Source: Bordetella genomosp. 7 | Lineage (GTDB): Bacteria > Pseudomonadota > Gammaproteobacteria > Burkholderiales > Burkholderiaceae_B | Length of the DNA stretch: 64,000 nucleotides | Reading direction: 5' to 3' | NCBI RefSeq assembly: GCF_002261265.1 | Contig: NZ_NEVK01000007.1 | Span: 62,001 to 126,000, forward strand | Shown here: piece after piece, positions 1 through 64,000 of the stretch | Numbering within the stretch: position 1 is the first letter of the stretch | Layout of the letters: each line of letters starts with the position of its first letter | Notes under the pieces: generated by a model | The model's input: only the letters and a program-made list of their open reading frames with translations | What the model was told of the DNA's origin: nothing | Database searches by the model: none | Translations under genes and position numbers: made by a program

Positions 1-1715
1 AGTTCGCTGGCCTTCAGGCCGCGCACCACCAGTTCGCCGATCTTGATGGTGCCCTGGGCCGTGGGGCCCACCAGCGCCGACAGATCGATCTCGCTTTCGG
101 TAGAAACCGGCGCTGCGGGCGCAGGCTTGGCAGGCGGTTTGGCAGGGTCGTCCTGCTTGCCATCGCCGGCGGGCGCCTGGGCGGCGCGCGTGGCCACCGG
201 CGGGGCGAGCTTGTCCAGGTCGAGCTTATCGACCGCCAGGGCGAAGGTGATGTCGGGCACGGCCGTCAACTGCTTGACGTCGGCGGTGAGGTCGAACTTG
301 CCCCCCTCGAGCACCGCATTGATCTTCGCGCCGGCCTGGTCGTTCTGCAGGTTGGCGCTCATGCTGCCGATGACCGGTATCTGCAGGCTGCCCTTGGGCA
401 GGCCGGGATCGGTAATGCTGACGTCGCCGCGCATCGCCGACAGGCTGATGGCACGCTGCCACAGGTTGAACGTGGCAGGCGATGCGAATACGGCCTTGAC
501 CACGCGTTCGCCTTCGGTAAGCGTGCTGTCGAGCTTGATTTCCTTGATGTCGAGTTCGCTGGCGTTGCCGCTGATGCCATTGAGGCCGAAGCTGGCATCC
601 AGGCCTTGCAGGCGCACGCGGCCGGTAAGCGCCTGGCCGGTGGCGGAAGACGGCGACACATTCAGTGCGGGCGCATCCGCCGCCAGTTCGAATGGTCCGC
701 CCGGCAGCGCGCCCTTGGCACGCACCGCCAGTCTTTCAAGCTGCAGCTGCAGCTTGTGCGGATCGAGCGCCAATTTGGGAACGGCGATACTGGCCTCGAC
801 GTTATTCATGGGGGTGCCCGCGTCAGGAACGTCGCCCTGGAATACGATTTCGAGCCCCGCCACATCCAGCGAAGAAGTGCGGCCATTGAATGCCAGGTTG
901 CCCCGCGCGCCCAGGCTCTTGGCGTCTGCGCCAAGTATGTTGCCATTCATGCGCACGTCCAGTCGCTGCGCGGCGAAACGCTTGCCCAGCGGATCGAGCG
1001 TGAGCAGGCCCTGCCCGGTGAGGCTGGCGTCCACGCGCGGATTGCCGCCTTCGATGCGTGCCGACAGGCTCACGTCGAACGGTTGGTTGTAGGTAACGCG
1101 GCCCGTGTTGGCGTTAAGGTCGGTGACGGCCACTGCCATGCCCGAGATGGCGTCTTGCAACTGCAGTTCGCCCGCCTGCAGGTCGAGCCCGGCGATGTCG
1201 ATCTGCATGGATGCCGGCGCCGACGCCCCGCCGGTGGCAATGGCCTGGGCGGCGCCGGCCATGGCGCCTACCGCGGCACTGGCCGGACCGGCCGCAGCCG
1301 TCGTATTGGCCACGGCCCCGCCTACCAGGTCTTCGAAATTGAGGTGCCCGGACTTGTCGCGCACAACGCGCGCCTTGAACCCATTGATGGCCACGTGGTC
1401 GACCACCAGGTTGCTGGACAGCAAAGGCCACACGGCCACCGCCAGGCGCATGCTTTCAATGGAGGCGAATTCATCGGTGCTGTTGACTTCGGACAGAGAC
1501 ACGTCCTGTACGGCCAGGCCGATACGCGGAAAGAGCGAGAGTTCGATTTCCCCGTTGATCGCCAGCGTGCGGTTATAGCGTTCCTGTACCAGCTCTTCGA
1601 GCTTGTACTTGTACGCGTTGGGGTCGAACGTGAGCAAAAAGATGGCCAGGCCGACGACTGCCACGACGACCAGCACTACCAGGCCAATCAATATGCGCTT
1701 GAACCACGTTTTCAT
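1..1715 (-). CDS. AsmA family protein, C-terminal part outside window
   Basis: The reading frame opens at ATG 1715 (MKTWFKRIL...) and stays open to the left edge, so the C-terminus is missing. The first 30 residues form a short basic N-terminus and one strong membrane helix (ILIGLVVLVVVAVVG), followed by FDPNAYKYKLEELVQERYNR, a typical AsmA-family entry. About 571 codons are visible, rich in the beta-strand, Asn/Gly pattern of this family. AsmA-like proteins are inner-membrane-anchored periplasmic proteins linked to outer-membrane lipid and protein homeostasis; the precise role here is unknown. It is divergent from the deaminase gene across 170 bp. Confidence 0.85.
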   Translation of the reverse strand, partial: MKTWFKRILIGLVVLVVVAVVGLAIFLLTFDPNAYKYKLEELVQERYNRTLAINGEIELSLFPRIGLAVQDVSLSEVNSTDEFASIESMRLAVAVWPLLSSNLVVDHVAINGFKARVVRDKSGHLNFEDLVGGAVANTTAAAGPASAAVGAMAGAAQAIATGGASAPASMQIDIAGLDLQAGELQLQDAISGMAVAVTDLNANTGRVTYNQPFDVSLSARIEGGNPRVDASLTGQGLLTLDPLGKRFAAQRLDVRMNGNILGADAKSLGARGNLAFNGRTSSLDVAGLEIVFQGDVPDAGTPMNNVEASIAVPKLALDPHKLQLQLERLAVRAKGALPGGPFELAADAPALNVSPSSATGQALTGRVRLQGLDASFGLNGISGNASELDIKEIKLDSTLTEGERVVKAVFASPATFNLWQRAISLSAMRGDVSITDPGLPKGSLQIPVIGSMSANLQNDQAGAKINAVLEGGKFDLTADVKQLTAVPDITFALAVDKLDLDKLAPPVATRAAQAPAGDGKQDDPAKPPAKPAPAAPVSTESEIDLSALVGPTAQGTIKIGELVVRGLKASE

Positions 1716-1885
1716 TGCCGCCCCGCGGGTACCTCGACTGAAGAAAAATGAACATAACCGAGCGCCATCCGGTAAGGTATGGGAACGATTCGTGCCGCCT
1801 GGCCGCCGCTTGCGAGGCGACGCGTGGCAATATGGTAACAAACCGGCGCCCCCGGCCCGCCCTGATACCGACAATTGCAGCCCTC

Positions 1886-2938
1886 ATGGACACCCTAGCC
1901 GATTTCCCCCGCCAAAAGCTGCCTGCATTGCTGCAGGCCATGCCGAAGGCCGAACTGCACGTGCACATCGAGGGCACGCTGGAGCCCGAACTGATTTTTG
2001 CGCTGGCGCGCCGCAATGGCGTCACGCTTCGGTACGCCGATGTCCAGGCCCTGCGGGCAGCGTACGCCTTTACCGACCTGCAGAGCTTCCTGGACATTTA
2101 TTACGCGGGCGCCAGCGTCCTGCTCCAGGAGCAGGATTTCTTCGACATGGCCATGGCGTACTTCCGGCGCGCCGCCGTCGATCGCATCGTGCACGCCGAA
2201 CTGTTCTTCGACCCCCAGACCCACACCGCCCGGGGCGTGCCCATGCAGACCATCATGGGCGGGCTGGTGCGCGCTTGCACGGCCGCGCGCTCGGAACTGG
2301 GCATCAGCAGCGCGCTCATCCTGTGTTTTCTGCGGCACCTGAGCGAAGCCGACGCCTTCGACGCCCTGGAACAGGCCCTGCCCTACCGGCAGCACTTCAT
2401 CGGCGTGGGGCTCGACAGCAGCGAACGCGGCCATCCGCCCGACAAGTTCGCGCGGGTATTCGCGCAATGCCGCGAACATGGCCTGCATATCGTCGCCCAT
2501 GCCGGCGAAGAAGGGCCGGCCCAGTACATCCGCGATGCGCTGGACCTGCTGGGCGCGCAGCGCATCGACCATGGCGTGCGGTGCGTAGAAGACCCCGAAC
2601 TGGTCCGGCGGCTGGCGCGCGAGCGCATTCCGCTTACGGTATGCCCGCTGTCCAATGTGAAGCTGAAAGTGTTCGACACGCTGGCAGAGCACAACCTGCC
2701 CGCGCTGCTGGACGCGGGGCTGTGCGTGACGCTGAACTCGGACGACCCGGCCTACTTCGGGGGCTATCTGAACCAGAATTTCCTGGAAACCTTCGCCGCG
2801 CTGCCGCAGCTTACCGCCGACCACGCCGCGCAGCTGGCCCGCAACAGCTTCGACGCCAGCTTTGTGGCCGAAGCCACAAAGGGACGCTGGCGCGATGAAC
2901 TGGCGCGCGTGATCGCCCAAGTCGCGAAAGAACCATAG
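1886..2938 (+). CDS. Adenine deaminase (adenosine/adenine deaminase family)
   Basis: The protein has 350 residues when started at ATG 1886 (MDTLADFPRQ); upstream in-frame starts would add a low-complexity tail with no family match. Metal and catalytic residues are visible: HVH at 25-27, His205-Ala-Gly-Glu208, His229 and the Asp286-Asp287 pair. The segments ELHVHIEGTLEP (23-34) and CPLSNVKLKVF (253-263) are the form typical of the adenine deaminase branch rather than classical adenosine deaminases. The likely reaction is therefore adenine to hypoxanthine plus ammonia in purine salvage. Substrate assignment within the family is an inference; the general deaminase call is firm. Confidence 0.87.
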   Translation: MDTLADFPRQKLPALLQAMPKAELHVHIEGTLEPELIFALARRNGVTLRYADVQALRAAYAFTDLQSFLDIYYAGASVLLQEQDFFDMAMAYFRRAAVDRIVHAELFFDPQTHTARGVPMQTIMGGLVRACTAARSELGISSALILCFLRHLSEADAFDALEQALPYRQHFIGVGLDSSERGHPPDKFARVFAQCREHGLHIVAHAGEEGPAQYIRDALDLLGAQRIDHGVRCVEDPELVRRLARERIPLTVCPLSNVKLKVFDTLAEHNLPALLDAGLCVTLNSDDPAYFGGYLNQNFLETFAALPQLTADHAAQLARNSFDASFVAEATKGRWRDELARVIAQVAKEP

Positions 2939-3057
2939 ACAGGGGCGGCAATGCCGTGGCCGGCGCGCCGCGCCGGCGGGATTCGTCTGGCACAATGCCC
3001 CCAAAGCGGCGGCGCCGCGGCGCCGCCTTGAATAAACGCTAGCCGGAGACACACGTC

Positions 3058-3510
3058 TTGCCTAAGGAAAACCAAGGCCTGCAGATCATCCAGCACCTGG
3101 GGCAAACTTATCGGGCCATGCAGGCATCCTTCAGCAGCCGCGTCGGGCATGCCCTGCCGCGCTGGCGCATCCTGCTGACCCTGCATGAGTACGGGCAATG
3201 CTCGCAGAAAATGCTGGCCGAACGCTGCCGCCTCGATCCCGCTTCGCTGACGCGGCTGTTGCAGGCCATGCAGCAGCTGGGCTGGGTGACGCGCAGCGCC
3301 GACCCCCACGACAACCGGGTCACCAACGCCAGCCTGACGGCAACCGGCCAGGCCGTGGTCAACGAGGCCCTGCCGCGCCGCGAAGCGTTCTTCGAAGAAT
3401 CGCTGCGCGGGCTCACCAACGACGAAATCCACACCCTGACCCACGCCCTGGACATTCTGGAACGCAATTTCGTGCAGGCCGCCCAGCCGCGGCCCGAACC
3501 GGGCAACTGA
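3058..3510 (+). CDS. MarR family transcriptional regulator
   Basis: A 150-residue winged-helix regulator started at TTG 3058 (MPKENQGLQ...), preceded by a purine-rich AGCCGGAGA stretch. The MarR core is evident: LPRWRILLTLHEYG, then the recognition region QKMLAERCRLDPASLTRLLQ and the wing RSADPHDNRVTNASLT, ending in a C-terminal dimerisation helix. It lies alone, 119 bp after the deaminase gene and 198 bp before a response regulator. No efflux or catabolic gene is directly attached, so its target cannot be read from context. An ATG start would lie well inside the fold, which supports the TTG. Confidence 0.82.
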   Translation: MPKENQGLQIIQHLGQTYRAMQASFSSRVGHALPRWRILLTLHEYGQCSQKMLAERCRLDPASLTRLLQAMQQLGWVTRSADPHDNRVTNASLTATGQAVVNEALPRREAFFEESLRGLTNDEIHTLTHALDILERNFVQAAQPRPEPGN

Positions 3511-3708
3511 CCCGTCCGAAGGCGCCGCAGTCGCCCGGCGCCCGGCCAAGCCGCCGCCATTCGTCAAAAAACGTAACAATTATTAAATCGCGTTTCGCTC
3601 GCGTTCAAATTGTCATACATGGCATAACATCCAGCACCTTCTGACAGATGACTGAACGCGCGCGACTCCTCCAGGCGGGTGCGGTACGGCCTTGTATTTG
3701 ATAGATCA

Positions 3709-4443
3709 ATGAAGTACGCAATAGCAGCACCCGCGCAATTCTTGATTGTCGACGAGCACCCCACCTTCCGCGTCGGCATGCGGGAAATCATCCGGAGCGT
3801 CGTGCCAGATGCACAAATAAAAGAAGCCGACGGCGTCCCGGAGGCCTTGCGCGCCGTAGACGGCCCATGGCAGCCCGATACGCTGATCCTGGACTTGCGG
3901 CCCGGGCCCGACGCTCCCCGTCAGCTGGCCGCCTTGCGCGGCGCCTGCCCGGGCAGTTCCATCATCGTGGTGTCCATGCACGCCGACAGGCGTATCATCG
4001 ACTCGCTGCTGGCGTCGGGCGCCGACGGCTTCATCTGCAAGTCCGTGCCGCCCGACGAGCTCGGTGCCGCCATCCGGGCCGTGCGGGCCGGGGACGTGGT
4101 GGTGCGCTATAGCCGCGGGCCGGCAGCCAGCCCGACTCAGTGGACCCAACGTATCGAAGGTCTGACGCAGCGGCAGCGCGACGTACTGGCCATGCTTGTC
4201 GATGGCCTTACCAATAAAGAAATCGCGCGCCGCCTTGAAATTTCCCCTTTTACCGTGCGTATCCACGTGTCGGCGCTGCTGCGCGCCTTGAACGTGTCGA
4301 CCCGAAGTGCGGCGGCGGCGCTGGCTTCGAAGGCAGGCGTCAATCAAATGAGCTCCCTGCACGCGGGCTCGACCCAAGCTGGCAACGCAGCAGCCGTACG
4401 CACTTCGGCCCCAGGTCCGGACAGCGAACAACCGGCGCACTAG
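3709..4443 (+). CDS. LuxR/NarL-type response regulator (orphan)
   Basis: The protein has 244 residues from ATG 3709; a GTG at 3679 would add ten residues. An N-terminal receiver domain (about 8-135) carries Asp15-Glu16 in place of the usual acidic pair, phospho-acceptor Asp62 (LILDLRPG), Ser89 and Lys111 (ICKS). A GerE/LuxR helix-turn-helix follows at about 150-205 (LTQRQRDVLAMLVDGLTNKEI). The last 35 residues are Ala/Pro/Ser-rich and look unstructured. No histidine kinase is adjacent, so the partner must be elsewhere. It stands alone between MarR and a lipoprotein gene; target genes are unknown, though the downstream fimbrial operon is a possible one. Confidence 0.85.
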   Translation: MKYAIAAPAQFLIVDEHPTFRVGMREIIRSVVPDAQIKEADGVPEALRAVDGPWQPDTLILDLRPGPDAPRQLAALRGACPGSSIIVVSMHADRRIIDSLLASGADGFICKSVPPDELGAAIRAVRAGDVVVRYSRGPAASPTQWTQRIEGLTQRQRDVLAMLVDGLTNKEIARRLEISPFTVRIHVSALLRALNVSTRSAAAALASKAGVNQMSSLHAGSTQAGNAAAVRTSAPGPDSEQPAH

Positions 4444-4681
4444 TACGCACTAGCCCATCTGCGCTACTGCTTTTCTTGCATTGCACCTCTATGCTTGCGT
4501 CCCGACCGCGGCGGCGACGCACTGCAAGCCGCTCGGACCGCGCTTTTGATTGCCCGGCGCCCGAGCATCCGGCCGCCTGCGATCTGGTTGCGCAGCGTCC
4601 TTCTCCGGCCTGGGCGTCCAGGCATTCCCGGTTTTTATCAACGCGGCCGCTGTGTCGGCCACGCGCTTCCATGGAGTCAAC

Positions 4682-5089
4682 ATGTTGGGTCTGAAACGAA
4701 TTCTGCTGCTTTCCACCTTCTTGCTTTTGTCAGCCTGCGCCGGCACGGGCGGTATCGGCGGCCAGGACCGCATGAGCCCCGAATACCTGCGCCAGCATCT
4801 GGCCAAGGGCAAGACCACTAAAGCCGATGTGCAGCAAATGTTCGGCACGCCACGGTACAAGACCGACGACTCTGATGGATCAAGCTATTGGTCGTATTCC
4901 GAACGGCAGATCAATGGCAACCTGTTCACCCAGGCGATGGAGTATCTGCCCAGTCTGGGCTACGCAGCCGACACTGCCATCGACGTCGGGCAAGGCCCCA
5001 AAACCAGGCGCAGCCTGGACATCTGGTTCGATACCCGCGGCAGGCTGAGCAGCTACAACGTCGGTGGAAGTACCGGCGTAGATCGGTAA
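4682..5089 (+). CDS. BamE/SmpA-like outer-membrane lipoprotein
   Basis: Started at ATG 4682, the protein has 135 residues with a textbook lipoprotein signal: MLGLKRILLL, a hydrophobic stretch, then the lipobox LLSAC with Cys19 as the lipidated residue. The mature part contains a BamE-like element (LRQHLAKGKTTKADVQQMFGTP) where a helix is followed by a short strand and a WSYS motif. BamE-type domains occur in the outer-membrane assembly machinery and in unrelated small lipoproteins. The 238-bp upstream gap makes a separate promoter likely. The next operon is convergent, ending 25 bp downstream. I call the fold but not membership of the Bam complex. Confidence 0.75.
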   Translation: MLGLKRILLLSTFLLLSACAGTGGIGGQDRMSPEYLRQHLAKGKTTKADVQQMFGTPRYKTDDSDGSSYWSYSERQINGNLFTQAMEYLPSLGYAADTAIDVGQGPKTRRSLDIWFDTRGRLSSYNVGGSTGVDR

Positions 5090-5114
5090 TCAGGGCATTG
5101 GCCGCCGCTGCCCG

Positions 5115-5900
5115 TTAGCGGCCGGCGGCCCCGACAGACGCGCGGCTGCCGCATAATTCCACGCCCGCGTCGTCGATAACGCAATACCACAGCGGCTCAC
5201 CGGCGTCGGCGATGCGCCCGCCAGGTATGAGCAAATCGATGCTGGCGCCAGGCGCCAGCATTCCGGGCTCACCCAGATTGCGGGCCGCGTGATGGTTGCG
5301 CGCGCTGCCCATGACTACATCCAGCAGTGTCTGATGCAGCGGTGTCGGATTGGTGATGCGCAAACGTGGTTCCGGCCCTTGCCGGCGCACTTCGAACCGC
5401 AGCGACTCGTGCGCGCGCGCATCGGCCTTGACGCCATCGGGCCGGAAAAACACCTTCACCCGCGTGCGAAACGAAATCTGCAGCAGGCCGGCCCCGGTCG
5501 CATCCGCCTTGGGCGGTATCTCGAGTATGTTCAGCCAGTACACCGACTCGCGCCCGGCGGGCGGGCTGCCGTGGCCGGTATACAGGATGCGCAGGCGCTG
5601 TTGCGCGCCGGCTTCCAGCCGCAGTATGGGCGGCAGCACCAGGAACGGCGTAACGATGGTCTGTGGGTCCGCGTCGCGGTTGCCGGCATCGAACCACATC
5701 TGCAGCAACACGGGCTGATCGCCCTCGTTGGCCACGCGCGGCGTCACCTCGGGCTGGTCCGCCGACACGATAAGCCGCGTATGGCTTAGCGACACGGCGG
5801 CGTGCGCGGCCGCCATGGGCAGCGCAGCCGCCAGACACAGTGTCGCAACGGCCCGCGCCCGCAGGCGCCGGAAGTTTCGTGGCTGGGAAGTCTGTGACAT
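5115..5900 (-). CDS. Periplasmic fimbrial chaperone (second copy in operon)
   Basis: A 261-residue PapD-type pilus chaperone with a twin-basic N-terminus and a signal peptide ending near AAHA/AVSL (about residue 34). The two subunit-anchoring residues are present: Arg42 (SHTRLIV) and Lys149 in SFRTRVKVFFRP. The two Ig-like domains meet near residue 150. The start lies 6 bp after the stop of the adhesin gene, so it is the last gene of the fimbrial operon. It differs clearly from the first chaperone in the operon. A second chaperone next to the adhesin may be dedicated to the tip subunit; this is an inference. Confidence 0.88.
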   Translation of the reverse strand: MSQTSQPRNFRRLRARAVATLCLAAALPMAAAHAAVSLSHTRLIVSADQPEVTPRVANEGDQPVLLQMWFDAGNRDADPQTIVTPFLVLPPILRLEAGAQQRLRILYTGHGSPPAGRESVYWLNILEIPPKADATGAGLLQISFRTRVKVFFRPDGVKADARAHESLRFEVRRQGPEPRLRITNPTPLHQTLLDVVMGSARNHHAARNLGEPGMLAPGASIDLLIPGGRIADAGEPLWYCVIDDAGVELCGSRASVGAAGR

Positions 5901-5906
5901 GGCGGC

Positions 5907-7019
5907 CTACTTATAGTCCAGCGTAAAGGTCACGGCCGACCGCACCGTGCCGCTGGTCACGGTAGGGCTTACCTGGTACAGGGAAGCTTGCAGCGGCACG
6001 ACGTAGCTGCCCATCCGCCGGGGATCATAATCGGCCAGGGGATACACCGTGCCGAATGCCACCGGCGTGCCGTCGCCGCGCGCCAGCTGTATGCCCACGC
6101 CGGCTGCCGTGGACGAGGCCGCCAGCGCCACCACGCCGCGCGACGCGTCCAGCACCTGGGTGGTGGGCGCAAAGCTGTAGCCGATGCTGCGATACCCCGC
6201 CGGGCAATGGTTGAACGACAGGTTGAAGGGCGTAGTGGCGGCGATACTGCCTATGCCCTTGAACACATTGCGCGGCACCGTGGGCAAAGTCACAGACACG
6301 CTCGGCGTGGTGCATGTGCCGCCCGACACCAGCGTGACCGTATTGGGCCGCACCTGTGCAATGCGGTAGGTGCCCGCGCCTACCGATATCGTGGCGCCGT
6401 CGGTCTGCATGTGCCGCAAATACATGGGGTCGAAGATCGTCACCGCCGCCGGCAGCGGCTCATTCAGCCGTCGCACAAAGCGTATCTGCACGTCCGCGCC
6501 CACGGTAAAAGGCTGTCCGTCGTTGTAGGTGATGGGAAACGATGCGGCAGGCGTCTGCTGCCCGGCTGTATTGATGGTGAGCGGCTGCCAGTCGGACACC
6601 TGGCCATTGACGATAAATCGCCAGCGCGCAATGTAGGCCACGCGCAGATTATTGGTCTGGTAAACGCCATACGTCTGGCCGTCCACATCCATGACGCCGT
6701 CGCGCACATAGGGCGGATAACCCTGCACCGTGAACTGCACCGATCCGGCCTCGCGCAGCGCCTGCAAGGGCGTACATCGCCACGCCGCCGGATTGGCGGC
6801 AGTCAGCCATGGGCCCATCACTTCTCCGGCCTGGTTGTCACGGGGCACGAAAATCGTCGCAGGATCGACGTACTGGTAATAGATATGACCCGTTGCACTG
6901 GCATCGCGCACGCAGTTGGCCCATAGCCCGTCCGCGCGCGCGCCACAGGCCAGCAGCGCCATCAGCCCGGCCAGCGCGCCCCGCCACAGCGCGCGGCATC
7001 GCTGCTTATCTGCCGCCAT
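5907..7019 (-). CDS. Fimbrial tip adhesin, two-domain
   Basis: The start at ATG 7019 gives 370 residues and a clean signal peptide (RALWRGALAGLMALLACGARA/DG). It overlaps the end of the usher gene by 14 bp, which indicates translational coupling. The N-terminal part (about 30-230) has no pilin signature and is probably the receptor-binding lectin-like domain. The C-terminal part (about 235-370) starts with a cysteine-containing strand (GGTCTTPSVSVTLPTV), has a second Cys in FNHCPAGY and ends in VTFTLDYK, the pilin donor-strand fold. This FimH-like architecture, and its place after the usher, identify a tip adhesin. The ligand is unknown. An upstream in-frame extension is an artefact of the overlap. 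Confidence 0.85.
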   Translation of the reverse strand: MAADKQRCRALWRGALAGLMALLACGARADGLWANCVRDASATGHIYYQYVDPATIFVPRDNQAGEVMGPWLTAANPAAWRCTPLQALREAGSVQFTVQGYPPYVRDGVMDVDGQTYGVYQTNNLRVAYIARWRFIVNGQVSDWQPLTINTAGQQTPAASFPITYNDGQPFTVGADVQIRFVRRLNEPLPAAVTIFDPMYLRHMQTDGATISVGAGTYRIAQVRPNTVTLVSGGTCTTPSVSVTLPTVPRNVFKGIGSIAATTPFNLSFNHCPAGYRSIGYSFAPTTQVLDASRGVVALAASSTAAGVGIQLARGDGTPVAFGTVYPLADYDPRRMGSYVVPLQASLYQVSPTVTSGTVRSAVTFTLDYK

Positions 7020-9570
7020 GTCCGTCCTCCGGTTCGGGCATGCACGAGGCGCTGAACTCCTGAAAGCCCGCCGCGTGGCGCACGCCGCCGTCGCCCAAGT
7101 TGTAGGCGACCGTGCAGGATTCTTCCTGCGCCTCGCCCCATTTGATCCGCACGCGGCCCGCCTGTGCCGGCAGGCGCACCAGCGCCTGCCCGGCCTGCGC
7201 CACATAGCCAAGGTGCCCGCCCTGCTCGTCCATCACCGCCGCGCCGAACGGCAATACGCCGCCCGCGTGGTCCACGATGGTCATCAACACGGAATGCCCG
7301 GCCACGGTTTCAAACCGCACCAACGCAATGGCGCCGGCGGTGGGAGCCAGGTTCCGGCTGGTTTCCTTGACCGCGATGTCGGTGCTGATGCCCTTGGGGT
7401 CGATCTCGACCGTATTCTGCCGATAAGGGCTCAGGTACGGCACGATGGCGCGTCCCCGGCTGTCCAGCCGCACGCCGCTGTAATTGGTGATGCGCGCCCC
7501 TTGCGCGCCCGGCGCCTCGACCAGCGCGGCGGTTTCGCCCAGCATGGGTCCCATCACCACCCCGCCCGCGTACGCGACCACGCCGCCCGACACGCTGGCG
7601 CTGAACTGCCGGTAATCCTTGCCTGCGGAGGCACTTGCGCCCACGTTCGCGAATGGCGCAGACCATGACGCAGACGCCCCTGCCGTGGTAACGCGCGGGC
7701 CGGGTCGGCCTTGCACCGTACTGGCGAACACGTTGTAGCCGTATTGGTGATCGTCGCCCGCCGTGCCGGAAAGCGCCGTCTGCGCGCCTTGCGAATAGCG
7801 GTCGCGGCTGTACGTGGCGCTAAGATTGGGCGCGCGCGCCGTCGACCCCAGCGGCACCGACAGGGTCAGCATGATCTGGTTATTCCATTGCCCGGTTTCC
7901 AGAAGACGGGTGCGCCCGGCGCTTACGCCGTAGTTCACCTGGCCGATACGGTTGTTGTACTGCAGCTGGAATTCGGTGTCGGCGCCTGACCCGCCCCAGT
8001 AATCCTGGCGCGACGCATTGGCGCTTATGGCGCCCCAGGAACCGGGCAGCGCCTGCGACAGGCTCAGCTGAAACCGGTTGCGCCGGCTCTTGAGCGACGT
8101 GAACTGCCATGGCGTATCGTCACCAGCAAACTCGCGCAGCAGGAACGCATCATTGGCGTCGTAGAAACCCGCGCTGGAATACCGGTAAGCCGCCAGCGCA
8201 AGACTGGTCTGCGTCGCGGGCAGGATCTTCGAATACCCCAGGCGGATGCTGTGGCCATCGTGCCGCCCCGCATCGCCCAGGTCGCTGCGGGCATACGTAA
8301 TGTCCGAAGATATGGCGCCGAACTGCGTATTGAGCGCAATGCCGCTTGCTGCAGCCTGATAGCCCTGCGCGGCCAGCACGCCTCCGTATCCGGTTACCAC
8401 GTTCGAGAACCCGTGCCGCAGGGTGCCCATGAACAGGGCGGGCGTATCGTCCACCACATTGTTGCGGTACTGCCCCGCCATCACGCTGTAGCGCGTCACG
8501 CCCGGGCGCAGCAACTCCGGCATGGCGGCATACGCCACCGTGAAAGTGCTCGTGCTGCCATCCGCTTCGGTCACGGCCACCCGCAGATCGCCGCCCGCGC
8601 CCGTGGGGTACAGGTCGTCGATCACGAACGCGCCGGGCGGCACGGTGGTTTCGTAGATCAGGTTGCCTTGCTGGGTAATGCTTACCCGGGCATTGCTGCG
8701 GGCGATACCCTGCACCACCGGCGCAAAACCCCGCTGCGAATCGGGATACATGCGGTCTTCGGACGCCAGCTGCACCCCGCGAAAGCCAAGGCTGTCGAAC
8801 ACCTGCCCATCGGTCATGGCGTCGCCCACAGTAAAGCGGCTGCGCCAGGACGCAATGCCGCGCTCGGCATATGCGGCAAGGCCCTGATACGACGTGCCGC
8901 GTCCGCCACCGGCATTGAGCGCGCTGCGATACCGCAAGCGCCATTTGCCCAGATTGAGCCCCCCGCGCAGCCCAAGATAATGGCTGGTGTCGTCCGCCGC
9001 GCCCGCCAGCGAGCTTTCGGAGCGATAGCCCAGATAGTCGTACTGCAGCATGCCCGCAGTGACGCCATCTTCCCAGAGCGCCGGGTCGACATAGCCGCGC
9101 GCCTGCCGCCGCAGCAGCGATTGTGGGGCGGTGATAGTCAGCCGCAGTTCCCCACTGTCGAAAGCGGCCCGGGCGTCAGGCACGATCACATGCAACGGCT
9201 GGCACGCTGGCGCATCCGGCGAACTTGCGCGCAGGCCGGCGGAATAGGCATCCGCATCGAAACCCAGGGTGTCGAGCAATGCGGCGTCAAAGCAAGGCTG
9301 TGCGCCGCCCGCCTCGCCCGCCGGCACCCGGAAAGTCATGATGTGGCGGCCCTTCCAGGTATCGTTCACGATGACATCCACGGAATGCTCGCCGGCCGGC
9401 ATCAGCGTCTCTTGCGAAAACATGCGGATGTCCACAGGCGACCGCAGGAATGCTTCGTCGAACTCGACATCAGCCTGCCCTTGCGCGCCCCACGATGCCA
9501 GTACCGCCGCCATCCCCGCCGCCCAAGCGCCCAGGCACCCGCCTAGCGACCGTTGCTTGCCGGTTGACAT
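7006..9570 (-). CDS. Fimbrial outer-membrane usher
   Basis: The protein has 854 residues from ATG 9570, with a signal peptide ending at GAQGQA and the usher entry motif VEFDEAFLRSP. It has the PapC/FimD arrangement: N-terminal periplasmic domain, a long beta-barrel interrupted by a plug region (PGAFVIDDLYPTGAGGDLRVAV near 235-260), then two C-terminal domains (VPYLSPYRQNTVEIDP and GAAVMDEQGGHLGYV). It would receive chaperone-subunit complexes and extrude the pilus. It overlaps the upstream chaperone gene by 28 bp and the downstream adhesin gene by 14 bp, so the three are co-translated. The length is normal for the family. Confidence 0.93.
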   Translation of the reverse strand: MSTGKQRSLGGCLGAWAAGMAAVLASWGAQGQADVEFDEAFLRSPVDIRMFSQETLMPAGEHSVDVIVNDTWKGRHIMTFRVPAGEAGGAQPCFDAALLDTLGFDADAYSAGLRASSPDAPACQPLHVIVPDARAAFDSGELRLTITAPQSLLRRQARGYVDPALWEDGVTAGMLQYDYLGYRSESSLAGAADDTSHYLGLRGGLNLGKWRLRYRSALNAGGGRGTSYQGLAAYAERGIASWRSRFTVGDAMTDGQVFDSLGFRGVQLASEDRMYPDSQRGFAPVVQGIARSNARVSITQQGNLIYETTVPPGAFVIDDLYPTGAGGDLRVAVTEADGSTSTFTVAYAAMPELLRPGVTRYSVMAGQYRNNVVDDTPALFMGTLRHGFSNVVTGYGGVLAAQGYQAAASGIALNTQFGAISSDITYARSDLGDAGRHDGHSIRLGYSKILPATQTSLALAAYRYSSAGFYDANDAFLLREFAGDDTPWQFTSLKSRRNRFQLSLSQALPGSWGAISANASRQDYWGGSGADTEFQLQYNNRIGQVNYGVSAGRTRLLETGQWNNQIMLTLSVPLGSTARAPNLSATYSRDRYSQGAQTALSGTAGDDHQYGYNVFASTVQGRPGPRVTTAGASASWSAPFANVGASASAGKDYRQFSASVSGGVVAYAGGVVMGPMLGETAALVEAPGAQGARITNYSGVRLDSRGRAIVPYLSPYRQNTVEIDPKGISTDIAVKETSRNLAPTAGAIALVRFETVAGHSVLMTIVDHAGGVLPFGAAVMDEQGGHLGYVAQAGQALVRLPAQAGRVRIKWGEAQEESCTVAYNLGDGGVRHAAGFQEFSASCMPEPEDGHGGR

Positions 9571-10322
9571 GCCGCGACGCTGTTGCGTTGCCCGACCACG
9601 TCTCCGCCGTGGTCGTTGATGACGGTGTAGGCCACCATTGGGTGTGCAGGTAAAGGGCCGGCCACGGGCAGCACAAACCGCCCGGTACTCGCGGGGGCCA
9701 GCATGTTGTCGGGCCGGGCCGGCAACTCGCCCGCGACGCGCCCGCCGGACCCCAGCAGCGCCAGGCGGCGAAAACTGACGTGGTAAGGCGTAGGGTTGCT
9801 GACCACCAGGCTGCGCGACGCGGGCTCGTAGCGAAAGCACAGTTGTTCATGTGCCCGGTCAGCGTGGCCGGGCAGCCCCGCCGGCCGGTAGAACACCTTG
9901 ATGCGCGTGCGGAACGAGAACATCAGCACATTGTCGCTGCCCGCCTGCCGGGCGGCCGGCTTGGGCGGCACTTCCACCACGTTCAGCCAGTAAAGGCTTT
10001 CGTGGCCAGCCTGAACAATATCGGCGGCGCGGATGATGCGCAGGGCCTGCCCCTTCTGCGCATCGATACGCGCCACGGGCGGCGTCAGCACAAAGGGTGA
10101 CTTGGCATGCCGCGGGTCGGCGGCCGCGTCTCCGTCGTCGATCCACGCCTGCACCAGCACGGGCTGCTGCCCGGTATTGCGCAGCTGCACGGTGGCTTCG
10201 CCGGCCGCGCCGTCCACGATGACACGCGTGCCGTTGACCACAACCGACGCCATCGCGGCGCCCGCCGCGCACCACAACAACAGCGCGGCGGCAACCCACG
10301 CAGGGCAAGAGCGGATTTTCAT
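9543..10322 (-). CDS. Periplasmic fimbrial chaperone (first copy)
   Basis: The 259-residue protein starts at ATG 10322, which has a strong ribosome site (AAGGAG, 8 bp upstream). A signal peptide ends near AGAAMA/SVVV. The conserved pilus-chaperone residues are Arg33 (NGTRVIV) and Lys142 in SFRTRIKVFYRP, both needed to hold the carboxyl end of the subunit. It lies between the major subunit gene (178 bp away) and the usher gene (28-bp overlap). The short FG loop and the position suggest the standard chaperone for the shaft subunit. Confidence 0.9.
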   Translation of the reverse strand: MKIRSCPAWVAAALLLWCAAGAAMASVVVNGTRVIVDGAAGEATVQLRNTGQQPVLVQAWIDDGDAAADPRHAKSPFVLTPPVARIDAQKGQALRIIRAADIVQAGHESLYWLNVVEVPPKPAARQAGSDNVLMFSFRTRIKVFYRPAGLPGHADRAHEQLCFRYEPASRSLVVSNPTPYHVSFRRLALLGSGGRVAGELPARPDNMLAPASTGRFVLPVAGPLPAHPMVAYTVINDHGGDVVGQRNSVAACQPASNGR

Positions 10323-10500
10323 CGTTTGCTCTCCTTGCGGGTCTTGCAGCAGACCCGCCATCAAGCAGCCGGGCGCCGTGCTTATGTAGTTGGCATAAGG
10401 CGCCGCGCACTGCGCATGATGCAGCACGGAACGACACAATCGCTGCGCCCATCATACGCCGCGCGCAGCGGCGCGGCACGGGCGCGGCATGCGTCGCGCG

Positions 10501-11043
10501 CTACAGGTACTGGATGGTGTAGTCGACGCGGGACACCACCGTGCCCGGCGTCACCGCCGCGGCATCGGCGTAGTAGCGCGCGTAATACCCCAGCGTGGCG
10601 CCACCGGACGAGATGTCCACCGCCAGGTCGCCCTGGCTTGCGGCCGCGCCCAACCGGATCGGCGACTGCGCCGCATTGAGCACTTCGATCTGCACACCGG
10701 TGGCCGTGCCCGACGTGTTGTTCAGGCGTCCCGTGGCGACGTCAACCGCCGGGCCCATTTCAAAATGCGTGTGCGCCGTGTTCAACGTGGCGCCCGCGCA
10801 GCCGGCCAGCGTAATGGTGAAAGGCGTGGTGCCGGCGGTGGCGCCCGCTGCAGGCAGGGCGCTGGCGCCGATGGCAGGCAGCATCACTGTGCCGTTGTTC
10901 GTACCGGCATTTACCGATATTGCGCACGTGGTGTCGGTGATGACGCCCTGGAACTCGATGGTGCCGTCGGCGGCATGCGCGGCCGGGGCGATTGCGATGG
11001 CGGCGGCGACTACCGCCGGGATGATGCGGAACTGATGTTTCAT
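10501..11043 (-). CDS. Major fimbrial subunit (type 1-like pilin)
   Basis: A 180-residue pilin precursor with a signal peptide cut after AAHA (about residue 24). The mature N-terminal donor strand DGTIEFQGVITDTTC is classical, as are Cys40 and Cys82 for the disulfide and the C-terminal beta-zipper strand ending VDYTIQYL. It is the first gene of the minus-strand fimbrial operon. A 178-bp gap to the chaperone contains a GC-rich inverted-repeat stretch (about 10455-10485) that could attenuate transcription and give excess subunit; that role is an inference. I see no long C or G run upstream of the kind that phase-varies Bordetella fim genes. Confidence 0.92.
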   Translation of the reverse strand: MKHQFRIIPAVVAAAIAIAPAAHAADGTIEFQGVITDTTCAISVNAGTNNGTVMLPAIGASALPAAGATAGTTPFTITLAGCAGATLNTAHTHFEMGPAVDVATGRLNNTSGTATGVQIEVLNAAQSPIRLGAAASQGDLAVDISSGGATLGYYARYYADAAAVTPGTVVSRVDYTIQYL

Positions 11044-11468
11044 GATGGCTCTCCAGTGGACTACGCAACAAACCCCTTGAAGACTGCGGATACTGACGAC
11101 CCGCTTAACGAGGGGGTAGATTTACCGGGGAGCAGACTTGGCTGGAAGTGGCCGCTGGCCGCGCCCCCGTACCCTACAGGCAGCAGAATACGGAGAAGGC
11201 GCGAACGCGCTCTTGCGCTAAATCAAACGTTTGTTTGAATTGTGCTGGCGCGGATGCATAAATTCAGATATCGAATTAATTCTTCGGCGAATCAACATTT
11301 TGATTCAGCGATTGGGCCAATTGTCCCGCGACTTCTGTCGCGAGAATCCGGTTCATGTAGGAGTGGACGCGTACCGGGCAGATTCGCGGGCAGCCTGCCC
11401 TGTGCAGTGTGTAGATCCAGCGCTGCCGCGCGCCGGTTGACTGAGCGAACGTAGGGACAGCGGGGCGG
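11044..11468. other. 425-bp intergenic region, fimbrial promoter side
   Basis: No gene is seen between the pilin start and the MFS stop. The first 180 bp upstream of the pilin should hold the fimbrial promoter, but I cannot place a convincing -35/-10 pair. A perfect 10-bp palindrome CAAACGTTTG lies at 11224-11233. The AT-rich part at about 11220-11310 contrasts with the surroundings. At 11327-11342 there is a 6-bp stem (CGCGAC/GTCGCG, loop TTCT), followed at about 11357 by TGTAGGAGTGG; together they resemble the REP-type elements of pseudomonads. Confidence 0.5.
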
Positions 11469-12653
11469 TCAGCCCGCTGATACCGCGCTCTGCCCTTTGC
11501 GGCCGCTATAGGACAGCCACACCAGGCCCACGCAGATCAGCACCAGCGGCGCCAGCGAGCCCAGGTTCAGAATAGTCCAGCCCTGTGTCGTCACCAGCAT
11601 GCCCGAGGTCAGCGAACTGACCGCCATGACCGCGAACACGCAGAAGTTGATCGCGGCCTGGGCGCGGTCTTTCTCTTCGGGCGCGTAGGTGCTGAGCGCA
11701 AGCGTGGTGCTGCCCGTGAACAGGAAATTCCAGCCCACGCCCAGCAAGAACAGCGACAGCGTGAAGTGATGCAAATCGGTGCCCGACAGCGCCACGCCTA
11801 TGCACACGAAATTCAGCAGCGCCCCCCACCCCATGATCGGCAGCGTGCCAAAGCGCTTGATCAAGTGCCCCGTGAAAAAGCCCGGCGCGAACATCCCGAT
11901 GACATGCCATTCCAGCACAAAAGCCGCATCGGCAAACGGCAGGCCGTGATGCTGCATGGCCAGCGGCGTGCCCGCCATCAGCAGGTTCATGATGCCGTAG
12001 CTGAGCGCGCCCGCGCCCGCGGCCACAATGAACGCGGGCTGCCGCGCGATCAGCGCCATGGGCCGGCCGCCCGCCGCGCCCGGCTTGCGCACCGGCGCAG
12101 GCGGAAACCGCATGAACCACAGGATCGCCATGGCCACCAGGGCAACCGCCACCAGCGCCAGGTAAGCGGCCACGAACGGCGTAGCCAGCAAACCCCGGGT
12201 ATACGACGCCAGGTTCGGGCCAAGCACCGCGCCCAGAAGACCGCCCGCCATCACCAGCGACACCGCTTTTTCGCGCGCCTGCGGCGCAGCCAGGTCGGCC
12301 GACGCAAAGCGGTACAGCTGCCCGTTGGCCGAGTAATACCCCGCTATCGCCGTGGCCGTGCACAGCAGCCAGAAGCTCTGGATATATGTGGCAAACGCGC
12401 ACAGCAGCGCTGACCCCAGCGCCACGGCCAGCCCCAGCATAAAACTGGCCTTGCGTCCATAGCGCGTCTGCGTCCACGCCACCGGCCCCGTGCACAAGGC
12501 CCCGCCCACCACATAGCCCATCACCGGCAACGTCGCCAGCCACCCATAAGGCGCCAGCTCGAACCCCACCAGTCCATTGATGGCGATGAAAGTGACGTTA
12601 TTGGTAAGAAACAGGCCCTGCAGAACGGATAACAGCCAGAGGTCGCGATTCAT
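11469..12653 (-). CDS. MFS transporter
   Basis: A 394-residue integral membrane protein with about 12 hydrophobic segments in two halves separated by a basic loop near residues 183-200. The motif TRYGRKASFMLGLAVALGS (about 63-81) is the conserved major-facilitator loop 2-3 signature (G-R-K). The protein starts MNRDLWLLSVLQGLFLTNNVTF, close to a family of small uncharacterised bacterial MFS carriers. The substrate cannot be inferred. It stands alone, upstream of repeat-rich intergenic DNA and downstream of the fimbrial promoter region. Confidence 0.85.
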   Translation of the reverse strand: MNRDLWLLSVLQGLFLTNNVTFIAINGLVGFELAPYGWLATLPVMGYVVGGALCTGPVAWTQTRYGRKASFMLGLAVALGSALLCAFATYIQSFWLLCTATAIAGYYSANGQLYRFASADLAAPQAREKAVSLVMAGGLLGAVLGPNLASYTRGLLATPFVAAYLALVAVALVAMAILWFMRFPPAPVRKPGAAGGRPMALIARQPAFIVAAGAGALSYGIMNLLMAGTPLAMQHHGLPFADAAFVLEWHVIGMFAPGFFTGHLIKRFGTLPIMGWGALLNFVCIGVALSGTDLHHFTLSLFLLGVGWNFLFTGSTTLALSTYAPEEKDRAQAAINFCVFAVMAVSSLTSGMLVTTQGWTILNLGSLAPLVLICVGLVWLSYSGRKGQSAVSAG

Positions 12654-12800
12654 TGCCGGATACGTGAAGGAGGGCCGAAGAGTGTTTTATTTATATATGC
12701 ATATTACCAGTCGAAATATGAGGAACGGGCCTGCATAGAATGAGGAATATTCAGAGGGCGGGGGTGAATTCGGCGAGAAGGCGGTTTACGGTAGGGCAAG

Positions 12801-12831
12801 GGTGTCAGACACCCTTGGGGAGTCAGACACC
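12801..12831. repeat. Dispersed copy of 31-bp hairpin element
   Basis: Arms GGTGTCAGAC and GTCAGACACC flank a CCCTTGGGG-type centre. It is the same element that is tandemly repeated at 42341-42738, in the orientation of the first copy of that array, with a T/A change in the left arm. Confidence 0.8.
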
Positions 12832-12971
12832 TTATTCACGGCGTGAAGCCGTCCGCGCAGCCAGCCGCCCCTGGCATGGTCGGGCTTTCAAAGAGTGCCA
12901 GGCACTGCTGGGATATCGCCGCTGGTGTCTGCCATTCACACGATGTCAGGCACAACCGGAACGCCGCCGCT

Positions 12972-13001
12972 GGTGTCTGACTCCGAAAGGTGTCGGACAC
13001 C
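12972..13001. repeat. Dispersed copy of hairpin element
   Basis: Arms GGTGTCTGAC and GTCGGACACC enclose TCCGAAAGGT. It has one arm mismatch and is one base shorter than the array unit. It lies 53 bp downstream of the acetyltransferase stop and could be folded into that transcript. Confidence 0.75.
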
Positions 13002-13053
13002 TTACTCAACGTGAGCCGTCACACAGCAAGCCAGCCGCCCCTGGCCCACCCTG

Positions 13054-13536
13054 CTACGTCAGCCGCTTATTAAAAAACACCACCCGCTCGGTTTCGACGA
13101 ACCCCAACGCCCGGTGCAACGCGTGGCTCTGCGCATTGCCGAGCAACGCATCCGACGCCAATTCCATGCAGCCCGCCTGCGCCGCCCATCCCTGCACGGC
13201 TTCGACCAGCAATCTCGCCGCGCCCTGCCTGCGGTACTGCGGGTCCACATAAATACCTTCCAGGAAAGCCACAGGCGAGTACGCCGTGCCGTTGACATAG
13301 TCATAGCGCAACGCAACCTCGGCCACCCCCACGGCGTCGGGCCGCGCGTCCGCGTACACCAGGAACACCGCCCACCGCTCGGATGCGGCGACGATATCCG
13401 CCATTTCCGCCAGGTGTTCAGCGCGCGCGCATTCCGGCCATAGCGCCTGCCGCAGCCGCAGCCAGGCGGCGTCGTCTGCCTGAACGCAGCGGCGTACTGT
13501 CAGGTGGGATGGGGAGGGTTTTTGGGGGGGATTCAT
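13054..13536 (-). CDS. AAC(6')-I-like aminoglycoside N-acetyltransferase (GNAT)
   Basis: A 160-residue GNAT enzyme. The central block SPVAFLEGIYVDPQYRRQG (about residues 86-104) holds the acetyl-CoA loop (Q/R-x-x-G-x-A). The C-terminal block ELASDALLGNAQSHALHRALG, followed by FVETERVVFFNK, matches the pattern of AAC(6')-I enzymes, including the Ser-Asp and His residues typical of that group. The family transfers acetyl to the 6'-amino group of kanamycin-type aminoglycosides; whether this chromosomal copy does so is untested. The start ATG 13536 is followed at once by C7 and then A5. The gene is flanked on both sides by copies of the GTGTC-GAC hairpin repeat and has no operon partner. Confidence 0.78.
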   Translation of the reverse strand: MNPPQKPSPSHLTVRRCVQADDAAWLRLRQALWPECARAEHLAEMADIVAASERWAVFLVYADARPDAVGVAEVALRYDYVNGTAYSPVAFLEGIYVDPQYRRQGAARLLVEAVQGWAAQAGCMELASDALLGNAQSHALHRALGFVETERVVFFNKRLT

Positions 13537-13667
13537 GTTGTGGCCACGGTCTGGAATCGGGGGTGGCCTTGCGTGCGGCTAAAAGGGCATACCGCATTTG
13601 GCAGGTCGTCTCTGTGCTGATCCGAAGAACACCTTTGTGTAGGGACGTGCGGCCAGACGTCTGTTAC

Positions 13668-13698
13668 GGTGTCTGACACCCTTCGGGAGTCAGACACC
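13668..13698. repeat. Dispersed copy of 31-bp hairpin element
   Basis: Arms GGTGTCTGAC and GTCAGACACC with centre ACCCTTCGGGA; both arms are perfect. It starts 10 bp downstream of the ychF stop, where a terminator would be expected, but no T-run follows. Confidence 0.85.
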
Positions 13699-13708
13699 TG
13701 GAGCATGT

Positions 13709-14800
13709 TCAGACGTTGAACAAGAAGTTCATCACGTCCCCATCCTGCACGACGTATTCCTTGCCTTCGGCTCGCATCTTGCCGGCCTCTTTCGCGCCCT
13801 GCTCGCCCTTGCAGGCGATGTAGTCGTCGAACGCAATGGTTTGCGCACGAATGAAGCCGCGCTCGAAGTCGGTGTGGATGACGCCCGCGGCCTGTGGCGC
13901 GGTGGCGCCGATGGGCACCGTCCAGGCGCGCACCTCTTTCACGCCTGCCGTGAAGTAGGTTTGCAGGCCCAGCAGCTTGAAGGCCGCGCGGATCAGGCGG
14001 TTCAGGCCCGGCTCTTCCATGCCCATGTCGGCCAGGAAGACCTGGCGGTCTTCATCCGCAAGGTCGACGATTTCGGATTCGATGGCGGCGCAGATGGCCA
14101 CCACCGGCGCGTTGCGCGACGCGGCGAATTCGGTCAGCCGATCGAGCAGCGGGTTGTTGGTGAAGCCGTCGTCGCTGACGTTGCCGACGTACATGGCCGG
14201 CTTGGCGGTGATGAAGCACAGCTGCTTGATCAGCGCGGTTTCTTCATCAGACAGGTCTACCGAGCGCACGGGCTTGGCCTGGTTGAGCGCGGCGATGCAT
14301 TTTTCAAGCACGGCCACCAGGCGCTGGGCTTCTTTGTCGCCCGACCGGGCGGTCTTGGAATGGCGGTGCAGCGCCTTTTCGGCGGTTTGCAGGTCGGCCA
14401 GGGCCAGTTCGGTTTCGATAACTTCGATGTCCGCAATGGGGTCGACCTTGCCCGACACGTGCACGACGTTGGGGTCTTCGAAGCAGCGCACCACGTTGAC
14501 GATGGCGTCGGTTTCGCGGATGTGCGACAGGAACTGGTTGCCCAGGCCTTCGCCCTGGCTGGCGCCGGCCACCAGGCCGGCGATGTCCACGAATTCCACG
14601 GTGGCAGGCAGCACGCGCTCGGGCTTGACGATCTCGGCCAGTTGCTGCAGGCGCGGATCAGGCACCTCGACCACGCCCACGTTAGGTTCGATGGTGCAGA
14701 AGGGGTAGTTTTCCGCCGCGATGCCCGCGCGGGTCAGGGCGTTGAAAAGCGTCGATTTGCCCACGTTGGGCAGGCCGACGATGCCGCATTGCAGAGCCAT
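13709..14800 (-). CDS. ychF: Redox-regulated ATPase YchF (Obg-family)
   Basis: The protein has 363 residues from ATG 14800 ([22 protein letters not shown]), the family's usual length. G1 is GLPNVGKST (8-16), G3 is [20 protein letters not shown], and the NxxE element that confers ATP over GTP preference is expected near 200 (YVGNVSDDG). A C-terminal TGS domain ends in [16 protein letters not shown]. YchF/OLA1 proteins bind ribosomes and are linked to oxidative-stress responses. An upstream frame extension of 49 codons lacks family character and is not used. It is divergent from the carboxylase operon. Confidence 0.95.
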
Positions 14801-15212
14801 GTAAGTCCTTGATTTATCGGCGCGGTTGCCCAACCGGAACCACGGGCCGGAGCCCGCCGCCTGTGCGCCGGTAATCACCGCCGCCGGCGTCCCGCATGTT
14901 GGATGGGGTATTGCCGCCCCTGTTGCGCCTGCTTGGTCCAAATTCATGCCGATTGTAGCCGCCCTGCCCGGACGCGGCCCCCTGGCTCGACAGCCCCGCG
15001 CCCTACCGCCCCTGATTCCGCGCTACGGGGCGCCCGGGACTGCTCACGCGACCGGCTGCCCGGTTCCGTGAAAGCCGCCACACGCACTTGGGCCCGGCCG
15101 CAACATCTTGATTTTTATGACGGTTTTCCTTTGCTTATGGGCACTTTTGGAATTTCAACTTGCCGCGCCCGGCGCGCCGATGTGAAGATGCCTCGGCGAA
15201 GGAGGATCGCGC
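14801..15212. other. 412-bp divergent intergenic region (ychF / carboxylase operon)
   Basis: No gene is supported here. The left part is GC-rich; the segment at about 15100-15165 is AT-rich (TTGATTTTTATGACGG...) and is the likely promoter region for the catabolic operon, but I cannot define a -35/-10 pair with confidence. A good ribosome site (AAGGAGG) lies 8 bp before the ATG at 15213. Confidence 0.45.
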
Positions 15213-16760
15213 ATGACATGGCAAAACGAACTGAATGACATCGCCGACCGCCAGGCTATTGCCCAGCAAATGGGAGGGGAAGAAAAAGTCGCCCGACACA
15301 AGGCGGCCGGCAAGCTCACGGTGCGCGAACGCATAGACGCTATTGCCGACCCGGGCTCTTTCCAGGAAATCGGCAGTATTACCGGCTTTACCCGATACGA
15401 CGAAAACGGCGCCCTGGCTTCGTACGTGCCGTCGAACCTGATCATGGGGCGGGCGCTGGTCGACGGTCGTCCTGTGGTGCTGGTAGGCGACGACTTCACG
15501 ATACGCGGCGGCGCAAACGATGGCGCCATCACCGAGAAGCTCGCGCACGCCGAACGCATGTCTCATGACTTGGAACTGCCCATGATCCGTCTGGTTGACG
15601 GCACTGGCGGCGGCGGCTCGGTAAAGAACATCGAGACGAAGGGCCACACACTGCTGCCGATGATGCGGGAATGGCAACTGGTTGCCGAAAACCTGGCCCG
15701 CGTACCCGTAGTGGGTCTGGCGCTCGGCTCGGTGGCGGGCAAGGGTGCGGCCCGCGTAGCCGCGAGCCATTACTCGATGATGGTGCGCGGCACGTCGCAA
15801 TTGTTCAATGCCGGCCCGCCCGTGGTCGCCCGTATCGGGCAGAAGCTGGAAAAGAACGAACTGGGCGGCAGCCACATCCATACCCGCAATGGGGTGGTGG
15901 ACGACGAAGTGGGCTCGGAAGCCGAGGCCTTTGCGCGGGCCCGGCGTTTTCTTTCATACCTGCCGCGCTCGGTGTTCGAGCTTGCGCCGCGTGCTGCATG
16001 CACGGACGATCCTGGGCGCCGCGACGAGACTCTGCTCGATGCCATTCCGCGTGATCCGCGCAAGGTGTACAAGATCCGCCCCATACTCGAAAGCGTGATG
16101 GACGCGGGCTCGTTCTTCGAGATCGGCCGCCACTGGGGAAAAGGCATCGTCACCGGATTGGCTCGCCTGGATGGCTGGCCGGTGGCCGTGCTGGCCAGCG
16201 AGCCCTACCACTACGGCGGAATCTGGGACAAGAACACAACCGAGAAATTCACGCGGTTCGTGGACCTGGCCCAGACGTTTCACCTTCCTGTGGTGAACTT
16301 CGTTGACGTGCCCGGCTTCCAGATCGGTATCGAAGCGGAACAGTCGGGCGTGATGCGGGCGGGCGTGCGCGCGCTATCTGCCGTGTACCAGACCACGACG
16401 CCGTGGTGCACGATGATCCTGCGCAAGGCATATGGCGTGGCCGCTGCAGGGCACCAGCATCAAGGCCGTTATGCGCTGCGGTATGCATGGCCCTCGGCCA
16501 ATTGGGGGTCGCTGCCTATCGAGGGCGGCCTGGAAGCGGCATACAAGAGCGAGCTGCTCGCAGCCGAAGATCCGGCGGCCAAACTCCAGGAAATCGAAGC
16601 GCGCCTGCGCCAGTTCGCCTCGCCGGTTCGCAGTGCGGAAGCCTTTGTGATCGAAGAGATCATTGATCCGCGGGACACACGGCGCATTCTCTGCGACTTT
16701 GCCAACCTGGTGGCGCCCCTGCGCAAGGCCGGCTTGACCCACTTTCGCTATCGGCCGTGA
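15213..16760 (+). CDS. Acyl-CoA carboxylase, carboxyltransferase subunit
   Basis: A 515-residue two-domain carboxyltransferase of the PccB/MccB family. The N-terminal crotonase-like half contains KLTVRERIDAIADPGSFQEI (35-54) and GGGGSVKN. The C-terminal half has VNFVDVPGFQIGIEAEQSG and MILRKAYGVAA, the acyl-CoA and biotin-binding walls. It transfers CO2 from carboxybiotin to an acyl-CoA. The ATG is preceded by AAGGAGG. Biotin carboxylase and carrier lie 3 kb downstream in the same operon, with a Bug receptor and an acyl-CoA ligase between. Position-specific differences from PccB and MccB (AAGHQHQGRYALRYAW) mean the acyl substrate is open. Confidence 0.88.
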   Translation: MTWQNELNDIADRQAIAQQMGGEEKVARHKAAGKLTVRERIDAIADPGSFQEIGSITGFTRYDENGALASYVPSNLIMGRALVDGRPVVLVGDDFTIRGGANDGAITEKLAHAERMSHDLELPMIRLVDGTGGGGSVKNIETKGHTLLPMMREWQLVAENLARVPVVGLALGSVAGKGAARVAASHYSMMVRGTSQLFNAGPPVVARIGQKLEKNELGGSHIHTRNGVVDDEVGSEAEAFARARRFLSYLPRSVFELAPRAACTDDPGRRDETLLDAIPRDPRKVYKIRPILESVMDAGSFFEIGRHWGKGIVTGLARLDGWPVAVLASEPYHYGGIWDKNTTEKFTRFVDLAQTFHLPVVNFVDVPGFQIGIEAEQSGVMRAGVRALSAVYQTTTPWCTMILRKAYGVAAAGHQHQGRYALRYAWPSANWGSLPIEGGLEAAYKSELLAAEDPAAKLQEIEARLRQFASPVRSAEAFVIEEIIDPRDTRRILCDFANLVAPLRKAGLTHFRYRP

Positions 16761-16849
16761 AGGCCTGCGCCTGCGCGCCAGCTGTTCATTCCATTTCATA
16801 ACAAGGCCGCCCGCATTGTGTGGAAGTGGCCATAGATTGGAGTCGAGAC

Positions 16850-17836
16850 ATGCAAAGAAGAGCTTTTCTTTCCGCCACGGTGGCGTGCGCCATAGTGGCC
16901 TCCGCCTTTCATGGCACCAGCACGCAGGCGGCGCCCCAGTATCCCGACAAGCCCGTCAACATCATCGTGCCCTTCCCGCCTGGCGGGCTCACCGACCTGA
17001 TCGGCCGCCGTTTTGCGGCTTACCTGGAAAAGAAAACCGGCCAGACTGTGGTGGTGCAGAACCGCGCGGGCGCTAGCGGCCAGGTAGGCGCACAAGCCAT
17101 CGCACGCATGGAGCCCGACGGCTACAACCTTCTGGTCACCGCCACGCACTTTGCGATCAGCGCGGCGGTGCGCGCCGACCTGCCCTACGACCCGGTCGGC
17201 GACTTCGACCCCATCGCGATCTTCGTGACCACACCCAATATCCTGGTGGTGAACGAGAAAGTGCCGGTGCACAGCTTGCGCGAATACATCGACTACGCCA
17301 ACAAGAAGCCGGGCGGCATGTCGTTCGGGTCGTCCGGCACGGGGGGCTCCACTCATCTTTCCGGAGAATTGCTCAAGCATCTTACCGGCGCCAACCTGCA
17401 GCATGTGTCGTACCGGGGCATGGTGCCGCACGTCAATGACCTGGTAGGGGGGCAGATCGAATCCGGCTTCGTGGACCCGAGCTCCGTCATTCAATTCCTG
17501 CAAGAAGGCCGGTTGCGCGCGCTGGCCGTAACCGGGGCGCAGCGCTTTGACATCCTGCCGGATATAGCCACCATCGCGGAACAGGGTGTGGATGGCTACG
17601 AAGCCACCACGTGGATAGCGCTGGCCGCCCCCGCAGGAACGCCCCAGGCCGTCAAGAAGTTCCTGAACCAGGCGGCCATAGAAAGCATGCAGACACCCGA
17701 AGGCAAGGAGTTCCTGCAGCAGATCTCAGCCACTCCATCGACGTTGACTGATGCCCAGGTGAAAGACTACCTGAAGGCCGAAATCGATAAGTGGAAAAAA
17801 GTCGCCGAAGCCGCCAACCTGAGAACGGAAAACTGA
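16850..17836 (+). CDS. Bug-type (TctC) periplasmic solute receptor 1
   Basis: A 328-residue tripartite tricarboxylate transporter receptor. The start ATG 16850 has GGAG 7 bp upstream. The signal region MQRRAFLSATVACAIVAS and cleavage near TQAAPQ precede the family motif YPDKPVNIIVPFPPGGLTD. Further family blocks are VVVQNRAGASGQVG and the FGSSGTGGSTHLSGEL ligand loop. Bug receptors bind small carboxylates; no TctA/TctB membrane genes are near, so it must share a transporter coded elsewhere or act as a sensor. It sits inside the carboxylase operon, 89 bp after the carboxyltransferase gene. Confidence 0.92.
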   Translation: MQRRAFLSATVACAIVASAFHGTSTQAAPQYPDKPVNIIVPFPPGGLTDLIGRRFAAYLEKKTGQTVVVQNRAGASGQVGAQAIARMEPDGYNLLVTATHFAISAAVRADLPYDPVGDFDPIAIFVTTPNILVVNEKVPVHSLREYIDYANKKPGGMSFGSSGTGGSTHLSGELLKHLTGANLQHVSYRGMVPHVNDLVGGQIESGFVDPSSVIQFLQEGRLRALAVTGAQRFDILPDIATIAEQGVDGYEATTWIALAAPAGTPQAVKKFLNQAAIESMQTPEGKEFLQQISATPSTLTDAQVKDYLKAEIDKWKKVAEAANLRTEN

Positions 17837-17838
17837 CC

Positions 17839-19941
17839 TTGAAATCTTCACTGACGCATTTGCTGAACCCCGGGTCCGTCGCGGTGCTCGGGGCATCGGA
17901 TGACCCGCTGAAGCCTGGTGGCCGCGTCATTGACTATATGCGCCGCGCCGCGTATTCCGGCACGATATACCCCATTACCAAGAGCAAGCGCCAGGTGCAG
18001 GGGGTGCCGGCTTTCCAGGCACTGGAAGAACTTCCTGCGGCGCCTGACTTGGTCGTTGTGGCCTTGCCGGAGACGCTGGTCGATGACGCTCTGCGATCTG
18101 CCGTGGCCCTCGGCGCCCGCGGCGCCATTGTGTATGCGTCGGGCTACGCCGAGCTGGGCGATCACGGCCAGGCACGCCAAGCTGAAATCGCCCGCATCGC
18201 CCGGAACGGCGGGCTACGGCTGGTGGGCCCGAACACGCAGGGCGTGGCCAACTTCGCCACCGGGGCAATTGCGCATTTCGGCACCATCATCGATCAGCTG
18301 TCGCCGCCCGTCTCGCCCATCGGCATTGTCAGCCAGAGCGGCGCGGGGTCGCAGATACTGTACGCCCGTCTTGCAGAGCTGGGGCTCGGGGCTCGGTACC
18401 TTGTGGCTACCGGCAACGAAGCAGACGTGGACGTGGCCGATATGGTCGAGGCATTTGTCGAGGACGCCGGCGTCGAGCTGGTGCTCGTGTACGCGGAGTC
18501 GCTGAAGAATCCGCGAAAGCTCGCCCAGGCTGCCTTGAAGGCGCGCGACCGCGGTCTGCCCGTCCTGATGGTGAAGGCCGGCCGCACCCGCAGCGGACAG
18601 CAGACCGCCGCATCACATACGGGCGCCCTGGCTTCCGAAGACCGTCTGGTCGATGTGTTTCTGGAAAAATACGGCGTACTGCGCGCAGCGGACCTGGAAG
18701 AGCTTGCTCAGCTCAGTCAGTTGTTTTTGGCGCAGCGCGGACATCCCGGCAAGCGCCTGACCGTCGTCAGCAACTCGGGCGCGACCTGCGTCATGGCCGC
18801 CGATGCAACCGAAGAATATGGCCTGCAGCTCGGCTCGTTCGACGACGACTTCAAGCGGCGATTGTCCGAAGTCCTGCCGCCCTACATCGCGCCGGGCAAC
18901 CCCATAGACATGACCACGGCGAGCCTGAAGCAGCCAGACCTGTTCGAGCAGATCCTGGGGCGGCTGGAACAAGCTGACAATACCGACATGGTGCTCGCGG
19001 GGTTTCCTGTCGGCGGGAAGGGGTATGACTTCCCGCGCTACGCGCGCGAGTTGCGCGCATTCTCCGATCGGGCAGCCTGCCCGGTAGCGGTGAGCGTCAA
19101 CCAGGAATGGACTGCCGAGATCTTTCGCCGCGAACGCATCCCCGTATTCAGCAGCGAACGACGGGCGGTTGCCGCGCTGGCGCAGCTGGCGCGCTATCAC
19201 GATCGCCGCTCGCGAATGCCGGGCGCGCTGCCCGATGCCCTGTCCGCACGCGCGGCCTTCCCGTACGAGCCTCGCATCCACAATGAACTCGACAGCCTCA
19301 GCCTGCTGGCCGATGCCGGCCTGCCGGTCGTCTCCTACCGCGTTTGCGCGTCCGCTCAAGAAGCGGCCGATGCCTGGAGGGCCATGCAGCATGGGCCCGT
19401 GGTTCTAAAGGGAATCAGCGACCAGATCCATCACAAGTCCGAACACGGGCTGGTGCATGTAGGGCTGACAACGGAAGGCGCCATTCGCGACGCGGCGGAC
19501 ACGCTGCTGCGCCAGTTGCGCGTGCTGGGCGAGACGGATCCGCGGCTGTTGCTCGCACCCTTTGTCCCCGCCGACTTTGAACTGATGGCCGGCGCACAGG
19601 TCGACGGCCAGCTCGGTCCAATGGTTGCCGTCGGCCTGGGAGGCGTGCTGGTCGAAGCGCTGGAGGATATCCGCTTCATCCCCGCTCCACTTACACACGG
19701 CGAAGCGCTGGAGCACCTGTCCCGGCTGCATATTGCACCCGCCTTCGGCGCCCTGCGCGGCATGGCGGCCGTGGATCTCGCGGCCATTGCAGAGATCCTG
19801 GTCAACCTGGGACAGCTGGTCACACAACCGGGCAACCGTATTCGATCGATAGACATCAATCCCATACGAGTACAGCGCGGCGACGCCAGGCCTGTCATTG
19901 TCGACGCGCTGGTGGTGCAAGCGCAGGAGGCCCTGGCATGA
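17839..19941 (+). CDS. Acetate--CoA ligase family protein (ADP-forming, alpha-beta fusion)
   Basis: The 700-residue protein starts at TTG 17839, 2 bp after the receptor stop. It has the order CoA-binding Rossmann domain (HLLNPGSVAVLGASDDPLKPGG, 6-27), succinyl-CoA-ligase-like domain (about 150-300, with His260 in AASHTGALASED, the candidate phospho-histidine), and a C-terminal ATP-grasp domain (about 485-700, VLKGISDQIHHKSEHGLV). The family makes acyl-CoA from free acid, ATP and CoA with release of ADP. It would activate the imported acid or a product of it. The gene ends in an ATGA overlap with the biotin carboxylase gene. Substrate unknown. Confidence 0.88.
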   Translation: MKSSLTHLLNPGSVAVLGASDDPLKPGGRVIDYMRRAAYSGTIYPITKSKRQVQGVPAFQALEELPAAPDLVVVALPETLVDDALRSAVALGARGAIVYASGYAELGDHGQARQAEIARIARNGGLRLVGPNTQGVANFATGAIAHFGTIIDQLSPPVSPIGIVSQSGAGSQILYARLAELGLGARYLVATGNEADVDVADMVEAFVEDAGVELVLVYAESLKNPRKLAQAALKARDRGLPVLMVKAGRTRSGQQTAASHTGALASEDRLVDVFLEKYGVLRAADLEELAQLSQLFLAQRGHPGKRLTVVSNSGATCVMAADATEEYGLQLGSFDDDFKRRLSEVLPPYIAPGNPIDMTTASLKQPDLFEQILGRLEQADNTDMVLAGFPVGGKGYDFPRYARELRAFSDRAACPVAVSVNQEWTAEIFRRERIPVFSSERRAVAALAQLARYHDRRSRMPGALPDALSARAAFPYEPRIHNELDSLSLLADAGLPVVSYRVCASAQEAADAWRAMQHGPVVLKGISDQIHHKSEHGLVHVGLTTEGAIRDAADTLLRQLRVLGETDPRLLLAPFVPADFELMAGAQVDGQLGPMVAVGLGGVLVEALEDIRFIPAPLTHGEALEHLSRLHIAPAFGALRGMAAVDLAAIAEILVNLGQLVTQPGNRIRSIDINPIRVQRGDARPVIVDALVVQAQEALA

Positions 19942-21254
19942 AAGTACTGGTCGCCAACCGGGGGGCGGTCGCCGCGCGCATCCTGCGCGCCCTGAAAGCC
20001 CTGGACATGGAATCGGTGGCTGTGTATTCGGACGCCGATGCCGCCTTGCCCTATCTGCAGGAGGCTGATCAGGCGGTGAACATTGGCGCGGCAAGCGCGC
20101 GCGACAGCTACCTGAACCAGGAAACGCTGTTGCGCACCGCACTTGCGCACGATTGCGCGGCCGTCCATCCAGGGTATGGATTTCTTGCCGAGAACGCGCA
20201 ATTCGCCGAAAGAGTCCAGGCTGCCGGCCTGGCCTTTATCGGCCCCTCGCCGCGCTGGATCTCGCTGCTGGGCGACAAGATACGCGCGCGGCAATATCTG
20301 CAGCCCTTCGGCATGCCCATGCTTCCCAGCAGCGGCGAACTGTACGCGCAGAACGATCTGGCCGCCGCCGTCGATCAATTGGGCTTGCCCGTGCTGCTCA
20401 AACCATCGGGCGGGGGCGGCGGCATCGGCATGGTGCCCATTCGCGAAGCGGCCGAAATCCCCGTCGCCTGGCAGCGGGCAAAGAGCTTATCCGAAAAGGC
20501 TTTCAGCACGTCGGGCCTATACATCGAGAAATTGGCTGTCCGCCCTCGCCATATCGAGTTTCAGTTCCTGGCCGACCGGTATGGCAATGTGCGCTGCCTG
20601 TTCGAACGCGATTGCAGCATCCAGCGACGGCACCAGAAAGTCATCGAAGAAAGCCCGGCGCCCAACGTGCCGCCCGAACGGTTGACTGCCATCATCGCTG
20701 AGCTCGAGCGCATCATGGGCGCGATAGCGTACGACGTGATCGGCACCGTCGAGATGCTGTATGACGCGAATACCGGCTTTCAATTCCTGGAGGTGAACAC
20801 GCGCCTACAGGTCGAACATGCAGTCACCGAGGAAATCACCGGCATAGACATTGTGGCCGCGCAAATCCGGCTAGCCCTGGGAGAACGCCTGGACGAGGTG
20901 CTGCCTGCCCGCATCGCGTGCAACGGCCATGCCATCGAGGCCAGAATCTACGCCGAAGATCCGGTGAGCTTCTTTCCGTCATGCGGCGTGCTGTCGGAAT
21001 TCGCCTTCGCGGCCGATGCGGGCATACGGGTGGAAACCGGCTATGGGCCCGGCAACCGCGTCACCGCTTACTACGACCCGATGCTTGCCAAAGTCATTGC
21101 GCACGCCGCGAATCGCCACGCCTGCATCGATCGCCTGGAACAGGCGCTTGTGCAGTCACGAATCACCGGGGTCAAGACCAATATTCCTTTTGTGCTGCAA
21201 ACCTTGGCGTCCCGGGATTTCCGTCGTGCCGAACATTCCACCGATAACCACTGA
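19938..21254 (+). CDS. Biotin carboxylase subunit (free-standing)
   Basis: A 438-residue biotin carboxylase that overlaps the ligase gene by 4 bp. It begins MKVLVANRGAVAARI, has Lys155 and the ATP-binding glycine loop (158-164, GGGGGIG), the carboxylation motif ERDCSIQRRHQK (223-234) and EVNTRLQVEHAVTE (285-298). The length matches AccC; there is no fused biotin carrier domain, unlike the 650-residue alpha subunits of PccA and MccA. The carrier is the next gene, 7 bp downstream. Together with the carboxyltransferase it forms a three-piece acyl-CoA carboxylase. Confidence 0.92.
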   Translation: MKVLVANRGAVAARILRALKALDMESVAVYSDADAALPYLQEADQAVNIGAASARDSYLNQETLLRTALAHDCAAVHPGYGFLAENAQFAERVQAAGLAFIGPSPRWISLLGDKIRARQYLQPFGMPMLPSSGELYAQNDLAAAVDQLGLPVLLKPSGGGGGIGMVPIREAAEIPVAWQRAKSLSEKAFSTSGLYIEKLAVRPRHIEFQFLADRYGNVRCLFERDCSIQRRHQKVIEESPAPNVPPERLTAIIAELERIMGAIAYDVIGTVEMLYDANTGFQFLEVNTRLQVEHAVTEEITGIDIVAAQIRLALGERLDEVLPARIACNGHAIEARIYAEDPVSFFPSCGVLSEFAFAADAGIRVETGYGPGNRVTAYYDPMLAKVIAHAANRHACIDRLEQALVQSRITGVKTNIPFVLQTLASRDFRRAEHSTDNH

Positions 21255-21261
21255 GGTCGAT

Positions 21262-21486
21262 ATGCGCCAAACTCTATCTGTCTATGCCCCGGTATCCGGC
21301 ACGCTGATTCGCATAAACGTTCGGCCGGGACAGTCCGTGCAGGCGGGCGACCTGTTAGCCATTATCGAATCCATGAAAATGGAAATCCCGGTCGAAGCCG
21401 AAGTGAACGGCACGGTTGATTGCGTGCTGGCCCAGGCTGCCGATGCCGTGGAAGAAGAGCAAGAACTGCTCCGTATCGTTGCGTAG
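21262..21486 (+). CDS. Biotinyl carrier protein (74 aa, single biotinyl domain)
   Basis: A free biotinyl domain of 74 residues from ATG 21262. The biotinylation site ESMKM (36-40) makes Lys39 the attachment residue, and the two symmetric half-barrels are seen in YAPVSGTLIRINVRPGQSVQ and EVNGTVDCVLAQAADAVEEEQ. It has no N-terminal linker, unlike AccB (about 150 aa), so it resembles the minimal carriers of decarboxylases and some acyl-CoA carboxylases. It closes the first catabolic operon; the convergent LysR gene ends 31 bp further on. Confidence 0.92.
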   Translation: MRQTLSVYAPVSGTLIRINVRPGQSVQAGDLLAIIESMKMEIPVEAEVNGTVDCVLAQAADAVEEEQELLRIVA

Positions 21487-21517
21487 TGCCTGCGTTTTCG
21501 CACAAGGCGTGCGCGCA

Positions 21518-22423
21518 TCACGCCGCACGCGGCGTTTCGTCGGAGAACCAATGGTCGATCACATAAGACATGAAGTCGTTTACGTAGTGAATCGACCGTG
21601 CGCCTTCAGCGACCACGGCGTACCGCCTGTGCTGCGACCACTGGGCATCTATAGGAATGCACTTTACGTTGGAATGATCGTAGCGGCGCGCCAGCGATTG
21701 CGGAATCAGTCCCGCGCCGATATTGGCCGCTACCATGTCGTACATGGTCTTGTAGTCTGCCACGCTCACCCGTACGTTCAACTGGCATCCGTGCTCGGCG
21801 AGCCGCTCGCGCAAATAGCTCGTCATTGTGGCGCTCTCGCCCAGCACCACATGTTCGCACGCGGCGAAACGCCGGGCGTCCACGCTATCAAGACGGGCCA
21901 GCTCGGAACTGGCCGAGACGATCATCACCAGCGGGTCCAATCCGAAATCTATGGTCTCGACGCTGAACGACGTTTCAGGGGACGATATAAAGCCGATATC
22001 GAAGCGATCATGCATGATGCCGGTCTCGATTTCTTCTTTGCGTGCGGCGTGGACCGTGATGCTGACGTCGGGATGCTGGGAAAGATAGGCCTTTACCAGT
22101 GCGGGAAGATAGTCGGTTACGTACGACGAACTGGCGGCCACGCGCAGGAATCGGCGTCTCTTGTCTTTGAATTCGTGCAGTTTCAGGTGCATCTCGTCGA
22201 CACTGGCCAACACGCGTTCGGCATACAGCAGGAACGACCGGCCGGCTTCCGTCAGGGCCATGCCGTTGTGCTTGCGATGAAACAAGCGCAAGCCCAGTTC
22301 GCCTTCAAGCGATTTGAGCCGCAGGCTCGCCGCCGGCAACGAAAGAAAGGTGTCCCGCCCCCCGTGGGTCAGGCTTTCGGTGCGGGCAATATTCACCACC
22401 AGACGACAATCGACCAGATCCAT
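21518..22423 (-). CDS. LysR family regulator of the catabolic island
   Basis: A 301-residue LysR regulator from ATG 22423 (MDLVDCRLVVNIARTESL). The N-terminal winged helix shows SLPAASLRLKSLEGELGLRLFHRKHNGMALTEAG. The effector domain (about 90-300) follows. A longer start would add a 35-residue tail without family match. It lies between the two plus-strand operons and is divergent from the second, so it is the natural regulator of one or both. A dyad at 22612-22628 is a candidate binding site. Confidence 0.88.
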   Translation of the reverse strand: MDLVDCRLVVNIARTESLTHGGRDTFLSLPAASLRLKSLEGELGLRLFHRKHNGMALTEAGRSFLLYAERVLASVDEMHLKLHEFKDKRRRFLRVAASSSYVTDYLPALVKAYLSQHPDVSITVHAARKEEIETGIMHDRFDIGFISSPETSFSVETIDFGLDPLVMIVSASSELARLDSVDARRFAACEHVVLGESATMTSYLRERLAEHGCQLNVRVSVADYKTMYDMVAANIGAGLIPQSLARRYDHSNVKCIPIDAQWSQHRRYAVVAEGARSIHYVNDFMSYVIDHWFSDETPRAA

Positions 22424-22725
22424 GATGCTCCGCCCATGGTGCAGGCACGGGGAAAGGACGTAAGACGCGCCAGCAGGCGCGACGGCGTGCGCAACACGCA
22501 TGCTAACCAAACGTGGCAGGGTGCTCAAGCATCTACGGTGCGGCCAAATTTGCCCAGGGCGGGCGCAGGCCCGCCCGCGCGATGGCGCCCAAACCCTGCA
22601 GGGCGCACAGGGTTCATTTGATCAGAACATTGCCCTAAAGAAATCAATATGGTCCAAAGATGCGCACCGCCGCACAATCAAAGAGTGTCGCTTTCTGCCG
22701 TCCTGTTTCCAAGGAATGTCGCAAC
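22424..22725. other. 302-bp divergent regulatory region (LysR / second operon)
   Basis: It contains no gene. It holds a perfect 8-bp GC hairpin at 22557-22576 (GGGCGGGC, loop GCAG, GCCCGCCC) with no T-run, and a GTTC...GAAC dyad at 22612-22628. The ribosome site AAGGAA precedes the ATG of the DUF35 gene. Confidence 0.5.
22612..22628. promoter_or_regulatory. Candidate LysR-type operator
   Basis: The dyad GTTC-N9-GAAC has a TTC-N9-GAA core as in many LysR sites. It lies 189 bp upstream of the LysR start and about 100 bp upstream of the DUF35 gene. The assignment rests on position and symmetry only. Confidence 0.35.
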
Positions 22726-23112
22726 ATGCCCGATACGCAATCCACCGAGGCCATAGGCCCCGATAGGTACTTTCACGACCGGCTCGCGCAAGGCCGTTTT
22801 CTTATCCAGCACTGCGCCGCGTGCTCGCGCCATGTGTTCTACCCGCGCATGCTCTGCCCCCATTGCGGTGGTTCACAACTGGACTGGGTAGCTCCGTCCG
22901 GCCGGGGGACGATCTATTCCACCACTGTGATCCGACGCAGGCCTGAGCAAGGCGGCGACTACCACGTGGCGCTGGTCGACCTGGAAGAAGGCGTGCGCAT
23001 GATGTCCCGCGTCGAGGGCGTCGCCCCCGCCGCAGTCAAGATCGGCATGCAAGTCCAAGCGGCCATCACTCGCGGCGAAGACGGAAACCAGATCGTCTTC
23101 CGCCTTGCCTAG
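22726..23112 (+). CDS. Zn-ribbon OB-fold (DUF35) protein, thiolase partner
   Basis: A 128-residue protein from ATG 22726, with AAGGAA upstream. The N-terminal zinc ribbon has Cys30-x2-Cys33 and Cys44-x2-Cys47 (HCAACSR, LCPHCGG), followed by the OB-fold (GRGTIYSTTVIRRRP onward). DUF35 proteins bind acyl-CoA and form complexes with thiolase-like enzymes, as in the ChsH2/Ltp2 steroid side-chain aldolase. The thiolase-like gene follows 11 bp downstream, which fits that pairing. It has no catalytic residues of its own that I can identify. Confidence 0.88.
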   Translation: MPDTQSTEAIGPDRYFHDRLAQGRFLIQHCAACSRHVFYPRMLCPHCGGSQLDWVAPSGRGTIYSTTVIRRRPEQGGDYHVALVDLEEGVRMMSRVEGVAPAAVKIGMQVQAAITRGEDGNQIVFRLA

Positions 23113-23123
23113 GAAAGAAACAC

Positions 23124-24296
23124 ATGGCACTCAATCAACTTCGCGGCGCGGCCGCCATCACGGGCGTGGGCCAGGCCGGCCTGGGCGAGGCCCACGGCTA
23201 TACAGAGATGGAAATCCTGGTGCAGTCAGCCCAGCTGGCCGTTGCCGATGCCGGCCTGACGATGCAGGACATCGATGGCATCGCCACTGCCAGCGTGTCC
23301 TCGACTATGTGGGCCATGCCGGTTATTGAACACTTGGGAATCCGCCCCACGTTCATAGACAACACGATGGTGGGCGGCTCGAGTTTCGTCGCCCATCTGA
23401 TGCCGGCCATCCTTGCCCTGAACTCGGGCCAATGCAACGCCGTCCTAGTTTGTTACGGCAGTACGCAGCGCACGTCCACGATTAACCGCGCCGAGGTTGG
23501 AAAGGCGCGCCGCAAGCTGGACCCGCAACCCTACGAGAACCCATATCAGCCGTTGAACCCGCTGAGCTCGTATGCCTTGGCTGCCGCCCGGCACATGTAC
23601 CAGTACGGCACGACACGCGAGCAATTGGCCGAAGTGGCGGTTGCCGCCCGGAAGTGGGCCCGGCTCAATCCCGAAGCCTTCATGCGTGATGCGCTGACCA
23701 TTGACGACGTCTTGAACTCACGCATGGTTTCGGACCCGCTGACCGTACGCGACTGCTGCCTGGTAACGGATGGCGCCGGCGCCTACGTGCTGGTGCGTGC
23801 AGACCGAGCGCGCGACATGAGGCACAAGCCGGTCTACGTGCTGGGCAACTCCACGGCATGCTGGAATCGCCAGATCTCGTCCATGCACGATTTGACGGTC
23901 ACGGCTGCCCAGCAATCCGGCCGCATCGCCTTCGAGATGTCGGGGCTGAAACCGGCCGACATCGACGTGCTTGAACTGTACGACGCCTTCACCATCAACA
24001 CCATTCTGTTCCTGGAGGACCTGGGCTTCTGCAAGAAGGGGGAAGGCGGCTCATTCGTCAGCGGCGGCGCCATCGCGCCGGGAGGACGCCTGCCGGTGAA
24101 CACCAATGGCGGTGGCCTGTCGTGCGTACACCCGGGCATGTACGGCATTTTTATCTTGATCGAGGCTGTCCGCCAGCTACGCGGGAACTGCGGCGAACGC
24201 CAGGTCGCGAATGCGCAGACCGCGGTGGTGCATGGCAACGGCGGCACCCTGTCCAGTCAATCGACCGCCATCCTGGGAACGGAGGCCGTGCTTTAG
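23124..24296 (+). CDS. Thiolase-superfamily protein of the SCP-x/Ltp2 (lipid-transfer) type
   Basis: A 390-residue thiolase-fold protein. The position of the usual nucleophilic cysteine carries serines (VGGSSFVAH, Ser86/Ser87), so it is not a standard thiolase. Tyr286 (LELYDAFT), His336 and Tyr340 (CVHPGMYG) are conserved features of the Ltp2-type retro-aldolases, and HGNGG (370-374) closes the fold. With the DUF35 partner directly upstream, an aldol-type cleavage of an acyl-CoA, releasing acetyl- or propionyl-CoA plus a ketone or aldehyde, is the best guess. A thiolase-like C-C bond chemistry with other substrates cannot be excluded. Confidence 0.85.
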   Translation: MALNQLRGAAAITGVGQAGLGEAHGYTEMEILVQSAQLAVADAGLTMQDIDGIATASVSSTMWAMPVIEHLGIRPTFIDNTMVGGSSFVAHLMPAILALNSGQCNAVLVCYGSTQRTSTINRAEVGKARRKLDPQPYENPYQPLNPLSSYALAAARHMYQYGTTREQLAEVAVAARKWARLNPEAFMRDALTIDDVLNSRMVSDPLTVRDCCLVTDGAGAYVLVRADRARDMRHKPVYVLGNSTACWNRQISSMHDLTVTAAQQSGRIAFEMSGLKPADIDVLELYDAFTINTILFLEDLGFCKKGEGGSFVSGGAIAPGGRLPVNTNGGGLSCVHPGMYGIFILIEAVRQLRGNCGERQVANAQTAVVHGNGGTLSSQSTAILGTEAVL

Positions 24297-24374
24297 AAGG
24301 GGAAATGCGCAACGCCGTTGCGCCCCGCGGGGCGGGTTCACCCTCGCTCCGGAACAATGACACGAGGAGACACC

Positions 24375-25343
24375 ATGAAGATCCGTATTCTGTGCTGCGC
24401 TCTGTTCGCCTGCGCGGCGGCTCTGCCGCTTGCCGCGCACGCTGCATGGCCAGACCGCCCCATCACCATCGTTGTGCCCGCCTCTCCCGGGGGCACGACC
24501 GACATGGCAGCCCGAGCCATCAGCGAGCCGATGGCTCGGCACCTGGGCGCCACAGTCGTCATCGAAAACCGCGCCGGCGCGGGCGGCATCGTCGGCACCC
24601 AGCAAGTGGCGCGCGCCGCCCCCGACGGCTACACACTGCTGATGGGCAATATTGGCCCCAATGCCATCAACTACAGCATGTACCGCGACCTGCCGTACTC
24701 ACCCGACGACTTTCAAGCCATCACGCTGGCCATCGCCGTACCGAACGTCCTGGTTGTCAATGCCGACACGCCTGCGTCGTCGGTGCAGGACCTGATCGCC
24801 CTGTATAAGAAGAACCCCGAAAAGATTACGATGGGCAGTTCGGGTACTGGGCAATCGCCTCATATGTCGGGCGAGCTGTTCAAGCTTCGCACCGGCATGG
24901 AAACACCCCATGTTCCCTACAAGGGCGCCGCGCCTGCCGTGACCGCGCTGCTGGGCAACCAGTTCACTTTCATGGTCGACAACCTGCCGAGTTCGCTTGC
25001 GCAGATCCAGGCAGGGCGGCTGCGCGCACTGGCCATCACCAGCGAAGCGCGCAATCCGCAGTTGCCCGACGTGCCGACCATGGCCGAGGCCGGCGTGCCG
25101 GACATGGTGGTTACCGCATGGTTCGGACTGTTCGCCCCCAAGGGAACGCCGAACGATGTGGTTCAGAAAATCTACGAGGCCGCCAGGTCGGCCATGGAAA
25201 CGCCGGCAGTCAGGCAGCGTTTCGAGAATCTGGGCGGCGTCGTCGGCGGCAACTCCCCGGCGCAATTCGAGAGCTTCGTCAAGTCGCAACGCGAACTGTG
25301 GGCGGGCACGGTCAAGGCGGCCAATATCTCGGCAGGGAATTGA
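24375..25343 (+). CDS. Bug-type (TctC) periplasmic solute receptor 2
   Basis: 322 residues from ATG 24375 with GAGGAGA upstream. Signal peptide MKIRILCCALFACAAALPLAAHA, then the motif WPDRPITIVVPASPGGTTDMAA. The ligand-loop form is MGSSGTGQSPHMSGELF. It lies between the thiolase-like and CoA-transferase genes; its stop is directly followed by the ATG of the transferase. It differs clearly in sequence from receptors 1 and 3, so the three probably bind different or related acids. Confidence 0.92.
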   Translation: MKIRILCCALFACAAALPLAAHAAWPDRPITIVVPASPGGTTDMAARAISEPMARHLGATVVIENRAGAGGIVGTQQVARAAPDGYTLLMGNIGPNAINYSMYRDLPYSPDDFQAITLAIAVPNVLVVNADTPASSVQDLIALYKKNPEKITMGSSGTGQSPHMSGELFKLRTGMETPHVPYKGAAPAVTALLGNQFTFMVDNLPSSLAQIQAGRLRALAITSEARNPQLPDVPTMAEAGVPDMVVTAWFGLFAPKGTPNDVVQKIYEAARSAMETPAVRQRFENLGGVVGGNSPAQFESFVKSQRELWAGTVKAANISAGN

Positions 25344-26015
25344 ATGATCAACAAGATCAAGTCCTCGCATCGTGAGGCGCTGACAGTAATACACGACGGA
25401 GCCTCGATCATGGTGGGCGGCTTCGGAGACTCCGGCATTCCGTTTGAACTCATCAGTTCGCTACTGGACATGGGCGCCAAAGACCTCACCATCATCAGCA
25501 ACAATGCAGGCGCCGGCGAACGCGGCATCGCGGCGCTCATCAAGGCGAACCGCGTGAACAAGGTGATCTGCTCGCACCCCAGGCCGCCGCGCTCGGAAAT
25601 TTTTGCCGACGCTTACCGATCGGGGCGGGTGCAATTGGAATGCGTGCCACAGGGCACGCTTGCCGAACGCATCCGCGCCGCAGGCGCAGGGTTGGGCCCC
25701 TTCTACACGCCGACGGGCTACGGCACCCGGGTGGCCGAGGGCAAGCAAACCTGCGTGATCGACGGCAAGGGCTACGTGCTGGAACAGCCGCTGTCCGCCG
25801 ATTTTGCGCTGGTGCGCGCGCACCAGGCAGACCGCCTGGGCAACCTGATGTACCGGCTCGCGGCCAGGAACTTCAATCCCCTCATGTGCATGGCGGCGCG
25901 CCACACCATTGTGCAGGCCGACGAGATCGTCGAAGCGGGGTCGTTGCCGCCGGAATACATCATGACCCAAGCCCTGTTCGTCAACGCTGTTGTCTTGGCA
26001 GAATCCGATGAATAA
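25344..26015 (+). CDS. 3-oxoacid/3-oxoadipate-type CoA-transferase, subunit A
   Basis: A 223-residue alpha subunit with the family signature GASIMVGGFGDSGIPFELI (19-37) and the conserved YGTRVAEG block. It is translationally linked: its ATG immediately follows the receptor TGA, and its stop overlaps the subunit B start by 8 bp. The enzyme would transfer CoA from succinyl-CoA (or acetyl-CoA) to the free acid, giving a second CoA-activation route next to the ADP-forming ligase. Confidence 0.9.
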   Translation: MINKIKSSHREALTVIHDGASIMVGGFGDSGIPFELISSLLDMGAKDLTIISNNAGAGERGIAALIKANRVNKVICSHPRPPRSEIFADAYRSGRVQLECVPQGTLAERIRAAGAGLGPFYTPTGYGTRVAEGKQTCVIDGKGYVLEQPLSADFALVRAHQADRLGNLMYRLAARNFNPLMCMAARHTIVQADEIVEAGSLPPEYIMTQALFVNAVVLAESDE

Positions 26016-26706
26016 GCCCATTTCGCTCAGCCGGCAGCAGATCGCGCAACTGGTCGCGCAGGACATCCCCGAAGGCGCAAGCGTCAATCTGGGTATCGGC
26101 ATGCCCACGCTGGTGGCCGATTATCTTCCCCCCGATCGCGAGATCCTGCTGCACAGCGAGAACGGCATCCTGGGCATGGGAGCCGCCGCCGAAGGCGATC
26201 AGGCCGACCCCGACCTGATAAACGCCAGCCGTGTACCGGTAGTGCTGATACCCGGCGCCTCCATCACCGACCACGCCACATCGTTCGCAATGATGCGGGG
26301 CGGACGTCTCGACTTCAGCATCCTGGGCGGCTTCCAGGTGGCGTGCAACGGGGATCTCGCGAACTGGCTCACCGACGCGCCCGATGCCATCCCCGCCATT
26401 GGCGGCGCCATGGACCTTGCCGTGGGCGCTCGCCAGGTGCTGGTGATGATGGATCACACGACCAAGTCCGGAGAAACGCGCCTGCTCGCGCAATGCACTT
26501 ACCCGCTTACCGGTGTGGGCGTGGTCGATACCGTCTACACCAACTACGCGGTCGTCGATGTGCGCGACCAGCGTTTTGTGCTGCGCGCCATCGTGGATGG
26601 CATGACAGTGGACGAACTGCAGGCCATGACCGGGGCGCCCTTGCATGTGGAGGGCGCACTGCGCAGGATCCGCCTGCACGGCACGGGCATGGCTCGAATC
26701 GAATAA
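26008..26706 (+). CDS. 3-oxoacid/3-oxoadipate-type CoA-transferase, subunit B
   Basis: A 232-residue beta subunit from ATG 26008. The catalytic glutamate lies in LLHSENGILGMG, which is the active-site motif of class I CoA-transferases. NLGIGMPTLVADYLPPDREI precedes it. Start choice is favoured by the 8-bp overlap with subunit A; a TTG further upstream adds six residues. It forms the heteromeric enzyme with subunit A. The acid substrate is not evident from sequence. Confidence 0.9.
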   Translation: MNKPISLSRQQIAQLVAQDIPEGASVNLGIGMPTLVADYLPPDREILLHSENGILGMGAAAEGDQADPDLINASRVPVVLIPGASITDHATSFAMMRGGRLDFSILGGFQVACNGDLANWLTDAPDAIPAIGGAMDLAVGARQVLVMMDHTTKSGETRLLAQCTYPLTGVGVVDTVYTNYAVVDVRDQRFVLRAIVDGMTVDELQAMTGAPLHVEGALRRIRLHGTGMARIE

Positions 26707-26778
26707 ACCCATGATCCCTGGCATGGGCCCCATGCAGCACCGCGCAACCGCGCCATGACAACCAGGAGGAGACACACT

Positions 26779-27750
26779 ATGTTCCGCCGCATCGCGTTCC
26801 GTGGTCTTGCATCGTTACTGGCCGCGGGCGTCATGGGTCTTGCCCATGCCGCCGATTTTCCCAGCCAGCCCATCAAGTTGATGATCCCGTATCCGCCCGG
26901 TGGCAGCGCAGACATGCTGGCCCGCCCGCTATCCGCTGAGCTGCAGAAAGCACTGGGCCAGCCCATCGTGCTGGATTACAAGCCGGGCGCGGGCGGAACC
27001 ATTGCGAGCGCGCAGCTGGCTCGCGCCGAGCCTGACGGCCATACTGTGCTGATGGTGCTCACCGCGCACGCGATCAACCCCAGCCTGTATCGCAACCTGC
27101 CCTACGATACCCGCAAGGATTTTGCGCCGGTGTCTCTGGTTGCCCAGCTGCCGCTGGTGGTTGCCGCGCCCTTGGCCACTCCCGCCGATAATATGCAGGA
27201 GCTAGTGGCCTATGCAAAGAAGAACCCGGGCAAGTTGACCTTCGCGTCGGCCGGCAACGGCAACACCAGCCACCTGGCCGCCGAGATGTTCAAGTCCGTG
27301 ACAGACACCGATATGCTGCATGTGCCATACAAGGGCAGCGGCCCGGCGGTGATCGCCCTGCTGGCCGGCGATGTGTCGCTGATGTTCGACAGCATCTCCA
27401 CATCGGTCAGCCATGTGCAAAGCGGGAAGCTGAAGGCGCTTGCCGTAACGGGCGACAACCGCTCGTCGTTGTTGCCAGACGTTCCCACCGTGAAAGAATC
27501 CGGCTTTCCTGATTTCTCGGTCACTGGGTGGTACGGCATCATCGCCCCCGCGGGCACATCGCCGGAAGTCATCGATCGCCTCAGCCAGGCGTTTGCCAGG
27601 GCGGCCAATCAGCCGCAGATCAAGGCACAGCTCAATGGCATGGGCTACGACGTCATCGCTTCGACGCCATCCGAGTTCCACACACACATCGACCGGGAAC
27701 TCACGCGCTGGGGCAAGCTGACCAAGGACGCCGGCGTGCAGATGCAATAA
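26779..27750 (+). CDS. Bug-type (TctC) periplasmic solute receptor 3
   Basis: 323 residues from ATG 26779 with AGGAGGAG upstream. Signal peptide ends near MGLAHAADF; the motif FPSQPIKLMIPYPPGGSADMLAR and the ligand loop FASAGNGNTSHLAAEMF follow. It is the last gene of the second catabolic operon, 72 bp after subunit B. It is the third such receptor within 11 kb. No membrane component of the transporter is encoded here. Confidence 0.92.
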   Translation: MFRRIAFRGLASLLAAGVMGLAHAADFPSQPIKLMIPYPPGGSADMLARPLSAELQKALGQPIVLDYKPGAGGTIASAQLARAEPDGHTVLMVLTAHAINPSLYRNLPYDTRKDFAPVSLVAQLPLVVAAPLATPADNMQELVAYAKKNPGKLTFASAGNGNTSHLAAEMFKSVTDTDMLHVPYKGSGPAVIALLAGDVSLMFDSISTSVSHVQSGKLKALAVTGDNRSSLLPDVPTVKESGFPDFSVTGWYGIIAPAGTSPEVIDRLSQAFARAANQPQIKAQLNGMGYDVIASTPSEFHTHIDRELTRWGKLTKDAGVQMQ

Positions 27751-27813
27751 GCCGCCAGGAGGGGGCTCCGCCGCGGGCTGGCTCTGCGCCCCTGGGCGCT
27801 GGCTGCCCGCGCC

Positions 27814-28572
27814 TTAACCCGCCCCCAGCACCAGCAGGATAAGCAACATGGGCCCCGCATTGAAGACCCCGTGCAGGGCTACCGCCGCGCCAAAGCCGCG
27901 CCGCACGCGTATCCAGCCCAGCACCAGCCCGGTGGCCCACTGGGGCAGCACCAGCAGCGGCAACATCCAGTAGGCCGTATCGGCCAGGATGAAGTTGTTC
28001 AAGTGCACGCTGGCGAATGCCAGCGATGACAGGTGATACACCCAGCCGAAACGCATACGGTATTGCCGGCGCCAATCCATGCGCCAGCGTTTGCGGCTGA
28101 TGCGTCCGCGCGCCAGAGGGCGGCTGGCCGCCAGCAGCACGACTGCGGCCCAGGCAAGGGTCCAGCCGTGCACGCCCCACAGCAGCGGCGGCAGTATGGC
28201 CGGGCACACCCACAGGGCTTGCAGCGGCCGGCGCAAACCATAACGAAACAGCGTTTCTTCGATCAGCGGCGCCCACAATATGGCGGTCAGCCACGGAATG
28301 GCGGACGGGTCGAGCCGGTGCGATGCGCCGGCCGCGCCGGCGGCCGTCACGGCGATGGGCCCCAGCGCGAAGAAGTTCAGCCCCCACAATACGGCTGCCC
28401 ATGCCAGCAGCCGCGATATGGGCACGCCCGGGCGCCAGTCGCTGGCAAGACTGCTGCCGGCGTTCCGGCCCGGCAGGCGCGCAAGATCGGGGCGACGCAA
28501 GAAGCGCCAGAAGTCGGCGAACTCGTCGCGAAAACGCAGTTTGCCGCCAGGCATGGCTGTAGCCGAGCGCAT
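27814..28572 (-). CDS. CPBP family intramembrane metalloprotease
   Basis: A 252-residue membrane protein from ATG 28572, 8 bp after the pth stop. It carries the CPBP/CAAX-protease core: Glu105-Glu106-x3-Arg110 (APLIEETLFRYG), His190 (FASVHLNNF) and His234-x3-Asn238 (LHGVFNAG). These three motifs bind the catalytic metal in the family. At least six hydrophobic segments are visible. The family cleaves membrane proteins or prenylated peptides; the substrate here is unknown. It probably shares the pth transcript. Confidence 0.85.
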   Translation of the reverse strand: MRSATAMPGGKLRFRDEFADFWRFLRRPDLARLPGRNAGSSLASDWRPGVPISRLLAWAAVLWGLNFFALGPIAVTAAGAAGASHRLDPSAIPWLTAILWAPLIEETLFRYGLRRPLQALWVCPAILPPLLWGVHGWTLAWAAVVLLAASRPLARGRISRKRWRMDWRRQYRMRFGWVYHLSSLAFASVHLNNFILADTAYWMLPLLVLPQWATGLVLGWIRVRRGFGAAVALHGVFNAGPMLLILLVLGAG

Positions 28573-28580
28573 GATGCGGC

Positions 28581-29180
28581 TCAAGCGCCGTTGCCGCTGT
28601 GCAGTTGGCGGGTGGCCAGCGCGAAATCGCCGTCCAGCATGGCCGGCACGATGGCCCGGCAACGGTGGATGACGTCATCGATGCCGGCCTGTTCGTCGCG
28701 CCGCGGCGGGTGCAGCACGAAATCGGCCACCTGCTGCGCCAGGCCCAGCGTGCGCGGATGGCCGATGCCGATGCGTACGCGCCAGAAATTGGGGCTGCCC
28801 AGGGCGGCCTGGATGTCTTTGAGACCATTGTGACCGGCATGGCCGCCGCCTTGCTTGAGCTTGACCTGGCCGGGCAGCAGATCGAGCTCGTCGTGCAGCA
28901 CCAGCACCTGTTCGGGCGCCAGCTTGTAGAAGCGCGCCAGAGCGCCCACGGCTTGCCCGGATCGGTTCATATAGGTAATGGGCTTGGCCAGCAGCACGCT
29001 TTCGCCCGCATGGCGGGCCTTGGCCACCATGGCGAAGAACCCTTTTTCAAGCGTGTAGCTTGCCCGCAGGTCGTCGGCCACATGGTCGGCGAGCCAGAAG
29101 CCGGCATTGTGGCGGGTGGTTTCGTAGTCGGGCCCGGGGTTGCCCAGGCCCACGATCAGGCGTATGGCAGTAGACATCAT
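28581..29180 (-). CDS. pth: Peptidyl-tRNA hydrolase
   Basis: A 199-residue Pth with [19 protein letters not shown]; His24 is the catalytic base and Asn25 (HN) and the following Asp ([10 protein letters not shown]) complete the active site. The [12 protein letters not shown] loop binds the tRNA end. It releases tRNA from prematurely ended peptidyl-tRNA. It follows rplY after a hairpin at 29197-29228, an arrangement common in betaproteobacteria. ATG 29180 and 29177 are both possible starts. Confidence 0.95.
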
Positions 29181-29192
29181 CGCTTACTACAC

Positions 29193-29228
29193 AAAAAACC
29201 CCGCGCATGCAAGCGCACACGCAGGGTT
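29193..29228 (-). terminator. Rho-independent terminator after rplY
   Basis: Read on the minus strand, AACCCTGCG pairs with CGCGGGGTT (one G-T pair) over a loop, and a run of six T follows. It ends the rplY transcript and leaves pth to a separate promoter or to read-through. Confidence 0.7.
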
Positions 29229-29280
29229 CTGGCCGGGCGCCCGGGGTTGCCGGGCGCGCGGTACGAGCGGTTGCCGAAGA

Positions 29281-29892
29281 TCAGGCAGCCGGGGTTTCCT
29301 CGGCGGCTTCGCCGTCTGCGGCGGCACCGCCGCCCTTGACGAGCGCGGTGGCCAACACGGGGTTGACTTCAGCGCCTTGCGGCACGTACGTGACGCCCTT
29401 GGGCAGCTTGATGTCGGCCAGGTGCACCGAAGCGCCGCCCAGCAGGTTGCCCAGGTCGACTTCGATGAACTGGGGCAGCGCGGCCGGCAGGCAGGTGATT
29501 TCGAGCTCGGTGAGCACGTGGCTGATGATCGCGCTGCTGAGCTTGACGGCCGGCGAGTTTTCGCCGTTGATGAAGTGCAGCGGAACCTTGGTGGTCAGCG
29601 CCTGGTTGGCGTCCACGCGCTGGAAGTCCACGTGCATGACTTGCGGCTTGTAGGCGTGCCATTGAACCGCACGCAGCAGCACGGGGTGGTCCTTGCCGTC
29701 GAGTTCCATTTGCAGGATCGAGGCGTGGAATTCTTCCTTGCGCAGGGCGTGGTAGATCTCGTTGTGGTCGAGTTCGATGTTCGACGGGGCAGCCGTACCA
29801 CCATAGACAATGGCGGGAACGCGGCCCGCGCGGCGCAGGCGGCGGCTCGCACTCGAACCCTGGACGCTACGCGCAGTGGCTTTGAATTTCAT
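29281..29892 (-). CDS. rplY: 50S ribosomal protein L25/general stress protein Ctc
   Basis: A 203-residue L25 of the long (CTC/TL5) type, from ATG 29892 ([20 protein letters not shown]). The N-terminal domain binds 5S rRNA. A C-terminal beta domain runs from about residue 95 ([24 protein letters not shown]), and the acidic Ala-rich tail is normal. The start is preferred over an upstream one 24 bp away because of the family N-terminus. Downstream is a terminator, upstream is prs. Confidence 0.95.
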
Positions 29893-30030
29893 GGATGACT
29901 CCAAACAATCTGGCAACGGTGAAGTTGCCGGTTACGTTGCACGGCGCGCAACATGCACGCCGCGTTGTTTGCCCATCTGCCGCGACCAGCAGGCAGGCAA
30001 ATTCGGGTATATGGGCTGGCGTCGGCCGGC

Positions 30031-30981
30031 TCAGTCGACGAACAGCGAGCTGACCGATTCGGCGTTGGAAATGCGCAGAATGGTCTCGCCCAACAGCGCC
30101 GCGCACGACAGCTGGCGGATTTTACCGCTGGCCTGGCCTTGCTCGGACAATGGAATGGTATCGGTGACGACGAGCTCGTCGAGCTCGGACGCTTCGATGC
30201 GGTCGATGGCGCCGCCCGACAGCACGGGGTGCGTGCAGTAGGCATACACCGCGCCGGCGCCGCGATCTTTCAGGGCCTGGGCCGCCTTGCATAGCGTGCC
30301 CGCCGTGTCCACCATGTCGTCCATGATGATGCAGGTGCGGCCATCGACTTCGCCGATGATGTTCATGACTTCGGACACATTGGCCCGCGGACGGCGCTTG
30401 TCGATGATGGCCAGGTCGGCTTCAAGCTGCTTGGCCAGCGCGCGGGCGCGCACCACGCCGCCGATGTCGGGCGACACCACCACCAGGTTCGAGAAATTGC
30501 GGCGCCAGATGTCGCCCAGCAGGATCGGGCCGGCGTAGATGTTGTCGACGGGAATATCGAAGAAGCCCTGGATCTGGTCGGCGTGCAGGTCCATGGTGAG
30601 CACGCGATCGACCCCGGCCACCTGCAGCATGTTGGCCACCACCTTGGCCGAGATGGCCACGCGCGCCGAACGCGGCCGGCGGTCTTGGCGGGCATAGCCG
30701 AAATACGGGATGGCGGCGGTGATGCGGCCGGCGGACGCGCGGCGCAGGGCATCGACCATCACCATGATTTCCATCAGGTTGTCATTGGTGGGCGCACAGG
30801 TGGGCTGCAGCACGAAGACGTCTTTGCCACGCACGTTCTCGTTGATTTCGACCATGACTTCTCCGTCGGAGAAGCGGCCAACCGTCATTTTGCCGAGGGA
30901 CATGTCGAGATGATTGACTACGTCTACGGCCAGGCGCGTGTTGGCCGTACCCGTAAAGATCATGAAGCTGTCGTTTGCCAT
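30031..30981 (-). CDS. prs: Ribose-phosphate pyrophosphokinase
   Basis: A 316-residue PRPP synthetase of normal length. The Mg/ATP region is [18 protein letters not shown]; the PRPP-binding signature is [16 protein letters not shown]. It makes PRPP from ribose 5-phosphate and ATP for nucleotide, histidine and tryptophan synthesis. It follows a tRNA-Gln gene with its own terminator, so prs needs a promoter in the 60 bp upstream. The downstream gene is rplY. Confidence 0.97.
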
Positions 30982-31043
30982 GATGGAAGCTGCGATGGTC
31001 GATTAGGACGCTGACGTGTGCTGCATGCCGGAAAACCGGCAAT

Positions 31044-31100
31044 AAAAAAAAGCTGCTGAACCTAGGCCAGTGTCTGACGGGCGCGTTCAACAGCTTTTTT
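31044..31100 (-). terminator. Rho-independent terminator after tRNA-Gln
   Basis: On the minus strand AAAAGCTGTTGAAC pairs with GTTCAGCAGCTTTT (one T-G wobble), and the transcript ends in eight T. The hairpin is symmetric enough to work in both directions. The 28-nt loop contains one arm (TGTCTGAC) of the dispersed repeat, probably by chance. Confidence 0.8.
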
Positions 31101-31111
31101 ATTTTGTTGGG

Positions 31112-31188
31112 TGGCTGGGGAGGAAGGATTCGAACCTTCGCATGCCGGAATCAAAATCCGGTGCCTTAACCAGCTTGGCGACTCCCCA
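31112..31188 (-). tRNA. tRNA-Gln (anticodon TTG)
   Basis: A 77-nt cloverleaf including an encoded CCA. The acceptor TGGGGAG pairs with CTCCCCA, the anticodon arm is CCGGATTTTGATTCCGG with TTG in the loop, and the T arm is GAAGGTTCGAATCCTTC. It sits between ispE and prs, as in related betaproteobacteria. Confidence 0.97.
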
Positions 31189-31189
31189 A

Positions 31190-32128
31190 CTATCTTGCGA
31201 TCCAGTTCCGCAACGGATGTTCGATCAGGCCGGGACATGCCCGCAATAACCGAAACCCGGGTTGCGTGTTGCCGATTGATTTACCGGCGACGCGCATTGT
31301 AGCGGTAATTTCCTGCTGCGCCAAAACGGCTTGTTGCTCTGTACGGTACTGCGCGAACAAACACGCGCCAGACCCTGACATGCGGACATGGACACCATGC
31401 CCCGACAGCCACTGCGCAGCCCCATGTACTTCAGGGTAGCGCCGAAAGACCACCGGCTCCAAGTCGTTCTTGCCATAAAACCTTGCAAGCCCCCCCGCTT
31501 CGGCAGCATTGCCACCTGCGCTGAAATCTTGCTCAGCAAGAAAGTCCGCTATTGTGACTGAAGGCGTGTCGCGTGTCAAATCGGGGGCCGAAAAAATACT
31601 GGCCGTCGGTACGCTGGCATCGGGCTGGGCTACCAGATAGGCAGCGGGCGGCAGCGTAACGGCGGTGAGCACTTCGCCCACGCCTTCGGCGAAGGCCGAT
31701 TGGCCGAAAACGAACACCGGCACGTCGGCGCCCAGCGGCAGCGCCAGCGCCATGAGCTCGCGCCGGGTCAGCCCCGTGCCCCACAGGCGGTTCAGGGCGA
31801 TCAGGGTGGACGCGGCGTCGCTGGACCCGCCGCCCAGGCCGCCCCCTTGCGGAATGACTTTTTCAAGCGCGATCTGTGCGCCCAGGCGGGTGCCGGTGGC
31901 CTGCTGCAGGGCGCGCGCGGCGCGCAGGGTAAGGTCTTGTTCGGGCGGCACGCCCGGCAGGTCGGCGGCGCGGCTGATGCGGCCGTCGGCGCGCGTGTCG
32001 AAGTGCAGCGTGTCGTACAGGCCAATAAAACGGAAAACCGTCTGCAGCAGGTGGTAGCCATCGGGCCGGCGCCCGACTACGTGCAGGAACAGGTTGAGCT
32101 TGGCCGGGGCCGGAACGTCGTACAGCAT
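31190..32128 (-). CDS. ispE: 4-(cytidine 5'-diphospho)-2-C-methyl-D-erythritol kinase
   Basis: A 312-residue GHMP kinase of the MEP isoprenoid pathway. It opens [24 protein letters not shown] and has the ATP loop [15 protein letters not shown], and the C-terminal motif [12 protein letters not shown]. It phosphorylates CDP-methylerythritol. It is translated after lolB, 9 bp away, and is followed by tRNA-Gln. Confidence 0.96.
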
Positions 32129-32137
32129 GACGGAAGG

Positions 32138-32737
32138 TCAGGGCTGGCTGATGGCCAGCCGCACGACAATGCGGCGCCCCGGTTCGGCGCGCTGCAAGAC
32201 CAGCAGGCCCGGGCCTTGGGCGTCGTAGCGCGACAGGCGGGCGTGCCAGCCGTCTTGCTCGAAAGACGCCGGACGCCCCTGGGCGTCGCGCTCGAGCGCC
32301 GCCACTTGCGCATTGTCGGCTACCTGGCCGCGCAGCCAGTGGCGCAGGCCCGATACCGGCACCGGCCCGCCCAGCGCTTCTTCGGCCAGCGCGTCGGGCG
32401 TATCGGCGCGCAGCACCGTGCCGTCGGCCTTGGTCAGCGTGGCATGGCCAGGCAGCCCTTCGACGCGCGCTTCGGTAGAACCCAACGGATTGGTGAGATC
32501 GAGCTGGTAACGCTGGCCGTCGTCGCGCCAGGTAAAGCCGCCCTGCACTGCCTGCTGCTGGCCGGTGGCTTCGGTGACGGTGATGGCGAAACGCCCGCCG
32601 CGCGTGAAAGCGTCGGCGCGCGTGGCCGCGGGGCCGTCCGGCACGCTGGCGCAGGCCGCCAGCATCGCGCACAGCCCGGCCGCAAGCCAGCCTCGCAGCC
32701 AGCCCCCCGCATGCTTGGCATGATGCGCGACTGCCAT
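32138..32737 (-). CDS. lolB: Outer-membrane lipoprotein LolB
   Basis: 199 residues from ATG 32737 (the TGA of the TPR gene and this ATG share one base). A lipoprotein signal runs to LAAC (AGLCAMLAACASVPDG). The mature protein shows the LolB pattern FTRGGRFAITV and GGFTWRDDGQRYQLDLTNPLGSTEARVEG. LolB receives lipoproteins from LolA and inserts them in the outer membrane. The order TPR gene, lolB, ispE is a usual betaproteobacterial one. Confidence 0.9.
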   Translation of the reverse strand: MAVAHHAKHAGGWLRGWLAAGLCAMLAACASVPDGPAATRADAFTRGGRFAITVTEATGQQQAVQGGFTWRDDGQRYQLDLTNPLGSTEARVEGLPGHATLTKADGTVLRADTPDALAEEALGGPVPVSGLRHWLRGQVADNAQVAALERDAQGRPASFEQDGWHARLSRYDAQGPGLLVLQRAEPGRRIVVRLAISQP

Positions 32738-34560
32738 CACAGCGGCACCCCCAGCCGCTTGGCGGTATCGAGCAAGGTCTGGTTGTTGGGGTCTTTTCTG
32801 TAGCCTTCGTGCAGCAGTTCGCGCGCCTGTTCGCGCTTGCCTTGCGCGGACAGCACTTCAGCCAGGTGCGCGGCAATATCGGGTTCGGGGCGCTGCGCAT
32901 AGGCGCGCCTCAGGTAGTCGACCGCGGCCTGGTGGTCGCCCATGCGGAATTTGACCCAGCCCATGCTGTCCAGGATAAAGGGGTCGTCCGGCAGCAGCTC
33001 GAGCGCCTGCGTGATGAGATCGAGCGCTTCGGGCAGGCGCTGATTGCGGTCGGCCAACGTATAGCCCAACGCGTTGTAGGCATGGGCATGTTCGGGGTCG
33101 ATGGCGATAACCTGGCGCAACTGCGTTTCAAGGTCGTCGTAGCGGCCCACGCGTTCATACAGCATGGCGAGTTCGTACTTGATCTCGACCGTATCGGGCT
33201 GCGCCTGGTTGGCGGCCTCGAGCGTGGCCACCGCCTGGTCCAGCCGATCGCCATCGCGCAGGATCTGCGCGCGCGTGAGCAGGCCCTGCAGTTGATCGTC
33301 CTCGTCTTGCGGCTGGGCGGCGTCGATCATTGCCAGCGCCTCGTCAGTGCGGCCTTGCTTGGCGCGCAAGCCGGCCTGGCGCATCTGCGCGGAATAGCGC
33401 AGCGCCGGATCGTCGATCTGGCCCAACTGGGCGACGGCTTCGTCGAAATTGCCCTGGTCTTCGGCAATGCGCGACAACAGCACGCGCGCGTCGGCCTCGG
33501 CGGCCGCCGCGTCGCTGGCGCCCGGGGCGATGGACTCCTGGCGCTGGTTCTGCACGTCCAGGTACTGCTGCAACAGATGCCGGGCCTGGTCTTTGCGCCC
33601 GGCCTTGTAAGCCAGTTGCGCCTGCATGAACAACAGGTCGAAGTCTTCGGGCGAGCGGCGCGCCATGGCTTGCAGTTCGGCCAGCGCACCATCGTAGTTG
33701 CCCTGGTCGGCCATCAGCGCGGCCAATGACAACTGCAGTTTGCGTGAATCGGGATACTTGAGCAGGAACGCACGGGCCTCGATTTCGGCGCGCGTTGGGT
33801 CGACGCGCGCGCCGTATTCGAGCACGCGCTGCGCGGCGGCCTCGGAACGCGGATCGGCCGCCAGGGCGGCGCGCGCTTCGTCGGCGGCCCGGCGGTCGTC
33901 GCCCGCGGCCTGCGCCACGTCGGCCAGCGCCAGGTGGGCTTCGGGCAGCTTGCGCACGGCGGGGCTGAGCGCCTCGTCCAGAATGCGCAGGGCCAGTCTG
34001 CGGTCGTTCAGGCGGCCCAGCACGCCCAGGGCCTGGGCAATGGCGGCCGGCTTGTCGGACGCTGCATCGATGCGCGCACGCAGCGCAGCGGCCAGGCCGG
34101 TCGTCTCGCCATTGGCCGCGGCCAGCGCCAGTTCGGTGGACGAAGCCTCGACATCGGCCGGCGCCAGCCGGGACCATTCGCGCGCGGCATCGAGTGCGCC
34201 AGCCAGGTTGCCGCCCGCCAGCTGGAATTCGAGAGCGCGGCGCGCCAGCCGCGCATCGCCGGTTTCGCGCGCCAGGTTCACCAGTGTGGACGCCGCCGTG
34301 CTGTACATGCCGCGCTGCGCGGCGATTTCGGAAGCCAGTATGCGGTAGAAGACGTCGGCGGTAAGGGTAACCAGCGGCGCCTGCCCGGGCCGCAGCCGTA
34401 TGACCTGGGTTTCGGGCGTGCGCGAGGGGGGCACCAGACGCGGTCCGGTGGCGTCGCCCGGAACGCGGTCGGCAGCCAGAGCCGGCAAAGACTGCAAACC
34501 CGCCAGCGCGAGCGCCAGCATGGCTAGTACGGGATGAACTTGTTTAAGCAACGACTTCAC
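32737..34560 (-). CDS. Tetratricopeptide-repeat protein (periplasmic)
   Basis: A 607-residue protein with a signal peptide ([16 protein letters not shown]) and many TPR-like helices: [28 protein letters not shown] and [28 protein letters not shown] are clear repeats near 480-540. It is exported and probably a scaffold in envelope biogenesis. It is co-transcribed with lolB and ispE. It starts 60 bp from the divergent mutM. No enzymatic motif is visible. Confidence 0.82.
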
Positions 34561-34620
34561 GCGGCCTGTCCGGTTGGTGGCACAATCATCTATACACTTG
34601 CGATCATCTTACACTGGCTC

Positions 34621-35448
34621 ATGCCGGAACTCCCCGAAGTAGAAACCACCCGCCGCGGCATCGATGCCGTCATCACGGGCAAGACGCTGCGCCGCCTGCT
34701 GGTGCGCGAGCCGCGCATGCGATGGCCCATTCCGGACGAACTGCCCGACCTGCTGGCGGGGCGCACCGTGCTTGAATGCGCGCGCCGCGGCAAGTACTTG
34801 CTGCTGCGCTTCGAACACGGCACGCAAATCGTGCACCTGGGCATGTCTGGATCGCTGCGCAGCGTGCCGCAGGACGAGGCGCCGCGCAAACACGACCACG
34901 TGGACTGGATCTTCGACCACGCCGTGTTGCGCCTGCACGATCCGCGCCGCTTCGGTGCGGTGCTGTGGCATTGCGGCCAAGCGGGGCCGGTTACGTCGCA
35001 CCCCTTGCTGGCGCGCCTGGGCATCGAACCCTTCGACCCACGTTTTGATGGCGCGTGGCTGCACAGCCATTTCCGCGGCCGCGACATCGCCGTCAAGCAG
35101 GCCCTGCTCGCGGGCGACGCCGTGGTGGGGGTAGGCAATATTTACGCATCCGAAAGCCTGTTCCGTGCGGGCATCGACCCGCGCACCCCCGCGCGGCGCG
35201 TGTCGCTGGCGCGCTGCACGCGCCTGGCGGATATGGTCCGCGCCACCTTGGCCGACGCGCTTGCCTCGGGCGGCAGCACGCTGCGCGATTATGTGGGCGC
35301 GACCGGCCAGCCGGGCAGCTATTTCGATATACACGCGGCCGTATACGAGCGGGCGGGCATGCCCTGCCGTGTGTGCGCAACGCCGATCCGGCGCGTGGTG
35401 CAAGGCCAGCGCGCCACGTACTTCTGTCCGTCCTGCCAACGCCGCTAG
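34621..35448 (+). CDS. mutM: Formamidopyrimidine-DNA glycosylase
   Basis: 275 residues from ATG 34621, with the required N-terminus [13 protein letters not shown] in which the proline after Met is the nucleophile. Lys of RRGKYLLL and the helix-two-turn-helix ([13 protein letters not shown]) follow. The C-terminal zinc finger is CRVC...CPSC. It excises 8-oxoguanine. An upstream start would put residues before the catalytic proline and is wrong. Confidence 0.97.
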
Positions 35449-35488
35449 GCCTGCACGCGCCTGCGCGGCGTGCGCCTGCGCAAAGCAT

Positions 35489-35509
35489 ATTCGTTTATAG
35501 CAAACGAAT
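35489..35509. promoter_or_regulatory. Perfect 21-bp palindromic operator
   Basis: ATTCGTTT-ATAGC-AAACGAAT: 8-bp arms with a 5-bp centre. It abuts the -35 box of the promoter at 35509-35537. A third half-site, AAACGAAT, lies in the promoter spacer. The shape is like IclR-type operators. Confidence 0.75.
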
Positions 35510-35537
35510 TGCATAAAAACGAATCAAGGTCTATAGT
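35509..35537 (+). promoter_or_regulatory. Sigma70-type promoter of the homogentisate cluster
   Basis: -35 TTGCAT (35509-35514), spacer of 17 bp, -10 TATAGT (35532-35537), about 58 bp upstream of the GTG of the first gene. Confidence 0.7.
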
Positions 35538-35594
35538 GGCCGCCATGGACGCCGGCAGGCACGCCCCTGCCCTATGCACTCGCCAGGAGACACC

Positions 35595-36548
35595 GTGAGC
35601 AAACAATTCGCATCGCAAGGCGACCTTGCCGACAAGGTCGTGACCTTTGAAAAACTGTCGGACAACGCCTATGCCTACACTGCCGAGGGCGATCCCAATA
35701 CGGGCGTCATCATCGGTGACGAGGCCGTCATGGTGGTTGACACCCAGGCTACGCCTGTCATGGCGCAGGATGTGATCCGCCGCATCCGTGAAGTCACCGA
35801 CAAGCCGATCAAATACATCCTGCTGTCGCACTACCATGCTGTGCGCGTATTCGGCGCTTCAGCCTATAACGCCCAGGAAATCCTGGCCAGCCGCGACACG
35901 TACGACTTGATCGCCGAGCGCGGCGAGCAGGACAAGGCAAGCGAAATCGGCCGCTTTCCGCGCCTGTTCCGCAACGTCGAATCCATTCCCCCCGGCCTGG
36001 TATGGCCCACGATGACGTTCCAGGGCGCCATGACGGTGAACCTGGGCAACCTGGAAGTGCATCTGCTGCAAGTGGGCCGCGGCCATACCAAGGGCGACAC
36101 CATCGCCTGGCTGCCCGACCAGAAAATCCTGTTTGCGGGCGATCTGGTCGAATACCAGTCCACGCCATATTGCGGTGACGCTTATTTCCGCGACTGGCCC
36201 GCGACGCTGGACGCGCTGGCCACGTTCAACGCCGAGAAAATGGTTCCCGGCCGCGGCCCCGCCCTGAAGAACGCCACCGAAGTGCGCCAGGGGCTGGCGG
36301 GCACGCGCGCCTTCCTGACGGACCTGTACGCCGCAGTGCTGCGCGGCGTGGCTGATGGCAAAGACCTGAAAACGATCTACCGCGAGGTGTACGACTTCAT
36401 GCGGCCGCGCTACAGCGACTGGGTGATCTTCGACCATTGCATGCCGTTTGACGTATCGCGCGCCTACGACGAGGCCACCGGGCACGATCATCCGCGCATC
36501 TGGACGGACAAGCGCGACCGCGAGATGTGGCAGCAGCTCGAAGGCTGA
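35595..36548 (+). CDS. Metallo-beta-lactamase-fold protein with degenerate metal motif
   Basis: 317 residues from GTG 35595, preceded by AGGAGA. The MBL-fold core is present: VDTQATPVMAQD, then GRGHTKGDTIAWL, FAGDLVEY and FDHCMPFD. The HxHxDH motif, however, is LSHYHAVRVFG (His79, His81); the Asp and third His are replaced by Val-Arg-Val, so the usual second metal site is missing. It is the first gene of a cluster that includes the FAD monooxygenase, DUF2783 and, beyond LysR, hmgA. A role in aromatic catabolism is an inference. Confidence 0.8.
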   Translation: MSKQFASQGDLADKVVTFEKLSDNAYAYTAEGDPNTGVIIGDEAVMVVDTQATPVMAQDVIRRIREVTDKPIKYILLSHYHAVRVFGASAYNAQEILASRDTYDLIAERGEQDKASEIGRFPRLFRNVESIPPGLVWPTMTFQGAMTVNLGNLEVHLLQVGRGHTKGDTIAWLPDQKILFAGDLVEYQSTPYCGDAYFRDWPATLDALATFNAEKMVPGRGPALKNATEVRQGLAGTRAFLTDLYAAVLRGVADGKDLKTIYREVYDFMRPRYSDWVIFDHCMPFDVSRAYDEATGHDHPRIWTDKRDREMWQQLEG

Positions 36549-36642
36549 AGCCCTTCGCCCAGCCATGCCGGCTGCGCCAGCGTCCCGCCAGAGGACGCCA
36601 CGGCGCATAGGGCGGGCCCTGCCCGCCGCCAGGAGACAACGC

Positions 36643-38319
36643 GTGACACACACTGATTACCAGGCGCTGGAGTTCCCCTATCAAAAACATGCCGACCAGT
36701 CCCGCCAGCCGCCCGCCGCACATCGCGTGATCGTGGTGGGCGCCGGGCCGGTGGGGCTGACCGCCGCGCTAGACCTGGCCCAGCGCGGCATTGCCGTCGT
36801 GCTGCTGGACGACGACTGCCGCCTGTCTACAGGCTCGCGGGCTATATGCTTTGCCAAGCGCACGCTGGAAATCTGGGACCGCCTGGGCGTGGGTGAACGC
36901 ATCGCGTCCAAAGGGGTGTCGTGGCATGTGGGGCGGGTGTTTTTCCGCGATCAGGAAGTCTGGCGATTCGACCTGCTGCCCGAGCCCGGCCATCGCCGCC
37001 CGGCTTTCGTGAACCTGCAGCAGTATTACGCCGAAGGCTATCTGTATGAAGCGGCGCGCGACCATCCCCTGATCGACCTGCGCTGGAAGAACAAGGTCGT
37101 GGGCATCGCACAGCGGCCCGATGGGGTGGACTTGCAGGTAGAGACGCCCGACGGCCCCTATACCCTGCAGGCGCAATGGCTGATCGCCTGCGACGGAGCC
37201 CGCTCGCCGGTGCGCAAAATGCTGGGCCAGGAGGCCCACGGGCGCGTATTCAAAGACCGCTTCCTGATCGCAGACGTACGCATGACGGCGGATTTTCCGG
37301 CCGAACGCTGGTTCTGGTTCAATCCGCCCTTCCATCCCAACCAGTCGGTTCTGCTGCACATGCAGCCCGACAATATCTGGCGCATCGACTTCCAGCTCGG
37401 CTGGAACGCCGACCCCGCAGAAGCGGTCAAGCCCGCCAATGTGCTGCCGCGCATACGCGCGCTGCTGGGCGCCGACGCCCAGTTCGAACTGGAATGGGTC
37501 AGCGTGTATACCTTTGCCTGCGAACGCATGGATACGTTCCGCCACGGACGCGTGCTGTTTGCAGGCGATGCCGCGCATCGCGTGTCCCCGTTCGGGGCGC
37601 GCGGAGCCAACAGCGGCGTGCAGGATGCAGAGAACCTGGCATGGAAGCTGCAGGCCGTGCTCGACGGCCTGGCGCCAGAAACGCTTATCGACACGTACAC
37701 CGCCGAGCGCGAACTGGCCGCCGATGAGAACCTGTTGAACTCCACGCGATCCACAGATTTCATTACGCCCAAGAGCGCGGCCAGCCGCAGTTTTCGCAAC
37801 GCCGTGCTGAACCTCGCGCGCGAACATCCTTTTGCGCGAGGCCTGGTCAACAGCGGACGCCTGTCGCTGCCCACCGCCTATGCCGATACGCCGCTGAACA
37901 CGCCCGATGACGACACCTACGCAAGCCGCATGACGCCGGGCGCCGTGGCATTGGATGCGCCCGTGCAGGCTGCCGACGGCAGCGATGCCTGGTGGCTGTC
38001 TTACCTGGACGGGCGCTTTGTACTGGCGTTATTCTGTGGCGGCCTGCAACCGGAAGCCGCCGTCCTGGACGCCTTGCAGGCGCTGTCTGCCGGTGCTGCG
38101 CCGGTGCGCATCGTATTGGTGGGAGACGGCGCGCCGCTGGATGCGCCGCCACAGTTCAGTGTGGCGCACGACACCCAGGGCCATCTGGTACAGCGCTACG
38201 ACGCGCGCCCGGGCACCTGCTACCTGCTGCGGCCCGACCAGCACCTGGCCGCCCGCTGGCGCGCCTTCGATGCGGCCGCCGTGGCGCAAGCCCTGGCCCG
38301 TGCGCTGGGCAACGCCTGA
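36643..38319 (+). CDS. FAD-dependent aromatic monooxygenase (MhpA-like)
   Basis: 558 residues from GTG 36643 with AGGAGA 7 bp upstream. The Rossmann FAD motif GAGPVGLTAALDLAQRG, the DG motif region (CDGARSPVR) and GDAAHRVSPFGARGANSGVQDAENLAWKL define the class A flavoprotein hydroxylases; the closest known group includes 3-(3-hydroxyphenyl)propionate hydroxylase. The thioredoxin-like C-terminal domain of this subfamily is present (about 420-558). It is co-transcribed with the MBL and DUF2783 genes. It could hydroxylate an aromatic acid feeding into homogentisate. Substrate unknown. Confidence 0.87.
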   Translation: MTHTDYQALEFPYQKHADQSRQPPAAHRVIVVGAGPVGLTAALDLAQRGIAVVLLDDDCRLSTGSRAICFAKRTLEIWDRLGVGERIASKGVSWHVGRVFFRDQEVWRFDLLPEPGHRRPAFVNLQQYYAEGYLYEAARDHPLIDLRWKNKVVGIAQRPDGVDLQVETPDGPYTLQAQWLIACDGARSPVRKMLGQEAHGRVFKDRFLIADVRMTADFPAERWFWFNPPFHPNQSVLLHMQPDNIWRIDFQLGWNADPAEAVKPANVLPRIRALLGADAQFELEWVSVYTFACERMDTFRHGRVLFAGDAAHRVSPFGARGANSGVQDAENLAWKLQAVLDGLAPETLIDTYTAERELAADENLLNSTRSTDFITPKSAASRSFRNAVLNLAREHPFARGLVNSGRLSLPTAYADTPLNTPDDDTYASRMTPGAVALDAPVQAADGSDAWWLSYLDGRFVLALFCGGLQPEAAVLDALQALSAGAAPVRIVLVGDGAPLDAPPQFSVAHDTQGHLVQRYDARPGTCYLLRPDQHLAARWRAFDAAAVAQALARALGNA

Positions 38320-38334
38320 AAGGACCCCGGACTC

Positions 38335-38571
38335 ATGCCCTTGATCATCGACCCCAACCTGGCTTCGCCCGATGCGTTCTACGAGGCGTTGATCGACACG
38401 CACCGCGACCTGGACGATACGCAAAGCGCCGAGCTCAACGCGGCCCTGATCCTGCTGCTTGCCAACCATATCGGCGATATGGAAGTGATAAGCGAAGCCC
38501 TGGAAAGGGCGCGCCGTTCGGTATTGACGGACGCGGCCGCACCCGCCGAGCCATCAAGGCGGAACCCATAG
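38335..38571 (+). CDS. DUF2783 small protein
   Basis: 78 residues with PNLASPDAFYEALIDTHRDLD and LNAALILLLANHIGDMEVI, the DUF2783 pattern. It is found 15 bp after the monooxygenase gene, as in other Burkholderiales clusters. It is acidic, mostly helical and has no known function; it may be an accessory of the flavoprotein. Confidence 0.85.
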   Translation: MPLIIDPNLASPDAFYEALIDTHRDLDDTQSAELNAALILLLANHIGDMEVISEALERARRSVLTDAAAPAEPSRRNP

Positions 38572-38630
38572 GCCGCCCACACGCAGCATGAGCCGGCTAA
38601 GGCTGGCAGCTCACGCCGCCACGGCGGCGG

Positions 38631-39539
38631 TCAGGCTGTCTCGGCGAACGTATCCAGCACCAGGGCGCGCAGCCACTGGCTGCCGCTGTCGCGATGAAAT
38701 CGCCGGTGCCAGTACAGGTTGGTCTGCAGCGCAGGCACGCGCACCGGCGGCGTCAGCATGCCCAGCCGGAAATAAGGCGCCACGCCGGCGGCAAGCTTGT
38801 GAGGCACCGTCGCCAGCAGGTCGGTTGTGCTGACGACGTAGGGCACCGCCGAGAAATGCGGCACGCTGAAATTCGCCGTCAGGGCCACGCCGGCCTTTTC
38901 CAGCGCCTGGTTCACCTGGCCGTACGGCGCGGCGCGCGACACCACCAGGTGGCTAGCCGTGCGAAACGCCTTCAGGCTCATGCCTTCGTGCGCGCTGGGG
39001 TGGCCCCGGCGAAACAGCGTGGCGTACCCCTGGCGGAACAACATTCGCTGCATGATGCCGCTGCCCAACCCTTCAAACGCGCCGATGGCCAGGTCGACGC
39101 GGCCCGCATCCATTTCGCGACGCAGGTCCGCGCCTTGCAAGCGCAGTGAGTCGATGCGCACGGCAGGCGCATGGCGGGCGCAGAGTTCGATCAGCCTAGG
39201 CATGAAATGAATTTCGCCGACGTCCGACATGGCGATGCGGAAACGTCGCTGGCTGTGCGCAGGGCGGAACTCGTGCGTGGCTTCAAGGGTGTGCGACAAC
39301 AGCGCCAGCGCTTCGCTGACCGGCCCGCCCAGCCGCTCGGCATGCGGCGTGGGCTGCATGCCATGCGGCGTACGCACGAACAGATCGTCGCCCAGGGCGG
39401 CGCGCAGCCGCCGCAGCGCGTTGCTGACCGCGGGCTGCGACAGATCCAGGCGCCGGGCCACCGCCGAAATATTGCGCTCTTCCAGCAAGTACTGGAATAC
39501 CACGAGCAGGTTCAGGTCAAGATTGCGAAGCTCGGCCAT
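38631..39539 (-). CDS. LysR family regulator of the homogentisate genes
   Basis: A 302-residue LysR protein, starting MAELRNLDLNLLVVFQYLLEE. The winged helix includes NISAVARRLDLSQPAVSNALRRLRAALGDDLFVRTPHGMQPTPHA. It is divergent from hmgA across 163 bp, so it is the obvious regulator of hmgA and the fumarylacetoacetase gene. The upstream unit is convergent. The effector is probably a tyrosine-pathway intermediate (inference). Confidence 0.9.
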   Translation of the reverse strand: MAELRNLDLNLLVVFQYLLEERNISAVARRLDLSQPAVSNALRRLRAALGDDLFVRTPHGMQPTPHAERLGGPVSEALALLSHTLEATHEFRPAHSQRRFRIAMSDVGEIHFMPRLIELCARHAPAVRIDSLRLQGADLRREMDAGRVDLAIGAFEGLGSGIMQRMLFRQGYATLFRRGHPSAHEGMSLKAFRTASHLVVSRAAPYGQVNQALEKAGVALTANFSVPHFSAVPYVVSTTDLLATVPHKLAAGVAPYFRLGMLTPPVRVPALQTNLYWHRRFHRDSGSQWLRALVLDTFAETA

Positions 39540-39702
39540 AGGTGAATGAATAACGGGATGTGGCGGGGATATTCACGGAATTTATAGTCGATATTTCTGT
39601 ATTCCCATAGCCAACCCCCGTTCTTTTGCTGACAATACTGAAGCCGCCCGCCCGGAGCTACCCGCGCACTCAGGCGCGCGTAACGAACCGAGAGAGAAAC
39701 CC

Positions 39703-41001
39703 ATGTCCCTGCAATATCAATCGGGGTTCGGCAATGACTGGGCCACCGAAGCGCTGCCAGGCGCGCTGCCGACGGGCCGGAATTCGCCGCAGCGCTGCCC
39801 TTATGGCCTGTACGCCGAACAGCTTTCCGGCACGGCATTCACCGCGCCGCGCAACGAGAACCGCCGCTCCTGGCTGTACCGCATCCGGCCCGCCGCACAG
39901 CACCTGCCCTTTGAGCCATTTACGGGCGCGCCCGGCTGGCTCAGCGACTTTGGCAGCGGCCCGGTCACGCCCAACCAGCTGCGCTGGGGGCCGCTGCCCA
40001 TGCCCGACGCGCCCACGGATTTCGTCGAGGGCGTACGCACCTGGGCCGGCAACGGCGGCCCGGCCGAACAGGCAGGCGTCGGCATACACTTGTACGCGGC
40101 CAACCGGTCGATGCAGGGTCGCTTTTTTTATAACGCCGACGGCGAATTGATGATCGTGCCCGAACAGGGCCGCCTGCGCCTGGCCACGGAGCTGGGCATT
40201 GTCGAGGTCGAACCGCAACAGATCGCGGTCATACCCCGCGGCGTGCGCCTGCGGGTCGAATTGCCGGACGGCCAGGCGCGCGGCTACATGCTCGAGAATT
40301 TCGGCGCCGCCCTGCGGCTGCCGGAGCTCGGCCCCATCGGCTCGAATTGCCTGGCCAACCCCCGCGATTTTCAGACGCCGGTGGCGTGGTACGAAGATGT
40401 GGAAGGGGATTTCGAACTCATTGCCAAGTTCACCGGCGGCCTGTGGCGCGCGCGCATCGGCCATTCGCCGCTGGACGTCGTGGCCTGGCATGGCACCCAC
40501 GCGCCGTATCGGTACGACCTGCGGCACTTCAACGTCATAGGCTCGATCAGCTTCGATCATCCCGACCCGTCGATCTTTACCGTGCTGACCGCGCCTTCCG
40601 ACACGCCGGGCACCGCCAATGTGGATTTCGCCATCTTCCCGCCGCGTGTGCTGGCGATGGAGGATACGTTCCGTCCGCCCTGGTTCCACCGCAATGTGGC
40701 CAGCGAGTTCATGGGCCTGGTGCACGGGGCGTACGATGCCAAAGCCGAAGGCTTCGTGCCCGGCGGAGCGAGCCTGCACAATTGCATGAGCGGCCACGGG
40801 CCCGATGCCGATACGTTTGCAAAGGCCACCGCTGCCGACACGACCCAGCCGCACTATATCCGCGATACGATGGCCTTCATGTTCGAAACGCGCCGCGTCA
40901 TCCGCCCCACCGCCCAGGCGCTGGGCAGCGCGCAACTGCAGAACGACTATTACCAATGCTGGCAGGGGCTGAAGAAACACTTCAACCCCGCCGAACGCTG
41001 A
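39703..41001 (+). CDS. hmgA: Homogentisate 1,2-dioxygenase
   Basis: A 432-residue enzyme with the family N-terminus [19 protein letters not shown] and the metal region ([14 protein letters not shown], and the earlier [15 protein letters not shown]) that contains the Fe(II) ligands. It opens homogentisate to maleylacetoacetate. It is followed by the fumarylacetoacetase gene, 8 bp on. No maleylacetoacetate isomerase gene lies in this window. AGAGAGAAA precedes the ATG. Confidence 0.96.
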
Positions 41002-41009
41002 CCGATCCC

Positions 41010-42323
41010 ATGACGACCTTGAACGAAACCCACGACACCGCGCTCACCAGCTGGGTAGACAGCGCCAATGACGCTGACTCCGGTTTTCCGGTGCAGAATC
41101 TGCCCTACGCCGTGTATCGCCGGCGCGGCTCGCAAGAAGCCTGGCGGCCGGGCGTGGCCATTGGCGACCGCGTGCTCGACCTGGCGGCTCTGGCCCGGCA
41201 GAACCCGTACGATGGGTTGGCCGCGCAAGCGCTTGCGGCCTGCACGGGCAGCAACCTGAACGCGCTGATGGCCCTGGGCCAGCCTCACTGGAGCGCGCTG
41301 CGCCTGGCCTTGTCGCGAGCCCTGCGCGCGGGGTCCCCGCTGCAGGGCCAGCTGGAACCCCTGCTGGTCGCCCAGGCCGATGCCGAATACACCACGCCTG
41401 CCCACATTGGCGACTACACCGATTTCTATATTTCGCTGCACCATGCCACGGCAGTGGGCCGGCAGTTCCGCCCCGACAACCCACTGCTGCCCAACTACAA
41501 ATGGGTGCCCATCGGCTACCACGGCCGCGCTTCCAGCATCGGCGTCGAGCAACGTTTTCCGCGCCCGGTCGGACAGACCCGGCCATCGGCAGACGGCCAG
41601 GCGCCCCAGTTCGGCCCCTGTCAGCGGCTGGACTACGAGCTCGAGCTCGGCGTCTACGTGGGCAAGGGCAATGCGCAGGGCGAACGCATCCCCCTGGACC
41701 AGGCCGACGAGCACGTCTTCGGGCTGTGCCTGCTGAACGACTGGTCGGCTCGCGACATCCAGGGCTGGGAGTACCAGCCCCTGGGGCCGTTCCTGGCCAA
41801 GAACTTCGCATCGACGATCTCGCCCTGGATCGTCACCATGGAAGCGCTGGAGCCTTTCCGCATTGCATGGAATCGCCAGGAAGGCGAGCCGCAGCCACTG
41901 CCCTACCTGTCTTCAGAGCGCAACCGCACGCACGGCGCCTACGATGTGGAGCTGGAAGTGTTTCTGGCCACCGAAGCCTCGCGCCAGGCCGGGCATGCGC
42001 CCGCCCGCCTGTCGGCCAGCAATTTCCGCGACGCCTACTGGAATATTGCGCAGCTGATCGCCCACCACACCGTCAACGGCTGCAACCTGCAGCCGGGCGA
42101 TCTGCTGGGCACCGGCACGCTATCGGGCCCGGCGCCCGACCAAGCCGGTTCGCTGCTGGAGCTGACCCAGGGCGGCAAGACGCCCATCGAACTGCCCTGG
42201 GGCGAAACCCGCACCTTCCTGCAGGACGGTGACCAAGTGATCTTGCGCGCGCACTGCCAAAAAGCCGGCTACCCCCGCATCGGCTTCGGCGAAGCATCCG
42301 GCACCGTGCTGCCGGCACGCTAA
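41010..42323 (+). CDS. fahA: Fumarylacetoacetase
   Basis: 437 residues from ATG 41010. The N-terminal SH3-like part is followed by the catalytic FAH domain: ELELGVYVGKGN contributes the metal ligands, with Asp, Glu and His residues also in YTDFYISLHHATAVGRQFR and LLNDWSARDIQGWEYQPLG. It cleaves fumarylacetoacetate to fumarate and acetoacetate. It is the last gene of the hmgA operon. A tandem array of hairpin repeats begins 18 bp downstream. Confidence 0.95.
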   Translation: MTTLNETHDTALTSWVDSANDADSGFPVQNLPYAVYRRRGSQEAWRPGVAIGDRVLDLAALARQNPYDGLAAQALAACTGSNLNALMALGQPHWSALRLALSRALRAGSPLQGQLEPLLVAQADAEYTTPAHIGDYTDFYISLHHATAVGRQFRPDNPLLPNYKWVPIGYHGRASSIGVEQRFPRPVGQTRPSADGQAPQFGPCQRLDYELELGVYVGKGNAQGERIPLDQADEHVFGLCLLNDWSARDIQGWEYQPLGPFLAKNFASTISPWIVTMEALEPFRIAWNRQEGEPQPLPYLSSERNRTHGAYDVELEVFLATEASRQAGHAPARLSASNFRDAYWNIAQLIAHHTVNGCNLQPGDLLGTGTLSGPAPDQAGSLLELTQGGKTPIELPWGETRTFLQDGDQVILRAHCQKAGYPRIGFGEASGTVLPAR

Positions 42324-42340
42324 GGCGCGCTTGGCCGGGC

Positions 42341-42738
42341 GGTGTCTGACACCCTACGGGAGTCAGACACCCAAGACTTAACGGCAACGCTGCAGGGTGT
42401 TGGTGTCTGACTCCCGTAGGGTGTCAGACACCAAAGACTTAACGCCAACGCTGCAAACTGTTGGTGTCTGACTCCCATAGGGTGTCAGACACCTAAGACT
42501 TAACCGCAACGCTGCAGGCTGTTGGTGTCTGACTCCCCGTAGGGTGGCAGACACCCAAGACTTAACCGCAACGCTGCAGGCAGTTGGTGTCTGACTCCCG
42601 TAGGGTGTCAGACACCTAAGACTTAACGCCAACGCTGCAAACTGTTGGTGTCTGACTCCCGTAGGGTGTCAGACACCCAAGACTTAACCGCAACGCTGCA
42701 AGCTGTTGGTGTCTGACTCCCGTAGGGTGTCAGACACC
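42341..42738. repeat. Tandem array of seven hairpin elements with 30-bp spacers
   Basis: Seven copies of a 31-bp hairpin (one is 32) start at 42341, 42402, 42463, 42524, 42586, 42647 and 42708, so the period is 61 bp. The arms GGTGTCTGAC and GTCAGACACC are almost always perfect. The centre TCCCGTAGGGT can also pair. The six spacers are 30 bp each and near-identical (AAGACTTAACCGCAACGCTG core). Copy 1 is inverted relative to the other six. It occupies the whole gap between the fumarylacetoacetase gene and the convergent FAD oxidase gene. No T-run follows any copy, and the spacers are alike, so it is not a CRISPR. Confidence 0.93.
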
Positions 42739-42745
42739 GCCCGCG

Positions 42746-44161
42746 TCACGCCTGCAGGACCTTGCCGGGGTTCATCAGTCCATGCGGATCCAGGGCCTGC
42801 TTGATGCGCTTCATCAGGCTGAGTTCCAGCGCGCTTTTATAGTGCGGCAGCTCGTCGCGCTTGAGCTGCCCGATGCCGTGCTCGGCGCTGATCGACCCGC
42901 CGTGTTCCTGCACGCTGCGATGCACGATATCGTAGATGCCCTGCTGCAACGCCAGCAGGTCTGCTTCGGTCTGGCCCGGGCCGCGCGCCACGTTGTAATG
43001 CAGGTTGCCGTCGCCCAGGTGGCCGAACACGACATTGCGCACGCCGGGAAAGCGCTGCTGCAGTAGTGCGTTGGTAGTGTGCACGAACGCCGCGATGGAC
43101 GATATGGGTATGGACACGTCGTGCTTGACGCCCTTGCCCAGTTCGGCCTCGGCCAGCGGAATGCTCTCGCGCAGGTGCCACATGGCGCGACTTTGCGCCA
43201 CATTGGCGGCAATGGCTGCGTCAGTCACCAGGCCGGCATCGATGGCGGCTCCCAGCACGGCCTCGAAGCGTTCGCGCGCGTGCGCTTCGCTTTCGCTGTC
43301 GGACAGTTCAAGCAGCGCAAACCAGGGCGACCCGGCCGACGCGCCGTCCAGCGGCAGGCGCTGCTGTGGAAACAGCCGCACCACCGATTGCAGGCAATCG
43401 CCGGCCATCAGCTCGAAACCGGTCAGGGAAGCCCCGAAGCCGGTGCGCGCACGCGACAGGAGTTCCACCGCGGCATCGATGGAATCGAGCGCCAGCAGCG
43501 CCGTGCACGACGCCACCGGCAAGGGATACAGCCTCAGGGTGGCGGCGGTGATGATGCCCAGCGTACCTTCGCTGCCGATGTACAGATCGCGCAAGTCGTA
43601 ACCGGTGTTGTCTTTGCGCAGACCCCGCAGGCCGTTCCAGATTTCGCCTTCGGCCGTGACGACCTCCAGGCCCAATGCCAGCTCGCGGGCATTTCCGTAG
43701 CGCAGCACCTGCGTTCCGCCGGCGTTCGTGGCCAGGTTGCCGCCTATGGTGCAGCTGCCCTCGGCGGCCAGGCTCAGGGGAAACAGCCGCCCGGCATCGC
43801 GCGCCGCCTGTTGCACCGCCTGAAGAACGCAGCCGGCTTCGACCGTGATTGTGTCGTTTTCGGTGTCAATGGCGCGCACGCGGTTCAGGCGGGCCGTGGA
43901 CAACAACACCGCCCGGCCGGAATCATCGGGCGTGGCGCCGCCGCACAGCCCGGTATTGCCGCCCTGCGGCACCAGCGGCGTGCCGTTCTGCAAGCACAGG
44001 CGCACCACGCCGGCCACCTCGCCCACAGAGCCGGGCCGCACCACCGCCAGGGCGCTGCCACGGTAACGACGGCGCCAGTCCTGCAGGTACGGATCGGCAT
44101 CGGAACCGGTCAGCACGTGGGCCGGGCCCAGCAAATTCTGCAATTCAGTCAGTAGATTCAT
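42746..44161 (-). CDS. FAD-binding D-2-hydroxyacid dehydrogenase (D2HGDH/D-lactate type)
   Basis: 471 residues from ATG 44161 (MNLLTELQNLLGPAHVLTGS). The FAD-binding domain has PLVPQGGNTGLCGGATPD and LSLAAEGSCTIGGNLATNAGG; the C-terminal domain has the metal motif FGHLGDGNLHYN and SAEHGIG, typical of D-2-hydroxyglutarate and D-lactate dehydrogenases. It oxidises a D-2-hydroxyacid, with the exact substrate uncertain. The gene is divergent from the phosphomutase. Its stop lies 7 bp from the hairpin array. Confidence 0.87.
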   Translation of the reverse strand: MNLLTELQNLLGPAHVLTGSDADPYLQDWRRRYRGSALAVVRPGSVGEVAGVVRLCLQNGTPLVPQGGNTGLCGGATPDDSGRAVLLSTARLNRVRAIDTENDTITVEAGCVLQAVQQAARDAGRLFPLSLAAEGSCTIGGNLATNAGGTQVLRYGNARELALGLEVVTAEGEIWNGLRGLRKDNTGYDLRDLYIGSEGTLGIITAATLRLYPLPVASCTALLALDSIDAAVELLSRARTGFGASLTGFELMAGDCLQSVVRLFPQQRLPLDGASAGSPWFALLELSDSESEAHARERFEAVLGAAIDAGLVTDAAIAANVAQSRAMWHLRESIPLAEAELGKGVKHDVSIPISSIAAFVHTTNALLQQRFPGVRNVVFGHLGDGNLHYNVARGPGQTEADLLALQQGIYDIVHRSVQEHGGSISAEHGIGQLKRDELPHYKSALELSLMKRIKQALDPHGLMNPGKVLQA

Positions 44162-44321
44162 GGCCGCAAGCGGTAAAGGATGCGTCAGGCACGCCGGTTG
44201 CAAGGAAATGGCTTTCTATTGTATGGCGGGCTGCGCCTCGCGCGAACGGCGAATCGGGGATAATCCATCTTGCGCGGCCGTCCGGTCGGCGCTGCCGCGC
44301 TCAGTCATCCAAGGAGTTCAC

Positions 44322-45722
44322 TTGAACGCACCCGTCCGTTATCCCGATGCAGTTTTCAAGGCCTACGACATCCGGGGCACCGTTCCGCAGCCGCTGAACG
44401 ATGGTTTTGCCCGTACCCTGGGCCGCGCGCTTGCAGACCAGGCCCGCCGACAAGGGGTCACCGCCCTGGTGGTGGGCCGGGACGGACGGCTGAGCAGCGC
44501 AGGACTGGCGCACGCTTTGCAAGAAGGGATACGTGACGGCGGCATCGACACCATCGATATCGGCCAGGTCCCCACGCCGCTGGTCTACTACGCGGCGCAT
44601 ACCCAGGGCACGGGCTCGGGGGTCGCCATTACGGGCAGCCATAACCCCCCGCAATACAACGGCTTCAAGATGATGATGGCGGGCAAGGCGCTGTACGGAG
44701 ACGGCGTGCTGGCCCTGCGCGACGCCATGAATGCCGCCACACAGGACGAAGCCGACCCGGCCGGCCCGCGCGGCAGCCGCCGCGAACTCGATCTGGTGGG
44801 CGAATATATACAGCGCATCGCGGGCGACGTGAAGCTGGCGCGGCCGCTCAAGATCGCGATCGATTGCGGCAATGGCGTGGCGGGCGCGGTCGCGCCGCAG
44901 CTGTTCCGCGCATTGGGCTGCCAGGTAGACGAGCTGTACTGCGAGGTTGACGGCACTTTCCCCAATCACCACCCCGACCCGGCCGACCCGCACAACCTGC
45001 AGGACCTTATCGACCATGTCGCGCGCACCGATTGCGAACTGGGGCTGGCCTTTGATGGCGACGGCGACCGCCTGGGCGTCGTCACGAAGTCAGGCCAGAT
45101 CATCTGGCCCGACCGCCAGTTGATCCTGTTCGCGCGCGACGTGCTGCAACGCTGCCCCGGCAGCACCATCATCTATGACGTGAAATGCAGCCGCCACGTC
45201 GGCCTGGCCATCCAGGAGGCCGGCGGCCAGCCCCTGATGTGGCAGACGGGCCATTCGCTGGTCAAGGCCAAACTCGCCGAAACCGGCGCGCCCCTGGCTG
45301 GCGAAATGAGCGGCCACATCTTTTTCAAAGAACGCTGGTACGGGTTTGACGACGGCCTGTACACTGGCGCGCGCCTGCTGGAAATCGTGGCGCGCAGCGC
45401 CAACGCGTCCGAGCCGCTCGAGGCCCTGCCGCAGGCCTTGTCCACGCCGGAACTCAAGCTTGAAATGGCCGAAGGCGAGCCCTTCAAACTGGTGCAGGCG
45501 CTGCGCGAACAGGCCCGCTTCGACGGCGCGCTGGACATCGTCACAATTGACGGCGTGCGCGCCGAATATGCCGACGGATTCGGGCTGGCGCGCGCCTCCA
45601 ACACCACGCCGGTGGTGGTCCTGCGCTTCGAGGCCGATACGCCCGAAGCGCTAGCGCGCATCAAAGACGAGTTCCGCCGCGAGTTGCTGCGGCTCGCCCC
45701 CGGCATGACTTTGCCCTTCTGA
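44322..45722 (+). CDS. Phosphomannomutase/phosphoglucomutase (AlgC-like)
   Basis: 466 residues from TTG 44322, with AAGGAG 8 bp upstream; the protein opens LNAPVRYPDAVFKAYDIRG, typical of the AlgC family. The active-site serine lies in GSHNPPQYNGFK, the metal loop is FDGDGDRLGV and the sugar-binding loop includes GEMSGHIFFKERWYGFDDG. It interconverts hexose 1- and 6-phosphates to supply nucleotide sugars, which fits the polysaccharide genes downstream. It is followed by pgi at 17 bp. No ATG fits the family N-terminus, so the TTG is credible. Confidence 0.9.
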   Translation: MNAPVRYPDAVFKAYDIRGTVPQPLNDGFARTLGRALADQARRQGVTALVVGRDGRLSSAGLAHALQEGIRDGGIDTIDIGQVPTPLVYYAAHTQGTGSGVAITGSHNPPQYNGFKMMMAGKALYGDGVLALRDAMNAATQDEADPAGPRGSRRELDLVGEYIQRIAGDVKLARPLKIAIDCGNGVAGAVAPQLFRALGCQVDELYCEVDGTFPNHHPDPADPHNLQDLIDHVARTDCELGLAFDGDGDRLGVVTKSGQIIWPDRQLILFARDVLQRCPGSTIIYDVKCSRHVGLAIQEAGGQPLMWQTGHSLVKAKLAETGAPLAGEMSGHIFFKERWYGFDDGLYTGARLLEIVARSANASEPLEALPQALSTPELKLEMAEGEPFKLVQALREQARFDGALDIVTIDGVRAEYADGFGLARASNTTPVVVLRFEADTPEALARIKDEFRRELLRLAPGMTLPF

Positions 45723-45739
45723 TAGCCACATCTGCCACC

Positions 45740-47299
45740 ATGCCTACTACATTGCCGACCAGCCCCGCGTGGCTGGCTTTTGCCCAGGCGGCGCAGACCG
45801 CGTCGCGCAACGGCGAGCGCCTGCATATCATCGAGGCGGCCGGCCTGCGCGTCGACCTTACGGCCCAGGCGCAGTCAGAAGCGCTGGACCGCGCCGCGCA
45901 GGACCTGCTGGCCCAACAGAACTTCGACGCCGCGCGCGCGCAGCTGTACGACGGCGGCGAGGCCAACTGGACTGAACGCCGGCAGGCCTGGCACACCGCG
46001 CTGCGCGCGGCCAACCCGCCGCCATCCGTGGCCCAGGACGTGCTGTCCGAGCGTGAACGCGTGCGACGGTTCGTGCGCGAGCTGGACCAGACCGGCGCCT
46101 ACACCGACATCCTGCACCTGGGCATCGGCGGCAGCGACTGGGGCCCCCGCATGGTGACGCGCGCGCTGCGGCATTGCGGCCTGCGGCGCAACATCCAGTT
46201 CGCATCCAACGTCGATTCCCATGCGGTGGCGGATGCCATGGGCCAGCTCGACCCGCACCGCACGCTGGTCATCGTGGCGTCCAAGTCGTTCACCACCACC
46301 GAACCGCTGGCCAACGCCGAAGTGGCCATGAACTGGCTGCGCGACGCGGGCGTGGCGGACCCGGTCAGGCACGTTGTCGCCGTCACCGCCAACGTCGACG
46401 CGGCGCTCGACTTCGGCATCTCGCCGGACCGCGTATTCCGTTTCTGGGACTGGGTGGGCGGGCGTTATTCGCTGTGGTCTGCCATCGGCCTGCCGATTGC
46501 GCTTGCGCTGGGATGCGACACGCTGGACCAGTTACTGGCGGGCGCCGCCGCCATGGACGAACACTTCCTGCAGGCGCCGCCTCGCGATAATGCGCCGCTG
46601 CAGATGGCGCTGGCAGGCATCGCCAATCGCAGCGTGCTGGGCTATGCCACGCTGGCCATCACGCCGTACGATTCGCGCCTGCTGCACCTGGTTCCCTGGG
46701 CGCAGCAGCTCGACATGGAATCGCTGGGCAAGGTGGCCACGCGCGACGGTACCCCGGTAGGCGTGCCCACCGGACCCGTCGTCTGGGGCATGCCGGGCAC
46801 CGATTGCCAGCACACCTTCTTCCAGTGGCTGCACCAGGACACCACCGGAGCGCCGGTGGACTTCATCATCTGCGCCCAGCCCGACCACGGCTACGCGCGT
46901 TATCACAACATGCTGATCGCCAACTGCCTCGCGCAGCGCTCGGCACTGCTGCGCGGCAAGTCGTACGAAGAAGCGTTGCAGGAAACGCGCGCCGTCGAGT
47001 CCGATGCGCGCCGCGCCGACATGCTGGCCCGCCACCGCGTGCATCCGGGCGGGCGTCCTTCGACCCTGATCGTACTGCCGCGGCTGGACGCCCATTCGCT
47101 AGGCGCCCTGCTGGCGCTGTACGAGCACAAGGTGTTCGCGCAAGGCGCGCTGTGGGGCATCAACCCATTCGATCAATGGGGTGTGGAATTCGGCAAGATC
47201 CTCGCCAAGCGCATCATCCACGAGCTCGACTCGCCTTCCGATGGCGCCGACCAGGATCCTTCAACGCGGTACTGGATCGAATCACTGGCGCGCCGCTGA
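45740..47299 (+). CDS. pgi: Glucose-6-phosphate isomerase
   Basis: A 519-residue enzyme with PGI signatures: LGIGGSDWGPRMV, VASKSFTTTEPLANAEVAM, GTDCQHTFFQWLHQDT and the C-terminal catalytic Lys region (NPFDQWGVEFGK). It interconverts glucose and fructose 6-phosphates. It forms a unit with the upstream phosphomutase and is convergent with the polysaccharide operon, whose last stop is 42 bp away. Confidence 0.95.
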   Translation: MPTTLPTSPAWLAFAQAAQTASRNGERLHIIEAAGLRVDLTAQAQSEALDRAAQDLLAQQNFDAARAQLYDGGEANWTERRQAWHTALRAANPPPSVAQDVLSERERVRRFVRELDQTGAYTDILHLGIGGSDWGPRMVTRALRHCGLRRNIQFASNVDSHAVADAMGQLDPHRTLVIVASKSFTTTEPLANAEVAMNWLRDAGVADPVRHVVAVTANVDAALDFGISPDRVFRFWDWVGGRYSLWSAIGLPIALALGCDTLDQLLAGAAAMDEHFLQAPPRDNAPLQMALAGIANRSVLGYATLAITPYDSRLLHLVPWAQQLDMESLGKVATRDGTPVGVPTGPVVWGMPGTDCQHTFFQWLHQDTTGAPVDFIICAQPDHGYARYHNMLIANCLAQRSALLRGKSYEEALQETRAVESDARRADMLARHRVHPGGRPSTLIVLPRLDAHSLGALLALYEHKVFAQGALWGINPFDQWGVEFGKILAKRIIHELDSPSDGADQDPSTRYWIESLARR

Positions 47300-47341
47300 A
47301 CTCGTCGGCGCCGGCCCGGCACGGCGCCCGCCCTGCCGCGG

Positions 47342-48472
47342 CTACGCGAGCAGCGTACGATAAATATCCAGGTGCCGCCGGCACACATCTTCAATATCGA
47401 ACTCGTTTTCGGCCAGCCGGCGCCCGGCCCGGCCCAGCCGCTGACGCAGATCGGCGTCGCTTGCCAGCCGGCCAATCGCGTCGGCCAGGGCCTGCGCATC
47501 GCGCGGCGGCACCAGCAGGCCGGTTTCATCGGGCTCGATGGCGTCGCGGCAGCCCGGCACATCAGTGGTAACCACCGCCCTGCCGCATGCGGCCGCCTCG
47601 ATCAGCGAGCGCGGCAGGCCCTCGCGATACGACGGCAGCACCGCGATATGCGCGGCCGCATACAGATCGGCAATATCGCTGCGTTCGCCCAGCGCCTCGA
47701 TGCAGCCTTCCCGATGCCAGGCATCGACGTCGGCCTGCGTCACCGACGCCGGGTTGCCCGGGTCGATGCCGCCCGCCAGCCGCATGCGCACGCCGGCGCC
47801 AGACTGCTGCAATATCCGGGCGGCCGCCACGAATTCCAGCACCCCTTTGTCGCGCAGCAGGCGCGCGACCATCAGCGCGATAATCGGCGGCGCCGGCTCA
47901 GGCATCGCCGGATAAGCGGACAGGTCGACGCCCGACCCGCGGATCATTACGACTTGCTCGTCGCGCACCACACCCAGGCCGCGCAGCGTGTCGCGGTCAT
48001 TGCTGTTCTGAAACACCACCCGACTGTTGCGATGGCCCAGGGCCCGACAGTACAGCCAGGCCACCACGCGCCGCACCAGCGCCGCCTTGGTTCCCTGGGC
48101 CACGAACACAAAACCCAGCCCCGAAATGGCCGACACCATGGCGGGCACGCCGGCCATGCGCGCGGCGATGCCGCCGTACAGCACCGGCTTGATCGTCACC
48201 AGGTGCACCAGGGCCGGCCGCAGCCGGCGAAACAGGCGCCACAGCGACCATATCGTGCGCAACTCCTGCAGCGGCTGCTTGCCGCTGCGAGTCATGGGAA
48301 TGACATGGTGCGTCAGGCCATGCGCGGCAATGCGCGGCACGCTGTCTCCCGCCATGGTGGCTACATGCACGTCGTAGCCGGCCCGCTGGGCCGCCAGCGC
48401 AAGCGGCAGCCGGTGCGACAGGAAAAAAGCCGGGTTGTTCACCACGAACAGCAAGCGAGCGGGCTGGCTCAT
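47342..48472 (-). CDS. Glycosyltransferase (GT4 family), PglA/WbpT-like
   Basis: 376 residues in GT-B fold. The N-terminal FVVNNPAFFLSHRLPLALAAQRAGYDVHVAT and HLVTIKPVLYGGIAARMAG are typical of enzymes adding the second sugar to a lipid-linked intermediate. The C-terminal domain has the donor motif PSYREGLPRSLIEAAACGRAVVTTDVPG with its Glu (E-x7-E). It overlaps the previous GT gene by 4 bp and is the last gene of the operon. Donor and acceptor are not determined. Confidence 0.87.
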   Translation of the reverse strand: MSQPARLLFVVNNPAFFLSHRLPLALAAQRAGYDVHVATMAGDSVPRIAAHGLTHHVIPMTRSGKQPLQELRTIWSLWRLFRRLRPALVHLVTIKPVLYGGIAARMAGVPAMVSAISGLGFVFVAQGTKAALVRRVVAWLYCRALGHRNSRVVFQNSNDRDTLRGLGVVRDEQVVMIRGSGVDLSAYPAMPEPAPPIIALMVARLLRDKGVLEFVAAARILQQSGAGVRMRLAGGIDPGNPASVTQADVDAWHREGCIEALGERSDIADLYAAAHIAVLPSYREGLPRSLIEAAACGRAVVTTDVPGCRDAIEPDETGLLVPPRDAQALADAIGRLASDADLRQRLGRAGRRLAENEFDIEDVCRRHLDIYRTLLA

Positions 48473-49629
48473 GCGTCAGCTCCGGCGATGCGCCGCCATA
48501 CGGCTTCGTAGGCGGCCACCATCTTGGCAAGATCGAATTCGGCCAGCACGCGCGCGCGCCCGGGCGCGCCCACTGCCGCACGGCCGCGCGCGGCGACGTC
48601 GTCCAGCGCGGCGGCGATGCCCTGCGCAAGGGCTTCGGGCTGCTCGGGCGCCACCACGGGGCCCGTGTCGCCCAGGATATGCGCGGCGTCGCCGACATTG
48701 GTCACCACGCAAGGCGTGCCGCAGGCCATGGCCTCGGCCACCACATTGGGAAACCCTTCGGCGCAACTGGACAAAACGTGCAGGTCCAGCGCGTTCATGA
48801 CCGCGGGCACATCGTCGCTGGGCCCGGCCAGCAGCACACGGCCGCGCAATCCATGGCGCTCGATCAGCCCGGCCAGCTCGGTGTTGCCCGGCGACATGCC
48901 GCGGCCCACCAGCACGCAATGCATGCCGCGGTCGCGCCCGTCGCGCACCAGGGCAGCGAGCGCGCCCAGCAGATTGGCGTGGTCTTTAAGCGGATCCCAC
49001 CTGGCCACGCAGCCCACCAGCGGCGTGCCATCGGGCACCTGCCACAGACGGCGCATACGCTGGCCGGCCTCGGCGTCGGGCTGGAAGCGCGACAAGTCGT
49101 AGCCATTGGAAATCACCACCAGCCGATCCGGGCGGTAACCGTATTGCTGGTGGCGCACCGCGGAATCCCGCGCTGCGCAGACCACGGCGCGCGGCAGCCA
49201 TCCCGACAGGCGCGCGCACAACTTAAGCACCAGGCGCGCCGATCGGCTGCTGCGATCAAGGTACGCGCCCGAGTTGCGTATGCCCCACGCCACCGCCCGC
49301 ACCCCCGCCATCCGCGCGGCCAGCCCGCCGATCAGGTCGGCGTGGTACATCCACGTCTGCACCGCATCGGGGCGTTCGTGCGCCAGTAACCGCCGCAGCG
49401 CCAGAAAGCCGCCCAGGGTCAGGCGCCCGCGCGGCATGTCCAGGGTGTGCACGGTTACGCCCGCGTGGCGCAGCCGCGTGCCATACACGCCATCGTCGGT
49501 GAGCGACACCACGGTATGGCGCACGCGCTGGTCGGGATAAGTGGCCAGCCGGAACAGCACCGATTCGGCGCCGCCCTGGCCCAGCCCGGTAATGACATGC
49601 GTAACACGCAGAATGGCTGGCCGCGTCAT
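48469..49629 (-). CDS. Glycosyltransferase (GT4 family)
   Basis: 386 residues from ATG 49629, overlapping the previous gene by 4 bp. The N-terminal acceptor domain contains VITGLGQGGAESVLFRLATYPDQ; the C-terminal donor domain has VGCVARWDPLKDHANLLGALA and SSCAEGFPNVVAEAMACGTPCVVTNVGD, the GT4 E-x7-E motif. It has no signal or membrane segment and acts on the cytoplasmic side of the membrane. The long frame upstream is antisense to the neighbouring genes and is not used. Confidence 0.87.
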   Translation of the reverse strand: MTRPAILRVTHVITGLGQGGAESVLFRLATYPDQRVRHTVVSLTDDGVYGTRLRHAGVTVHTLDMPRGRLTLGGFLALRRLLAHERPDAVQTWMYHADLIGGLAARMAGVRAVAWGIRNSGAYLDRSSRSARLVLKLCARLSGWLPRAVVCAARDSAVRHQQYGYRPDRLVVISNGYDLSRFQPDAEAGQRMRRLWQVPDGTPLVGCVARWDPLKDHANLLGALAALVRDGRDRGMHCVLVGRGMSPGNTELAGLIERHGLRGRVLLAGPSDDVPAVMNALDLHVLSSCAEGFPNVVAEAMACGTPCVVTNVGDAAHILGDTGPVVAPEQPEALAQGIAAALDDVAARGRAAVGAPGRARVLAEFDLAKMVAAYEAVWRRIAGADA

Positions 49630-50741
49630 GGCCGGCCTCGTACGGCCGCAAACAGGCCATCCCATTCGGCCAGCACGGCCGGCAGCGCATAGCGGGCCCG
49701 CACCGACTGCGCCGCGCGCGCGCCCAGGCCGTGGCGCAGATTCGCATCGCGCATCACCTGGCGCAGCGCATCGGCCAGGCGGGCGCGATCGCCCGCGGGC
49801 ACCAGCAGCGCATCCTGGCCGTCGCGCGTCATCTCGCGCGGCCCGCTCGGGCAGTCGAATGCCACGCAGGGCAGGCCTAGCGCCATGGCTTCGAGCAGCA
49901 CATTGGGGAACCCTTCCACCGCCGAACTCAACACAAAAGCATGCCCCTTGGAAAGCTCGTCCCAGGGTTCGGCGGTCCGGCCGGGCAGGCACACCCGCCC
50001 TTCCAGGTCGGCCGAGGCGATGCGAGCCTGCAGACTGTCGCGCTGCGGCCCTTCGCCCCAGATCCACAGATCCCATTCCGGAAACTCGCCGGCCAGCTCG
50101 CCATACACATCCACCAACAGGTCGAACTGCTTGGCAGGCGCCAGCCGACCCATGGCGAGCAGGCGCTTGCGCGGCGCAGGCGCGCGCGTGTCGACCAGCG
50201 GCGCATCGAGCAGCTCGGGCGGCAGCGGATTGGGAATGACCTTGAGCTGCTTGATGCCCGGCACCTGGCACGCAAACGGCTCGACCGTGTCTTCGGCCTG
50301 CACGGTCACCATGTCGGCGCTGGGATAGAACAGCCGGCGCAGCGCCCGCCATACTTTGCCCGTGCTGCGCTCGACCACCGGGTTGGTGCGCTCGCACACG
50401 ATCAGCGGCACGCCCAGCCCCCGCGTGGCCAGTATGGCGGCCACGTTCACATTCGTCAGGAACGACACCACCACGTCGGGCGCTTTTTCGCGGATCAGGC
50501 TGCGCAGCGCCCGCAGCCGTACCCAGGCGCCCATGGGGCCGCTGGAACGCGTGCCCGCGCGGTCGGCCAGCCAGATCAGGTCCACTGCGTCAGACAGTGG
50601 ATAAAAGCAGGTGCCTTTGGACGAGTAAGTAGGCACCAGGGTGACGGTATCACCGCGATCGGTCCAGGCATTGACCAGAGTGGCCGCAACGCGCTCGGCG
50701 CCGCCCGCGTGCATGGAACTGACCAGCAGCAGTATTTTCAT
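49626..50741 (-). CDS. Glycosyltransferase (GT4 family)
   Basis: 371 residues from ATG 50741 (MKILLLVSSMHAGGAERVAATL). The donor domain carries LLAMGRLAPAKQFDLLVDV and SSAVEGFPNVLLEAMALGLPCVAFDCPSGPRE. Its start overlaps the asnB-type stop by 4 bp and its stop overlaps the next GT start by 4 bp. It is closely related to the GT at 52709, and the two may act on similar sugars. Confidence 0.88.
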   Translation of the reverse strand: MKILLLVSSMHAGGAERVAATLVNAWTDRGDTVTLVPTYSSKGTCFYPLSDAVDLIWLADRAGTRSSGPMGAWVRLRALRSLIREKAPDVVVSFLTNVNVAAILATRGLGVPLIVCERTNPVVERSTGKVWRALRRLFYPSADMVTVQAEDTVEPFACQVPGIKQLKVIPNPLPPELLDAPLVDTRAPAPRKRLLAMGRLAPAKQFDLLVDVYGELAGEFPEWDLWIWGEGPQRDSLQARIASADLEGRVCLPGRTAEPWDELSKGHAFVLSSAVEGFPNVLLEAMALGLPCVAFDCPSGPREMTRDGQDALLVPAGDRARLADALRQVMRDANLRHGLGARAAQSVRARYALPAVLAEWDGLFAAVRGRP

Positions 50742-52666
50742 CGATCGGTATCCTGTTCGCCGGCCTCGCCGGCGTGATAGCGGTCCAGCCAGGCCTGCAT
50801 CATCAGCACTCCCCACAGGCGGCTGTCCCAGTTGCGGTGTCCGGAAACGTGTTCCCGCCACCGGCGCAGGATCGGCTCGGGTTCGAACCAGCCTTCCTGC
50901 CGCAGGCGGGCCGGGTCCAGCAAGGCCTCGGCCCAGTCGCGCAGCGGCCCGCGCAGCCAGCTGGCCAGCGGAACGGCAAAGCCCCGCTTGGGGCGATCTA
51001 CCAGGGCCTGGGGCACGTGCCGGTAAAGCACCTGGCGCAGCAGCCACTTGCCGGTGTTGCCGCGCACTTTGTATTCGAAGGGCAGGCGCCACGCGAACTC
51101 GTACACCCGATGATCCAGCATGGGCACACGCGTTTCCAGGCTTACCGCCATGGCGGCGCGATCGACCTTGACCAGGATGTCATCGGGCAGGTAGGTCACC
51201 GAGTCCAGCTTCATCATCACGTCGAAGGCGGAACCTTGCATCGGCTGTTCAAACAACGACTCGGGCTCGACCCCGCCGATGACCACGCGGCCGGGGTCTT
51301 TCCAATAGGACACGAACTGGCGGTAGAACTCGCCCCGCGTATCGGCCTGCATCAATTCGCCCAGCTTGGCGACCTTGCCGCGCCAGGCGCCGCGGCCGGG
51401 CAGTGTCGCAGACGCCCCCAGCAGCGCGCCCATCGCATGGCGCAAGGGCCCCGGCACGCGCTCGCACTTGCGCGACCAGTCCCGCACGCGAAAATAACGC
51501 GAATAGCCGCCGAACAGCTCATCGCCGCCATCGCCCGACAGCGCCACCGTGACATGCTGGCGCGCCATGCGCGTCACCAGCGAAGTCGGAATCTGCGACG
51601 AATCGGCAAACGGCTCGTCGTACATGTCGGCCAGCGTGGGCACCACCGCCAGCGCGTCGTCGGCTGTCACGTACAGTTCGGTATGGTCAGTGCCCAGGTG
51701 CCGCGCCACTGCCTTGGCGTGCTCGGCCTCGTTGTACTTTTTCTCGTGAAAACCGATGGCGAAGGTGCGCACCGGCTGGCGGCTTTGCGCCTGCATCAGC
51801 GCCACGATGGTAGACGAGTCGATGCCGCCTGACAGAAACGCCCCCAGACTCACGTCGGACAGCATCTGCCCGCGCACGGCCTGCGACAGCATGGCTTCGA
51901 GAGCGTCCGTGGCCTGCGCATCGGTCGCATAGGCGGCCGGCGCCTGCAGGCCCTGGTCGGCCGCCTGCAAGGCAGACCAATACACGCGCGGTTCGGCAAG
52001 GCGGCGGCCCTGCAGCTCGGCTTCGCCCAGCTGCAGCCAGGTGCCCGGCGGCAACTTGTAGATACCTTCGTAAATGGACTGCGGCGCCGGGATGTAGTTG
52101 TGGCGCATCAGCGAAGCCATCGCGGCTCGGTTCAGGTCGCGCCCGAAGCCGGGAATGGGCATCAGCCCCTTCAATTCCGATGCGAACACGAAGTTGGCGC
52201 CGGTATAACCGTAGTACAGCGGCTTTTCGCCCATGCGGTCGCGCGCCAGCGTCAGCGTGCGCCGCTCGCGGTCCCACAAGGCGATGGCATACATGCCCAC
52301 CGCGGCCTGCAGCGTCGCCTCGACACCCAGTGCGGCGAACCCCGCCAGGACGGTCTCGGTGTCGGAATGGCCGCGCCAGTCGGGCGCCTGCCCGGCCTGC
52401 GCGAGCTGTGCCCGCAATTCCAGATGGTTGTAGATCTCGCCATTGAGCACCAGCACGTAGCGGCCACAGGCCGAAACCATGGGCTGGTGGCCGGCCTCGG
52501 TCAGGTCCAGGATGGCCAGCCGTACATGGGCCAGGGCCAGCCCGGCGCCATGGTCCGCCCAAAGGCCGTGGCTATCCGGACCACGATGGCGTATGCGGCG
52601 GCAGCTATCGGCCAGCACCTGCTCTTTGTCTTGCAGTGGCCCCCAGATTCCGGCTATTCCACACAT
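50738..52666 (-). CDS. Asparagine synthase (AsnB)-type amidotransferase
   Basis: 642 residues, opening MCGIAGIWGPL so that Cys2 is the class II glutaminase nucleophile. The synthetase domain has the PP-loop GAFLSGGIDSSTIVALMQ and VALSGDGGDELFGGYSRYF. The length is normal for polysaccharide-cluster homologues. In such clusters AsnB-like enzymes convert the carboxyl of a uronic acid to an amide. The neighbouring genes make UDP-GalNAcA-type sugars, which gives a possible acceptor; this is an inference. Confidence 0.9.
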   Translation of the reverse strand: MCGIAGIWGPLQDKEQVLADSCRRIRHRGPDSHGLWADHGAGLALAHVRLAILDLTEAGHQPMVSACGRYVLVLNGEIYNHLELRAQLAQAGQAPDWRGHSDTETVLAGFAALGVEATLQAAVGMYAIALWDRERRTLTLARDRMGEKPLYYGYTGANFVFASELKGLMPIPGFGRDLNRAAMASLMRHNYIPAPQSIYEGIYKLPPGTWLQLGEAELQGRRLAEPRVYWSALQAADQGLQAPAAYATDAQATDALEAMLSQAVRGQMLSDVSLGAFLSGGIDSSTIVALMQAQSRQPVRTFAIGFHEKKYNEAEHAKAVARHLGTDHTELYVTADDALAVVPTLADMYDEPFADSSQIPTSLVTRMARQHVTVALSGDGGDELFGGYSRYFRVRDWSRKCERVPGPLRHAMGALLGASATLPGRGAWRGKVAKLGELMQADTRGEFYRQFVSYWKDPGRVVIGGVEPESLFEQPMQGSAFDVMMKLDSVTYLPDDILVKVDRAAMAVSLETRVPMLDHRVYEFAWRLPFEYKVRGNTGKWLLRQVLYRHVPQALVDRPKRGFAVPLASWLRGPLRDWAEALLDPARLRQEGWFEPEPILRRWREHVSGHRNWDSRLWGVLMMQAWLDRYHAGEAGEQDTDR

Positions 52667-52708
52667 ATTGATATCTCGCGCTTATATGAGTTGTACCGGG
52701 CAAGGCTG

Positions 52709-53848
52709 TCAGCGCCCCGGCTTGCGCACATCGTCGAAAAGCTCATGCCACAGGCCCAGTACGTGCCGCGCCGAAAACCGTTCGCGGGCCTCGATGGCGC
52801 GCGCGGCCAGCGCCTGCCGGGCAGCGTCATCGCCCATCAGCCCCGACAGGGCCGCCGCCAGGGCCGGCACATCGCCGTTGGGCCGCACCAGCAGGCCATC
52901 CACACCATCGCGCACCACTTCGCGCGGCCCGGTATCGCAATCGAAACATACCGCCGCAAGCCCGCTGGCCAAAGACTCCAGCAAGGTGTTCGACAACCCC
53001 TCGAACCGGGAACTGAGCACATACAGATCGGCGCTGCGGTACCAGTCGCCCACATTGCCGACGCGGCCAGGCATCGACACACGCGCCTGCAGCCCCGCGG
53101 CATCGACCATTGCCTGCAGGCTCTGGCGCTCGCCGCCTTCACCCAGGATGACCAGATCCCAATCCGGATGCCTGCCCGCAATGCGTGCATACGCCTGGAT
53201 GAGCAGGTCGAATCCCTTGTCCCGGTGCAAGCGCCCCACTGCAAGCAGGCGGCGCCGGCCCGGCGAGGGCGGCGGCAGCAGCACGGGCTCGGCATGCTGC
53301 AGGGGCCATTGCACCGGATTGGGAATCACCGCAAGCCGCGAGCCCGGCACATGGCGTGCCAACCAGTCGGCGGTGCCCTGGGTCAGGGCCACCACCCGCG
53401 CCGCGCGCGGATACGTCCAGCGCCGCAGGCGCTGCCACAGGCCCGACAGCGTCTGCGACGGCGGGTGTGTATGTTCGGTGGCGATCACCTTGCAGGGCAG
53501 CCCCCGGGCAGCCATCACCGCCAGCACCGATGCGGTGGTCATCATGGCCAGCACAATATCGGGCTGGAACTGCCGCATGACGCCACGCAACACACGTACA
53601 CGCCGCAGGTTGCCCAGCAGGCCGCGCAACCCGCCACCAGCGCCTTCGGTATGCAGCACCTCGCGCCGCACGGCCGGATGCAGCGTATAGGCGTCGTTGG
53701 TGGCATCGGCCTGCGTGGCGACCATTACGTGCCAGCCTGCCTGCGCCCAATGCGCGCTGAGGTCGGCGGCCACGCGCTCGGCCCCGCCGCCATGCAGCGA
53801 ATGAATGAAGATCAGCACGCGCGCGGCGTCGTGGGGCGTGTGCATCAT
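52709..53848 (-). CDS. Glycosyltransferase (GT4 family)
   Basis: 379 residues from ATG 53848 (ATG 53845 is the alternative). HGGGAERVAADLSAHWAQAG at the N-terminus and SSRFEGLSNTLLESLASGLAAVCFDCDTGPREVV in the donor domain define the GT4 family. It overlaps the flippase stop by 4 bp. It lies 42 bp upstream of the amidotransferase gene. The upstream antisense extension is rejected. Confidence 0.87.
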   Translation of the reverse strand: MMHTPHDAARVLIFIHSLHGGGAERVAADLSAHWAQAGWHVMVATQADATNDAYTLHPAVRREVLHTEGAGGGLRGLLGNLRRVRVLRGVMRQFQPDIVLAMMTTASVLAVMAARGLPCKVIATEHTHPPSQTLSGLWQRLRRWTYPRAARVVALTQGTADWLARHVPGSRLAVIPNPVQWPLQHAEPVLLPPPSPGRRRLLAVGRLHRDKGFDLLIQAYARIAGRHPDWDLVILGEGGERQSLQAMVDAAGLQARVSMPGRVGNVGDWYRSADLYVLSSRFEGLSNTLLESLASGLAAVCFDCDTGPREVVRDGVDGLLVRPNGDVPALAAALSGLMGDDAARQALAARAIEARERFSARHVLGLWHELFDDVRKPGR

Positions 53849-55206
53849 GCGCTCTCTTTGCGTGGAGACGGCTCGTGCGGCCGCCATGCCGCCACCATAT
53901 AGCAGGCGAACGACAGGGCGTACATCAGGCTGGTGGCCAGCATGATGCCCGCGGTGCCCATGCGGGGCGCCAGCATGGCATTCATGATGACCTTGAGCAG
54001 GAAATTCGCCACGGCGATCAGCGCCATGACCCGGTAGCGGTTCTGGCTGGCCAGCAACTGCACCAGGATCAGCACGCCAAAATAGAACGGCAACTGCAGC
54101 AACCCCCAGCGCAGCACCTGGGCCACTGCCTGGGTGTTTTCGGCAGTGAAAGCGCCTCGCTCGAACAGTAGCGCCACGCCCCAGGGCGCCAGCAGCCATG
54201 CCACCGCCACGACTGCGGCGCCGGCGCCCACCATCAGCACCGACCACTTCAGCGCCATCACGCGAGCGCGTTGCGCATCGCCGCGACTTTGCACGTCGGC
54301 CAGCACCGGCAGCGCGGCGCGCCCCACCGACACCGCGCCGATGCCCAGCAGCAATGACAGCAGGCGGGCGGCATATCCCAGCGTGGCGTTGGCGTTATCG
54401 CCCAGATTGGCCGCCGTGTATTGATCGAGCGGCCCGACGAAGCTCATGGCCACCTGCCCCACCAGCATCACGCCTGCCGCGCCCATCAGTTCGGGCCAGT
54501 GCGGCGAGCGCAGTGTCAGCACCGGCGCCCCCCAGAAACCGTTGTCGGCGCGGGCAGCCAGCCAGGCCAGCCACACCGCCTGGATGGCATAGCCCACCAG
54601 CGTGCCCCACAACAGAGGGCCCACGTCGTCGGCGGACACGGCGGCCAGCATCACCCACGCCAGCGTCACTACCGCGGGCATGCTGTCGAGCAGCGTGTTG
54701 ACGTGCCGCTCGTGCGCGCGCAGACGGGCGCCGCTTATTCCGGCCATCAGCAACAGCACGGTCACCGGCACGAAAGCGTAGAGCAGCTGCGTGCTCATGG
54801 CGGCAACCGGCCCGGACAGGCCGCTGCCCAGCCAGCGCAACACCCAGGGCCAGGCCAGCGCGGTCAGCGCAGCCAGCGCCAGCCCTCCTGCCAGCACCGC
54901 TCCCTGCAATTCGCGTATGAAGTGTTCGCGATCGGCCCGCTCGCTGCGCTTGAGCCGCACCAGCACCGGAATCAGCACCACGCCCAGCACCCCCACGATG
55001 GTGGCGGGCAGCCAGTTCGCGATGGTCATGGTGAACTGGTACGCGTCCACGGCATCGCTGATGCCATAGCGGTACGCAACTGCCATTTCCTTCAGGGCGC
55101 CGGCGGCCTTGCCCAGCACCAGAAAGACCGCCACCCGGAAAGCGCCGCGGAAAATGCGTTGATGATCCGGGTGGATGGCGTTGAAGCGGCGGATGAGCGC
55201 TTTCAA
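53845..55206 (-). CDS. MurJ/MviN-family flippase (probable Wzx)
   Basis: A 453-residue membrane protein with about 13-14 hydrophobic segments and the MurJ/MviN opening FRVAVFLVLGKAAGALKEMAVAYRYG. Within the polysaccharide operon it is likely the lipid-linked unit flippase (Wzx role) rather than the essential lipid II flippase, which is usually coded beside rpsT. This is an inference from context. It is 6 bp after the epimerase gene. Confidence 0.8.
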   Translation of the reverse strand: MKALIRRFNAIHPDHQRIFRGAFRVAVFLVLGKAAGALKEMAVAYRYGISDAVDAYQFTMTIANWLPATIVGVLGVVLIPVLVRLKRSERADREHFIRELQGAVLAGGLALAALTALAWPWVLRWLGSGLSGPVAAMSTQLLYAFVPVTVLLLMAGISGARLRAHERHVNTLLDSMPAVVTLAWVMLAAVSADDVGPLLWGTLVGYAIQAVWLAWLAARADNGFWGAPVLTLRSPHWPELMGAAGVMLVGQVAMSFVGPLDQYTAANLGDNANATLGYAARLLSLLLGIGAVSVGRAALPVLADVQSRGDAQRARVMALKWSVLMVGAGAAVVAVAWLLAPWGVALLFERGAFTAENTQAVAQVLRWGLLQLPFYFGVLILVQLLASQNRYRVMALIAVANFLLKVIMNAMLAPRMGTAGIMLATSLMYALSFACYMVAAWRPHEPSPRKESA

Positions 55207-55212
55207 AAATTG

Positions 55213-56238
55213 CTAACGCAGAGACTGCGTATACCAAGGCATGGCGGTTTCCAGCCCGCGCAGGATATCGTAGGCCGGCTGGTAGCCCAGCAGCCGTCCC
55301 GCCTTGCCGATATCGGCCTGCGAGTGACGCACGTCGCCCGCGCGGAAATCTGCATACACGGGCTGCTTGTCGTACTTCACACCCTGGCCGGCCAACGCCT
55401 TGGCCAGGTAGCGGAACAGCTCGTTCAGCGTGGTGCGGCCGCTGTACGCCACGTTGTACACCTGGTTCAGGCCATCCTGCGGCGCCAGCGCGGCCAGCAG
55501 GTTGGCCTGCACCGCGTTCTCGACAAAGCAGAAATCCCGGCTGGTCTCGCCGTCGCCGTTGATCACCACGTCATCGCCGCGGATCATGGCGGCCGTCCAT
55601 TTGGGGATCACGGCCGCATAGGCGCCGTCCGGATCCTGGCGCTTGCCGAACACGTTGAAATACCGCAGGCCCACGCTGGCCGTGCCATACGAACGCGTGA
55701 AAACGTCGGCATACAGCTCGTTGACGTATTTGGTCACGGCGTACGGCGACAGCGGATTGCCGATGGTGTCCTCGACCTTGGGCAGGCCGGGATGGTCGCC
55801 ATAGGTGGAGCTGGAGGCGGCGTAGACAAAGGTCTTGACCTTGGCGTCGCGCGCGGCCACCAGCATGTTCAGAAAACCGCTGATGTTGACTTCGTTGGTG
55901 GTGATCGGATCGTTCAGTGAGCGCGGCACCGAGCCCAGCGCCGCCTGGTGCAGCACATAGTCGACCCCATCGGCGGCCCGCCGGCAGGCGTCCAGGTCGC
56001 GGATGTCGCCTTCCAGAAAGGTAAAGCGGGCCCATTGCGCCGGCTCTACCGCGCTGCGCACCTCGTCCAGGTTGCGTCGGTGGCCGGTCGCGAAATTGTC
56101 CAGCCCCACTACCGTCTGGTCCAGCCCGAGCAGCGTTTCCAGCAGGTTCGAGCCGATGAAGCCGGCGCACCCGGTAACGAGCCACTTGCGCGGCGACTGG
56201 CGCAGGTCCTGGCGGATGCTTGCGTAGCGATCGCTCAT
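55213..56238 (-). CDS. UDP-N-acetylglucosamine/-galactosaminuronate C4-epimerase (WbpP/TviC-like)
   Basis: A 341-residue extended SDR. The NAD motif is [15 protein letters not shown] and the catalytic group is AASSSTYGD with YAVTKY. The length and the [21 protein letters not shown] block are those of WbpP-type UDP-GlcNAc/GlcNAcA 4-epimerases. Paired with the dehydrogenase 9 bp upstream, it should make UDP-GalNAcA. Which step comes first is not known from sequence. Confidence 0.9.
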
Positions 56239-56247
56239 GCGGGCTCC

Positions 56248-57522
56248 TTACAGGCGCAGGTCGGATTCTTCGGGCGACAGCACGTACTTCAGGTCGTACA
56301 GCACATGTTTGGCCTTGCCCAGCTTGCGGATGGCCGCGGCGCCCATCTTGACGAACTGGTTGTGCGACACCGCCAGGATGATGGCATCGTACTGGCCGTC
56401 TTCGGGCCGGGCCACCGGCGTGATGCCGTATTCGTGTACGGCTTCCTGGGGATCGACCCAGGGGTCGTAGACATCGACGTCGACGTTGTAGTCGCCCAAT
56501 TCTTTCACGATATCCACGACACGCGTATTACGCAGGTCGGGGCAGTTTTCCTTGAAGGTCAGGCCCATGACCAGCACGCGCGCGCCCTGCACGTGGATGC
56601 GCTGCTTGGTCATGCACTTGACCAGCTGCGACACCACATAACTGCCCATGGCGTCGTTCAGCCGGCGCCCGGCCAGGATGATCTCGGGGTGGTAGCCGAT
56701 GGCCTGCGCCTTGTGCGTCAGGTAATACGGATCGACGCCGATGCAATGCCCGCCCACCAGGCCCGGACGGAACGGCAGGAAATTCCACTTGGTGCCCGCC
56801 GCCTTCAGCACGGCCTCGGTATCGATGCCCATCTTGTTGAAGATCAGGGCCAGTTCGTTGATCAGCGCGATGTTCACGTCGCGCTGCGTGTTTTCGATTA
56901 CCTTGGCCGCCTCGGCCACGCGAATGCTCGATGCCTTGTGCGTGCCGGCCGAGATGATCTCGTTGTACAGCGCATCGACCAGGTCCGCGACTTCGGGCGT
57001 CGAGCCCGACGTGACCTTCTTGATGGTGCTGACGCGGTGTTCCTTGTCGCCCGGATTGATGCGCTCGGGGCTGTAGCCGGCGTAGAAGTCCTCGTTGAAT
57101 TTCAGGCCCGACACGCGTTCGAGCACCGGCACGCAGTCTTCTTCGGTGGCGCCGGGGTACACGGTGGATTCGTAGATGACGATATCGCCGCGCTTGAGCA
57201 CCGAGCCGATGGTTTCGCTGGCCTTGACCAGCGGGGTAAGGTCGGGCTGCTTGTATTGATCGATGGGCGTGGGCACCGTCACGATGAACACGTTGGCCTT
57301 GCCCAGTTCGGCGCGGTCGGCCGTGTAGGCAAGATGCCTGGCCTCTGCCAACTCGGCGTCGTCGACCTCGAGCGTGTGGTCGTGGCCCGCCTTCAGTTGG
57401 TCGATGCGCTTGGTGTTGATGTCGAAGCCGATGACCGGACGCTTCTTGCCGAACTCTACGGCCAGCGGCAGCCCGACATAGCCCAGGCCCACCACGGCAA
57501 GTTTCACTTCATCGATATGCAA
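56248..57522 (-). CDS. UDP-N-acetylhexosamine 6-dehydrogenase (WbpO/TviB-like)
   Basis: 424 residues, with the NAD motif [18 protein letters not shown] and the catalytic cysteine in [16 protein letters not shown]. The N-terminal [24 protein letters not shown] matches the WbpO/TviB branch, which oxidises UDP-GalNAc or UDP-GlcNAc to the uronic acid. It is followed 9 bp later by the epimerase. A gap of 101 bp separates it from the WecA-like gene. Confidence 0.9.
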
Positions 57523-57623
57523 GATAGCTCTCCCTTTGCCGCGATCGGTGCACGGCGTTCAAGATAGGAATGGGGAATTGTAAACACGGCTCGCAGGCCC
57601 GCTGCAGGGTGTCCAGGCACGGC

Positions 57624-58718
57624 TCAGTGCGCGCGCGGCAACAGCAGCCAGCCCGGCCGGCGCCAGGAAACCAGACGCACATACAGCCAGATGTAGGCGG
57701 CAGCGAACACGCCCAGGCTCAGGCAGAGGATCCAGGCGTTGTCCCACCATATGGTGGCCGGCACCAGGCCGATCAGCGCCAGCACCCACATATAGGGCGA
57801 GGCCAGCGCATTGCACAATGCCGGCACCGCATGGCGACGCCGGCGGCTGAACGTGACCCGCACCAGGCGCCGGAACACCAGCTGGTGCAAGTGCAGGGCG
57901 TCCGGCTGGTCTACCGGCACGCCACGCTTGAAGCGGCGTCGCCAGATGGAGAACCCCGTTTCGAATACAGGATAGAACAGCACCGCCAGCGCGTAGAACG
58001 GCGACACCGACGGGTTGCGCACCACCAGCAGCACGGCCAGTTCGGCCAGCATGAAGCCCAGGAAATACGCCCCGCCATCGCCGAGGAACACGCGTCCGAA
58101 AGGGAAATTCCAGACCAGGAACCCCACCGTGGCCGACGCCAGGGCGGCGGCGATCATCGAAATGGGCAGGTCGCCCACCTGCAGCGCCACGAGCGCGATG
58201 GACACCGCCATCAGCGTCGCCACCATGCCCGCCAGGCCATTCATGCCGTCGACGATGTTGAGCGCGTGGGTACAGCCGCCGACCGCGAACATAGTGAACA
58301 GCAGCGACACCGGCCAGAACGCCAGCACCCAGTCGACGGGCGCGATGCCCACGCGGCTGACGCCGCCCAGCAGCCACCACGCAATGGCGGCCGACAGAAA
58401 AGCGGCCAGCAGGCGCTTGCTGGCGCCGATGTCCTTGGTAATGTCTTCGAGCAGCCCCGCCACGAAAACCGGCATCACGGCGACAAACAATGCCGGCCAC
58501 AGCCAAGTGAGCGTCATGTTGCTGGGGCCCAGCACCAGCAATCCGGCAAGCGAGCCCGCCAATACGGCCAAGCCGCCTACACGCGGTGTGGCGCGCGTAT
58601 GGGATGCCTGTGGCTTGCTGAGGTCGCTGTCGCCAGTGAAGGCGCCATGCCAACGCTCGGATGCCACGATGAGCCCCCCCACCGTGAACGCCGCCACGCA
58701 GATGTACAGCCAGGTCAC
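57624..58718 (-). CDS. WecA/WbpL-like undecaprenyl-phosphate N-acetylhexosamine-1-phosphate transferase
   Basis: A 364-residue polytopic protein of the MraY/WecA superfamily, from GTG 58718. Motifs seen are RATPRVGGLAVL, GLLEDITKD, ALNIVDGMNGLAGMVA and FLGDGGAYFLGF, which hold the catalytic Asp residues. It begins the lipid-linked repeat unit by transfer of HexNAc-1-P to undecaprenyl phosphate. As first gene of the operon it points to Wzx/Wzy-type assembly. Confidence 0.88.
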   Translation of the reverse strand: MTWLYICVAAFTVGGLIVASERWHGAFTGDSDLSKPQASHTRATPRVGGLAVLAGSLAGLLVLGPSNMTLTWLWPALFVAVMPVFVAGLLEDITKDIGASKRLLAAFLSAAIAWWLLGGVSRVGIAPVDWVLAFWPVSLLFTMFAVGGCTHALNIVDGMNGLAGMVATLMAVSIALVALQVGDLPISMIAAALASATVGFLVWNFPFGRVFLGDGGAYFLGFMLAELAVLLVVRNPSVSPFYALAVLFYPVFETGFSIWRRRFKRGVPVDQPDALHLHQLVFRRLVRVTFSRRRRHAVPALCNALASPYMWVLALIGLVPATIWWDNAWILCLSLGVFAAAYIWLYVRLVSWRRPGWLLLPRAH

Positions 58719-58983
58719 GGAAACACCTTAGTCGGGTCGAATTTCATGTAGCTCGACATTATCGGGAGCGCGTGTAACCGCCCTATATGAGAGACCTAAA
58801 CAAGTGCAAGTCCCCCACACAGAACGTAACGGCGGACGCATGCGCCCCCCGCAGAGAAATTCATTGTAATTGTTTCCCCGGTATTACTACATGGGATTTT
58901 AAGGGTAAACACTTAATATCCGACGCGGGTCGCCTACCCTGCCGCCACAATGGACCATAAATAGGGACACACCAATCCCAGGC
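58719..58983. other. 265-bp leader region upstream of the polysaccharide operon
   Basis: No gene seen. The AT-rich part (about 58855-58910) contains TACAAT in minus orientation, which could be a -10 for the operon, but with no convincing -35. I find no JUMPstart (GGCGGTAG) element. Confidence 0.4.
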
Positions 58984-59136
58984 AAAAAAAAGCCCGAGAT
59001 CTTGCGATCTCGGGCTAAATCCACCAAAGGAGGAGGGTGGAGGAGACAACCTTGGCATGCTGGGGTGAACACTGCATCAGGTTCGACCGCTACGCATCGG
59101 GGTTTGGCACCGCGCCGCTGCGTTTTCAACATCCAT
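58984..59136 (-). ncRNA. Candidate small RNA with anti-Shine-Dalgarno loop
   Basis: A self-contained transcription unit of about 150 nt. It has a sigma70 promoter directly upstream (TTGCAT, 17 bp, TACGAT) and a strong terminator (stem GCCCGAGATC/GATCTCGGGC, loop GCAA, then eight T). Near the 3' end, the stem TCCACC/GGTGGA (59020-59041) displays CTCCTCCTTT in its loop, and a second CTCCTCC lies just 5' of it; both are complementary to ribosome-binding sites. A possible leaderless 19-codon frame begins at the predicted 5' end, so a peptide-coding or dual-function transcript cannot be excluded. Confidence 0.65.
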
Positions 59137-59142
59137 GACTGA

Positions 59143-59171
59143 ATCGTAGCGCATAATTTTGTGCGATGCAA
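59143..59171 (-). promoter_or_regulatory. Sigma70 promoter of the small RNA
   Basis: On the minus strand: -35 TTGCAT (59166-59171), 17-bp spacer, -10 TACGAT (59143-59148); predicted start about 59136. Confidence 0.7.
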
Positions 59172-59267
59172 GATTCTTTTATCGTTGATCCCGCAATGTT
59201 GTGCCGTCGCCGCAAAACGGGGCCCAACGGTGGCTCAGCAGGCAAATATGCTGCGATTCGGGCGATG

Positions 59268-59296
59268 AAAAAGGGTAAACCCTTGCGGGGTTACCC
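59268..59296 (-). terminator. Terminator after coq7
   Basis: Minus-strand stem GGGTAACCC.../...GGGTTTACCC with a short GC loop, followed by five T. It separates coq7 from the small-RNA promoter. Confidence 0.7.
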
Positions 59297-59397
59297 TAGA
59301 TTTTTCAAAGACTTAGCGCAAGTGGCCGGCGACGCATGGAGTGCCGCGCGGGGTTGCTGCTGCATTGCAGCAGTCAACTCTGGCCGGCGCGGGCTCG

Positions 59398-60075
59398 TCA
59401 GACCCAGTAGGCGGTAGAGGTCATGACGCGCGACATCGCCCGCATGGCGGCCCGCACGGGCGCCGGCAACGGCACGCCCCCGGCCTGCTCGGCGCTGTTG
59501 CGGTGCTGGACTTCGTCGGCCTTCATCTGGGTGACGATCTGGCGCGACCGCTCGTCCGTTTCGGGCAGGCTGCGCAGGTGCCCGTCCAGATGCGCTTCCA
59601 CCTGCCGTTCGGTTTCGGCCATGAAACCCAGGTTGCGGGCGGTGCCCGCGACACTGGCCAGGGCCCCCAGGGTAAACGACCCCGCATACCACAGCGGGTT
59701 GAGCAGGCTGGGGCGGCTGCCGAGCTCATCGAGGCGGCGAGCGCACCACGCCAGATGATCGACCTCTTCGGAAGCCGCTTGCTGCAGCAGCTTGCTGACC
59801 GACGCTTCGCGGCAGGCGGCCGCCTGGCCCCGATACAGCGCCTGGGCGCACACTTCGCCCACATGGTTGACCCGCATCAGGCCGGCGGCGTGCCGCTTTT
59901 GCGCGTCGGTAAGCGGAGGCTGGGGTTCGGGTGCGGTGGCCGGATAGGGCCGTGCCGACGAGGCGGTTCCGGACAACACGCGCAGCGCACGGTCGACCTC
60001 GGCGATAAGGGGGTCCAGCGGGCCGCGCCGGCGCGAAAAAGGCGTGAAACCGGAAGACGGATTGGCTGCGGGCAT
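59398..60075 (-). CDS. coq7: 3-demethoxyubiquinol 3-hydroxylase (Coq7)
   Basis: 225 residues from ATG 60075, with AGGAG 7 bp upstream. The ferritin-like di-iron residues are visible: [29 protein letters not shown] and the later ETDER...[17 protein letters not shown]. It hydroxylates the demethoxyubiquinone ring in ubiquinone synthesis. The terminator at 59268 closes it. The upstream ATG candidates would only add a poorly conserved tail. Confidence 0.93.
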
Positions 60076-60187
60076 GAATAGACTCCTGGGGTTACGACCA
60101 CCCTGCTGCAGGGCGGGGCTCTCCATCAGGGATTGTAGCTAACGGGTATTATCCGTACTTGTTTGCCTTCAAGTTCAAGGACTACGC

Positions 60188-60628
60188 ATGGAATGCACCA
60201 TCAACTGGGGCGGCCCCGACGGCATGCTGTTCGTGGCCAGCACCGGCAGCGGCCACATAGCCACCATGGACGGCGCGGTCGAGGGCGGCGGCCACAACCT
60301 GGCTCCCCGGCCCATGGAACTGCTGCTGGCGGGCACCGGCGGGTGCACCGCCTATGACGTCGTGCTCATCCTCAAGCGTGGCCGCCACGCCGTCACGGGC
60401 TGCACGGTCAAGCTGTCTGCCGAACGCGCCGAGACCGACCCCAAAGTATTCACCCGCATCCATTTCGCTTTCACGGTCACCGGCCGCAACCTGCCACGCG
60501 CGGCCGTAGAACGCGCAGTGCAGCTGTCGCACGAAAAATATTGCTCGGCCTCTGCCATGCTCGAGAAAACCGCCGAGCTCGGCTTTTCGGTCGATATCGT
60601 CGATACCCAGGAACCGCAGGCTGCCTGA
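60188..60628 (+). CDS. OsmC family protein (YhfA-like)
   Basis: 146 residues of the OsmC fold. The two redox cysteines are in [15 protein letters not shown] and EKYCSASAM. The [17 protein letters not shown] start is of the YhfA branch. Members reduce organic hydroperoxides with thiols. It is 29 bp upstream of thyA, separated by a strong hairpin. Confidence 0.87.
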
Positions 60629-60632
60629 GCCG

Positions 60633-60649
60633 GTCCGCCTTCGGCGGAC
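60633..60649 (+). promoter_or_regulatory. Hairpin at the thyA ribosome-binding region
   Basis: GTCCGCC-TTC-GGCGGAC, perfect 7-bp stem (a cUUCGg-type tetraloop when folded). It lies 8 bp before the thyA ATG, where a ribosome site should be, and no good SD is visible outside it. It may act as attenuator or as a translation brake. Confidence 0.5.
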
Positions 60650-60657
60650 GCATTGCC

Positions 60658-61629
60658 ATGAAACAATATCTCTCGCTCGTCCAGTCCATTCTCGACCACG
60701 GCTCGTGGCAGGAAAATCGCACTGGCATCCGCACCCTGTCGTTGCCGGGCGCCGCGCTGCGCTTTGATCTTCAGCAGGGCTTTCCCGCCGTCACCACCAA
60801 GAAGCTGGCGTTCAAATCCGCGGTAGGAGAACTGGTGGGCTTTCTGCGCGGCGCGCGCAGCGCGGCAGACTTTCGCGACCTGGGCTGCAAGGTATGGGAC
60901 CAGAACGCCAACGAAAACGCCGCCTGGCTTGCCAACCCGTACCGCGAAGGGCCCGACGACCTCGGTCCGGTGTACGGTGTGCAGTGGCGGCGCTGGCCGG
61001 CCTACAAGCTGCTGCCGCTGGCCCGCGGCGCGCAAATCCAGGACGCGCTCGACCGGGGCTATGCCAAGGTTGCCGACATCAATGAAAACAGCGCGCCGCA
61101 CGTGCTGCTGTACAAGGCGGTGGACCAATTGCGGCAATGCCTGGACGCCATCCACCGCACGCCGCAAGACCGGCGCATTCTGTTTCACGGATGGAATTGG
61201 GCCCAGATCGAAGAAATGGCCCTGCCACCCTGCCACCTGCTGTACCAGTTCCTGCCCAACGCATCCACGCGCGAGATCTCTCTGTGCTTGTATATCCGGT
61301 CCAACGACGTGGGGCTGGGCACGCCGTTCAACCTGACCGAAGGCGCGGCCCTGCTGCACCTGGTGGGCAGGCTCACGGGGTACACGCCGCGCTGGTTCTC
61401 TTACTTTATCGGCGATGCGCATATTTATGAGAACCACCTGCCGATGCTGCGCGAACAACTCACGCGCGAGCCGCTCGAGGCGCCCAGGCTGGTGCTGTCC
61501 GACCGCATTCCCGATCACGCCGTCACGGGCCGCTACGAACCCGAATGGCTGGAGCGGGTCGAGCCCGGCGACTTCGCGCTCGAAGGCTACCGGCACCACC
61601 CTCCCCTGACGGCTCCCATGGCCGTCTGA
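60658..61629 (+). CDS. thyA: Thymidylate synthase (long form)
   Basis: 323 residues from ATG 60658, about 60 longer than the E. coli enzyme. Catalytic Cys192 ([10 protein letters not shown]), [12 protein letters not shown] and [10 protein letters not shown] are conserved. About 40 extra residues (roughly 114-153, [11 protein letters not shown]... [10 protein letters not shown]) sit between the active-site loop and the VDQL helix. It makes dTMP from dUMP and methylene-THF; folA, 21 bp downstream, regenerates THF. Confidence 0.95.
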
Positions 61630-61650
61630 GCCGCAAGCGTCTTTGTTGAT

Positions 61651-62145
61651 ATGTCCGTCTCTCCGCGCCTGACCCTGGTCGTAGCCTATTCCGACAACCG
61701 CGTTATCGGACGCGATAACGCCTTGCCCTGGAAGCTGCCGGGCGACCTGGCGCACTTCAAGCGCACCACGCTGGGCAGCCCCATCATCATGGGCCGCAAG
61801 ACCTGGGAATCGCTGGGGCGGCCGCTGCCGGGCCGCGCCAATATTGTCATCAGCCGCAATCCCGCCTACAGCGCGCCCGGCGCGCAGGTGGTGCCCGACC
61901 TGGACGCAGCCGTCCGGGCCTGCGGAAACGTCGACGACGCGTACGTCATAGGCGGCGCGCAAATCTACGCCCAGGCCCTGGCGCGGGCAGCGCGCATCGT
62001 GGCTACCGAAGTCCATGCGCAGGTAGAGGGCGACGCGTTCTTTCCGTACCTGCCCTCATTTGCATGGAAAGAGATTTCACGCGAAGCGCAGCCCGCCGAA
62101 AACGGCTACGCGTACGACTTCGTGGTGTACGAAAGCCAGCGCTGA
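61651..62145 (+). CDS. folA: Dihydrofolate reductase
   Basis: 164 residues with LTLVVAYSDNRVIGRDNALPW, the substrate-binding Asp in KLPGDLAHFKRTT, the NADPH loop MGRKTWESLGRPLPGR and the VIGGAQIYAQAL motif. It reduces dihydrofolate to tetrahydrofolate and forms an operon with thyA. Confidence 0.95.
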   Translation: MSVSPRLTLVVAYSDNRVIGRDNALPWKLPGDLAHFKRTTLGSPIIMGRKTWESLGRPLPGRANIVISRNPAYSAPGAQVVPDLDAAVRACGNVDDAYVIGGAQIYAQALARAARIVATEVHAQVEGDAFFPYLPSFAWKEISREAQPAENGYAYDFVVYESQR

Positions 62146-62157
62146 CGGCGGCGGCGC

Positions 62158-63570
62158 CTACCCGGACGCCCCCGCGCCCTGCAGAAAGCGCCACAACTCC
62201 GGGCCCTGCGAGTACGCCACGTTAAAGCGTATCCAGGGCACATCTTCTGCGGCCGGGTCGAAATACGAACCCGGCGCCAGCCATACGCCATGCTGCAACG
62301 CCCGTTCGGCCAGCACATTGGCTCCCCTGGACGCATCGGGCAGCCGTGCCCACAGAAACAGGCCCGCCTGCGGCCTTGCCCACACTGTCATGTCGAGGGC
62401 GTCCATCTGCTGGCACACCGTGGCGTGCGCCTGTGCCAGGCGCTCGCGAGTGCGCGTGATGTGGGCGCGGTAGCGGCCCTCGCGGATAACCTGGTGCACG
62501 ACGCGCTCCATGATCTCGGGCGACGTCAGCCCCGCGGCCATCTTGGTGCGCGCAATATCCCGCATGACATCCCGGTGCGCGACCACGTAGCCCACCCTTA
62601 CCGACGGGCTGATCACTTTGGAATACCCCCCCAGGTAAACCACCCGCTGCGCGCCGTCGAGCGCGGCCAGCATGGGCGCGATACCGGGCATCAGTTCGCG
62701 CGAGATGTCATCTTCAATGATCCAGAAATCGTGCTGCTGCGCAGCCTGCAGCACCCGGAAGGCATTCGACATGCTCATCGTCGCGCCGGACGGGTTCTGC
62801 AGCACAGTATTGACGAACAGCGCACGGGGCCGGTGCGCAGCGGCCAGGCTCTGCAAGGCCTCGCAGTCCAGCCCGTCGGAGGTGCGCGGCACGCTGACGA
62901 TGCGCAACCCCGCCAGCCGCAATAGCGGCAACAGATTCGCGTAACAGGGTTGCTCCACCGCCACCGTATCGCCAGGACGCAACAGCGTGCGGATCACCAG
63001 GTCCAGCCCATGCGTGACGCCCTGGGTCAGGGCCACCTGGTCCACCGCGACTTGCAGCCCGTGCGCGGCCAGGCCGGAGGCCACACTTTCACGCAGCGGC
63101 ACATAGCCGTAGGGCTGCCCGTAGCCGGCGATACGTAAAGCCGGCACGCGGCTCAGATGCCGCAAGGCCTGGTGCAGCCCTTCTTCGTTCAGCCATTCCC
63201 CGGGCAACCACCCGCAACCAGACTTGATGGGTATGGAATGATCGGCGTAGATGTCAGACAGCAGCCAGCCCGCGCCCAGCTTCGGCGGCTGCCAGGGTGC
63301 AGGGTCGGTGGGCGCCGCCCGCGCCTGGGCGGCCACACGGTAGCCGGCGCCGGGCCGGGCGCTCAGCCACCCCTGCGCCACCAGCCGGCCATACGCGCTG
63401 GCCACGGTAAACGTACTGACCTCATATTTGCGGGCGAATTCGCGCACCGACGGCACGGGCATGCCGGATCTGAGCCATTGCCCCTGGATGGCCTGCGTAT
63501 AGGCCTGGACAATCTGGTCAACCAGGGGCGGAGCCTGCTTGCGCGATCGGTTGGGCTGGAAGTCGAACAT
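62158..63570 (-). CDS. MocR-type (GntR/aminotransferase) PLP-dependent regulator
   Basis: 470 residues from ATG 63570 (MFDFQPNRSRKQ). An N-terminal GntR winged helix (about 12-80: PPLVDQIVQAYTQAIQGQWL and VPSVREFARKYEVSTFTVASAYGRLV) is fused to a type I aminotransferase fold (about 110-470). The PLP lysine is in GGYSKVISPSVRVGYV. The gene is divergent from an aminotransferase, the normal MocR-target layout. A dyad at 63635-63647 is a possible operator. Confidence 0.92.
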   Translation of the reverse strand: MFDFQPNRSRKQAPPLVDQIVQAYTQAIQGQWLRSGMPVPSVREFARKYEVSTFTVASAYGRLVAQGWLSARPGAGYRVAAQARAAPTDPAPWQPPKLGAGWLLSDIYADHSIPIKSGCGWLPGEWLNEEGLHQALRHLSRVPALRIAGYGQPYGYVPLRESVASGLAAHGLQVAVDQVALTQGVTHGLDLVIRTLLRPGDTVAVEQPCYANLLPLLRLAGLRIVSVPRTSDGLDCEALQSLAAAHRPRALFVNTVLQNPSGATMSMSNAFRVLQAAQQHDFWIIEDDISRELMPGIAPMLAALDGAQRVVYLGGYSKVISPSVRVGYVVAHRDVMRDIARTKMAAGLTSPEIMERVVHQVIREGRYRAHITRTRERLAQAHATVCQQMDALDMTVWARPQAGLFLWARLPDASRGANVLAERALQHGVWLAPGSYFDPAAEDVPWIRFNVAYSQGPELWRFLQGAGASG

Positions 63571-63634
63571 GGGCACGGCTCGCGGATACTGGGCAATGGG
63601 ACCAGGCAATGAAACCAGCACAGTTTATTGATTA

Positions 63635-63647
63635 TGTACTGTACAGT
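63635..63647. promoter_or_regulatory. Candidate MocR operator
   Basis: Two overlapping perfect palindromes: TGTACTGTACA (63635-63645) and ACTGTACAGT (63638-63647), in the 203-bp divergent gap. Role is inferred from position. Confidence 0.55.
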
Positions 63648-63773
63648 TAGCCCATTTTACGCAGATCGTATATTTTCTTACTCGCACGAGCCGGTGAGAA
63701 TGGCCTGGAACCTGCCCGCGGCGCGCCCATCTCATACCCGAGGCGCGCGCAGGCCATTACTGGAGCCCGCACC

Positions 63774-64000
63774 ATGAACGCCCCCAACGGTCTGCCCGAT
63801 CTTTCTCATCTGTGGATGCCGTTTACCGCCAACCGGCATTTCAAGTCCCAGCCCCGCCTGCTGGCCAGTGCCAAAGGCATGTACTACACGTCTGTCGACG
63901 GTCGCCACATCCTCGACGGCACTTCCGGGCTATGGTGCGTCAATGCGGGCCACTGCCGCGACGAAATCGCCCAGGCCATCGCCAGACAGGCTGCCTCGCT
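63774..64000 (+). CDS. Omega-amino acid--pyruvate aminotransferase, N-terminal part only
   Basis: The frame starts at ATG 63774 (MNAPNGLPDLSHLWMPFTANRHF) and runs off the right edge; 75 complete codons are visible. The segment LWMPFTANRHFK and GRHILDGTSGLWCVNAGH are typical of class III aminotransferases acting on beta-alanine and other omega-amino acids. The MocR gene lies divergently upstream. The PLP lysine is outside the window. Confidence 0.85.
   Translation, partial: MNAPNGLPDLSHLWMPFTANRHFKSQPRLLASAKGMYYTSVDGRHILDGTSGLWCVNAGHCRDEIAQAIARQAAS

Follow-up and report, generated by a model that had tools for sequence, protein, structure and literature searches.

A block of genes at positions 15,213–27,750 of the window, the 64,000-nucleotide stretch of Bordetella genomosp. 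7 DNA analysed here, combines a biotin-dependent acyl-CoA carboxylase with a DUF35-dependent carbon–carbon lyase of the SCP2-thiolase fold, and these two enzyme families recur together in other genomes of the family. The block, made up of two operons (Table 1), is inserted between ychF on one side and the CAAX-protease/pth genes on the other and spans approximately 12.5 kb. Judging from sequence, we regard it as an evenly balanced proposition that both operons belong to one catabolic pathway, in which an organic acid would be activated, carboxylated and cleaved; the best reading of the block is a variation on this activate–carboxylate–cleave logic.

Table 1 Genes of the block, with window coordinates and supporting matches
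Feature	Position	Strand	Evidence
CT, carboxyltransferase (beta) subunit, 515 aa	15213–16760	+	Pfam Carboxyl_trans 1.3e-85; tree; loops
Bug1, TctC-family periplasmic receptor	16820–17836	+	PF03401 6e-65
ADP-forming acyl-CoA ligase, 716 aa, alpha-beta fused	17791–19941	+	CoA_binding_2, Succ_CoA_lig, ATP-grasp_5
BC, biotin carboxylase, 438 aa	19938–21254	+	3.4e-54; Pfam and NCBIfam; solved biotin carboxylases
BCCP, 74 aa, ESMKM biotinylation motif	21262–21486	+	Biotin_lipoyl 2.5e-16
LysR-type regulator	21518–22423	-	HTH_1 + LysR_substrate
DUF35 (ChsH2-like) zinc-ribbon/OB-fold partner	~22726–23112	+	OB_ChsH2_C, zf-ChsH2; ChsH2 6ok1_B 2.4e-17
SCP2-thiolase-fold C–C lyase (PRK06158 family)	23124–24296	+	NCBIfam PRK06158 686 bits, cut-off 421
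Bug2, TctC-family receptor	24318–25343	+	PF03401 6e-77
CoA-transferase subunit A, 3-oxoacid type	25344–26015	+	TIGR02429 331 bits, cut-off 128.5
CoA-transferase subunit B, 3-oxoacid type, SENG motif	25990–26706	+	TIGR02428 280 bits, cut-off 243.55
Bug3, TctC-family receptor	26755–27750	+	PF03401 3e-81

Gene content and insertion site

The listed genes account for the whole span, and their profile matches lie far above chance, as those of CT, BC and the lyase illustrate; gene calls outside BLAST matches follow a simple length and codon-GC rule. All the components named in the original prediction (carboxylase pieces, ligase, lyase pair, CoA-transferase and three Bug receptors) are present. The LysR gene between the operons was missing from its list. 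CT, BC and a BCCP bearing the biotinylation lysine together make up a biotin-dependent acyl-CoA carboxylase. The DUF35 protein carries two C-x2-C pairs, and its longest ORF begins at 22660. Both CoA-transferase subunits exceed the family cut-offs, as expected of a succinyl-CoA:3-oxoacid CoA-transferase, whereas the pair here stands beside an ADP-forming ligase, the nearest solved relatives of which are 3-hydroxypropionate- and 4-hydroxybutyrate-CoA ligases. Scans for promoters and terminators came out near chance (2 promoter-like sites against 3.0 expected, and 13 terminator-like sites against 10.5).

In two congeners (G004 and G006) the interval is closed, with ychF lying next to the CAAX-protease-like gene and pth, while the same interval is filled by other genes in G003, G005, G008 and G135; the term island is supported for this reason. 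Uptake, which had been counted among the functions covered, is represented by the three receptors, with a terephthalate-binding protein and BugD among the solved relatives of Bug2, but a complete tripartite tricarboxylate transporter is not found on the window's contig, as the genome encodes TctA permeases at five places, all of them on other contigs.

Recurrent linkage of carboxylase and lyase

Among the matches listed, 20 distinct loci pair this CT family with the DUF35/lyase genes; they were chosen for holding a lyase or CT and are not a random sample, come from the best 80 of at least 587 confirmed stretches, and were left once 3 of 23 rows had been removed as same-genome duplicates (L198 of L010, L118 of L011 and L115 of L026). 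Every one of them encodes a CoA-activating enzyme, namely CoA-transferase A/B (16 loci), an ADP-forming ligase (five) or a CaiB-type enzyme (one), and two loci hold two kinds. Carboxylase and lyase genes form tight runs in cluster types I, II, IIIb and IV. As originally predicted, no gene of the block matches a hydratase or 3-hydroxyacyl-CoA dehydrogenase model (profile search, 15213–27750). The use of this absence as an argument against known pathways fails, because most of the relatives do carry these functions: a hydratase lies near in 15 of the 20 loci and a dehydrogenase in 17, by non-homologous alternatives, and both are absent in the window and two others. These assignments were checked with Pfam for one ECH/HADH example (L010) and one type II example with SDR and MaoC (L122), whereas the others come from tblastn matches and spacing or, for the HADH-only genes in L182 and L185, from a match and reading. 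The window's own genome also holds a CaiB-ACAD-ACAD-thiolase-ECH/HADH cluster elsewhere.

Of 268 family genomes, 57 carry CT, at 63 places in all (E <= 1e-180). A lyase lies within 12 kb at 27 of these places (E <= 1e-190) and at 11 more, counted by eye, at E <= 1e-110, giving 38 of 63. At these cut-offs the other 25 places have no linked lyase, and 16 of the 34 re-searched genomes have none at E <= 1e-110. In a FastTree phylogeny of the lyase (98 of 113 rows, at >=400 bits, with L196 left out), the 19 CT-linked rows fall in five groups. On a quick tree of 43 of these 98 rows, the CT-linked state changes at least five times and a single clade is rejected (p-AU 9e-6), with the qualification that lyase rows scored as unlinked on short contigs might conceal a CT. 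Linkage in five groups and rejection of a single clade support a coupling of carboxylase and lyase.

It is possible, if rather doubtful, that the two operons are instead independent modules, the lyase/CoA-transferase operon belonging to a carboxylase-free route with its other genes elsewhere and the carboxylase operon serving another acid. The DUF35/lyase pair would be joined in such a route by CaiB, two acyl-CoA dehydrogenases, MaoC and an SDR. Consistent with separate modules, Advenella mandrilli (L002) has the identical order DUF35-lyase-Bug2-CoA-transferase A-CoA-transferase B-Bug3 with no carboxylase match in the stretch, and L001 repeats this order without Bug3 and likewise without a carboxylase. 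Conversely, the carboxylase operon occurs without the lyase in the 20-kb stretches L181, L183 and L184. The lyase is present in 97 of the 268 family genomes (E <= 1e-190), against the smaller number with CT, and the window's own lyase groups with L001–L003, apart from L113 and L179, which are CT-linked (support 0.895, FastTree). The CT places without a linked lyase, and a cluster in G135 that has no CoA-transferase, also speak against a single route. Set against all this is the arrangement of operon A, LysR gene and operon B, which is shared by three genomes of two genera (the window, G001 and G135), together with the tight gene runs and the linkage across five tree groups described above.

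An aldolase-like DUF35/thiolase-fold pair

Ltp2/ChsH2 and Sal/Shy-DUF35 are steroid side-chain retro-aldolases, and the window's pair shares with them the SCP2-thiolase fold, the DUF35 partner, a catalytic Tyr and the absence of the nucleophile Cys. Against solved structures, the lyase gives E-values of 3.9e-58 for 9myr, 2e-54 for Ltp2 (6ok1) and 9.8e-42 for BbsB (C-terminal half alignable). We took 9myr as the Sal entry because PMC12329534 names 9MYR; the same paper describes the YD-x-F/Y motif of Ltp2 and Sal with its catalytic Tyr, and our Ltp2 numbering, hand-counted on the alignment, agrees with it. The lyase carries this Tyr (Tyr286), and its nucleophile segment is free of Cys; both the nucleophilic Cys and the motif His of a classical thiolase are missing. 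It departs from Ltp2 and Sal at the second catalytic residue, with His336 at the place of Ltp2 Tyr344 and Ala288 at that of Sal Cys304 and Ltp2 His296, and it adds Tyr340 and a linked carboxylase. Tyr286, Ala288, His336 and Tyr340 are invariant in all 98 sequences at >=400 bits, window included, while four sequences at 200–400 bits all keep Tyr286 and none keeps Ala288 or Tyr340. These features support the earlier suggestion that the pair would be aldolase-like rather than a classical thiolase.

Benzoylsuccinyl-CoA thiolase, BbsAB, is likewise a DUF35 and thiolase-fold pair, and the lyase could by analogy be a retro-Claisen enzyme acting on a 3-oxoacyl-CoA from a linked dehydrogenase, which we consider unlikely. 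The dehydrogenases of the CT–lyase clusters counted above fit this reading, as do those lying no more than 6 kb from the lyase at 30 of 52 well-flanked loci and the D-A-F-T common to BbsB (LELHDAFT) and the window (LELYDAFT). Genes for CaiB, acyl-CoA dehydrogenase and SDR proteins neighbour the lyase in its carboxylase-free relatives, as they do in bbs operons. The motif His that BbsB retains is, however, Tyr in 98 of 98 sequences and the window's nucleophile segment is Cys-free, whereas nine SCP2-type rows of the same alignment keep NNNC and HDCF; by E-value, moreover, the lyase is nearer to Sal and Ltp2 than to BbsB. Retro-aldol cleavage thus appears likelier for this lyase than retro-Claisen cleavage.

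A distinct carboxyltransferase family

The CT family is separated from the other rows of the CT tree at 100/100 support, in a 46-row group that includes nine rows of a sister family (43–50% identical); the tree includes no named propionyl-CoA carboxylase (PCC), has PCC-type loops only in L100 and L101, and contains flagged long branches. CT falls outside the MCC-type group, a label that we assigned from a motif and neighbours, and it lacks the MCC-type loops in the alignment. Two conserved loops differ from both solved PCCs and MCC-type rows: the PCC-type AGG-x-YSPA and YGGAYDVM, compared with solved PCCs and L100/L101, are absent from the window's CT, and the GGAY-D stretch, which we take to hold the PCC acyl-specificity residue, is replaced and shortened. 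Tree and loops argue against a leucine or geranyl (MCC/GCC-type) carboxylase identity, and the loops against a propionate one; the separation from the MCC-type rows is in line with the original prediction.

The nearest solved relatives of CT are nevertheless PCC beta chains, and its N terminus is of equal length (query residue 7 aligns with PCC residue 5). According to PMC4673880, an extra N-terminal helix of ~30 residues is absent in the alpha-carboxylating (PCC) lineage. CT has no such helix and by this criterion is like the lineage whose members carboxylate saturated acids at the alpha carbon, a resemblance with which carboxylation after cleavage, the reverse of the order originally suggested, would fit as well. 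That the enzyme is a PCC salvaging propionyl-CoA freed by the lyase seems improbable. Its relatives, its missing helix and its own genome, where the only other full-length CT match is of MCC type and a mutase-family gene is present, would agree with salvage, but a search of 10 CT-positive genomes found the mutase family (PF01642) in only 5, and the loops are unlike those of solved PCCs. The enzyme also differs from PCC in its free-standing BC and BCCP.

The 3-methylcrotonyl- and geranyl-CoA carboxylase pathways (Liu, Atu) proceed by CoA activation, carboxylation, hydration and C–C cleavage to a 3-oxo acid, a logic like that of the island. Although the chemistry fits, and the hydratases of relatives and the 3-oxoacid-type CoA-transferase agree with it, it is very improbable that CT is a gamma-carboxylase of the MCC/GCC kind in a leucine or terpenoid-acid variant, where the DUF35 pair would stand in for HMG-CoA lyase and the 3-oxo acid product would go to the CoA-transferase: CT belongs to another group and lacks both the MCC-type loops and the N-terminal helix, and the genome has a separate MCC-type CT. 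The island also differs from these pathways in the family of its C–C lyase and in having no hydratase.

Proposed route

In the single route that we favour, the acid would be bound by the Bug receptors and converted to its CoA ester by the ADP-forming ligase, the CoA-transferase or both. The CT-BC-BCCP enzyme would carboxylate an acyl-CoA, and the DUF35/thiolase-fold pair would cut a C–C bond beside the thioester; the likeliest reaction is retro-aldol cleavage, with a 3-hydroxyacyl-CoA as substrate and Tyr286 as base. Any free 3-oxo acid so produced may regain its CoA ester through the CoA-transferase. The hydration and dehydrogenation steps, which most of the relatives compared encode within the cluster, would be supplied in trans. 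The branched or tertiary acid originally suggested as substrate is a guess.

More tentatively, the block may be a new catabolic module that unites a new carboxylase specificity, from a CT family with changed loops, with a DUF35-dependent retro-aldolase of a third kind. The two would act one after the other on an acid beyond the reach of beta-oxidation alone, and the module would recur in Alcaligenaceae with activation, hydratase and dehydrogenase parts that can be exchanged. The acid residues proposed for this third kind are His336/Tyr340, alongside Tyr286. In the open-licence PMC literature we found neither a described pathway with this set nor a homologous cluster whose substrate is known, in line with the original prediction. 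A Castellaniella monoterpene pathway was dropped as a match, the available portion of that paper containing no carboxylase or thiolase term. Naming the substrate would define the route and correct labels in the style of 'thiolase' and 'propionyl-CoA carboxylase' across two recurring enzyme families, which could also be a source of carboxylating and aldol-type enzymes that work on CoA esters.

Aldehyde dehydrogenase is not a general partner of the lyase, being near 2 of the 52 well-flanked loci (35% threshold). Together with a 3-hydroxyisobutyrate-dehydrogenase-like gene, it occurs in five of nine type I clusters; among the four without aldehyde dehydrogenase, L011 has less than 2 kb upstream of CT.

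The island and its insertion site

The gene island is real, its pieces are conserved and their combination recurs. The gene content proposed in the original prediction was confirmed as two plus-strand operons, with a minus-strand LysR gene between them, lying between ychF and the genes for a CAAX-protease-like protein and pth. The operons are named from gene order and spacing, and a promoter scan found no promoter signal. No description of this gene set was found in the open-licence PMC literature searched.

Features of the island and its neighbours, in window coordinates
Feature	Position	Strand	Content or context
ychF	13709-14947	minus	left neighbour of the island
Island	15213-27750		operons A and B
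Carboxyltransferase (CT)	15213-16760	plus	in operon A
Operon A		plus	CT, Bug1, ADP-forming ligase, biotin carboxylase (BC), biotin carboxyl carrier protein (BCCP)
Operon B		plus	DUF35, thiolase-fold protein (lyase), Bug2, CoA-transferase A, CoA-transferase B, Bug3
Lyase	23124-24296	plus	in operon B
CAAX-protease-like gene	27814-28662	minus	right of the island, followed by pth
pth	28581-29180	minus	after the CAAX-protease-like gene

The island is an insertion in a 4.13-Mb genome assembled in eight contigs. The interval from ychF to CAAX/pth serves as a variable insertion site across the genus: it is closed in genomes G004 and G006, where pth, the CAAX-protease-like gene and ychF adjoin one another, and holds an MFS-like gene (labelled by eye) in G003, a gene set including a Bug receptor gene in G005 and G008, and other genes in G135. 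ORF labels at this site are by eye, except for Bug, pth, CAAX and ychF. In G001 the cluster lies on a different contig from ychF and pth.

The CT was detected in 57 of 268 family genomes (E <= 1e-180) and, in a sample of 369 genomes from the class, in 2 (E <= 1e-170), namely the island's own genome and G337; no other island genes occur in the 14.6 kb fetched around the G337 CT.

The DUF35-associated lyase

The lyase is a member of NCBIfam PRK06158 (686 bits against a cut-off of 421). By E-value, its top solved relative is 4u4e, an unnamed thiolase, followed in order by 9myr (3.9e-58), taken here as the Sal entry, Ltp2 (6ok1; 2e-54), benzoylsuccinyl-CoA thiolase (9.8e-42) and acetoacetyl-CoA thiolase (2.6e-39). 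The catalytic residues of the retro-aldolases Ltp2 and Sal, as given in PMC12329534, are Tyr294 and Tyr344, and Tyr302 and Cys304, respectively. Tyr286 of the lyase takes the place of Ltp2 Tyr294 and Sal Tyr302 and, together with Ala288, His336 and Tyr340, is invariant in all 98 lyase sequences scoring 400 bits or more, the window's included. Four sequences at 200-400 bits all keep Tyr286, and none has Ala288 or Tyr340; below 200 bits (n = 11) the Tyr286 place holds His in nine and Tyr in two. In the alignment, Cys is missing from the nucleophile segment of the window lyase; nine SCP2-type rows there read NNNC and HDCF. By this pattern, Tyr286 kept and no Cys in the nucleophile segment, the window lyase is not a classical thiolase; its likeliest reaction is retro-aldol cleavage, with a putative acid residue unlike that of either known aldolase. 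ChsH2 is matched by the DUF35 partner, which carries two C-x2-C pairs.

The same genome encodes another copy of the lyase (86%), likewise accompanied by DUF35 (L173:9543-10718; G000:C1:378554-379714). The ORF after this pair has weak ureidoglycolate-lyase matches, below cut-off; at locus L113 a related ORF, above the Pfam cut-off, follows the CoA-transferase.

The carboxylase

In a CT tree of 63 rows (62 different), for which the program flags long branches and which includes no named propionyl-CoA (PCC) or 3-methylcrotonyl-CoA (MCC) carboxylase, the window CT belongs to a family of 46 rows, counting in a sister family 43-50% identical (branch support 100/100). This family stands apart from the remaining rows and from nine rows that we presume from a motif to be MCC-type; these include the other CT of the island's own genome, which appears in the tree twice. 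Two loops, which we take to shape the active site, differ in the 43 family rows compared from those of solved PCCs, of L100 and L101 (PCC-type loops) and of eight MCC-type rows; five further distant rows likewise have loops of their own. The window CT lacks a long N-terminal helix when aligned to solved PCCs; according to PMC4673880, the alpha-carboxylating lineage lacks this helix and the gamma-carboxylating lineage has it. Methylmalonyl-CoA-mutase-family genes were found in five of the ten CT-positive genomes tested (G000, G008, G027, G038 and G040) and were absent from G001, G002, G006, G007 and G018. We conclude that the window enzyme is an acyl-CoA carboxylase of unassigned family, nearer the alpha-carboxylating lineage.

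CTs of the window family also occur with no BC or lyase match nearby (L187, L188, L189, L192, L193 and L206), adjoining a Bug gene in the first two. The 43-50% related family (L125, L128, L129, L130 and L132) adjoins ORFs labelled by eye as CaiB-type CoA-transferases, in some cases together with Bug and BCCP genes, and is possibly a sister carboxylase route. Upstream of the CT, loci L181, L183, L184 and L185 each have a divergent ORF of 542-596 aa; that of L185 is a sigma-54 activator (Pfam), and that of L184 reads alike.

Related clusters and known routes

Among the loci fetched, pairing a CT (>= 50%) with a lyase (>= 35%) within 12 kb gave 23 rows, or 20 distinct clusters after removal of three duplicates.

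Types of CT-lyase cluster; family labels come from profile matches for single examples and from tblastn matches for the others
Type	n	Gene order or members
I	9	Bug-CT-BC-BCCP-ECH/HADH-DUF35-lyase-CoATA-CoATB; in 5/9 also a divergent aldehyde dehydrogenase and a 3-hydroxyisobutyrate-dehydrogenase-like gene
II	5	DUF35-lyase-(Bug in one)-CoATA-CoATB-CT-BC-BCCP-Bug-SDR-MaoC
III	3	window, L113, L179
IIIb	2	CT-Bug-ligase-BC-BCCP-DUF35-lyase-HADH; terminal HADH gene without hydratase part
IV	1	SDR-CaiB-BCCP-BC-CT-lyase-DUF35-MaoC-Bug

All 20 clusters encode a CoA-activating enzyme. The original prediction excluded simple leucine, geranyl and propionate routes from the lack of hydratase and dehydrogenase. 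Both are indeed missing locally in the window, one of three such clusters, but the argument drawn from their absence fails, because 15 of the 20 clusters have a hydratase and 17 a dehydrogenase. A CaiB-ACAD-ACAD-thiolase-ECH/HADH cluster in the own genome could supply the missing steps. Leucine and terpenoid-acid routes follow an activate-carboxylate-cleave logic, by which the island would also work; it is not a member of either, because its carboxylase group and lyase family, both tested, differ.

One pathway or two modules

In favour of a single pathway for both operons, a lyase lies within 12 kb of the CT at 38 of 63 CT places (27 plus 11 more read by eye), and the 19 CT-linked lyases among the 98 tree rows fall into five groups. 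A single clade of CT-linked lyases is rejected (p-AU 9e-6; 43 of the 98 rows), and linkage on this 43-row tree changes at least five times, gains and losses not being distinguishable. Against a single pathway, the order of operon B recurs unchanged in an Advenella mandrilli operon (L002) and almost unchanged in Pollutimonas subterranea (L001), and the window lyase groups with the lyases of these two loci (support 0.895). Their fetched stretches carry ACAD, SDR, MaoC and CaiB genes; no match to a carboxylase appears there. Across the 52 lyase loci flanked by 6 kb on either side, a CT lies within that range in 5 and a CoA-transferase in 9, with matches to a dehydrogenase in 30, to an acyl-CoA dehydrogenase in 38 and to Bug in 39.
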